DNA from: Thermosinus carboxydivorans Nor1
GTDB taxonomy: Bacteria > Bacillota > Negativicutes > Sporomusales > Thermosinaceae
DNA: 32,794 bases
Assembly: GCF_000169155.1 (NCBI RefSeq)
Contig: NZ_AAWL01000026.1
Span: 97-32,890 of the forward strand
Direction of reading: 5' to 3'
Shown here in pieces: positions 1 through 32,794 of the stretch. Numbering within the stretch: the first letter of the stretch is position 1; every line of letters begins with the position of its first letter. The position numbers and the translations under genes are program-made. The notes beneath the pieces were generated by a model, which did no database searches, had not been told where the DNA came from, and was given only the letters and a program-made list of their open reading frames with translations.

Positions 1-2
1 AC

Positions 3-119
3 ACGGTTCGTGTACAGGGAATTAAAAAGGTTACAGCACATCTAATGCTTTGCTGCATTGCTTTACTGGCAGGAACAATAGCGGTTAATCGCCAGATACA
101 TCAGCAAAAAGCAGCCTAA
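3..119 (+). pseudogene. C-terminal end of a transposase gene, cut by the window edge
   Basis: The third forward frame is open from the window edge to a TAA at 117-119 and reads 38 residues, including VQGIKKVTAHLMLCCIALL. A basic 'RG-x-KKV' stretch followed by a hydrophobic helix and a short basic tail is how many DDE transposases (IS1182/IS4-like) end. Only the tail is visible, so whether the gene is intact cannot be judged and the family assignment is weak. Confidence 0.45.
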
Positions 120-345
120 TTATTGTTTTTCATCTTACTTTTTACAGAATTAGCCCACCATAGGGATAGGTCTACCCTTTTTTAGGATGATATTGGAGCA
201 TTTTTGTTAAAAATTGGCTAATTACACTAATAGCTCTTGAATTTGACATCAAAATTGCTTAAAGACATCTCTTTGTGGATAACTTGCGATTGAATTATGC
301 AAAACTCTCAAATTAAATTTAGGAAGCGAACCGCTCCCCACCGGC
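120..345. other. AT-rich intergenic DNA, no gene seen
   Basis: This stretch separates the transposase tail from the terminator of the superoxide dismutase gene. It is clearly richer in A+T than its surroundings. A single DnaA-box-like TGTGGATAA lies at 274-282, which alone means little. I see no ORF with a ribosome binding site and no inverted repeat that would mark a transposon end. Confidence 0.4.
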
Positions 346-380
346 AAAATGCCGCCTGCGCTAGGCACAGGCGGCATTTT
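346..380 (-). terminator. Hairpin terminator after the superoxide dismutase gene
   Basis: AAAATGCCGCCTG (346-358) pairs perfectly with CAGGCGGCATTTT (368-380) around a 9-base loop. It begins 2 bases beyond the stop codon of the leftward sod gene. The A/T ends of the stem give a short U run on either strand, so it may work in both directions. Confidence 0.75.
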
Positions 381-381
381 G

Positions 382-960
382 TTACAGCAGCCGTTCCTCT
401 ACCACCCGCCAGTCGATGTTACGGAAAAAGGCATTGATATAGGCGGCGCGGTCAATGCCGTAATCCGGCATATAGGCGTGTTCCCACACGTCCATCACCA
501 GCAGCGGATTGCATCCTGCCGGGTGCCCCTTATCGTGTTCATTAATCCAAAAGTTTATCAGCCGGCCGTTCGTCACGTCCTGATACAGGATAGCCCAGCC
601 GATGCCGCGGATGGCGCCGGTCGCCCGGAAGTCTTTTTCCCAGGCCTGCACACTGCCGAAGTTTTGTATCATTGCTGCGGCAACCCGGCTGCGCCGGCTG
701 AGGCGGCCATTGCCGCCCAGATTTTCAAAATAGTACTCGTGGAGCCGCATGCCGTCAAACTCCCAACCCAAATGCCGCTTGAGCTCATTGTACTCCGGCG
801 TATTCAAATTGCCCGCGCGCAACATTTGCTCTAAGATTTCCAGCAGTTTATTGGTGTTGGTCACATAACCCTGGTACAGCGTGAAATGTCTCCTGAGGAG
901 TTCGGGGCTAAACCCTTCCATCCCAATAAGGCGGGAATAATCTTTGGCCTTATATTCCAC
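382..960 (-). CDS. sodB: Superoxide dismutase, Fe/Mn family
   Basis: Converts superoxide to hydrogen peroxide and oxygen in the cytoplasm, protecting an anaerobe during oxygen exposure. With a GTG start at 958-960 the protein has 192 residues, normal for the family. Counting from the upstream ATG at 982-984, the expected metal ligands are His33 (in HFTLYQGYV), His82 (in LHEYYFENLGG), and Asp165 and His169 in the signature DVWEHAYMPDYG. I prefer the GTG because GGAGGAGG lies just upstream of it, whereas an ATG start would place that strong site inside the coding sequence. The HFTLYQGYV helix differs from the HHxxYV of textbook enzymes, so this is a divergent subfamily and the metal (Fe, Mn or either) cannot be read from sequence. 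The gene is monocistronic, with its own promoter and terminator. The symbol is by family only. Confidence 0.93.
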   Translation of the reverse strand: MEYKAKDYSRLIGMEGFSPELLRRHFTLYQGYVTNTNKLLEILEQMLRAGNLNTPEYNELKRHLGWEFDGMRLHEYYFENLGGNGRLSRRSRVAAAMIQNFGSVQAWEKDFRATGAIRGIGWAILYQDVTNGRLINFWINEHDKGHPAGCNPLLVMDVWEHAYMPDYGIDRAAYINAFFRNIDWRVVEERLL

Positions 961-1005
961 AGTATTCCTCCTCCACTTATTCATAGCGCGGCCATTAAAA
1001 CCCCC

Positions 1006-1034
1006 ATTCTACTTTATGCAACAACCAGCGTCAA
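1006..1034 (-). promoter_or_regulatory. Sigma-A-type promoter for sod
   Basis: On the minus strand TTGACG (plus coordinates 1029-1034) and TAGAAT (1006-1011) are 17 bases apart, close to the vegetative consensus. The GTG start lies about 45 bases downstream. This supports separate transcription of sod from the reductase gene upstream. Confidence 0.65.
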
Positions 1035-1110
1035 TGCCTCACTGTCTTGCGGTATTATTCCCGGTCTACTTCCGCTTCACGTAAAGGTCTGTCACGTTTT
1101 GTTCTAATAT

Positions 1111-1142
1111 TAAAAGGCGCTGCGGCATCAACCCAGCGCCTT
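1111..1142 (-). terminator. Terminator after the nitrite/sulfite reductase gene
   Basis: AAGGCGCTG (1114-1122) pairs with CAGCGCCTT (1134-1142). Read leftwards, the stem is followed by TTAATATT. It lies about 45 bases beyond the reductase stop codon. Confidence 0.7.
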
Positions 1143-1186
1143 AAACTTAAATTAGCATTTAAGCAATCCATATCTTATACTGTTCT

Positions 1187-2833
1187 TTACCCGTTAACCG
1201 CCTTTTTGACCGACTGCTCCCCTCGACCGGATGCTCCTAAAAACTCATCCAGCTTGGTTTGGAAGGCCGACACCCCGACCCGTCTGACAAAGGCGGCAAA
1301 TGTTTCGCCTTCACCCTTGTTTACCTGGAAAAAATTCAGCAGCTGCTCAATGGCCTTCGCCGCCTCGCCGGCGGGAATACGCCCCTCCAGTTTCGTCGCA
1401 AAAGCCGCACCCGGTCCTAAGGCGCCACCAAGCCAAAGTTCAAACGCTTCAATGGCTTTGCCGTCAATATTAAGCAGTGTGCCTTGGAGACCAATATCGG
1501 CAATCTGATGATGGCCGCACGCGTTAGGGCAGCCGGACAGGTGCAAGCGTACCGGCGTATCAAGTTTGACATGTTTATCAAGGTATTCCACGATGGAAGT
1601 TAGCCGCCGTTTCGTTTCCACAGTCGCCAGATTGCAAAAAGTATTACCAGTGCATGTTACAGCATAGCCCGCAAACGACTGGGGAAAAGGAGTAAAGCGT
1701 TTTAACAGGTCCTCATCCAGCAAAGCGGCTACTTTATTGTCCGCAATATTGGCTAAAATTACATTTTGGGTGTTGGTAGTCCGCAGCGAACCGTCACCGT
1801 ACCGTACCGCCAGCTCAGCCAGCTCCTCCATATCAGCCGCCGTAAGCAGCCCGCCGGGGACGGCCAGGCCGACATAATGCAAACCGGTTTGTTTCTGCGG
1901 GTGAACACCGTAATAATAGCCCCCGTTCCACCCCCGCGTCAAGTCTTTCCCTCTGGTGGGTAGCGGGCCGGTAAGTTTCAGCAGTTCAGACCGGAACCTG
2001 GCCTCACCCCAGTCGGCGACCAGAAACTTCAGACGGGCGTGGAAACGCTGCTCACGATAACCAAAATCGCGGAAAATGGTCGCTACCGCCGCCGCTACTT
2101 TAACTACCTCTTCCGGGCGAACAAAAATGTCCAGCTTGACCGCCATATGCGGTTTAGCCGCTAAGCCGCCGCCCACCATGACGTGAAAACCGATAAGTTG
2201 CTCACCGTCAATTTCTTTGACGGCTGGCGTAAAGGCAACATCGTTGATTTCGGCATGGCCGGGGTTGTCGACGCTGCCGGAAATCGAAATTTTGAATTTG
2301 CGGGGCAGGTTAGAAAACTCAGGATTTCCCTGGAAAAACCGCGTTACCTTTTCAACCAACGGCCGCGCGTCTATCACTTCGTCCGGGTCGATGCCGGCCA
2401 GCGGATTCCCGACCACTGTGCGCGGGCAGTCGCCGCAGGCTTCCACTGAACTAAGACCGGCCGCCGTCAGCCGCGTAAAGATATCCGGCAAATTTTCCAC
2501 CCTGATCCAATGAAACTGTACCGCTTGGCGCGTGGTCAACTGCAGCTCGCTCCGTCCGTAGTCGCGGGCAATTGCGGCCAACGTCCGCGCCTGGCCGGCA
2601 TTCATGATGCCACCCGGTATTTTTACCCGCATCATAAAATACCCGTCGGTCCGTGGCTTTTGCACATAAACGCCGGCCCATTTCAAAAGTTCGATGTCCT
2701 CCGCCCGGATACCAGCAAAACCCGCGGTCGCGAAGCGCTCAATGTCATCTAGAATAGTAAGCCCATCTTTTTGGAGCTTAATTAACTCCATTTTATTTAA
2801 TTTAGACAAATCCTTAGTCCATGGACGTTTCAA
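1187..2833 (-). CDS. Siroheme and [4Fe-4S] nitrite/sulfite reductase, ferredoxin type
   Basis: Six-electron reduction of nitrite to ammonia or sulfite to sulfide at a coupled siroheme-[4Fe-4S] centre in the cytoplasm. Counting from a TTG start, the cluster and siroheme cysteines are Cys394 and Cys400 (CTGNTFC) and Cys435 and Cys439 (GCPNACGHH), the canonical CX5C and CX3C pair. Two ferredoxin-like half domains (near 65-135 and 310-375) each precede a catalytic half, and the 548 residues match the family. I place the start at TTG 2831-2833 because GAGGAGG sits 8 bases before it; the upstream ATG at 2861-2863 would put that site inside the gene. Which substrate it uses cannot be decided here: no nitrate or sulfate assimilation genes and no siroheme synthase are in the window, although two DUF2292 genes lie upstream. 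Confidence 0.9.
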   Translation of the reverse strand: MKRPWTKDLSKLNKMELIKLQKDGLTILDDIERFATAGFAGIRAEDIELLKWAGVYVQKPRTDGYFMMRVKIPGGIMNAGQARTLAAIARDYGRSELQLTTRQAVQFHWIRVENLPDIFTRLTAAGLSSVEACGDCPRTVVGNPLAGIDPDEVIDARPLVEKVTRFFQGNPEFSNLPRKFKISISGSVDNPGHAEINDVAFTPAVKEIDGEQLIGFHVMVGGGLAAKPHMAVKLDIFVRPEEVVKVAAAVATIFRDFGYREQRFHARLKFLVADWGEARFRSELLKLTGPLPTRGKDLTRGWNGGYYYGVHPQKQTGLHYVGLAVPGGLLTAADMEELAELAVRYGDGSLRTTNTQNVILANIADNKVAALLDEDLLKRFTPFPQSFAGYAVTCTGNTFCNLATVETKRRLTSIVEYLDKHVKLDTPVRLHLSGCPNACGHHQIADIGLQGTLLNIDGKAIEAFELWLGGALGPGAAFATKLEGRIPAGEAAKAIEQLLNFFQVNKGEGETFAAFVRRVGVSAFQTKLDEFLGASGRGEQSVKKAVNG

Positions 2834-3196
2834 TTGACTATCCTCCTCGAATATATAGTACACTCTCGGAAAACCAAGATGCTTTTATGTTCAAGGCTTT
2901 TGCGCCTTGGACTTTTTTTGTTTTTTCCTCCATAGTTCTCGTTGTCGAAATTAGAGCTTATGTTCTCTTGACTTTTTCAATTTCGCCCCACAATCGCGAC
3001 GGAGGCATTTTCCGCCTATCTTCGCTTATTGTAGTAATCTTTGTGTTAAAATCTTTTTGTCATGCTCTGATTTAAAACAATATTGCCATCTGCTTGACTA
3101 GAGCTACGTTCATCTCCATGAAAAGTCCTTTATTCACCTCTTTCACTGTTTTTTGCCTCCATTTCATACCTGCTTTTTCGAAAGCTTACTAAGGAG
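2834..3196. other. Leader region upstream of the reductase gene, no gene seen
   Basis: The region is AT-rich. A small hairpin (CAAGGC 2892-2897, GCCTTG 2904-2909) is followed on the plus strand by ACTTTTTTTG, which looks like a terminator pointing rightwards although no rightward gene precedes it. On the minus strand this lies in the 5' leader of the reductase gene. No -35/-10 pair convinced me. An 84-codon plus-strand reading frame starting at 2821 lacks a ribosome binding site and family resemblance. Confidence 0.35.
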
Positions 3197-3244
3197 TAAA
3201 AAAACAAAGCTGAAGTAAAGTCCCAATGGGACTCTACTTCAGCC
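3197..3244 (-). terminator. Strong terminator after the DUF2292 transcription unit
   Basis: A long stem pairs GCTGAAGTA (from 3209) with TACTTCAGC (to 3243), continuing through AGTCCCA/TGGGACT with one mismatch. Read leftwards it is followed by a run of seven Ts. It lies 26 bases beyond the stop codon of the remnant gene at 3270, so the end of that unit is intact even though the gene is not. Confidence 0.85.
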
Positions 3245-3269
3245 TTCAGTCTTGCTGATCAGCTCAGAG

Positions 3270-3593
3270 TTATTTACTTGGTTTCAGTTTAACACAAGTA
3301 GCTATTGGTGTCAACGTGCTCTGTTCAGCCATGACCGCAAAGAAAGTATCAAGCAGATCGCGCGGGTATGATATTGCGGGTACGGAGCTCTCCCGGTACG
3401 GCTCATCGCCGCACTTTGGCTGATGCGGCGCAGCGCCTCACCCAGTTTTTTGGCGCCGTAGACGAATGGCATCTGAAAAGCATGCTTATATGGAACTTAT
3501 TGTCGGCTAAGGCCAACACCTCGCATTGCAAGCCATATCACTCACCACTGTTCTTACATATCCCCAGCCTTCAATCTTATGATTGTCCTGAAA
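3270..3593 (-). pseudogene. Decayed gene of unknown family downstream of the DUF2292 pair
   Basis: No single frame is open, yet protein-like pieces follow one another in register if single bases are restored: GWGYVRTVVSDMACNAR, then [15 protein letters not shown], then [20 protein letters not shown], and finally [20 protein letters not shown] running to a TAA at 3270-3272. Each junction (near 3525, 3474 and 3363) would be healed by adding one base to a short G or C run. The TAA is followed by a proper terminator, so this was probably the last gene of the unit. I do not recognise the family. The pieces may represent only the C-terminal part of a longer protein. Confidence 0.5.
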
Positions 3594-3785
3594 TCAAATG
3601 CCGTCGCCGTCCACATTTTCCAGTCTCGGCAGGCGCCTCTTCTCGGTTCTATCGATCTGGGTCACTTTCCCGTCTTTTATTTGAATGACCACTTGCCCAT
3701 ACTGAAGACCGCTGAGGGCTTTGAGAATTTCCGCCCTGACAGCCCCACTCTTAAAATCGCTGACCCCTTTTGTTTTCGCGTCCAT
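3594..3785 (-). CDS. YezD-like small protein (DUF2292), second copy
   Basis: A 63-residue protein. Its core YGQVVIQIKDGKVTQIDRTEK (near 28-48) is the DUF2292/YezD signature: a short helix then two beta strands carrying I-x-DG-x-V-x-QIDRTE. The ATG at 3783-3785 follows GGGGAAGCGAG. It starts 18 bases after the stop of the first copy, so the two are co-transcribed. The family has no established biochemical role; from memory its members often sit with sulfate or sulfite assimilation genes, which would fit the reductase downstream. The extra C-terminal tail after RTEKRRLP has no recognised function. Confidence 0.8.
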   Translation of the reverse strand: MDAKTKGVSDFKSGAVRAEILKALSGLQYGQVVIQIKDGKVTQIDRTEKRRLPRLENVDGDGI

Positions 3786-3803
3786 CTCGCTTCCCCTTTC
3801 CCA

Positions 3804-3968
3804 TCATACCAGCTTTATTTTCTCGTTTATTTCGATCTGGATGACTCTCCCGTCCTGAACGATAATCGTAATTGAACCGTATCCTACTGTGCGGATTGCC
3901 GCCTCAATCTTTTCCCAGACCCGGGGCGGCAGATTGTCGGGTGTATTCATGCTACTGCCAACCGCCAT
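3804..3968 (-). CDS. YezD-like small protein (DUF2292), first copy
   Basis: Reading leftwards from an ATG at 3966-3968 (54 residues) the protein contains NLPPRVWEKIEAAIRTVGYG followed by SITIIVQDGRVIQIEINEKI, the same helix, strand, DG-x-V-x-QI and strand layout as the next gene. An ATG two codons earlier (3972-3974) lies only 2 bases from the GGGAGG site, so the second ATG, 8 bases away, is the better start. The RTE of the second copy is replaced by EIN here, so the two copies have diverged. Confidence 0.72.
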   Translation of the reverse strand: MAVGSSMNTPDNLPPRVWEKIEAAIRTVGYGSITIIVQDGRVIQIEINEKIKLV

Positions 3969-3974
3969 AGCCAT

Positions 3975-4060
3975 TTCCTCCCTAAGTATAATTTAATATT
4001 AGACACGCCCATATAATACTGTTCACGTTTTCTCCAAGTTTTGAAATAATAATTGCGATA
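3975..4060 (-). promoter_or_regulatory. Possible promoter for the DUF2292 genes
   Basis: On the minus strand TTGGAG and TATATG are separated by about 16 bases within this AT-rich interval upstream of the first DUF2292 gene. The -35 match is only fair and other AT-rich hexamers compete, so the exact start of transcription is uncertain. The remaining DNA to 4197 is very AT-rich and holds no ORF. Confidence 0.35.
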
Positions 4061-4197
4061 TAGGTCGCATTGAATAGAGTGTACCCCCGAATGGTGAAGG
4101 TTTATATATATAATTATTTTTTATGTCCATATAATTAACAATATATAACTAATAATACTATTGTTGATGTCAATTGTCGAGAAGGGCGCCCAAACAA

Positions 4198-4240
4198 AAT
4201 AATCCAGTCCGGCCGTAGTTTGGCCAGACTGGATTATTTT
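4198..4240 (-). terminator. Terminator of the addBA operon
   Basis: AATAATCCAGTC pairs perfectly with GACTGGATTATT, and an inner GGCC/GGCC extends the stem past one mismatch. Read leftwards the stem ends in a T-rich stretch. It lies 10 bases beyond the addA stop codon. Confidence 0.85.
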
Positions 4241-4250
4241 TCAGCGTCAA

Positions 4251-7200
4251 TCAGCGGCTTGCGCGCCCGACCGGCACGATCTGCCCGGTACTGAAGACAT
4301 AGAGATATATTTCTTTAACTGGCTGCCGTAAAATAGTCTCCATCGCGGCGGCATAGAGCTTAAGCTGTACGTCGTACCGCTCAACCAGTTCAAACCCGTC
4401 CTTTACCTGGTCGGTCTTGTAGTCAATCAGGATCAAGCCGTCAGCCTCGGCAAAAAGGCAGTCGACGACGCCCTGGATAAAGACCGTTTCGTCCGTACCG
4501 GCCAGGGCCGGATCGATGCTGGCCGCCGGCAGTACCTGGCAAAAGGCCAGTTCACGTCTGCGCCACGCGGCGTTTAGCAGGCGCTGCCCCAGCGGGCTGG
4601 TGAAAAAGGCGGCAATAGCCTCCACATCGACCGCCGCGGCCTGTTCGGGCAGGAGAATTTCCGCCGCCACCAGGCGCTCCAACTCGCGGCGCACGCCGGA
4701 AGCGCTCATGTCGCCGGCCAGGTTGAGGTGTTGCATGACGGTGTGCATGGCCGTGCCCACTTCGGCCGCAGTTAGTTTGCCCGCCGTCTGAATAAAGCGC
4801 GGCCGCGCCGCCAGCCGCGGCGGATACCACTGCTCGCCGTCCTGGTCCGCCAGCGCGAACCGGCGCTTGATTTCACTGACCGTGAGTTTCGCCGGCTGAC
4901 CCACGGCCGCGGCATAAGGATACCGCCAGTCCAGCCGCGCTGCCACCCAAGCGCTGTCGCCACCGGGCAGGGGTTTTAATTCTTTAAGGCAAACAGCCAG
5001 TGGATTATCGGCGGGCTGGGCCGGCGCGACCGGATTTATGCTATCGGCCGCATGGGTAATGACCTGCCAGGCCGCATTAAGTGCAGCCAATTTTGCGGTC
5101 GGCGTTTCGTCACAACCAGCCAGCGCACGCAAGGGGGCGCCGCCAGGATGGCGGACGATGGCCGGCCCCAGCCAGTCGAGATAGTTCTTGGCATCAGTGA
5201 TCAGCGCGTCCGGCAGCGCCTGGGCCTGCCAACCCACCATGGCGCACCAGTCACTGCACCGGTCGGCTAATTTTTTCACCGATCCCACCAAAATAAGTTT
5301 TTCCCGCGCCCGCGTCAGGGCCACGTACAAGATACGCAGCTCTTCCGCCTTGGCCTCCAGCGTCAGCTTGTGCTCAATCCCCCAACGTGCCAGCGTCGGG
5401 TAGCTATCCCGAAGGTCGGGGCGGATAACCTTGGGCCCTAACCCTAGTTCTTTATGGCACAGCACTAGTTCCTGCGTATCCCGCAAATTTAGCTGCTTGC
5501 CAAGGTCGGCCAACACGACCACGGGAAACTCAAGGCCCTTGCTTTTGTGAATGCTCATGACCCGGACCACATCTTCGCCTTCGCCTAACGCCCGTGCCAC
5601 CGCCATATCCGAACCGCGGTCGCGCAGCCGCTCAAGAAAGCGCAAGAAGCGGAATAGTCCCCGGAAGTTGGTCGCTTCGAACTGGCGGGCCCGGTCGTAG
5701 AGGACGCGCAGGTTGGCCTGGCGCAGAGCCCCGCCGGGCATACCGCCGATATAGTCATAATACCCTGTTTCGCGGTAAATGCTCCAGATAAGCTCGGCGA
5801 CGCCCCGCCGCCGCGCCAGACTCCGCCACCGGTCGAGCCGTTCAAGAAAAACGCCAATCTTTTGCCGGAGCGGCTCAGCTATATCAGCCCCGGCAGCGGC
5901 CGTCAGCGCCGTCCACAAGTCGCCGTCCTTGCACAGGCGGATGGCGGCTAGGTCACCAGCGGTTAGGCCCACGAGCGGCGACCGTAGCACGCCAGCCAGG
6001 TGAATGTCCTGGCGAGGGTTGTCAATGACCGCCAGCAAGGACAGCATGACCTGCACTTCTGTTTCCTCAAAATATCCGCCATCAACATCGGCGTAGGCCG
6101 GGATACCGGCTTGCCGCAGCACGTCAAGCAGCACACCCGCCTTGCCCTGCACCGTCCGCAGCAGGATGACTATGTCGCGCCAGGCCAGCGGCCGGTAAGC
6201 CTTGTCGTGCTTGTCGTAAACGACATGGCCGGCTTCTTTCAGCGCTAGCAGCCGCCGGGCAATAAGCCATGCCTCCCGCTCAAACGCGGTTAGTTCCTGG
6301 GCGGTAACCAGCTCACTGCTATTTGCCGGCTCATCGCCGCCCGCGTCCGCATCTTGCTGCTCCGCCTCGTCCTCGACTACGTCAGCTGCCGGCGCCGCGG
6401 CTACCGCCTCGGCCTGGTTAATAAGATGCACTTCCACCGGCCCGGCCAAAGTCAGCTGGTCGCACGGCGGATAATCTGGCCCGGGATTGAGGGCTTCGGC
6501 CGCGCCGTAGCCCATCTCGGCCGCCCGCGGCGTCATAAGCTGGCTGAACAGGAAATTAACGGCTGCTAAAATGCCAGGACGGCTGCGGAAATTCTGCGCC
6601 AGGTCGATGCGCCGCTCGCTGCCGCCCGCTGCCGCCGGATAGCGGTTGTATTTTTCCAGGAACAGGCCCGGTTCGGCCAGGCGGAACCGGTAGATGCTCT
6701 GTTTGACATCGCCGACCATGAAGCGGTTGGGCCGGTCAGGCCGCGACACCAGCTCTAAAATGGTTTCCTGAACGGCATTGGTATCCTGGTATTCGTCCAC
6801 CAGCACTTCTTCATACTTCTCGCGCAGAGCCAGTGCCACCGCCGACGGCTGTATATTATCAGGGGTCGCGTTGTCGGCCAGCAATATCTGCAGGCAGTAA
6901 TGCTCAAGGTCACTGAAGTCGACCAGCCCCTTGGCTTTCTTGGCCTCTTGAAAGCGCTGGCCGAATGCGAGCACAAGGTCAATAAGTGTTTCAACAAGCG
7001 GCAGCTGGGCGCGCATGTCGGCGATAAGCTCCTGTTCTGGCCGTCCGAAATAGCGCTCGGCTATCTCTTTCACCTTGGACTTAATGGTATTCCGCCGCTC
7101 CTGAAAGCGCTTACAGACGGCGGCATCCACGCCCTTGGCTGCGGGGAGAGTACCGAACTTCAGGCCATTCAGCGCCGCCCCCAGTTCGCGCCAAGAATGC

Positions 7201-7991
7201 CGGGCGGCGGCGATTGCCCAGTCGAGCTGGCCCCGGTCATCCTCTAACGTTTTGACATAAGCGGCGGGATTGCCGGGGCGTACCGCCTCCGCCGCCAGGC
7301 GGGCGAACTTGTGCTGGAGCCGCTCAAGTTCGAGGGCAATGCGGTCGGCGAGTAGCGCTTCCCAGGGCGCGCCGATGCCGGCCGCCCCGTCCAGGCGGAA
7401 AGCATCGGCCAGACGGCGCAGCCAATGCTCCGGCCAGGGCTGGCTGCGAGCAAATTCGTATAAGCGCAAGATTAGTCCGGCCAGTGAGCTGTCGTCCCGT
7501 TCATCGCCATAGTGGTCGACCAGGGTAAGAAACGCCTCGTCTCCCTGTTCATACCGCTCGGCCAACAGCGCTTCCAGCGTGTCGCTGCGAAGCAGCGTCG
7601 TTTCGCCCTCGCCGGCAATGCGAAACTGGGGATCCAGGTCCAGCCGGTAGAAATACTGCCGTACTACCGACTGGCAGAACGAGTGAATGGTGGAAATGGA
7701 CGCCTGATTTAAGAGTAAGAGCTGCCGCTCAAGATAGCGGGTCCGTTCCCCTTTGGCCAATTCCGCCGTCAGGGCCTGGGCAATACGCTCGCGCATCTCT
7801 GCCGCCGCCGCGTTGGTAAAAGTCACGACCAGCAGGGCGTCGACATTGACCGGCGCCGTTTTATCCAAAATGCGGTCGATAATGCGCTGTACCAGCACCG
7901 ATGTCTTGCCCGAACCGGCGGCGGCCGCCACCAGCAGGTTTTGCCCTCGCGCCTCAATGGCCGCCCGTTGCTCCGGTGACCAATTGCTCAT
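4251..7991 (-). CDS. addA: AddA: helicase-nuclease subunit A of AddAB
   Basis: With AddB it forms the ATP-dependent helicase-nuclease that resects DNA double-strand breaks for RecA loading, the Firmicute counterpart of RecBCD. From the ATG at 7989-7991 the protein has 1246 residues, as usual for AddA. It has a UvrD/SF1 helicase core with Walker A AAAAGSGKT (Lys29), Walker B VDEYQDT (about 398-404), a late helicase motif LYVALTRARE, and a C-terminal RecB-type nuclease with DYKTD at 1190-1194. The start shares ATGA with the addB stop codon, which implies translational coupling. A start 12 codons upstream is possible in frame but lies inside addB and lacks a spaced ribosome binding site. A glycine/aspartate-rich linker near 540-560 is a normal variable region. 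Confidence 0.96.
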   Translation of the reverse strand: MSNWSPEQRAAIEARGQNLLVAAAAGSGKTSVLVQRIIDRILDKTAPVNVDALLVVTFTNAAAAEMRERIAQALTAELAKGERTRYLERQLLLLNQASISTIHSFCQSVVRQYFYRLDLDPQFRIAGEGETTLLRSDTLEALLAERYEQGDEAFLTLVDHYGDERDDSSLAGLILRLYEFARSQPWPEHWLRRLADAFRLDGAAGIGAPWEALLADRIALELERLQHKFARLAAEAVRPGNPAAYVKTLEDDRGQLDWAIAAARHSWRELGAALNGLKFGTLPAAKGVDAAVCKRFQERRNTIKSKVKEIAERYFGRPEQELIADMRAQLPLVETLIDLVLAFGQRFQEAKKAKGLVDFSDLEHYCLQILLADNATPDNIQPSAVALALREKYEEVLVDEYQDTNAVQETILELVSRPDRPNRFMVGDVKQSIYRFRLAEPGLFLEKYNRYPAAAGGSERRIDLAQNFRSRPGILAAVNFLFSQLMTPRAAEMGYGAAEALNPGPDYPPCDQLTLAGPVEVHLINQAEAVAAAPAADVVEDEAEQQDADAGGDEPANSSELVTAQELTAFEREAWLIARRLLALKEAGHVVYDKHDKAYRPLAWRDIVILLRTVQGKAGVLLDVLRQAGIPAYADVDGGYFEETEVQVMLSLLAVIDNPRQDIHLAGVLRSPLVGLTAGDLAAIRLCKDGDLWTALTAAAGADIAEPLRQKIGVFLERLDRWRSLARRRGVAELIWSIYRETGYYDYIGGMPGGALRQANLRVLYDRARQFEATNFRGLFRFLRFLERLRDRGSDMAVARALGEGEDVVRVMSIHKSKGLEFPVVVLADLGKQLNLRDTQELVLCHKELGLGPKVIRPDLRDSYPTLARWGIEHKLTLEAKAEELRILYVALTRAREKLILVGSVKKLADRCSDWCAMVGWQAQALPDALITDAKNYLDWLGPAIVRHPGGAPLRALAGCDETPTAKLAALNAAWQVITHAADSINPVAPAQPADNPLAVCLKELKPLPGGDSAWVAARLDWRYPYAAAVGQPAKLTVSEIKRRFALADQDGEQWYPPRLAARPRFIQTAGKLTAAEVGTAMHTVMQHLNLAGDMSASGVRRELERLVAAEILLPEQAAAVDVEAIAAFFTSPLGQRLLNAAWRRRELAFCQVLPAASIDPALAGTDETVFIQGVVDCLFAEADGLILIDYKTDQVKDGFELVERYDVQLKLYAAAMETILRQPVKEIYLYVFSTGQIVPVGRASR

Positions 7992-10900
7992 GCCTCTTCT
8001 CCTTTCTCCGCTGCCAGCCGGGCCCAAATCTCCTCATCGGCCAAGTCCGGCAGCTGCACAAAGTCGTTGTCGGCCAGCAGCCGGTCAAATTGGCAGACCG
8101 GGCGGTAGCGGCAATTTCCGCATGGCGTCCGGCCTTTGAGCGAGTACGGCCGGATGGCCACCTCCCCGGCCAGGATCGCCTCGGCCGTAGCGGTCAGCTG
8201 CGCCTGCACATGCCGAAGGAGCAGCGCGAACTGTTCCTCCGTTTTGACATAAGCTTGCGTGCTTTTCCGGAAAGTGCCATCCTTGTTGATGCACACTTTG
8301 AGAAATTCGGCATACCCAACCAGGCCAGGCTCCCACAGCCGCACCGTTTCTACGTCATCCAGCAGCCAGCCGGGCATTTTAAGCTGCTTATTGATTGCCT
8401 TTTCCACTTCTTCCGGCGGCAGGCACTGACTGGCCGAAACCTTGGGATTTTTGATATAGCAATAAAGCACCGCTGCCGGGGCGTATTCGCCCTCGCCGCA
8501 CAAAACGGCGGCGTGCTGCAAGGCTACCAGCAAATAAGTCAACAGCTGCAGTCGCAGGCCGTAGTAAACATCCGGCAGGCGCAGCCAGGCGCCGCCGGCC
8601 TTATAGTCAATTACGGCCAGCAGCCGCCGGCCCTGGTGCTCGGCCATATCCAGGCGGTCAATCTGGCCGACCAGTTCCAGCACGGTTCCGTCGCGCAGGG
8701 TAAGAACCAGCGCCGGCAAAGCGGCGCCGTCCCGGCCGAAAGCCTGCTCCAGTGCTACCGGCTTGAACCGGCTGCGGCGGTCGAGCCGCACCAGCCGGGT
8801 GACGGTGCGCTGCAGCGTCCGCTGCAGGCGCCGGGTGATACTGCGGTACTGGGCCGAACTGAGCAAAATTTCGTTTTGTAGTTTGGGGGCCAGTTCCTGG
8901 ACAATGGCCTCACAGAGCGGCCCGATTTCCTCATCCTGCACATCGCCCCACCGCTGCCAGCGGCGCTGGTTATCGGCGGTCAGCTCCTTTTCAATCCGCA
9001 GGCCGAACTGACGGAGAGCGGCGTGGAAGAACTGGCCGAAATCGGGGGCTTTAAGCTGCGCCACCGCCCGTTCCTTGAGCGCCAGGCCGTAGCGGGCAAA
9101 ATGCTGGAACGGACAGGCCTGAAAGCCCTCGAAACGGGTAACACTGCCCCGCAGTTTACCCTGTCGGCGATATAACCGCTGGGCCAGCTCCGGCGGAAGC
9201 GCCTGTTCCTGGTTGCGGTGAAAAAGGCCGGCCACGGCGCGCCGCAAATCGGCGGCAAGGTCAGGCCGCGCCACGGCCCAGTTGTAGAGGTCGCGCCACA
9301 GCGTTCCTACCGGCTGACCGGCAAGGGCGGGGCGCAGCCCAGCCGCAAGCGCCGCCAAGCTACGACGGGGATGAACAATATATTCGTCTTCTGCCCCAGG
9401 AGGCGGCTCGACCGGCAGCGGTTTTAGCGCTTCGATGCCGCTTAGTTCTTTCAGGCGGCGGATGATAAGCGATGGCGCCAGCGCCTTGCCTTCGGCATCG
9501 GCCAAAGGAAAACTCACCCACAGCCGGTCGCTCGCCCGGGTTAGGGCGGTATAGACAACAAATTGTTCGGCAAACACGTCCGCCTCCCGGGTCGGTCCCA
9601 GTTCCAGCCCAAGACTAGCCAGTTCGGCCCGTTCCCGGTCGCTGAGCAGGCCCTCCTCGCGGCCTCGCTCTGGCAGAACGCCGTCATTGACGCCCGGCAG
9701 ATAAACAACTTTGGCTGCCAACCGCGCCCGCGTCAGCGGGGTGACCGTCACATGGTCAAGGCCGGGCGGAATGATGTTAAAAGTCAACCCTTCGAGCCCC
9801 TCGTTGACAACGGCAGCATAGTCTGTCAGCGACATCGGCTGTTCACCGCAGGTGTCGACGATCTGGTCAAGCAGGTCAACAATACTGTGCCATATCTGGC
9901 GGTGTTCGCGCTCCTGCTCCGGGTCGCGGGCGGTACTCGCCGCCGCTGCCCATTTTTCCAGCGTCGCCGGCACATCCAGGTCGGCCAACAGGCCGTAGAG
10001 CGCAGCCGTCATCTCCCGCACCGTCTCCGCCTGCGTCAGCGCCTGTTCAAAACGGATCAGCGGCTTCGCCGCCCGGCAGCGGATAGCATTGATGCGGTCA
10101 AGGTAGGCCTGCTGGCGCTCGTCCGGTTCGGCATCCTCATCCAGCGACAAGCGCCGCACGAACGTCCACGGCTCGTCCTTCGTCCAGCGGCTGCCGCGGA
10201 TGCCGAATTCCAGCACATAGTTTTCCAATAGATCAATTTCGTCGCGCGACAACGGAAACAGGTCGGTCTTCAGGCAGCGAAAAACCGGCTCATAGGCCCA
10301 CCGCTCGGTCACAACCTCCAGGGCGGAGCGGATCAGCTCAGCCAGCGGGTGATGAACGGCCGGACGCTGGCGGTCGCTGAAAAAAGGAATATCGTAGTCG
10401 GCCAGCACGGTTTCAACCAGGTCGATATAACCGTCCATATCGCGCAGCAACACCGCCATATCCCGCCAGCGATAGCCTTCGTCCCGGCAGAGACGGATCA
10501 TGTCGCGAGCGATGCCTTCCACTTCCGTCCGGCGGTTGGCCGCCTCAGCAATGGTCAGGCCCTGCTTATCCCCCCTCCAGGCCGGCGGCCTCGCGTCGTT
10601 GGCATAGCGTTCCACATAGGCGAGGATGGGTGCCTGGAACCGTCGGACAGCCGTCAGCACCTCTTCCCGGCAGCTTACGCCCAGGCGGGCCGCCCGCGCG
10701 CGCAACGACTGCCGCGTCTTCCAGGAGCGGTGAAAGAGCGCTGTTTCGTCCGCATGGTGCGGCGCATCAGGCTCATCCAGGCATAAGGTAACGGTAACGT
10801 CTTTAGCGGCGGACAAAAGCGCTTCGAGCACCCCGTATTCCTGGGGCGTAAACCATTCAAAGCCATCGACCCACACTTCGGCGCCCCGGGTGAGCGTAGC

Positions 10901-11470
10901 AGCGGGAATTTTGGCCGCCAGCAGGCGCAGGCAGTCCTCGGGGTCGGTGTACCGGCCCTGCAGGAAATCCTCAAATGCCTTGTACAGCAGCGCCAGGTCA
11001 TGCAGCTTGGCCGCCAGCGGCGTAGCGCCAAGCCGCTCGCTGGCAGCGGCAACCTTGTCCGGGGCGATGCCATAAGTCTTAAACTCCCAAATCAGGCTGG
11101 CCAGGGTGTCGGCAAAGGTGCGCTGGGCAGCGGCCTGTCCTAAGAGCTTTAATTCGTCGCGGCGCTCGGTCAGCAGGCGGCGCAGGACAAGGCGCTTGCC
11201 TAAGTCGGTCAGGTGGGGCGCCGCCCCGCCGCCCGTCTCGGCCAGCACCCGGTAGGCCAGGCGGCGAAAACCCATGACATGGGCCCGGACAAAGCCGCTC
11301 AGGCCAGGGGTGGCGGCCAGTTCCCGCTCAGCCTGAAAGGTGGCCTGTTCGGGCACGATCAATAGCAGCGGCGGGCCGTCAGGAGCTTGCCGCAGCCGCT
11401 CGCGGATGGCGTCAAGACAGCGGCTGGTCTTGCCCGTACCCGCCCTGCCAAGGATAAGGTTCAAAGCCAA
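7988..11470 (-). CDS. addB: AddB: helicase-nuclease subunit B of AddAB
   Basis: 1160 residues, the expected length. The N terminus carries a Walker A GRAGTGKT (residues 8-15). In AddB the helicase part is thought to serve Chi recognition rather than unwinding. The C-terminal RecB-type nuclease has AVIDYK, and four cysteines in the family's spacing, Cys786 in QACPFQHFARYG and Cys1117, Cys1120, Cys1126 in CGNCRYRPVC, should hold the [4Fe-4S] cluster that pins the nuclease domain. The start is a TTG (11468-11470) about 9 bases after AGGAGG. It is the promoter-proximal gene of the pair and overlaps addA by 4 bases. Confidence 0.96.
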   Translation of the reverse strand: MALNLILGRAGTGKTSRCLDAIRERLRQAPDGPPLLLIVPEQATFQAERELAATPGLSGFVRAHVMGFRRLAYRVLAETGGGAAPHLTDLGKRLVLRRLLTERRDELKLLGQAAAQRTFADTLASLIWEFKTYGIAPDKVAAASERLGATPLAAKLHDLALLYKAFEDFLQGRYTDPEDCLRLLAAKIPAATLTRGAEVWVDGFEWFTPQEYGVLEALLSAAKDVTVTLCLDEPDAPHHADETALFHRSWKTRQSLRARAARLGVSCREEVLTAVRRFQAPILAYVERYANDARPPAWRGDKQGLTIAEAANRRTEVEGIARDMIRLCRDEGYRWRDMAVLLRDMDGYIDLVETVLADYDIPFFSDRQRPAVHHPLAELIRSALEVVTERWAYEPVFRCLKTDLFPLSRDEIDLLENYVLEFGIRGSRWTKDEPWTFVRRLSLDEDAEPDERQQAYLDRINAIRCRAAKPLIRFEQALTQAETVREMTAALYGLLADLDVPATLEKWAAAASTARDPEQEREHRQIWHSIVDLLDQIVDTCGEQPMSLTDYAAVVNEGLEGLTFNIIPPGLDHVTVTPLTRARLAAKVVYLPGVNDGVLPERGREEGLLSDRERAELASLGLELGPTREADVFAEQFVVYTALTRASDRLWVSFPLADAEGKALAPSLIIRRLKELSGIEALKPLPVEPPPGAEDEYIVHPRRSLAALAAGLRPALAGQPVGTLWRDLYNWAVARPDLAADLRRAVAGLFHRNQEQALPPELAQRLYRRQGKLRGSVTRFEGFQACPFQHFARYGLALKERAVAQLKAPDFGQFFHAALRQFGLRIEKELTADNQRRWQRWGDVQDEEIGPLCEAIVQELAPKLQNEILLSSAQYRSITRRLQRTLQRTVTRLVRLDRRSRFKPVALEQAFGRDGAALPALVLTLRDGTVLELVGQIDRLDMAEHQGRRLLAVIDYKAGGAWLRLPDVYYGLRLQLLTYLLVALQHAAVLCGEGEYAPAAVLYCYIKNPKVSASQCLPPEEVEKAINKQLKMPGWLLDDVETVRLWEPGLVGYAEFLKVCINKDGTFRKSTQAYVKTEEQFALLLRHVQAQLTATAEAILAGEVAIRPYSLKGRTPCGNCRYRPVCQFDRLLADNDFVQLPDLADEEIWARLAAEKGEEA

Positions 11471-11595
11471 AAAAGCCGCCTCCTTTCGCTTTCATGCCTA
11501 TATGTATTGGCCACCCGGCCCGCTTTTCCCTTTTGCTAAAGGTAACCGGAAGTTGGTAATCGGAAAGTGGTGGGTAATTACGAACAACAAAAAAA

Positions 11596-11754
11596 GAACC
11601 ACGGCGGACACGGAAACAAAATAAACCGCGATGGACGCAAAGAACGCAAAGGGCTACGCTTGCGCGACATTCATCGCGCAAAATCATAATTCAACTTCGC
11701 GTCCTTGGCGTATTTAGCGGTTAAATATCGCGCTCTCCGTGTCCTCAGCGGTTC
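11596..11754. repeat. Nested palindromic intergenic repeat
   Basis: Three inverted pairs are nested around one centre. The outer arms are ACCACGGCGGACACGGA (left) and the imperfect complement around CTCCGTGTCCTCAGCGGTT (right). The middle arms are AACCGCGATGGACGC and GCGTCCTTGGCG...GCGGTT. The inner pair is a perfect TTGCGCGA/TCGCGCAA hairpin at 11660-11681. Repeats with 'cacggNggacacgg' and 'gacgcaaagaacgcaaag' phrases are known as dispersed intergenic elements in various bacteria; no second copy is in this window. The right outer arm runs into the DUF155 gene and supplies its stop codon. Confidence 0.65.
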
Positions 11755-12572
11755 AAAAAGAAAATTTCAAACAGCGACAGGCAAATTTCAATAGTAATGA
11801 GAATAATCACCGCCCATTCCAGCAGCGTGCCGCGCCGGGCGTGAGACAGCCCGGAAAAAACTTCGGTGATGTCCATCAGGGTCTGCGTTTTGTGGCGAAT
11901 TATTTCATACCGGTCGTCGAGTTCAAAGATGGTGCTAAGCTCGGCATACAAGGCGTCCGCCTCCTCGCTGGCCCAGGCAATATCCGGCTTGTCCAGCAGC
12001 ATGATATAAGAGATGGTGTTATACTTGAACCCCAAAATCCGGGCCGATAATTGGGCCAACTGCCGGTCCGACACGGTTAGCCGCCCCTCTTCCAGGTAAG
12101 TAATAATGTCTTCGACTTCATCCAGCAGCACGCCAATCTGTGCTTCAATCCGGTCGAGGGCCACCGATTTGGCCAGCACCGTGACCACAATCTCCTCCTG
12201 GTAGCCCTGCGCCTGGTCGGTCACCATATAATCGTTGTTGAGGGCCGGCGGCTGGCCGGCATCGGCTGCCAACATATAGTCGTCGGTGAACTCAAAGATA
12301 TTGGCGGTATACAAACTGGGCTCAATGCGGTAAAGATAACTGACAATGTCGGTGATTTCATGGGGCTGGCAGTTAATAAACACCAAACTGCCAAAGGAGA
12401 ACAAATAAACCGCCTTGTTCTCCGGCTGCCGGATAATGCCCTGGAGCGTGGTTTCCCGCAGGACCAGCGAGTCTTCCCATTTAAATTTTCGGTTGATCCC
12501 AAAATGCCGGGCAATTTTTCCTAAATCAATCTCACTTGCCAGAACAACTGCTTTAAAATCAGTCTGCCCCAT
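11745..12572 (-). CDS. RMD1/YagE family (DUF155) membrane-anchored protein
   Basis: 275 residues. The body resembles the DUF155 (RMD1/YagE) family: an N-terminal alpha/beta part with SLVLRETTLQGIIRQPENKA and AVYLFSFGSLVFINCQ, then helices (about 150-245, DRIEAQIGVLLDEVEDIITYLEEG), and a final transmembrane segment LLEWAVIILITIEICLSLFE near the C terminus. The bacterial role is unknown; eukaryotic relatives are mitochondrial and linked to translation or meiosis. The last codons and the TGA (11745-11747) come from the palindromic repeat, so the natural C terminus may have been trimmed or extended slightly. The ATG follows GGGGAATGAGTA. Confidence 0.85.
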   Translation of the reverse strand: MGQTDFKAVVLASEIDLGKIARHFGINRKFKWEDSLVLRETTLQGIIRQPENKAVYLFSFGSLVFINCQPHEITDIVSYLYRIEPSLYTANIFEFTDDYMLAADAGQPPALNNDYMVTDQAQGYQEEIVVTVLAKSVALDRIEAQIGVLLDEVEDIITYLEEGRLTVSDRQLAQLSARILGFKYNTISYIMLLDKPDIAWASEEADALYAELSTIFELDDRYEIIRHKTQTLMDITEVFSGLSHARRGTLLEWAVIILITIEICLSLFEIFFLNR

Positions 12573-12663
12573 TACTCATTCCCCGCCCCATCTTATCCAG
12601 TCACATCTCCAAATATTCCATCTTCTACGCCCCATGCCCCACTACCCACCTCTCATACCCCCG

Positions 12664-12726
12664 CTCATACCTCATACCTCATACCTCATACCTCATACTT
12701 CATACTTCATACCTTATACTTCATAT
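12664..12726. repeat. Heptanucleotide tandem repeat (CTCATAC)
   Basis: Nine consecutive 7-base units: five perfect CTCATAC, then TTCATAC twice, CTTATAC and TTCATAT. Decay towards the right suggests an ageing repeat. It sits in the divergent intergenic region, about 22 bases upstream of the -35 box of the symporter gene. A single CTCATAC at 12652-12658 precedes the array. Confidence 0.9.
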
Positions 12727-12748
12727 TTATTATTTCATTCATACACCC

Positions 12749-12778
12749 TTGTCCGGCCATCATCTTTCGGCGTATAAT
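12749..12778 (+). promoter_or_regulatory. Sigma-A-type promoter for the sodium symporter
   Basis: TTGTCC (12749-12754) and a perfect TATAAT (12773-12778) are 18 bases apart. The ATG lies about 32 bases downstream, preceded by AAAAGGAGAATAGGTT. Confidence 0.75.
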
Positions 12779-12810
12779 TTGTCATATATTACATAAAAGG
12801 AGAATAGGTT

Positions 12811-14292
12811 ATGACCGGATACAGCACAGGAGTTCTTGCTGCCTTTATTCTTTACCTTATCGGCATGATGCTGATCGGCGTGATCTACTACCGTAAAACG
12901 CACAGCATGTCGGAATACATTCTCGGCGGCCGCCAGCTTGGCGCCTGGGTCACTTCCATGAGCGCCGAAGCGTCGGACATGAGCGGCTGGATGCTCATGG
13001 GCCTGCCCGGCTTTGCCTACTCCTCCGGCCTCCAGGCCGGCTGGATCGCCTTAGGCCTGATTTTGGGCACCTGGGCCAACTGGGTGTTTGTGGCCAAGCG
13101 GCTGCGCAAGTACACCCAGATTGCCAACGACTCCCTCACCCTTCCCGACTATTTCCAAAACCGGTTCCGCGATACCTCACAAACCCTGCGCATCGTTTCC
13201 GCCATTTTTATCCTGATATTTTTCCTTATTTACACTTCGTCCGGGTTTGTGGCCGGCGGCAAGCTGTTTCACACTGTTTTCGGCATCCCGTACGCCTGGG
13301 CAATGGTCGTCGGCGCCTTCGTCATCGTCTTCTATACTTTCCTGGGCGGCTTCATGGCCGTATGCTGGACCGACTTTGTCCAGGGCGTTATGATGTTTTT
13401 CGCCATCCTGGTTGTACCGATCGCCGCCATGATGCTGATCGGCGGCCCGGCCGCCACCTACAACACCCTTCACACTTTAAACAGCGAGCTTTTTAACCCC
13501 TTTACCAACCCGGACGGCAAACCCCTGTCCATAGTGGCCATTGTTTCCCTCCTGGCCTGGGGCCTCGGTTATTTCGGCCAGCCGCACATCCTGGTGCGAT
13601 TCATGGCCATCCGTTCTTCCGCCGAAATCAAACATGCCACCCGCATCGCCATGACTTGGGTGGTCTTATCACTGGCCGCTGCCGTCCTTGTCGGCATGGT
13701 CGGCCGGGTGTACCTCAAGCAGCCGCTGACCGGTGCCGATGTGGAAACGGTGTTTCTGGTTATGGCCAATGACCTGTTCAGCTCCTTCTTTGCCGGCGTG
13801 GTTCTGTCCGCCGTGCTGGCCGCCATAATGAGCACCGCTTCCTCCCAACTCCTGGTTACCGCTTCGGCGTTTTCGCAGGACTTTTATAAAGCCCTCATCC
13901 GGCCCACGGCCAGCGAGCACGAGCTGGTATGGATCAGCCGCCTAACCGTCGTCGCCGTTACCGCCCTCGGCGTCCTGCTCGGCCTTGACCCGAACAACTT
14001 TATCCTCGACCTAGTCGCCTACGCCTGGGCTGGCTTCGGCGCCGCCTTCGGCCCGATGATCCTTATGTCCCTCTTCTGGAAGCGCATGACCCGTAACGGC
14101 GCCCTGGCCGGCATCATCGTCGGCGGTCTGACGGTGCTGATCTGGAAGCAGTTTGCCTGGCTGGGCCTGTATGAAATCGTCCCCGGCTTTGCCTTCTCCC
14201 TGCTGGCCATCTACATTGTAAGCCTTCTGGATGACCCGCCGGCGCAGGAAATTATGGACGAATTTGAAAAAGTAAACAACAGCGACATCTAA
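12811..14292 (+). CDS. putP: Sodium/proline symporter, SSS family
   Basis: A 493-residue inner-membrane transporter of the sodium:solute symporter family with about 13 predicted membrane segments. The sequence is very close to the PutP type: EYILGGRQLGAWVTSMSAEA followed by SDMSGWMLMGLPG near the N terminus, GYFGQPHILVRFMAI in the middle and VLAAIMSTASSQLLV later are hallmark stretches. It should import proline using the sodium gradient, for osmoprotection or nutrition, though substrate within the SSS family is not certain from sequence. The ATG follows AAAAGGAGAA. The gene stands alone between its own promoter and a terminator. Confidence 0.92.
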   Translation: MTGYSTGVLAAFILYLIGMMLIGVIYYRKTHSMSEYILGGRQLGAWVTSMSAEASDMSGWMLMGLPGFAYSSGLQAGWIALGLILGTWANWVFVAKRLRKYTQIANDSLTLPDYFQNRFRDTSQTLRIVSAIFILIFFLIYTSSGFVAGGKLFHTVFGIPYAWAMVVGAFVIVFYTFLGGFMAVCWTDFVQGVMMFFAILVVPIAAMMLIGGPAATYNTLHTLNSELFNPFTNPDGKPLSIVAIVSLLAWGLGYFGQPHILVRFMAIRSSAEIKHATRIAMTWVVLSLAAAVLVGMVGRVYLKQPLTGADVETVFLVMANDLFSSFFAGVVLSAVLAAIMSTASSQLLVTASAFSQDFYKALIRPTASEHELVWISRLTVVAVTALGVLLGLDPNNFILDLVAYAWAGFGAAFGPMILMSLFWKRMTRNGALAGIIVGGLTVLIWKQFAWLGLYEIVPGFAFSLLAIYIVSLLDDPPAQEIMDEFEKVNNSDI

Positions 14293-14334
14293 GCGCCCTG
14301 CTACTCACGCTCGCTTCTGCTCCGAGCGCCAAAA

Positions 14335-14364
14335 AGGGCCGTCCAATCATGGACGGCTCTTTTC
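14335..14364 (+). terminator. Bidirectional terminator between putP and the adenine methylase
   Basis: GCCGTCCA (14338-14345) and TGGACGGC (14350-14357) form a perfect stem with a 4-base loop, flanked by AAAAAG on the left and CTCTTTT on the right. It can therefore end both the rightward symporter and the leftward methylase transcripts. Confidence 0.85.
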
Positions 14365-14371
14365 GCGCCCA

Positions 14372-15505
14372 TTAGACGACATTGGTAATAATCAAATGCT
14401 TAGCATGGCGATTGTTGCGGCGCCGGACGTTGTACGCGTACTGTTTATCAAAAGCAAGAATGGTCAGGTTGGGGCGGCCGGCATAGAGCGTGTGGATATA
14501 ATCGGTATTTTTTATAATCAGAATAAACGGCGCAGCTAAACCATAAAGCCGTTCGGCCAGCCGGCGCTGGTCAGCGCGCGTGAACGTCCGGCCCTCGTAG
14601 TCGGCAAAGTCGCTGTCATACGGTGGGTCGAAAAAGACAAAGTCGCGATCCGTCGGGCGCGCCGCATCGAGAAAATCGGCAAAATCAAGGTTATAGAGCT
14701 CCGCTGCAGCCAGACAACGCACCGTCGCCGGCGCTAGCAGCCGGTCAATCTTCTTCCCGAAATCTTTGCCGTTATAGGCCATCCCGCCATAAGGGATATT
14801 GAACTCGCCGGCGCGATTATAGCGAAACATGGCACCATAGCAGTATTCGCGAATAAAGTAAAAAATTGCCGCCCGCTCCTCAGGCGAGAGTGGCCGCGGC
14901 AGCGGCCGGCCGAGGGCGGCATCGTTATAGAGGCCGCGAAAATGCAGGTAAAAACCGCTGCGCAGCCCTGTTTCCAGGTTGGCGTACAATTCACCGTCGC
15001 TGAGCGGCCGCCCTAACGCCGCCTCCAGCTTAAGCAGCCGCCGCAGCTTATCAATAAGACTGGCGCGAAGCACCGCGGCAAAACGCGTGTGATCCACAAA
15101 AAGCCCGCTGTCAAACAATTCCCGAAAAAGTCGGCGCCGCACCGCCAGCACCGCTTCTATCCGGTAAGGTAAAACAGCAGGACTGAGCGCACCCGTGCGG
15201 CACTGGAGATACACCGCAGCCGCATCCGGCCAAAGCATAGCTGTAAATTCCGCCATCCTGCCCCAATAGAGCGCAAAGGTCCGCAGACAAACCGCAAAGC
15301 GCTCACTGCGATCCCGGACAAAGCGGTAAAATTGCATCAAGTCAGCCGAAATATCATTGACAAGCGCTCGCTGCGGCTCCAGCCGGAAATAAATGGCGCC
15401 GCCGCCGAAAAACGGCTCGATGTACCGATCAAACGGCGGGATTAGTCGTTCGATGTAACGAAATTCCCGCGCCTTACCACCCGGCCATTTGATAAGTGGC
15501 TGCAT
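14372..15505 (-). CDS. DNA adenine methylase, D12 (Dam/alpha) class
   Basis: Transfers a methyl group from SAM to N6 of adenine in DNA. The protein has 377 residues with the D12-class layout: LIKWPGGKAREFRYIERLIP at 4-23 (SAM binding), YIEPFFGGGAIYFRLE and LVNDISADLMQFY, then the catalytic DPPY at 293-296 in FVFFDPPYDSDFADY. At 377 residues it is longer than Dam (about 280); the extra is a middle insertion (roughly 95-225) that would include target recognition. No restriction endonuclease or mismatch repair gene is adjacent, so it is probably an orphan methylase. The ATG at 15503-15505 is about 19 bases from the best AGGAGG, so the start is less certain than the body. Confidence 0.88.
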   Translation of the reverse strand: MQPLIKWPGGKAREFRYIERLIPPFDRYIEPFFGGGAIYFRLEPQRALVNDISADLMQFYRFVRDRSERFAVCLRTFALYWGRMAEFTAMLWPDAAAVYLQCRTGALSPAVLPYRIEAVLAVRRRLFRELFDSGLFVDHTRFAAVLRASLIDKLRRLLKLEAALGRPLSDGELYANLETGLRSGFYLHFRGLYNDAALGRPLPRPLSPEERAAIFYFIREYCYGAMFRYNRAGEFNIPYGGMAYNGKDFGKKIDRLLAPATVRCLAAAELYNLDFADFLDAARPTDRDFVFFDPPYDSDFADYEGRTFTRADQRRLAERLYGLAAPFILIIKNTDYIHTLYAGRPNLTILAFDKQYAYNVRRRNNRHAKHLIITNVV

Positions 15506-15618
15506 CGTCGTCGCTCATCCTTTTCCTCCTGCGCGCGGCCGGCCTCAACCTTCCGCCTTTTTTTTATTTATTCGACAGACGTAAGGTTAGGTTCCTGCCA
15601 AAGTTCGGAAAAGATGCC

Positions 15619-15777
15619 TCAGCGTACCACCACATACACATACAGGCCCAGGCAAACCATTGTCAGAACAAAGATCCCCCAGGCGCCCGCGCGGTTGCCG
15701 CCCCTTTTCAGCCAGTGGGCATAAGTCAGGGCATGCAGTCCCCCCACCACGACAGCCAATCCGTACAGATAGTCCAT
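15619..15777 (-). CDS. Small two-helix membrane protein at the end of the ger operon
   Basis: A 52-residue protein from the ATG at 15775-15777, which follows GGAGGTGGCGGCAT. Two hydrophobic segments (LYGLAVVVGGLHALTYAHWL and GIFVLTMVCLGLYVYVVV) flank a basic turn KRGGNRAG. It starts about 20 bases after the gerC stop and runs in the same direction, so it is very likely co-transcribed. Small accessory membrane proteins (GerD- or GerX-like extra genes) occur in some germination operons, but I do not recognise this one as a named family. A longer start 15 codons upstream would overlap the space just after gerC. Confidence 0.65.
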   Translation of the reverse strand: MDYLYGLAVVVGGLHALTYAHWLKRGGNRAGAWGIFVLTMVCLGLYVYVVVR

Positions 15778-15797
15778 ATGCCGCCACCTCCGCGCCG

Positions 15798-17042
15798 TTA
15801 TTTTACTGGCGAAGTCCGCCACATCAGGCCTTGACGGCGAATTTTCGTTTCCACCTGCAGACGAAAGGTTGCCTGCTGATACGCTGCCAGCCAGTCAAAG
15901 TTCTCCCATTCCTGCCAAGTGGCGAAATGCCGGCAGGCCCGGTAGCCAAAACCGGCGACGTCGGCGCCAAGGCCCTGTAGCTTGCGCAGCGTCCGCTCCA
16001 TCTCGCGCTCTACGAGCTGGGAAATCTGCGCTTCAATAAGGCTACGGTATTGTGGCTGCTCATAATTGATACCGCTGGGGATGCTTGTAATTTCCCCTTC
16101 CAGAAAGACGAAGATGTCGATGACCGGCCGGCCATCCACAAAGTTGACGACAATTTTCGTCGGCTCGCCCAGGCGCATGTTAGCATGGATGAGTTTTCGG
16201 GGCTCCAGGGGATCATCAAATACCAGAAAGCCGCGACGAAATTTGTTGGTAAGTATCGCCACCATGCGCGTCTCTTTGTTCGTCAGTTTGCCCACCATCC
16301 GGTCGCGGACAAACACCGCCGTACCCAGCGCCTCAGCCGCCATCTCCGTCGAACTCACACGCGGCGTGTTGCCCACATACTCATCGGCCCGCTCTGGCGG
16401 CCGCGCCCGCTGCACCACCCCCCCTACTTCTGCCGGCGCCCCGGCCAGGACGGCAATAGGGGCAATATTGCCGGTCTTATAGCGTATATAGAAATCATGC
16501 AGATGGGTGCGCAAATAATAGGATGTTTCCTGCCCTGCTAACAGCATGCTTTCATAGAAGCGCGACGTAAGAAGTTCCAGCTTGGGTTTGTTTTTTTGCA
16601 TAAAATGCTGGGCCGTGTCCTCATTGGCGACCATAATAAACATGGAGCCGCGAAACTCGCGAAAGCGCATGAGCGGACCAATCACGTCCGCCACCCCGCC
16701 GCGAGCCAGTTCCTCGCCAAAGATAAACACCTTAGTATGCGATAGGATGGGGACGCGAGAAACCGCTGAGTTCAGGAGGTTACGCCCCTCGGCCAGCGAC
16801 GGCGCCTCTAAGGTAACGAGTACGTCGGTCTGATCGCTCTTGCCGCCCCCCGCCTGCGAACCGCTAGCCAATGAGCGGGGGACGGCAATCTGGTAAGTAA
16901 TGCGGATTTTTCCCGGCTCTTCACCCTTATCGAGGCCAATGGCCAGCACATAGGCAATTTCGTCTGTTTCGCGCGCGCCGACGCAGCCGGTAGCAGTAAC
17001 CGTAAAGACCATGAGAGTGATAAGGAGAACTAGCCGACACAT
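15798..17042 (-). CDS. gerC: Ger(x)C family spore germination lipoprotein
   Basis: The C component of a GerA-type nutrient germinant receptor in the spore inner membrane. Starting at the ATG 17040-17042, just after GGAGGTGAAAG, the protein has 414 residues and begins MCRLVLLITLMVFTVTATGC. This is a lipoprotein signal whose Cys20 would be lipidated. Ger(x)C features follow: AYVLAIGLDKGEEPGKIRIT near the N terminus and AEGRNLLNSAVSRVPILSH, with the C-terminal helix rich in E and R (EREMERTLRKLQGLGADVAG). It overlaps the end of gerB by 13 bases. Confidence 0.9.
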   Translation of the reverse strand: MCRLVLLITLMVFTVTATGCVGARETDEIAYVLAIGLDKGEEPGKIRITYQIAVPRSLASGSQAGGGKSDQTDVLVTLEAPSLAEGRNLLNSAVSRVPILSHTKVFIFGEELARGGVADVIGPLMRFREFRGSMFIMVANEDTAQHFMQKNKPKLELLTSRFYESMLLAGQETSYYLRTHLHDFYIRYKTGNIAPIAVLAGAPAEVGGVVQRARPPERADEYVGNTPRVSSTEMAAEALGTAVFVRDRMVGKLTNKETRMVAILTNKFRRGFLVFDDPLEPRKLIHANMRLGEPTKIVVNFVDGRPVIDIFVFLEGEITSIPSGINYEQPQYRSLIEAQISQLVEREMERTLRKLQGLGADVAGFGYRACRHFATWQEWENFDWLAAYQQATFRLQVETKIRRQGLMWRTSPVK

Positions 17043-18139
17043 CCTTTCACCTCCTTCCGGCGCCCTTGCCACCAGCTGGCGGCGAACAAAAGGCCCGGCA
17101 CGACATAAACGGCTGCTGCGGCATAGGTCTGGACGAATAAGATATCGAGGTTTATGGTATCAGTAATGTCTCCCGGGATCATGGCGAGAAAAGCGATCAC
17201 CAGCGTCGCTACCGGAATGAGCGGCCGCAAAGCCGGCAAACCGAGCAGGCGCACCAAGAGGTACAATCCAATAAACAGATTGGCCGCGATGGCCAGCATG
17301 CCATACATCACCCATAACAAAATAAACAAGGCTTCGATGCGCTGTACATAGCGGCTGAGGTACACCAGACGGGCCATTTCGTAAAAAGGCAACACCTTTT
17401 CCCGCCCGGTCGTGTACCCAAGTACCAGCGTAAAGCTAAAAGTACTTAGCGCCTTAAGCGCAGCAGAGCCCCCCAGGCCGTATAAAGCAGCGGCCTTTAC
17501 CGTCCGCAGGTTCTGTAGTGGTTTAGCCAAAATGATTAGCACCAGTACCCCAGTGTTATACCCCGCATCCATTAGGGCCTTCGGCACAACTACCCCCAGC
17601 CCGCTCCCCTGCCAGGGCAGGAGGTGATAAATGTTATAAAACGGAAACAGAAGAGTGAGCACGCCCAAAAGCGGAATGATCCCAAACGGTAGCAGAAGGT
17701 AAGTAGTGCGGGCAAACCCCTCAACGCCAATGTATGCCAGTATCCCGGCTACCAGAGCATAGATGCCGATGGCGATGCGAAACTCTAAGAACGGCAGGGC
17801 CGTAAGCAAAGTATTTTCGGCGAACTGGCGGAGTAGCAGCACGGCGTCAAGGAAAAAGTAGCCGGCGTAAAACAAGCCGACCAACAGCCCTCCCACCCGT
17901 CCGAGAAGATGATAAGCAGCACCGACCAAATCGCTGCCGGGAATGCGGCTAAGGACAAAGATCAGCAAACAAAAACCGACAAAAGCGCCGAGGCCGCTCG
18001 CAAGCGGCATCAGCCAGGCCAGGCCAGCGGCAATATCGATCTGGTTGGCCGGCGCGGTAAGAAAGATGCGCGGAATGGTAAGAACGAACGCCAAGGCCAG
18101 TCCTTCAGCGATGCCCATGCGCCCTGGTTCGTAGGTCAT
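17030..18139 (-). CDS. gerB: GerB family spore germination protein, germinant-binding permease
   Basis: The B subunit of the germinant receptor, an APC-superfamily integral membrane protein thought to bind the amino acid or other germinant. It has 369 residues from the ATG at 18137-18139, with about ten hydrophobic segments and the typical GMAEGLALAF-like start (here GIAEGLALAFVLTIPRIFLT). The start shares ATGA with the gerA stop codon. A 67-codon upstream extension in the same frame is just antisense-quality sequence within gerA and has no membrane-protein character, so I exclude it. Confidence 0.9.
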   Translation of the reverse strand: MTYEPGRMGIAEGLALAFVLTIPRIFLTAPANQIDIAAGLAWLMPLASGLGAFVGFCLLIFVLSRIPGSDLVGAAYHLLGRVGGLLVGLFYAGYFFLDAVLLLRQFAENTLLTALPFLEFRIAIGIYALVAGILAYIGVEGFARTTYLLLPFGIIPLLGVLTLLFPFYNIYHLLPWQGSGLGVVVPKALMDAGYNTGVLVLIILAKPLQNLRTVKAAALYGLGGSAALKALSTFSFTLVLGYTTGREKVLPFYEMARLVYLSRYVQRIEALFILLWVMYGMLAIAANLFIGLYLLVRLLGLPALRPLIPVATLVIAFLAMIPGDITDTINLDILFVQTYAAAAVYVVPGLLFAASWWQGRRKEVKGCVG

Positions 18140-20019
18140 GACTCGTCCCCCTTCCCGGGTGGTTTTCCCATTGTCCAGCGGCGGCTGATGCGGTGCTGAC
18201 GGCGGCTGTCCTGAGGGTTTAAAGCATCCGGGCGCCGCTCCTGCCGGAAGACGCTGCCCCGGATGACTACATCCAGGTTGGGCGCCACCTTGGGGGCGAC
18301 TGGCGCCATGTAGGGCATACCAAAGGATTTCATGGAGCAAAGGATTGTTGTCGTAATTAACAGGCCGATCGCTAAGCCTACCAGACCGAAGGTCGCAGCG
18401 AGGATAAGGTAGATAAACCGGATAGTACGCAAGGCGAATGACAGACGGTAGTCGGGAATGGCGAAGGAAGCCAAGCCGGTAAGGGCAATGATGACCACCA
18501 TAATAGGACTGACAATATTAGCCGCTACCGCCGCCTGGCCAATGATAATGGCCCCGACAATACCAATGGTTGGTCCCAGCATGCCAGGAATGCGCAGTCC
18601 CGCTTCCCGGATGAGTTCAAAGGAAAACTCCATGAGCACAATTTCAAATATTGCCGGCGACGGCACAGCCTCGCGGGCGCCGGCGATGGCGAGGGCCAGC
18701 TCAGTGGGGAGCGCCTCCTGGTGAAAATAGTTGATGGCAATATATAAAGACGGCAGCGTCACCGACAGCAGCGCAGCCAGCAGGCGCAGACCGCGCATAA
18801 AACTGCCGGCCGGAAATTTGAGACTAAAGTCCTCATTGGAATGAAAAAAAGTGAAGAAACTGACCGGGAGAATATGAACAAAGGGTACGCCGTTCAGCAA
18901 CAAGGCAATCCGCCCTTCGGCCAGGTGGACCGCCACCCGGTCAGGCCGCTCGGTAGACAGCATCTGTGGAAACAGGACATTTGGATGGTCCTCAATGAAC
19001 TGCTCCAAGACACCAATATCACCGATATAGTCGGTTACGATGCGTTCCAGACGGCGTTTGAGCTCAGCCACTACATTGGGATTAGCCACCGGCTTAAGGT
19101 ACATGATGGCGCACTTTAAGGGAGCACGGTCGCCAACAGTCATGATTTCTGTTACCAGTTCGCTGGTAGGGAAAATGGTGCGGATAAGGCTGGTGTTGGT
19201 GCGCAAGTTTTCCGTAAACGCTGCCTGTGAGCCCCGCACCGTCTGTTCGATGCGCGGCGTGCTGACACTACGGCTGGCATAGCCTTTACTGCCAAGAAGC
19301 AGGGCCTGGTTGGCGCCGTCGAGAAACAGCACGGTGTCACCGTCATTGATGCCTTCGGCAATTTGGGCAAACTCGGTCAGCGCCTTGATTTCAGTGTTGG
19401 GTAAATGCTCGTTCAGCGCCCGGATGATATTTTCGGCGTCGCAAGCGTTGAGGGCAGCAGTATCGGGCAATAGCAGCAGGGGCTGGAGGATTGAGAGGGT
19501 GATAACCTTTTTGTCCACCATGCCGTCGAGGAAAGCCAACATGGCCTTGATAGGTTTATGCGCCGGTATTTCAAACTTGCGGAGAATAAGGTCTTTGTTC
19601 TCCGGCAGGCTATACAGCGCGCGCAGGATTTTCTCGTTCTCGGCCAGACTGGTGCTTACGGTGCGCCCCAGTGGCGGCGAGCTACTGTCATAGGCGAGAC
19701 GGATGGGCGTCAGCTCCTGCCGGCGCTTCTCGAGAAGTTCCAAGTCCTGGGCCAGGTCGACAAGACGCTGCTCGCCTTCCGCGCGGCCTAGGGAGGCGTG
19801 GGCTTTCTCCATGACGCGGCGTAAATCGCGGGCATAATCCAGCAAAGTGGTAAGCTGTTCGGCGGCATCGGCCAGCGGCGCTTTGCCATCTACGGCAGGC
19901 GCCTGTTCATGGGGTTCGCTCTCGTCAAGCACGAATGGTTTTTGCTGCTTAGGCGGCTGATAAACAATAATATTGCGGAGCACGCGATAAGCTTTCGTGA
20001 AAACATTTTCCATCAGCAA
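18136..20019 (-). CDS. gerA: GerA family spore germination protein
   Basis: The A subunit of the germinant receptor. 627 residues, longer than the usual 480-520 because of an N-terminal hydrophilic, charged extension of about 110 residues (KQQKPFVLDESEPHEQ onwards, with a coiled-coil-like stretch around 75-105). Then come the GerA core (LFLDGANQALLLGSKGYASR; FTENLRTNTSLIRTIFP) and five or so membrane segments from about 395 to 560 including AGLRIPGMLGPTIGIVGAII. The start is TTG (20017-20019) or, equally possible, ATG two codons on (20011-20013), both after GGGGGTGAC. First gene of gerA-gerB-gerC. I saw no convincing sigma-G promoter. Confidence 0.92.
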   Translation of the reverse strand: MLMENVFTKAYRVLRNIIVYQPPKQQKPFVLDESEPHEQAPAVDGKAPLADAAEQLTTLLDYARDLRRVMEKAHASLGRAEGEQRLVDLAQDLELLEKRRQELTPIRLAYDSSSPPLGRTVSTSLAENEKILRALYSLPENKDLILRKFEIPAHKPIKAMLAFLDGMVDKKVITLSILQPLLLLPDTAALNACDAENIIRALNEHLPNTEIKALTEFAQIAEGINDGDTVLFLDGANQALLLGSKGYASRSVSTPRIEQTVRGSQAAFTENLRTNTSLIRTIFPTSELVTEIMTVGDRAPLKCAIMYLKPVANPNVVAELKRRLERIVTDYIGDIGVLEQFIEDHPNVLFPQMLSTERPDRVAVHLAEGRIALLLNGVPFVHILPVSFFTFFHSNEDFSLKFPAGSFMRGLRLLAALLSVTLPSLYIAINYFHQEALPTELALAIAGAREAVPSPAIFEIVLMEFSFELIREAGLRIPGMLGPTIGIVGAIIIGQAAVAANIVSPIMVVIIALTGLASFAIPDYRLSFALRTIRFIYLILAATFGLVGLAIGLLITTTILCSMKSFGMPYMAPVAPKVAPNLDVVIRGSVFRQERRPDALNPQDSRRQHRISRRWTMGKPPGKGDES

Positions 20020-20074
20020 ACGTCACCCCCATAAACATCGTCATGGATATTGTTTCCTCCCCTGCCAAAAATAT

Positions 20075-20108
20075 AACCGGCGAGCCACCCTTATGCGGCC
20101 CGCCGGCT
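20075..20108 (-). terminator. Terminator between the methyltransferase and gerA
   Basis: AACCGGCGAGCC pairs with GGCCCGCCGGCT across the interval. Read leftwards the stem is followed by ATATTTTT. It ends the broken methyltransferase transcript and keeps it apart from the ger operon. Confidence 0.75.
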
Positions 20109-20115
20109 CTTGCGC

Positions 20116-20777
20116 CTACTGCTTCTTAAGGTATACCAGGAACAATGTCCGCGGTAAATCGCCTTCCTCGAACGTCGTAACCTCTTTTATCTCAAATCCT
20201 TGCGCCAAATGCTTTATTTTGGCTTCATCAAAAAAGTGGACGATAAAGCCGTCAATTTCATACATATTTTCACCATGATGGATGCCCTGGCCAAAGTGAA
20301 CATCAGCCGTGTTGCGCACCGTATAGAGATTAATGCCGCCAGGCCTTAACACCCGGCGAACCTCATCAGACAGCAATGTTAATTCCCAGTAGTAAAAGCC
20401 ATGCAGTACAGCATATGCGAATAGCAGGCATCAAAGGTTTCGGCGCCAAACGGCAACGGCTGCCTTACATCATGGCAAACCGCCGCAATATTAGGCGTTA
20501 AGCCCAACATTCTGGCTTTTTCCCGGATGGTTTGCACGCCAATACCGGTATATTCCAGGGCCGTGACATGAAAACCGCATTGGGCGAAAAAAATCGTGTC
20601 CCGCCCCTGCCCCGCTCCTAACTCCAAAATTTTCGTTTTCCGCTCTTTTTTTAACAGTTCCGCCGCTTGCTTGGCGGCAAAACTCGGTTCGTTGCCGAAA
20701 AGTTCACCATCCTCGGCGAAAACTTTTTCCCAGTGTAGATGTTGGTTATCACGGACCATTTTGTCTGATTTAACCAT
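20116..20777 (-). pseudogene. SAM-dependent methyltransferase, broken by a single-base frameshift
   Basis: A class I methyltransferase. The upstream part reads ILELGAGQGRDTIFFAQCGF (motif I, SAM binding) and FDACYSHMLYCMA, then a stop at 20379-20381. The downstream part picks up in another frame with LLSDEVRRVLRPGGINLYTV and runs to a TAA at 20116. Restoring one G in the CCC at 20385-20387 (plus strand) joins the frames as TTGELTLLSDEV, exactly as expected for the family. The ATG at 20775-20777 follows AGGGGTGGCC. The substrate is unknown (a small-molecule or tellurite-resistance-like methylase by general shape). Either a recent pseudogene or a sequencing error in a G run. Confidence 0.82.
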
Positions 20778-20783
20778 GGCCAC

Positions 20784-21246
20784 CCCTCCCAGCGCCTGTT
20801 ATCCGCTCACTCAATTTTTATTTGTTAATTCGCAACCGCAGTAGCAGGCACCTGCTATAGCACAATATAAAATAAGTTAACTGTAAAAATATTTGTATAG
20901 GTGGTAGCAATTTATCAAGCAGCGCACCGTTCTCTCGCTAATACCGCCGCTCTTAGCCGATCATGTACGGCGTGAGGCGGAGAACTTCCTGCAATTCTCG
21001 AATTAATACAAAGCGAAATGCTGCAGAGCGCAGCCCGGACATAGTTCACTGCGATCATGGCTGCTCAACGCAGCCCCGTGGGGATTATTATGTTGATGGT
21101 GGAGCCGCCTCGCCACGAAATAAACAACTTTTTTGCCTTTACGTGAAGCCTAATCGAAACTATTTTAGAAAGCCAGCAGAAATCAACATTTACATAGCGA
21201 TGACTGACACTGAACCATCTATATGAAACACTAGGAGTTAAGGACT
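20784..21246. other. Intergenic region with no convincing gene
   Basis: The left part holds a short palindrome, TAGCAGG and CCTGCTA around a CA (20842-20857). An 87-codon plus-strand frame beginning at 20963 has no ribosome binding site and no family resemblance. The right part becomes AT-rich just ahead of the small ORF at 21247. Several short inverted repeats (for example GAGAA/TTCTC near 20980-21000) do not combine into a known RNA fold that I can recognise. Confidence 0.35.
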
Positions 21247-21492
21247 ATGGATTTTGGAATTGACCCCGTTAAAAAAGAAGCGTTAGTAGAATCGGGACGC
21301 CGATGTACCCAAAATATTTCGCTTGGTATGATAACACTGCAAACCCGGCATATAATCGCCCGTGAGACAGATGGGCGCAATCGTACCGGCAGCGCTTGGG
21401 CAAATCATGGCTACTATGGTATACCGTCTAGCAAACCAATACCTTGTACCCAGGTAAAACAGAAAATCCAGACTGAGAAAAAGGACTTATGA
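21247..21492 (+). CDS. Small ORF of unknown function
   Basis: 81 residues from an ATG with AGGAG nine bases upstream, so translation is plausible. The protein is polar, has two cysteines (near 20 and 67) and a Lys/Gln-rich end (QVKQKIQTEKKDL). I recognise no family and see no signal peptide or membrane segment. Its stop codon overlaps the ATG of an 18-codon ORF that in turn overlaps the cupin start. Composition is less coding-like than that of its neighbours, so it may be chance. Confidence 0.35.
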   Translation: MDFGIDPVKKEALVESGRRCTQNISLGMITLQTRHIIARETDGRNRTGSAWANHGYYGIPSSKPIPCTQVKQKIQTEKKDL

Positions 21493-21545
21493 GTCTGCAC
21501 AGAGAAACATTCCATCACTATGATATAGGGGAGTTGAGAGCATGA
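21489..21545 (+). CDS. 18-residue micro-ORF coupled to the cupin gene
   Basis: ATG at 21489-21491, stop TGA at 21543-21545, reading MSLHRETFHHYDIGELRA. It overlaps the preceding ORF by ATGA and the cupin start by ATGA. AAGGA lies only 3 bases before its ATG. It could be a leader peptide that couples translation, or a by-product of short overlaps. Confidence 0.25.
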   Translation: MSLHRETFHHYDIGELRA

Positions 21546-21892
21546 TCAAACGGGCGAGCGAATTAGTTACCGAGGTTGCTACTAACCGGTTCGGCGGCAA
21601 GGGTGAAGTAATTGGGACCAAACTATTGGACATGGAACAATTGCAAGGGAAAGGCCGGTTATTCTCCCATAGCATTCTCAAGCCGGGCTGCTCTATCGGT
21701 TACCATCAGCACAATGGCGACGCTGAGACCTACTACATCCTTAAAGGCGAAGGCATTGTCAACGATAACGGCACGCTGGTTAAGGTCCATGCCGGAGACG
21801 TGGTCTTTACCGCCGACGGCGAGTCCCACTCCATTGAAAATACCGGTACGGAAGACCTGGAATATATCGCTTTAATCCTCTACTCCAAATGA
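21542..21892 (+). CDS. Small single-domain cupin protein
   Basis: 116 residues from an ATG after GGGGAGTTGAGAGC. The cupin beta barrel is clear: motif 1 gives His55, His57 and Glu62 (GYHQHNGDAETYYILKGEG) and motif 2 gives His96 (GDVVFTADGESHSIENTG). These four would bind a metal such as Mn, Fe or Ni. Small cupins of this kind include isomerases, sugar-binding and regulatory proteins; the substrate cannot be told. A hairpin at 21902 follows closely. Confidence 0.85.
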   Translation: MIKRASELVTEVATNRFGGKGEVIGTKLLDMEQLQGKGRLFSHSILKPGCSIGYHQHNGDAETYYILKGEGIVNDNGTLVKVHAGDVVFTADGESHSIENTGTEDLEYIALILYSK

Positions 21893-21901
21893 AATTGTAA
21901 C

Positions 21902-21930
21902 AGCCTTTACGCATTATGGGCGTAAAGCCT
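21902..21930 (+). terminator. Hairpin after the cupin gene
   Basis: CTTTACGC (21905-21912) pairs with GCGTAAAG, extended past one C:C mismatch, followed by GGTTGTTT. The T run is poor, so termination may be partial. It precedes the strong promoter of the methionine operon. Confidence 0.5.
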
Positions 21931-21951
21931 GGTTGTTTAGCAATAAATCCC

Positions 21952-21980
21952 TTGACAGAAATACATTTTTGGCGTATATT
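21952..21980 (+). promoter_or_regulatory. Sigma-A promoter for the riboswitch-controlled operon
   Basis: A perfect TTGACA (21952-21957) and TATATT (21975-21980) are exactly 17 bases apart. The riboswitch aptamer begins about 32 bases downstream. Confidence 0.85.
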
Positions 21981-22012
21981 TATCTCAACTGTCAAAAGTT
22001 GTATACCGTGTA

Positions 22013-22119
22013 CTCTTATCAAGAGCGGTGGAGGGACTGGCCCTGTGAAGCCGCGGCAACCGGCAGCAATGCGTCTGGTGCCAAATCCAGCAGAATCTTC
22101 GGATTCTGGAAGATGAGAG
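22013..22119 (+). promoter_or_regulatory. SAM-I (S-box) riboswitch aptamer
   Basis: All S-box hallmarks are present in order: CTCTTATCAAGAGCGGTGGA, GGGACTGGCCCTGTGAAGCC, CGGCAACC, GGTGCCAAATCC and closing GATGAGAG. The P1 helix pairs CTCTTATC (22013-22020) with GATGAGAG (22112-22119). Binding of S-adenosylmethionine stabilises P1. The 3' strand of P1 (GAGAGGAAAG, 22115-22124) is also complementary to CTTTCCTCTC (22150-22159), which forms the antiterminator when SAM is absent. The switch therefore turns the downstream operon off when SAM is plentiful. Confidence 0.96.
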
Positions 22120-22143
22120 GAAAGGTATGGCTGCCATAATATG

Positions 22144-22180
22144 GCGTCTCTTTCCTCTCAGAAAGAGACGCTTTTATTTT
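22144..22180 (+). terminator. Riboswitch-controlled intrinsic terminator
   Basis: GCGTCTCTTTC (22144-22154) pairs perfectly with GAAAGAGACGC (22161-22171) and is followed by TTTTATTTT. Its left arm shares bases with the antiterminator helix (22150-22159), so the two structures exclude each other. This is the expression platform of the SAM-I riboswitch. Confidence 0.93.
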
Positions 22181-22209
22181 ACCTTTTTCAATAAAAGGGA
22201 GGCTTTGTT

Positions 22210-23379
22210 ATGGCAGCACCAAAAAGAAGCTATGAAGAAATCAACGAACGCATCCGCAAGGGGCAGGCGGTAGTACTCACCGCCGAGGAGGTCAGCCAAC
22301 TGGCCAAAGAAGAAGGAATAAGCGCCGTCGCCCGTAAGGTAGACGTAGTCACCACTGGCACCTTCGGTCCCATGTGCTCTTCCGGGGCCTTTCTCAACTT
22401 CGGCCACAGCGACCCGCCCATCAAAATGAAACGGGTGTGGCTCAACGACGTGCCCGCCTACGCGGGCATCGCCGCCGTGGACGCCTACATCGGCGCCACG
22501 GAAATATCCGAAACAAATGAGCAATACGGTGGCGCCCATGTCATCGAGGATCTTGTCGCCGGCAAGCGCGTTCACCTTAGAGCCACCGCTCCGGGTACCG
22601 ACTGCTATCCCCGCAAGAGCATCGATACCTGGATCACCAAGGACGACATTAATGAGTGCTTCCTTTTCAATCCCCGCAATGCCTACCAGAACTACGCCGC
22701 CGCCACCAACACCTCCAATCGCATCCTCTATACCTACATGGGCATGCTGCTGCCCCGCTGCGGTAACGTTACCTACTCCACCTCCGGCGAGCTCAGTCCA
22801 CTCCTCAACGACCCCCACCTGCGTACTATCGGCGTGGGTACGCGCATCTTTCTGGGCGGTACCGTAGGCTACGTCGCCTGGAACGGCACCCAGCACAACC
22901 CCTCACGCCCCCGCAACGAACATGGCATCCCTGTCGGTGGCGCCGCCACCCTTGCCCTTGTGGGCGATCTTAAGGCGATGAACCCGGAATTTCTCCGGGC
23001 TGCCGTCTACGAACGCTATGGCATCAGCCTGTTTGTGGGCGTGGGTATCCCGATCCCCATCCTTGATGAAGACATCGCACGCTGCGTGTCTGTCACGAAC
23101 GCCGACATCGAAACCTGCCTCTTTGACTATAGCGTCCCCTCCCGCAACCGCCCCGTCCTGGGACGCTACAGTTACGCAGAACTCCAGTCGGGCAGCATCT
23201 CCTTAAACGGCCGCCGCGTGCGCACCGCTCCGCTGTCCAGCCTGGCCAAAGCCCGGCAGATCGCCGCTCTCCTCAAGGAGTGGATCCGCACCGGCCGCTT
23301 CGAACTGACCCACCCGGTAGCGCCTTTGCCGCAGGAAGCCACCCCGCGCCCCCTGGACATCCGAAAGGAGGATGAATAA
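22210..23379 (+). CDS. Homocysteine biosynthesis protein, DUF39 (L-aspartate semialdehyde sulfurtransferase)
   Basis: 389 residues from an ATG after GGGAGGCTTTGTT. The DUF39/COG1900 family is clear: SAVARKVDVVTTGTFGPMCS at 38-57, KRVWLNDVPAYAGIAAVDAY, GKRVHLRATAPGTDCYPRKS, and VGTRIFLGGTVGYVAWNGTQ. Cys56 and Cys132 lie in the conserved blocks where the methanogen enzyme has its catalytic cysteines. In Methanosarcina the homologue, with a ferredoxin-like partner, converts aspartate semialdehyde and sulfide into homocysteine. No CBS domains follow, unlike some archaeal forms. Control by a SAM riboswitch and the partner genes next door agree with this role. First gene of a four-gene operon. Confidence 0.92.
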   Translation: MAAPKRSYEEINERIRKGQAVVLTAEEVSQLAKEEGISAVARKVDVVTTGTFGPMCSSGAFLNFGHSDPPIKMKRVWLNDVPAYAGIAAVDAYIGATEISETNEQYGGAHVIEDLVAGKRVHLRATAPGTDCYPRKSIDTWITKDDINECFLFNPRNAYQNYAAATNTSNRILYTYMGMLLPRCGNVTYSTSGELSPLLNDPHLRTIGVGTRIFLGGTVGYVAWNGTQHNPSRPRNEHGIPVGGAATLALVGDLKAMNPEFLRAAVYERYGISLFVGVGIPIPILDEDIARCVSVTNADIETCLFDYSVPSRNRPVLGRYSYAELQSGSISLNGRRVRTAPLSSLAKARQIAALLKEWIRTGRFELTHPVAPLPQEATPRPLDIRKEDE

Positions 23380-23384
23380 TAATT

Positions 23385-23828
23385 ATGGCTGTCACGGAAC
23401 GCATCATCCTGAACTTCACCGCCGAGAACTACGACAAACCTATTACCTATCATCTGGTTAAGGACTTCGACCTCAAGATTAACATTCTCCGGGCCGAGGT
23501 AACCCCCGGCGAGGAAGGCCATCTGCTGCTGGATGTAGAAGGGGAACCGGAGCAAGTTACTGCTGCGCTGGCTTTTCTGCAGCAAGAGGGCATCGACGTC
23601 GTCTCTACCCGCCGCCAGATCCAGGTTGACACCGGGCGCTGCACCCACTGCGGCGCCTGCACGGCGGTCTGCTTCTCCCGGGCGCTGGTGCTTGAACGCC
23701 CCACATGGGAGCTGTCTTTTCACCCCGACAAATGCATTGTCTGCGGTCTGTGCGTGCAGGCTTGTCCCGTGCGGGCCATCCGGCAGGGATCGGCCGGTCG
23801 CAGCGCAGAGGAGCTGGCAGGTGCATGA
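23385..23828 (+). CDS. NIL domain plus two [4Fe-4S] ferredoxin motifs, partner of the DUF39 protein
   Basis: 147 residues. The N-terminal 75 form a NIL domain (ITYHLVKDFDLKINILRAEV), a ligand-sensing fold best known from methionine transporter ATPases. The rest holds two CX2CX2CX3C motifs: Cys86, 89, 92, 96 and Cys117, 120, 123, 127. It is the counterpart of the protein that accompanies DUF39 in methanogens, where it is thought to deliver electrons or sulfur for homocysteine formation. It begins 5 bases after the first gene ends and its stop overlaps the next start by ATGA. Confidence 0.9.
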   Translation: MAVTERIILNFTAENYDKPITYHLVKDFDLKINILRAEVTPGEEGHLLLDVEGEPEQVTAALAFLQQEGIDVVSTRRQIQVDTGRCTHCGACTAVCFSRALVLERPTWELSFHPDKCIVCGLCVQACPVRAIRQGSAGRSAEELAGA

Positions 23829-24622
23829 CCGGCTATGAACCGCGCTGGTACCGTGAAGAGCTGCACCGCACCGAACTGTCTCCCTTTGTAGTACGCTTTC
23901 GCGAAACCGACCTATGGGTGGCTGTACCGCCGGAAAAAGACACTCCGGCGCTGCGCCGGCTATGCCAGGTAACGGCAGCCACCCTCTGGCAGGAACTACA
24001 CGACTACATCCTCACCGATCCCCGTTTTTACCATTCGCTCGTGCCCTATTTGCCGCGCTTCGGCTGCCCGCCGGTGGCCGCGCGCATGGCCGCTGCTGCC
24101 GAAAAGGCCGGTGTGGGGCCCATGGCTGCGGTGGCAGGCGCCTTTGCGGAAGAAATCGCCCTGGTGCTTGCCAGACGTTTTTCCTTAACCGACATTATCG
24201 TTGAAAATGGCGGCGACATCTACCTAGCCTCCACTGTCCCACGGCGCATCGCCGTCTGGGCAGGTAATTCGCCGCTTTCGGGGAAAATTGCCCTGGACAT
24301 CGCGCCCGACCTCTCCCCGCTGGGCATCTGCACTTCTTCGGCCACCGTCGGCCCGTCTCTCAGCCTGGGCAAAGCGGATGCCGTCACCATTCTGGCTCGG
24401 GATACCGCCACCGCCGACGCCTTTGCCACCGCCGTGGGCAACCAGGTGCGCACCGCTGCCGACATCGAAAGCGCGCTCGTTTTTGCCGCTGAACAGCCGG
24501 ACATTCTGGGCTGCCTTATTATTATCGGCGACCACCTCGGCGCCATCGGCCGCATCCGGCTGGCCCCGCTGGCTGACTCAGTGCCTATAAATACCGCAAA
24601 GAAAGGATGCCGTCCATGTTGA
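23825..24622 (+). CDS. UPF0280 family protein (COG2122), third component of homocysteine synthesis
   Basis: 265 residues from the ATG at 23825, which overlaps the previous stop codon (ATGA). The family is recognised by AAAEKAGVGPMAAVAGAFAE, LTDIIVENGGDIYLAS and DLSPLGICTSSATVGPSLSL, a fold related to ApbE (FMN transfer). A COG2122 protein in Methanosarcina has been linked genetically to the DUF39 route for homocysteine. An in-frame extension 40 codons upstream is only the overlap with the ferredoxin gene. It overlaps metF by 7 bases, so all four genes are tightly coupled. Confidence 0.88.
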   Translation: MTGYEPRWYREELHRTELSPFVVRFRETDLWVAVPPEKDTPALRRLCQVTAATLWQELHDYILTDPRFYHSLVPYLPRFGCPPVAARMAAAAEKAGVGPMAAVAGAFAEEIALVLARRFSLTDIIVENGGDIYLASTVPRRIAVWAGNSPLSGKIALDIAPDLSPLGICTSSATVGPSLSLGKADAVTILARDTATADAFATAVGNQVRTAADIESALVFAAEQPDILGCLIIIGDHLGAIGRIRLAPLADSVPINTAKKGCRPC

Positions 24623-25473
24623 TCCACCAACTGTTCGCCCAAAAACGTCCCGTCGTGTCCTTTGAAATCTTCCCGCCCAAACCGGATTCCCCTCTGGAAT
24701 CCATTTTTGACTGCATTGAAGAACTGCAAGCGCTAAAACCCGATTTCATCAGCGTTACCTACGGCGCGGCCGGTTCTACGCGGGGCCGCACACTGGAGGT
24801 AGCCCGCCACATTCAGCATGACCATGGTATTCCCGCCCTGGGACACCTTACCTGCGTCGGCGCCACCGCCGAAACCATCCAGGCTATTTTGCACGAGTTT
24901 GCCGCTCACGGCATTGAAAATATCCTCGCCTTACGGGGCGACCCGCCGAAAAACGCCCCTTTTCCCCCTACTCCTTACCGCGCCAAAGACCTCATCCGCC
25001 TTATCCGCCAGCAGCGCCGCAGCTGCAGCGTCGCCGCCGCCGCCTACCCGGAGGGGCACCTGGAAAGCCCCAGCCGTGAGGACGATCTACGGTTTCTTAA
25101 AGAAAAGGTCGACACCGGTGTCGATTTCCTGATCACCCAGATCTTTTTCGACAACGCCATCCTCTACCGCTTCCTGGAAGATGCGCGGGCGCTGGGCATT
25201 GATGTTCCGGTCATGGCCGGCATTATGCCTGTCTTCAGCCGCCCCCAGGTGGAGCGCATCTGCTCGCTCTGCGGCGCTACACTACCGCCAGCATTGCGTA
25301 AGCTGATGGAAAAATATGGCCACGACAAAGAAGCAATGGAACAGGCGGGCCTTGAATACGCCAGCCGCCAGATTGCAGACCTTCTGGCCCACGACATTGA
25401 CGGCGTGCACCTGTATACTATGAACCGCCCCCATCTGGCCCGCACCCTGGTCCGGAATACGAGCCTGCGATAG
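24616..25473 (+). CDS. metF: Methylenetetrahydrofolate reductase
   Basis: Reduces 5,10-methylenetetrahydrofolate to 5-methyltetrahydrofolate, the methyl donor for methionine synthase. From the ATG at 24616 it has 285 residues, normal for MetF, with VVSFEIFPPKPDSPLE at the N terminus, ISVTYGAAGSTRGRTLEVA, GHLTCVGATAETIQAIL, NILALRGDPPK and FLITQIFFDNAILYRFLEDA as family landmarks (a FAD-binding TIM barrel). I choose the second ATG because GAAAGGA runs directly into the first one. Last gene of the SAM-riboswitch operon, followed at once by a terminator. Confidence 0.95.
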   Translation: MLIHQLFAQKRPVVSFEIFPPKPDSPLESIFDCIEELQALKPDFISVTYGAAGSTRGRTLEVARHIQHDHGIPALGHLTCVGATAETIQAILHEFAAHGIENILALRGDPPKNAPFPPTPYRAKDLIRLIRQQRRSCSVAAAAYPEGHLESPSREDDLRFLKEKVDTGVDFLITQIFFDNAILYRFLEDARALGIDVPVMAGIMPVFSRPQVERICSLCGATLPPALRKLMEKYGHDKEAMEQAGLEYASRQIADLLAHDIDGVHLYTMNRPHLARTLVRNTSLR

Positions 25474-25518
25474 GCCCCACAAACAGGCAAAGTAACCATC
25501 AAGTTTAACAGGCAACAC

Positions 25519-25556
25519 TAAAAGGCAGCCGTGTCAGGCTGCCTTTTAATCTTTTT
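25519..25556 (+). terminator. Bidirectional terminator after metF
   Basis: TAAAAGGCAGCC (25519-25530) pairs perfectly with GGCTGCCTTTTA (25537-25548), followed by ATCTTTTTTC on the plus strand. It serves metF and, read leftwards, the PHP phosphatase, whose stop codon lies within the stem. Confidence 0.9.
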
Positions 25557-26322
25557 TCATATATTGTATTTTCCGATCTTTAAACCAGACCGGCCGTAAG
25601 CGACAATATTCAGCAATGGCCAGCGCCACGTCCATCCCTTTGCCGATATCGCCGGGGGTGTGAGCGTCCGAACCAATAGTTACCAGTCTCCCGCCCAGCT
25701 CATAAAACCGTTTGTAGATCAGGATAAGCGCATTTACCGTTTCCTTTTGATTTAACCGCCGGGTGTTTATCTCCATCGCCAATTGCCGCTGGGCTGCGGT
25801 AGCCAATACTCGGTCAATAAGCTCAGGAAACTCGTGATAATAGATTTCCGGATCAGTAAACCGGGCATACCGGGCAATATAGTCGATATGCCCCAGACTG
25901 TCAATAAAATCATAAGACTCCAGACACTCGGCCATGGCCTCAAAATATTGGCGATAAACTTCCGCTTTCGTCCGCAAGTCATAAAACTCGGCGCAGTAAA
26001 TATCTATATTGTCAATGACATGGATCGAGCCAATGACATAATCAAAGGGATGATCCTTGACAATCCGCCGGTTATCGGCCACAAGGCCGGGCTGCATTCC
26101 AATCTCGATGCCAAGCAGCACCTGCTCGCTGCGGTATCTTTCATATGCGGCGAAATACGCCACGGTATCAAAAATAAAGGCCTGCGGCTCAGGGTAATTT
26201 AAGTCCATATGCTCGGTAATCGCAATTCCCAACCCCAACTCACCGGCTCGAGCCATAGCCTGGTTTATCGTCATCCGCGAATCGGTAGAAAACCTGGTAT
26301 GCATATGGGTATCAAACAGCAT
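25546..26322 (-). CDS. PHP-family phosphatase, probable histidinol phosphatase
   Basis: 258 residues from the second ATG (26320-26322), which has GGAG eight bases upstream; the first ATG, six bases earlier, is too close to that site. The PHP metal-binding pattern is complete: DTHMHT near the start, ITEHMD, GIEIGM, IGSIHV, LGHIDYIARY, MEINTR and GSDAHTP. The length and the DYVIGSIHVID block fit the HisJ/HisK-type histidinol phosphatase, which would make histidinol from histidinol phosphate. No other his genes are near, so a different phosphoester substrate is possible. Confidence 0.85.
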   Translation of the reverse strand: MLFDTHMHTRFSTDSRMTINQAMARAGELGLGIAITEHMDLNYPEPQAFIFDTVAYFAAYERYRSEQVLLGIEIGMQPGLVADNRRIVKDHPFDYVIGSIHVIDNIDIYCAEFYDLRTKAEVYRQYFEAMAECLESYDFIDSLGHIDYIARYARFTDPEIYYHEFPELIDRVLATAAQRQLAMEINTRRLNQKETVNALILIYKRFYELGGRLVTIGSDAHTPGDIGKGMDVALAIAEYCRLRPVWFKDRKIQYMKKD

Positions 26323-26408
26323 TGTCATCGCTCCGTTCGGTCTAAGAGTATCCGGCTTCGTGTGTTTTTTGCGCCGTTCCTATTATAACACAGGCTAGCC
26401 TTTATCCG

Positions 26409-26597
26409 CTGAAACAAATCAAGGCACTGCGTCTGGCCAAGTTTGCCTCTTCCCGTAAATATTTCCTCAAGCCTGATGGGTCTACCTATCAGGAAGGCGA
26501 AATACTGGTCCAAAAAGACCTGGCAAAGACGCTGCGGCTGATTGCCAAACAAGGACCGGTCGCTTACGGTACCGGCGACCCGCGCAACGAGTTCTAG
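26409..26597 (+). pseudogene. Internal fragment of a gamma-glutamyltransferase gene
   Basis: A frame of 62 codons ending at TAG 26595-26597 reads KYFLKPDGSTYQEGEILVQK then DLAKTLRLIAKQGPVAYGTG. This matches the stretch of gamma-glutamyltransferase (Ggt) where the large subunit carries 'FLKPDGSPYQPGDxLVQPDLAxTLRxIAxQG'. Both the ~200 residues expected before it and the catalytic small subunit after it are missing. No start codon with a ribosome binding site precedes it. It is a relic, cut at both ends. Confidence 0.75.
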
Positions 26598-26636
26598 GGC
26601 TATAACTTCTCGCGTCTGCCGCCATACGGTAGCAAC

Positions 26637-26678
26637 AAAACCCCAGTTTCCGGCTTTAGCCGGTAAACTGGGGCTTTT
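26637..26678 (-). terminator. Terminator after the Fe-S aldo/keto reductase
   Basis: CCCCAGTTT pairs with AAACTGGGG around an inner CCGGC/GCCGG hairpin, with AAAA before and CTTTT after. It starts about 10 bases beyond the reductase stop when read leftwards. Confidence 0.85.
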
Positions 26679-26688
26679 AGCTTTGCCC

Positions 26689-27696
26689 TTAGCCTAAATC
26701 TTTAGCCACCTGGCGCATGCGCTCGCGGATTGCCAGGTTATACGGGCATCGCTTTTCGCATGCGCCGCACTCGGTGCAATCCGAAGCTTTCGCTTTCAAC
26801 GCCGCATAACGTAGAGGGATAGCCTCTTTTAGTCCGTAGGATACATATTGCAAGTGGAAAATAAACACTTGCGGAATATCAATCCCTGCCGAACATGGCA
26901 AACAGTAACCGCAGCGCCGGCAGAAATTGGGCCCGATAACTTGGGCTTCCGCTTGGAGTACGGCGCGTTCCTCATCCGTAAGCGGCCTGAAATTCTTCGC
27001 CACTTGTACATTCTGTTCGACTTGTTCAATCCTGTCCATGCCGGGAATGGCGATGGCGTTGTCCTGCTCAAGAACATATCTGAGGGCAAGCTCAACATTT
27101 TTAACCTGACCGCCGCCCAGCGGTTTCATAACTATACAGCCAATATCCAGCGACCTGGCCAGCGGAAAAAGCTCCGCAAGCGCCTTGGTCTCGATAAAGT
27201 TAAACGGAAATTGCACCGTGCTGAACTCACCGGTTTTTATTGCTTCCGCCAAAAGCTCCACGTTGTGCCCGGTTATACCAATATGGCCAATTTTCCCGGC
27301 TGCGCGGGCTTCCCTAAGTGCCTCAAGGGCGCCGCCGGGAGCCATAACCGCGTCAAAATCAGCCCGGGTCTTAATATTATGTAGCTGGTACAGATCAATA
27401 TAATCCGTCCGCATTGTCTTCAGACTAAGATCAATGTCCCTGGCCATAGCTTCCTTATCGCGGGCCATACTCTTGCTTGCCAGATAAAACTCGCGCCGGC
27501 GGCCGGCAATATGCTGCCCGATTTTGGCCTCGCTATCGGTATAAGCACGCGCCGTATCAATGAAATTAATCCCCGCATCCAAGGCAGCATGCAATATCGG
27601 CCCGGCCTCTTCCATCGTACAGCGCTGGATAGGCAACGCCCCAAAACTAATTTCTGTAACTTCCAGCCCGGTTCGGCCCAGACGCCTTTTTCTCAT
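26689..27696 (-). CDS. Aldo/keto reductase with C-terminal ferredoxin domain
   Basis: 335 residues from the ATG at 27694-27696, which follows GGGAGGGATTTTC; the longer in-frame start ten codons upstream would swallow that site. The first ~250 residues are an aldo/keto reductase TIM barrel: GLEVTEISFGALPIQRC, GINFIDTARAYTDSEAKIG (catalytic Asp and Tyr), LYLASKS-like FYLASKSMARDK with the Lys, and DYIDLYQLHN (catalytic His). The end carries cysteines in FCRRCGYCLPC and DCTECGACEKRCP, the latter a classic CX2CX2CX3C cluster. Such Fe-S aldo/keto reductases are common in anaerobes; the substrate is unknown. Confidence 0.9.
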   Translation of the reverse strand: MRKRRLGRTGLEVTEISFGALPIQRCTMEEAGPILHAALDAGINFIDTARAYTDSEAKIGQHIAGRRREFYLASKSMARDKEAMARDIDLSLKTMRTDYIDLYQLHNIKTRADFDAVMAPGGALEALREARAAGKIGHIGITGHNVELLAEAIKTGEFSTVQFPFNFIETKALAELFPLARSLDIGCIVMKPLGGGQVKNVELALRYVLEQDNAIAIPGMDRIEQVEQNVQVAKNFRPLTDEERAVLQAEAQVIGPNFCRRCGYCLPCSAGIDIPQVFIFHLQYVSYGLKEAIPLRYAALKAKASDCTECGACEKRCPYNLAIRERMRQVAKDLG

Positions 27697-28147
27697 GAAA
27701 ATCCCTCCCAGCATTATCTCATTCAACCTTATTCTGCAAAACTTCAGTATAAATAAGTATAAATAAATGCTGCATCCAGTGCTGTTTACACAAAAGTCTA
27801 CTGCTTATCTTTTGGGTGTGAGGAATATTATTCGCTACGACCGGACAGCTACCCTCCTGATTTCTTCCAGCAGGTCACCCGTGGATTACACAAGCCGCTA
27901 CCCCAAAGCCAGTTTCCCAAAGCGCTAAAAACATATTTACGTTCGATATTGCCAAAACATCCTATCATTAGCTTGACAGCGTACGGCCATCGCGAAACAA
28001 TTTTTGAACCGTCAACCGCCACGCGTTTTCCCCCATTTTCTTGTTTTGCATGAAAAGACCGGCGGCAGAACAGCCCACTAACACCGATTTTATCCTTGAA
28101 ATCTTTGTTGATAACTGACTATGTGCCAATTATACTATTATTGGAAG
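27697..28147. other. Intergenic region between the reductase and the IS200/IS605 element
   Basis: About 450 bases without a recognisable gene on either strand. I looked here for the N-terminal half of the IS30-type transposase whose C-terminal part lies on the other side of the IS200/IS605 element and did not find it. The sequence is AT-rich near 27720-27770 and 28100-28150. Composition suggests decayed foreign DNA, but I can name nothing in it. Confidence 0.35.
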
Positions 28148-28288
28148 GTGACATCCTCCCCTCAATAAATTGAGGGGCATCCCAACGCGGGATGGCGATT
28201 GACCAATCGCAGGTTAGCCAGCATTCCCCGGTCGACCCGGATCATCACCTTGGCCTTAAGGGGTGCCACACTCCCCTTTCTCCTAGGG
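28148..28288 (-). ncRNA. Presumed omega-RNA region at the right end of the element
   Basis: TnpB proteins use a guide RNA made from the 3' end of their own transcript, spanning the end of tnpB and the right end of the element. Here about 140 noncoding bases after the tnpB stop contain a GC-rich segment, a hairpin GCGATT/AATCGC (about 28194-28210) and the right-end hairpin at 28158-28177. The guide would be the host sequence beyond the end. This is inferred from position and structure, not from a matched covariance model. Confidence 0.5.
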
Positions 28289-29029
28289 TCATGCCCCAAG
28301 AGCATTGAGCGCTTTGGCGGCAATGTTTAAGGCACCAACTCTGTCCGCATCGGATTGGTAGCCACATTTGATACATTTGAACCAACCCTGCGTTTTGCGG
28401 TTGCAGCGGGAAACATTCCCGCACTTCGGACAAGTCTTGGAAGTCTCTTTGGGGTCAACGTAGAAAACCAGCACTCCGGCAAGAGCAGCTTTGTACTCGA
28501 TAAAAGATGCCAATTCTTTGAAATTCCAGCCGGACAGCATCCGGTTGAACTTCTTTGAACCTCTGACCCCTCTTGCCAAATCTATGAGTTTTCTGGCGTG
28601 ATATAAAGAAGCGGCAATAGGTACGGCTATCTGGCTTCTGCCGGAAGAGACGGGAAATTTAATAACCCACGTCCCGGAAGGGAGCTGGTGGAGAGAGTAG
28701 CAGTCCTGCCGCACCATTACCGGAACCATTGTCTCAAACTTAGGCAGACTAGCCTTTTTACCCCTTTGCTTGCGGGAAAGGTAGGAGCGCCTGGCAGACA
28801 AGGCTTTAAGCATGGCGCACTGGAGCGTACCTCGATTTAGGTCGAATAATCCCGAAGCCTGCTTATAAGTTTCACGGTTGAGCACTGCTCGGCTGGCAGT
28901 ATTGAGTGCTTCGGCCTGAGCCAGGAACCAGGAGCACGCCTGGTGGTAGATCTCCAGCATCCGGACCATTTTCTCCAGCTTACCTTTGTTGGGAGACAGG
29001 AGTTTTATTTTAAGAGTTATAGTTTGCAT
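28289..29029 (-). CDS. tnpB: TnpB with an internal deletion removing RuvC-I and RuvC-II
   Basis: TnpB is an RNA-guided endonuclease of about 370-400 residues; this one has 246. The N-terminal helical domain is complete (MQTITLKIKLLSPNKGKLEK to about 145), and the C-terminal zinc finger (Cys200, Cys203, Cys219, Cys222) and RuvC-III aspartate (Asp229 in SDADRVGALNIA) remain. Between SLYHARKLIDLARG and VRGSKKFNRMLSGWNFKELA the usual ~150 residues are gone in frame, including the first catalytic Asp (GVDLG-type) and the Glu of the second motif. So it cannot cut DNA by the known mechanism. The ATG follows GGAGGAGATATTAA and a good promoter, so it should still be made. Confidence 0.85.
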   Translation of the reverse strand: MQTITLKIKLLSPNKGKLEKMVRMLEIYHQACSWFLAQAEALNTASRAVLNRETYKQASGLFDLNRGTLQCAMLKALSARRSYLSRKQRGKKASLPKFETMVPVMVRQDCYSLHQLPSGTWVIKFPVSSGRSQIAVPIAASLYHARKLIDLARGVRGSKKFNRMLSGWNFKELASFIEYKAALAGVLVFYVDPKETSKTCPKCGNVSRCNRKTQGWFKCIKCGYQSDADRVGALNIAAKALNALGA

Positions 29030-29054
29030 TTAATATCTCCTCCGGTTTGCTTAA

Positions 29055-29082
29055 ATTATAGCATAACCAGGGGAATTTTCAA
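29055..29082 (-). promoter_or_regulatory. Promoter of tnpB
   Basis: On the minus strand TTGAAA (29077-29082) and a perfect TATAAT (29055-29060) are 16 bases apart. The tnpB ATG lies 25 bases downstream. Confidence 0.7.
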
Positions 29083-29150
29083 ATCGCCATTCATCCCCCC
29101 GATTAAAATCAGGGGCATTCTGGCGGAAATTTTGTAAAACACGGGCGGAG

Positions 29151-29545
29151 ATTATTATCCCCCTTGTCGCCAAAACCAGCATTTCTGTAATAGATGCTCT
29201 TAAGCAAGTTGAAGAACAATTTGGCGACCTTTTCCCGAAAGTGTTTAAGACGTTTACTGCCGATAACGGCTCGGAGTTTGCTGATCTGGACGCATTTTCA
29301 AAGAACCATAATACCAGTGTATACTTTGCTTATCCCTATTCTTCCTTTGAGAGAGGCACAAATGAACGCCATAACGGTCTCATCCGCTTAATTTTCCCAA
29401 GGAGACCAGCATAGCAGCTTTGGCTACCCCTGTCATTCAACGTATTCAGAATTGGTGCAATCATCTGCCTCGCAAAATACTCGGCTATAAACTTTTCAGC
29501 AATGTTTTGACGAGGAACTGGCCCAAATTTCTTGACAGCCTCTAA
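29151..29545 (+). pseudogene. C-terminal part of an IS30-family transposase, frameshifted
   Basis: Two frames join into the integrase core end of an IS30 transposase. The first reads FKTFTADNGSEFADLDAF (the second catalytic Asp) and YPYSSFERGTNERHNGLIRL (the catalytic Glu in the hallmark ERGTNERHNGLIR). The second continues KETSIAALATPVIQRIQNWC then NHLPRKILGYK to a TAA at 29543-29545. Adding one C to the CCC near 29398 would fuse them. The N-terminal half is absent. The sequence around 29572-29595 (GTGTTGCATTTG then ATTGCAATTTAG) looks like an IS30-type terminal repeat, marking the element's right end. Confidence 0.8.
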
Positions 29546-29626
29546 ACATACCGTTAATTTTTACAGGGTGTTGCATTTGCTATTGCAATTTAGAGTCACT
29601 AAACTGTCACCAATTTAACATAACAA

Positions 29627-29655
29627 AAGGCCTGCGAGATAACCTCGCAGGCCTT
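29627..29655 (-). terminator. Terminator downstream of the truncated tRNA
   Basis: AAGGCCTGCGAG (29627-29638) pairs perfectly with CTCGCAGGCCTT (29644-29655). Read leftwards it follows the tRNA 3' end by about 9 bases and is followed by TTGTTA. It is the chromosomal terminator of the tRNA that the element used as its target. Confidence 0.8.
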
Positions 29656-29663
29656 AATTTTCC

Positions 29664-29710
29664 TGGTGGGGCATACTGGTTTCGAACCAGTGACCTCTTG
29701 AATGTGAGTC
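29664..29710 (-). other. Attachment site: 3' part of a tRNA-Val gene
   Basis: Read leftwards, the segment from GACTCACATTCAAG to CCACCA is the 3' half of a tRNA. It has an anticodon loop CTCACAT (anticodon CAC, valine), anticodon stem TCAAG, variable AGGTC, T arm ACTGG-TTCGAAA-CCAGT, acceptor strand ATGCCCC, A, CCA. The 5' half is missing: sequence beyond 29710 does not pair with it. A tyrosine integrase starts only about 90 bases away, so this is an att core left by integration into a tRNA gene. The complete tRNA is expected at the far right end of the element, outside the window. Confidence 0.8.
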
Positions 29711-29722
29711 ATGTACAAGGTA

Positions 29723-29750
29723 TTTTTGGTGTCACCAGTATCGCCAAAAA
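29723..29750. repeat. Inverted repeat between the att core and the integrase gene
   Basis: TTTTTGG (29723-29729) and CCAAAAA (29744-29750) are inverted around a 14-base spacer. Read leftwards it could terminate the integrase transcript; equally it lies where integrase arm-binding sites or an excision factor site would be. Confidence 0.45.
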
Positions 29751-29800
29751 CCATTGTAGTTATTGGTTTGAAGTCATATGTCATTACGAGATTTAACAGG

Positions 29801-30982
29801 TTATTTATCTTGATATGCTACAGATATGCTACAGTTCTTGAGCGTTTGTGGTGCAGACGCCCTGATGGTCTCTGTGATTGCGTCCTGCCCACCGGTGACA
29901 CGGTGGGCATATACATCCAACAGCATTTTGACGGTTGCATGGCCGAGGCGGTATTGGGCCTCTTTAACTGGCGCACCGGCTGCGACAATACGCGAAGTGA
30001 GGTCATGACGAAGGTGATGTACGCCAATATCAAGACCGGCTGCTTTGGCAATGCGTGCAAACCGTTTCGACCAATTGCGCGGGTCATATAGCGTACCGCC
30101 TGACGTTGGAAACACCAGGCCGCAGTCCTGCCAGGCCGGACCGGCGGCAAGGCGGCACTGCATCTGACGCGCCCGGTGAGCCCGTAGCACCTGCATAACT
30201 TCTTTTGGCACCGGCAAGACGCGCTTCGTTGCCTCTGTTTTTGGGTCGGCCAGTACGCAGCCGCCGCGCCGGATTTGCACCGCCCGGCGAACATTGATTA
30301 AGCAGCGGTCAAAGTCGATATCATCCCACATCAGGCCCAACAGTTCGCCTCGCCTTAGGCCGGTCGCCCACTCGACAACCAGCGCGGCGAATATGTCCGG
30401 CGCTGTTTGCGCCGCAGTCAAAAGAGCGTCCCATTCGTCTGGTGTGAGTGGCCGCTTATCTTGTTTTCTGACTTGTGGTACGGCGACATCGTCGGTCGGC
30501 AGCGTCCGCAACAGGCCATGTTTACGCGCTACGCGCAGGGCCATAGCAAGGACGCTGTGCACAGCCTGCACCGTCCGTGCAGATTTGCCTGCATCGACCA
30601 AGCTGTTTAAAAGCTGCTGCACAGCCATTTGTTGCAGGCGCGACAGGCGCAAATGTCCAATTGCCGGTATTAGATGTACGCGGCAAATGCGCTCGTACCA
30701 GTCATACGTACTAGGCGCGACGGCCGGCCGCGCGTATACGTCCAGCCACTTGGCCAGCCAGTCGCCAACAGTGATTTTGTCAGCGTCTACATAGTAGGCA
30801 GCCTCATATTGCGCGGCCAGAGCGTCGCGCTTTTGTTTTGCCTCAGCCTTTGTGCGGGCATAGACTACTTTTCTGACCGGTTTTCCTGTATCAGCGTTTC
30901 GGCCAACGACAATGGCGGCAACCCATAAGCCATCGTTTCTTTGGTATATACTGCCTTCGCCTTTTGCTCGCCTTTTCCCCAC
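29801..30982 (-). CDS. int: Tyrosine recombinase, phage-type integrase
   Basis: 393 residues from a GTG at 30980-30982 following GGGGTGATATC. An N-terminal AP2-like arm-binding domain (GKRRAKGEGSIYQRNDGLWV), a SAM-like core-binding domain (about 70-165) and the catalytic domain follow in order. The active residues are visible: Arg210 in ATGLRRGELLGL, Lys248 in ADPKTEATKR, His322 and Arg325 in HHLRHDLTS, His348 in LGHAT and the nucleophile Tyr358 in LDVYAH. It should integrate and excise the element at the tRNA-Val site next to its 3' end. Gene orientation towards the att site is typical. Confidence 0.95.
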   Translation of the reverse strand: MGKRRAKGEGSIYQRNDGLWVAAIVVGRNADTGKPVRKVVYARTKAEAKQKRDALAAQYEAAYYVDADKITVGDWLAKWLDVYARPAVAPSTYDWYERICRVHLIPAIGHLRLSRLQQMAVQQLLNSLVDAGKSARTVQAVHSVLAMALRVARKHGLLRTLPTDDVAVPQVRKQDKRPLTPDEWDALLTAAQTAPDIFAALVVEWATGLRRGELLGLMWDDIDFDRCLINVRRAVQIRRGGCVLADPKTEATKRVLPVPKEVMQVLRAHRARQMQCRLAAGPAWQDCGLVFPTSGGTLYDPRNWSKRFARIAKAAGLDIGVHHLRHDLTSRIVAAGAPVKEAQYRLGHATVKMLLDVYAHRVTGGQDAITETIRASAPQTLKNCSISVAYQDK

Positions 30983-31036
30983 GATATCACCCCTTACCCC
31001 GTAATAATGCCAATACCCATTTGGGCACCATCGGCA

Positions 31037-31369
31037 CTATTTAGCTGCTGCCTTGTCATCAGCAGACAAGGCCGTTAATAGCCTTTCGATCATTAGCTTA
31101 TCCTCTGGCTTGAGGCGCGCAATTTTTTCGGCTATGGCGCGCGCGTCGTTTGCCATGCCGGTAAAGTCCTCCGGCATCTCCAGCAGCCAATCAGTCGTTA
31201 CGCCGCAGGCCAGGGCGATTTTACGTATGTGCTCACTATTTGGCTCATTGCGCCCGGTCTCCCATGCGGCCAGTGTCACTCGCTTGACGCCGACCACATC
31301 AGCCAGCTTTTCCTGCGACAGGCCCGCCAAATGGCGGGCCTGTCGGATTTTGTCAGCTATCCCACTCAT
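31037..31369 (-). CDS. Xre/CI-like repressor
   Basis: 110 residues. An Xre helix-turn-helix occupies residues 5-60: IRQARHLAGLSQEKLADVVG, VKRVTLAAWETGRNEPNSEHI. The C-terminal 45 residues form a helix rich in Ala, Lys and Glu (EKIARLKPEDKLMIERLLTA) that would allow dimerisation; there is no peptidase domain, so it is not cleaved like lambda CI. It is transcribed away from the early genes and faces the operator region at 31370-31513, so it probably holds the rightward promoter silent. Confidence 0.9.
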   Translation of the reverse strand: MSGIADKIRQARHLAGLSQEKLADVVGVKRVTLAAWETGRNEPNSEHIRKIALACGVTTDWLLEMPEDFTGMANDARAIAEKIARLKPEDKLMIERLLTALSADDKAAAK

Positions 31370-31386
31370 ATCACCGCCTTGCCTTT

Positions 31387-31416
31387 ATTATATTGCCATG
31401 CGTTACAACATTGTAA
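31387..31416 (-). promoter_or_regulatory. Leftward promoter for the repressor and integrase
   Basis: On the minus strand TTACAA (31411-31416) and a perfect TATAAT (31387-31392) are 18 bases apart. The -35 box lies within the palindrome TTACAACATTGTAA, so repressor bound there would control its own gene. Confidence 0.65.
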
Positions 31417-31492
31417 AGCATTGTTACAACATAGGCTTGACCGTTTTTTTCCGCCGTGGTACTATTGTTATAGAACGTAACAACTTGTTACG
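31403..31492. promoter_or_regulatory. Operator sites in the repressor/early-gene intergenic region
   Basis: Three related palindromic sites share a TTACAA/TTGTAA or GTAACAA core: TTACAACATTGTAA at 31403-31416, TTGTTACAA at 31421-31429, and the perfect CGTAACAACTTGTTACG at 31476-31492. The first overlaps the leftward -35 box and the third lies just after the rightward -10. This is the arrangement of a lambda-like switch and the sites are the obvious targets for the adjacent Xre protein. Confidence 0.7.
31437..31465 (+). promoter_or_regulatory. Rightward early promoter
   Basis: TTGACC (31437-31442) and TACTAT (31460-31465) are 17 bases apart on the plus strand. The strong palindromic operator begins 11 bases downstream, ideally placed to block transcription of the excisionase-like and replication genes. 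Confidence 0.65.
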
Positions 31493-31513
31493 AAACATAA
31501 GGGGGGGCGTAAA

Positions 31514-31734
31514 ATGGCAAACATGAAAATCATGGCGACCGTTAAAGATTCGCCGCAATGACTGGCATTGGCCAGAATAGGGTTCGCGAGATGTGTTATA
31601 TTGATGGCTTTCCGGCGACGAAAGTTGGAAACAAGTTTTTAATCCACATCGAGGCGGCCAATGAGTGGCTACGGCGGCGGGCCGAAGCCAAAGACGGCAT
31701 CGACGCCAATTTACTAAGGAGGTGTGGCCAATGA
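31514..31734 (+). pseudogene. Excisionase-like DNA-binding protein, frameshifted near its start
   Basis: The first ORF after the switch begins at ATG 31514 after GGGGGGGCG and reads MANMKIMATVKDSPQ before a stop. One frame over, the sequence continues without a break as AMTGIGQNRVREMCYIDGFP, ATKVGNKFLIHIEAANEWLR, to a TGA at 31732-31734. Adding one T to the TT at about 31551 gives VKDFAAMTGIGQ and a 72-residue protein of the helix-turn-helix excisionase/MerR-like type, with the usual 'G-F-P..K.GN.FLI....EWL' ending. The stop overlaps the next start. Either the gene is dead or a base is missing in the data. Confidence 0.75.
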
Positions 31735-31925
31735 CGGCGCTGGAAAGACGGTATGCAATGGAGTGTTGCGACCAAATAGAGGCGCGGCTACGAGCGCTTA
31801 TAGAGGTGCTGCGATATGCAGAGACGCCGCAGGAGGCTGCTGCCGGTAGTATGGCCAGAGCCGCGCAAGCACTCATTGAGGGAATTAGTCAACAGTTGAT
31901 ATTGTCGGACACTGATGAAAAATGA
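31731..31925 (+). CDS. Small phage-like protein of unknown function
   Basis: 64 residues from the ATG at 31731, seven bases after AAGGAGGTG. Two acidic-basic helices (MTALERRYAMECCDQIEARL, LRALIEVLRYAETPQEA and a second MARAAQALIEGISQQLIL) suggest a short helical bundle. No family recognised. It overlaps the preceding frame at ATGA and the next gene at ATGA, so it belongs to the early operon. An in-frame extension upstream runs through the excisionase-like gene and is excluded. Confidence 0.6.
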   Translation: MTALERRYAMECCDQIEARLRALIEVLRYAETPQEAAAGSMARAAQALIEGISQQLILSDTDEK

Positions 31926-32290
31926 ATTACATAGCCCAAATTAACGCATTTTTCGACAGGTTGCCGTCGCGGCCGCTATCAGTCCACGCTGTGGCCATGT
32001 GGTGCTACCTGACCCACTTGGCCAACCGGGCCGGCTGGCCGCGAGATGGTGTAGTGGTGCGCGAGGATACGCTGCGGGGCGTCCTAGGCATCGGGCACGG
32101 CACTTTTTGCCGCGCCCGGGCCGAACTCGCGGCCGCCGGCCTGATAGCTGTGCTACATGGTACCGGAAACAGGCCGCCGCGCTATGTGTTGGCCGACCTG
32201 ACGCAGCAGGCGCAAAAGGTAGCGACTGTCAACAAAGATATCCACAGCCAAAGCCTGCGTGATAGGTTGCAGTCCAGTTTGCCGTCCTGA
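31922..32290 (+). CDS. Winged-helix protein, probable replication organiser N-terminal domain
   Basis: 122 residues, starting at ATGA shared with the previous stop. The pattern LSVHAVAMWCYLTHLANRAG then VVVREDTLRGVLGIGHGTFC, RARAELAAAGLIAVLHGTGN, RPPRYVLADL is a winged helix as found in phage replication initiation proteins (DnaD/replisome-organiser N-terminal domains), where the second helix-turn-helix is followed by a beta wing. The family's C-terminal primosome part is missing; the rest is a short polar tail. Position just ahead of two DnaA boxes and ssb supports a replication role, but the call is by resemblance. Confidence 0.6.
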   Translation: MNYIAQINAFFDRLPSRPLSVHAVAMWCYLTHLANRAGWPRDGVVVREDTLRGVLGIGHGTFCRARAELAAAGLIAVLHGTGNRPPRYVLADLTQQAQKVATVNKDIHSQSLRDRLQSSLPS

Positions 32291-32314
32291 CTGTCGTCCA
32301 TATTGGACGGCAAA
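32278..32314. repeat. Inverted repeat after the winged-helix gene
   Basis: TTTGCCGTCC (32278-32287) is exactly complementary to GGACGGCAAA (32305-32314) around a 17-base loop. It begins inside the last codons of the winged-helix gene. No T run follows, so it is more likely an RNA structure or a protein-binding site than a terminator. Confidence 0.6.
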
Positions 32315-32344
32315 GTGGACACATATATATAAACGATACTATAC

Positions 32345-32395
32345 GAGATATATATATCTCATAACAGTAGTAGGGGCTGTGGATAATGTGGATAA
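32345..32395. promoter_or_regulatory. AT-rich palindrome and two abutting DnaA boxes
   Basis: GAGATATATATATCTC (32345-32360) is a perfect 16-base palindrome in an AT-rich run. It is followed by two directly repeated, abutting copies of TGTGGATAA (32378-32386 and 32387-32395), the complement of the DnaA box TTATCCACA. A near match, GATATCCACAG, lies at about 32237. Such a cluster beside an unwinding-prone sequence could be the element's replication origin or a DnaA-controlled ssb promoter. Confidence 0.6.
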
Positions 32396-32442
32396 CCCTG
32401 GTGACAACAGGTAATATAAGGCTTTGGAGGTGTGAGTAACTT

Positions 32443-32763
32443 GTGAATATTGCAATCTTTTGCGGCCAATTGGCCGATGACCCGGAAGTAAGATACACGG
32501 CAACAGGCAAGGCCGTTACCACCTTTACGCTTATAATCGACAGGGAAGGGCAGGGGAAGGATTATATCCCTGTCGTCACATGGGAGAGGCTTGCAGAATC
32601 GTGTGGCAATCGCCTATCCAAAGGCCAGACTGTGGCCGTAACAGGACGTATATCGTATCAACGGTATACCGACCAAACCGGGCAGCGCAGGACGTCGTGC
32701 GAAGTAGTGGCGTCCAATGTCGAGTTTGGCGGCATCACGAACAATTACGTCAATCCGTTTTGA
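32443..32763 (+). CDS. ssb: Single-stranded DNA-binding protein
   Basis: 106 residues, shorter than chromosomal SSB (about 140-170), starting at a GTG with GGAGG twelve bases upstream. The OB fold is clear: MNIAIFCGQLADDPEVRYTA, GKAVTTFTLIID, DYIPVVTWERLAESCGNRLS, KGQTVAVTGRISYQRY and the basic SCEVVASNVEF. It lacks the usual acidic C-terminal DFDIPF tip, ending instead in NNYVNPF, so interaction with host repair proteins may be altered. An element-encoded SSB near the presumed origin fits autonomous replication. Confidence 0.92.
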   Translation: MNIAIFCGQLADDPEVRYTATGKAVTTFTLIIDREGQGKDYIPVVTWERLAESCGNRLSKGQTVAVTGRISYQRYTDQTGQRRTSCEVVASNVEFGGITNNYVNPF

Positions 32764-32794
32764 CCGTTTCTTTTTCCCCTCCCGGTGAACGGGA

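Follow-up and report, generated by a model that had tools for sequence, protein, structure and literature searches.

A probable SAM-repressed homocysteine operon of DUF39, NIL-ferredoxin, UPF0280 and metF genes, accompanied by SAM-switched metY-metX, in Thermosinus carboxydivorans Nor1

This work describes a four-gene unit of the anaerobic-type bacterium Thermosinus carboxydivorans Nor1 that is very probably a SAM-repressed homocysteine-biosynthesis operon, parallel to a second SAM-switched route, metY-metX, in the same genome. The unit was found in a stretch of 32,794 nucleotides of contig NZ_AAWL01000026.1 (the window). It extends from promoter to final terminator over window positions 21952-25548, and its four genes, which encode DUF39, NIL-ferredoxin, UPF0280 (which we take to be the same as COG2122) and MetF, are intact and tightly packed. 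All parts of this unit lie on the + strand. There is good support, from the protein families, the riboswitch and the genetics published for other organisms, for assigning the first three genes to a route in which aspartate semialdehyde and sulfide yield homocysteine.

The leader contains the three elements that were originally predicted, namely a promoter, a complete SAM-I aptamer and a terminator/antiterminator pair. The sigma-70-type promoter TTGACA-17-TATATT (21952-21980) matches 11 of 12 consensus positions and is the best of five promoter-like sites in a scan of 21850-25600, where 1.6 were expected. The SAM-I (S-box) aptamer at 22013-22119 covers 108/108 positions of RF00162 (95.3 bits at E 6e-22; gathering score 44.4) and is the sole match of a window-wide Rfam search at the gathering threshold. 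The 5′ arm of the antiterminator (22114-22124), which overlaps the aptamer closing helix, is the exact reverse complement of its 3′ arm (22150-22160), which in turn overlaps the 5′ arm of a predicted intrinsic terminator (22143-22172, a hairpin with a T-rich tail 3′ of it). Sequence and predicted folds indicate that antiterminator and terminator are mutually exclusive, and each fold is more stable than its shuffles (z -3.73 and -3.71, respectively; 0/200 shuffles as low in either case). At low SAM the leader would adopt the antiterminator and the operon would be transcribed; bound SAM would hold the closing helix, upon which the terminator would form and transcription would stop. A second intrinsic terminator, detected by a terminator scan at 25519-25548, marks the operon end 3′ of metF. 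The leader is of the same aptamer/antiterminator/terminator type as in the known SAM-I regulon of Bacillota, from which the present operon differs in its members DUF39, NIL-ferredoxin and UPF0280. Other SAM-I boxes of this genome lie upstream of metK, a metNIQQ-like transporter (both named by eye) and metY-metX.

The first gene (22210-23379) encodes a DUF39/HcyBio protein, a predicted COG1900a-type L-aspartate semialdehyde sulfurtransferase subunit, which covers PF01837 completely (profile positions 1-349 of 349, 524.4 bits). Its Cys56 and Cys132 are invariant in 86/86 DUF39 sequences and, judged by their spacing, probably correspond to Cys54 and Cys131 of MA1821, which itself lies outside the alignment. 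A fold could not be assigned to DUF39 from the PDB: a single-sequence search gave nothing, the chains matched in a profile search (best E 0.0059) were antibody-like or otherwise unrelated, and the structure model gave no convincing match (Foldseek best E 0.11, VIA best Z 3.5). The second gene (23385-23828) combines a NIL domain with two 4Fe-4S motifs, as assigned from profile matches and conserved cysteines, and its product is the probable electron-supplying partner; the eight cluster cysteines are kept in every covering sequence (57/57 or 56/56). UPF0280 follows at 23825-24622. The fourth gene, metF (24616-25473), encodes 5,10-methylenetetrahydrofolate reductase (TIGR00676, 307.6 bits, above the cut-off of 293.7). 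Its open reading frame opens at 24607 and a start at 24616 is read from the ribosome site, which results in an overlap with UPF0280 of 16 or 7 bases, respectively. With a 5-base gap between DUF39 and NIL and a 4-base overlap between NIL and UPF0280, the genes are indeed overlapping or within 5 bases of each other, as had been stated from the sequence.

A homocysteine route from aspartate semialdehyde and sulfide has already been published for Desulfovibrio and Methanosarcina, with all three genes being required in D. vulgaris and methionine rescuing the mutants (PMC5764234). Three points of the original prediction are supported: the three-gene homocysteine route, its feedback control by SAM and its connection with metF. 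The present operon shares the three protein families, the DUF39 cysteines and the inferred reaction with this L-ASST pathway (Methanosarcina MA1821-1822, D. vulgaris Miyazaki F), but differs in having a SAM-I riboswitch and metF in one unit. DUF39 would take up sulfur that comes from sulfide, probably in persulfide form at Cys56, and would then transfer this sulfur to aspartate semialdehyde. Electrons from the NIL-ferredoxin protein would lead to homocysteine, and MetF would provide methyl-THF for the following step. A methionine synthase of the PF02574 type, which would use the MetF product, had no match in the 96.6% complete genome.

UPF0280 scores 257.8 bits against NF003323 (PRK04334), below the curated cut-off of 271, and a Pfam search gave no match; of its six strong homologues within the order, one reaches this cut-off. 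Its model matches DVU1097 (PDB 2o34, Pfam DUF375) with Z 29.5 and an rmsd of 2.0 over 219 residues at 35% identity, an entry whose title states no function. The overall fold of the model also resembles the ApbE/Ftp FAD:protein FMN transferases (201-215 residues aligned by VIA at Z 16.0-18.6; lowest Foldseek E 1.1e-7), and the ADAxxT segment of these enzymes aligns with UPF0280. The proposed relation with ApbE rests on this fold comparison and not on the profile comparison, as hhalign against E. coli Ftp is weak (E 0.093, 29 columns). The segment between TS and ADA is shorter, with 27 residues in 44/48 UPF0280 sequences versus 44 in E. coli Ftp, and an HxxDP between TS and ADAxxT occurs in 0/48 sequences. 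In E. coli Ftp this motif reads HVIDP, which we take to be a flavin-site motif; the sole HxxDP of the UPF0280 set is located in the C-terminal tail of one protein (L028). Cys169, near the site of the missing motif, is kept in 43/48 sequences. The other five (L015, L017, L053, L061 and L071) have Ala or Gly at this position while the adjoining DUF39 proteins retain both cysteines, which weakens the case for Cys169 as an indispensable sulfur carrier. UPF0280 had been called the least understood part of the operon. This holds for its chemistry but less for its involvement, as D. vulgaris COG2122 mutants are reported to require methionine (PMC5764234). The protein would be an ApbE-fold accessory required for the route, possibly in sulfur loading or maturation of DUF39.

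The association of these genes extends beyond this genome. Among 28 genomes of the order, UPF0280 at ≥ 250 bits occurs in exactly the six that carry DUF39, and DUF39, NIL and UPF0280 stand together in all six. In the wider set, 18 of 80 loci were excluded as too short, and 62 with at least 2.5 kb downstream of DUF39 were kept; the three genes occur together in 34 of these, while 28 lack one or both partners beside DUF39 at the thresholds used. SAM-I boxes precede the DUF39 operon in 16/19 Bacillota loci versus 0/61 other loci. Such SAM-I-preceded operons contain metX once and metH once (L034), and metH lies in a facing cluster at two loci (L016 and L022). A metF gene within the DUF39 operon was found in the window and in one Negativicutes locus (L014). 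No paper on SAM riboswitches with DUF39 or COG1900 was found in the literature searched, and as far as this literature goes, the recurrence of SAM-I boxes before DUF39 operons in Bacillota is new here. This control provides independent regulatory evidence for a methionine-synthesis role of the operons and for the membership of UPF0280.

The original prediction also held that the route replaces the acyl-homoserine path, and named an absence of acyl-homoserine enzymes as support for it. The genome search contradicts this: homoserine dehydrogenase, MetX and O-acetylhomoserine sulfhydrylase (MetY, 732.5 bits, over the cut-off of 726) are present as intact frames, metY-metX is preceded by its own SAM-I switch of a design like that of the DUF39-operon leader, and MetA is absent. 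Replacement of the acyl-homoserine path in T. carboxydivorans was therefore rejected. As these genes are present, the genome shows one half of what had been named as refuting the prediction, and the three-gene pathway itself is not refuted by it. D. vulgaris Miyazaki, in contrast, appears not to encode the well-characterised homocysteine routes, according to PMC5764234. For metabolic annotation, the presence of DUF39 does not imply loss of the acyl-homoserine route.

What the two chemically different homocysteine routes do in one cell can be given as one joint reading, which we offer tentatively and with considerable doubt. Both SAM-I-switched routes would be redox- and sulfide-dependent alternatives, with the ferredoxin-driven DUF39 route sparing NADPH and acetyl-CoA and metX-metY serving under a shortage of low-potential electrons or iron-sulfur clusters. 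In this reading UPF0280, with its ApbE fold, would have lost flavin transfer and would load sulfur onto DUF39 through Cys169. The coexistence allows either route to be removed in one organism to ask when each serves, and UPF0280 (ApbE-like, without HxxDP) and DUF39 are good targets for sulfur-transfer chemistry.

Three other readings were weighed against the preferred one of parallel routes. The DUF39 route could still be the sole homocysteine supply, with MetX and MetY being used for, e.g., sulfide or methanethiol scavenging. Besides the missing MetA, this is favored by 36/49 other DUF39-bearing bacterial genomes without full-length MetX (22 without a match, 14 with weak matches of ≤ 101.5 bits), a count that covered MetX in genomes of unstated completeness. 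The DUF39 route may therefore stand alone in these genomes. Among them is genome G028 (locus L014), the closest relative whose DUF39 operon contains metF; no MetX was found there, so that coexistence of both routes is not universal. For T. carboxydivorans itself, however, a sole route is quite improbable in view of its SAM-switched metY-metX with homoserine dehydrogenase, the MetX found in 5/6 DUF39-bearing genomes of the order, and a locus (L030) in which a single SAM-I box precedes both metX and DUF39. There is a very slim chance that the DUF39 enzyme makes a thiol other than homocysteine from an aldehyde, in the way that methanogenesis marker 16, likewise a COG1900 member, is described in PMC12068725 as the primary synthase of coenzyme M in M. 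acetivorans. DUF39 does match the marker 16 profile TIGR03287, but at 138.7 bits, far under the curated cut-off of 363.95, and identity with marker 16 was rejected on this basis. The COG1900a-type cysteine pair is moreover retained, and the ferredoxin is encoded separately, in the manner of L-ASST. Regulation by SAM and the met genes nearby point to methionine.

Rather unlikely, in our estimate, is an acquired and conditionally used duplicate with little effect beside metY-metX. The GC content of the four-gene stretch (0.606) is above that of the window (0.551) and of metY-metX (0.537), and the operon is absent from the other genome of the genus examined (G001). The GC difference from the window and this absence suggest horizontal transfer of the operon, whereas a quick tree keeps DUF39 among Bacillota: it pairs with the Negativicutes MAG sequence of L014 (support 99) within a 13-row Bacillota set (support 95) that also encloses the five other sequences of the order. 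All genes are intact with their conserved residues kept, which counts against a duplicate of little effect. A TnpB-like gene and an integrase are located approximately 3-5 kb downstream of the operon; they may be counted in favor of acquisition, but the integrase lacks any tie to the operon.

The homocysteine operon of Thermosinus carboxydivorans Nor1 (window 21952-25548) consists of a SAM-I leader followed by four tightly spaced intact genes: 5 bases separate the first two, and the later junctions overlap by 4 and by 7 (or 16) bases. The promoter matches 11 of 12 consensus positions, the SAM-I aptamer is full length at 22013-22119 (95.3 bits) and a terminator hairpin is located at 22143-22172. 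By sequence comparison, 22114-22124 and 22150-22160 are exactly reverse-complementary; the former arm shares bases with the aptamer closing helix and the latter with the 5' arm of the terminator. Folding predictions for the complete leader give the aptamer together with the terminator (-66.8 kcal/mol, z -3.71); once most of the aptamer is removed, the antiterminator is predicted instead (-27.0 kcal/mol, z -3.73). This layout is typical of S-box transcriptional switches, in which the genes would be off at high SAM. The encoded proteins are HcyBio/DUF39 (PF01837, 524.4 bits), a protein with a NIL domain and two 4Fe-4S motifs, UPF0280 (NF003323, 257.8 bits against a cut-off of 271) and MetF (TIGR00676, 307.6 bits, over the cut-off of 293.7). 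The promoter, complete aptamer, terminator/antiterminator pair, tight packing and gene identities of the original prediction are thus all borne out. Its link of the first three genes to homocysteine synthesis agrees with a pathway that is already published, bacteria included (PMC5764234).

The further claim that this route replaces the acyl-homoserine path does not hold, as shown by a search of the organism's own genome (2.89 Mb, 49 contigs, 96.56% complete) for the enzymes whose absence had been expected. Homoserine dehydrogenase is encoded on contig C29 (241.8 bits) and a MetX of 390 aa on contig C7 (NF001209, 485.7 bits, over the cut-off of 331); with TIGR01392 this MetX scores 454.8 bits, under a cut-off of 500 that none of 14 control genomes reaches (nine match the model). 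Directly 5' of MetX lies an O-acetylhomoserine sulfhydrylase, MetY (TIGR01326, 689.9 bits, cut-off 495.1), which also scores as homocysteine synthase (NF006096, 732.5 bits, cut-off 726). MetA was not found in the genome by profile search, and a second PF01053 protein, on contig C8, exceeds no NCBIfam cut-off among the 25 matches listed. The metY-metX operon is itself SAM-I-switched: its promoter matches 12/12 consensus positions, its aptamer scores 89.7 bits, and the antiterminator arm pairs exactly with a terminator of its own. No match to the MetH/BHMT-type homocysteine methyltransferase domain PF02574 was obtained in this 96.6% complete genome, and the domain was detected in 9/14 control genomes.

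At least five SAM-I boxes are present in the genome, a lower bound since scoring covered 150 of the 251 first-look candidates. They head the DUF39 operon, metY-metX, metK, a metNIQQ-like transporter and a group of DUF2292-type small genes (metK, the transporter and the cysK-like gene mentioned below were named by eye from their translations). In the last case, on contig C7 (C7:4400; L102 1401-2218), three consecutive small genes lie 3' of the box. Two match DUF2292 (PF10055), and the third looks similar but has no Pfam hit. Next come an ATP-pyrophosphatase-like gene, by eye LarE-like, and the cysK-like gene.

Under the proposed mechanism, low SAM would allow transcription of the operon, DUF39 and the NIL-ferredoxin would convert aspartate semialdehyde and sulfide to homocysteine with the assistance of UPF0280, and MetF would supply methyl-THF. 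The metY-metX operon would answer the same SAM signal, yielding homocysteine from O-acetylhomoserine and sulfide. Because the DUF39 route would spare NADPH and acetyl-CoA but need low-potential electrons and intact clusters, the two routes may be suited to different redox or sulfide conditions, which would explain why both are kept.

The Rfam scan of an 80-locus DUF39 set and five loci of the same order, the Sporomusales, identified SAM-I boxes 5' of DUF39 operons: 16/19 loci labelled Bacillota have one (exceptions L026, L043 and L062), as do four of the five further genomes of the order (exception L123). None was detected in the other 61 loci, of which L035, L036 and L057 hold fewer than 200 bases before DUF39 and could not show one. 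The SAM label takes 6 changes on a quick tree and 18.9 on average when shuffled, so SAM-I control is clustered, with near-copies contributing to the clustering. SAM control is therefore a recurring trait of DUF39 operons; our literature search, mostly outside subscription journals, returned no paper linking SAM riboswitches to DUF39.

In most loci with a box, it directly precedes DUF39. Intervening genes are metX in L030, a short metH in L034 (both loci from one genome) and, in L019 (5098-5967) and L021 (5053-5967), a gene for a protein of ~290-300 residues; the copy in L019 matches nothing in Pfam or NCBIfam. L030 (1885-6320) carries, in one direction, SAM-I, metX, DUF39 and NIL-ferredoxin, followed 220 bases further on by a cystathionine-synthase/lyase-like gene that scores 483.4 bits (under the cut-off of 594). 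It holds genes of both homocysteine routes together; no UPF0280 was seen up to the contig end at 6583. Both metY and metX also lie 3' of DUF39 in L060, and a SAM-I-headed metH cluster faces the DUF39 operon in L016 and L022. Only the window and L014 have metF at the operon end among 86 loci, some of them cut short; in L014 it lies ~350 bases from UPF0280. In L120, L121 and L122 (~5100-5700, minus strand), two tandem T-box leaders are divergent from the DUF39 operon.

DUF39 occurs in 6 of the 28 genomes of the order that were searched. Full-length MetX is found in 17/28, including five of the six DUF39-bearing genomes (the sixth, G006, is 65% complete), and MetA in 20/28, including two of the six. 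The other genome of the genus, G001, lacks DUF39 and UPF0280 in profile searches and has MetX, with a SAM-I box in the stretch around that metX (L124). Since the operon is absent there and its four-gene stretch is GC-richer (0.606, versus 0.551 for the window and 0.537 for metY-metX), it may have been gained or lost within the genus. A further 49 DUF39-bearing bacterial genomes, representing 50 of 66 bacterial loci, comprise 13 with full-length MetX, 14 with only weak matches (≤ 101.5 bits) and 22 with none; the nearest relative, L014, belongs to the last group. As 36/49 are without full-length MetX, the DUF39 route may act alone in other organisms; in T. carboxydivorans it does not.

Cys56 and Cys132 show no variation (86/86) in an alignment of DUF39 proteins from the window, the 80-locus set and the order's five loci. 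Cys54 of the Methanosarcina enzyme is essential and Cys131 is also described (PMC12068725); judged by their spacing, these are the probable counterparts. Each of the eight NIL-ferredoxin cluster cysteines is conserved in 57/57 or 56/56 of the sequences covering it. The AlphaFold2 model of DUF39 is confident (mean pLDDT 94.3) and has no convincing PDB match (best Foldseek E 0.11, best VIA Z 3.5), which would not prove a new fold.

The UPF0280 model, also confident (mean pLDDT 91.6), matches DVU1097 (2o34; Z 29.5, 2.0 Å, 219 residues), followed by ApbE/Ftp flavin transferases (Z 16.0-18.6) and then by rows at Z 8.7. UPF0280 shares the TS and ADAxxT segments with ApbE/Ftp, whereas their spacing is 27 residues in 44/48 sequences versus 44 in E. 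coli Ftp. HxxDP occurs between them in 0/48 sequences; the only one anywhere is in the C-terminal tail of L028. UPF0280 thus has an ApbE-like scaffold without one of the features that an FMN transferase should show. Cys169, adjoining the TS motif, is conserved in 43/48 and replaced by Ala or Gly in the remaining five. We take COG2122 to be the UPF0280 family. Its Methanosarcina counterpart, MA1715, is reported to be required only at low sulfide (PMC5764234). UPF0280 had been considered the least understood part of the operon; given this published pathway evidence, its role is less open than that. Within the order (n = 28), UPF0280 at ≥ 250 bits is found in exactly the six DUF39-bearing genomes, adjoining DUF39, and in 11 further genomes the homologues are all weak (50-81 bits). 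The two of these that were inspected, in L115 (105-2172) and L116 (98-2175), are distant UPF0280/ApbE-like proteins of 80-81 bits and lie beside a conserved 411-residue protein, whose L115 copy has no Pfam match. The family thus has a second, different genomic setting, since these homologues adjoin another gene and not DUF39.

Elsewhere in the window, a nitrite/sulfite reductase-type gene at 1187-2863 (minus strand) scores best in NCBIfam against ferredoxin-nitrite reductase (499.7 bits, under the cut-off of 594). It lies ~20 kb from the operon and could supply sulfide. Near it is an ORF (~3579-3875) whose opposite strand looks, by eye, like the L102 DUF2292 repeats. On the 3' side of the operon (28289-32763), the grouping of a Cas12f1/TnpB-type domain gene, a tyrosine integrase and an SSB gene suggests an integrated element near the contig end.
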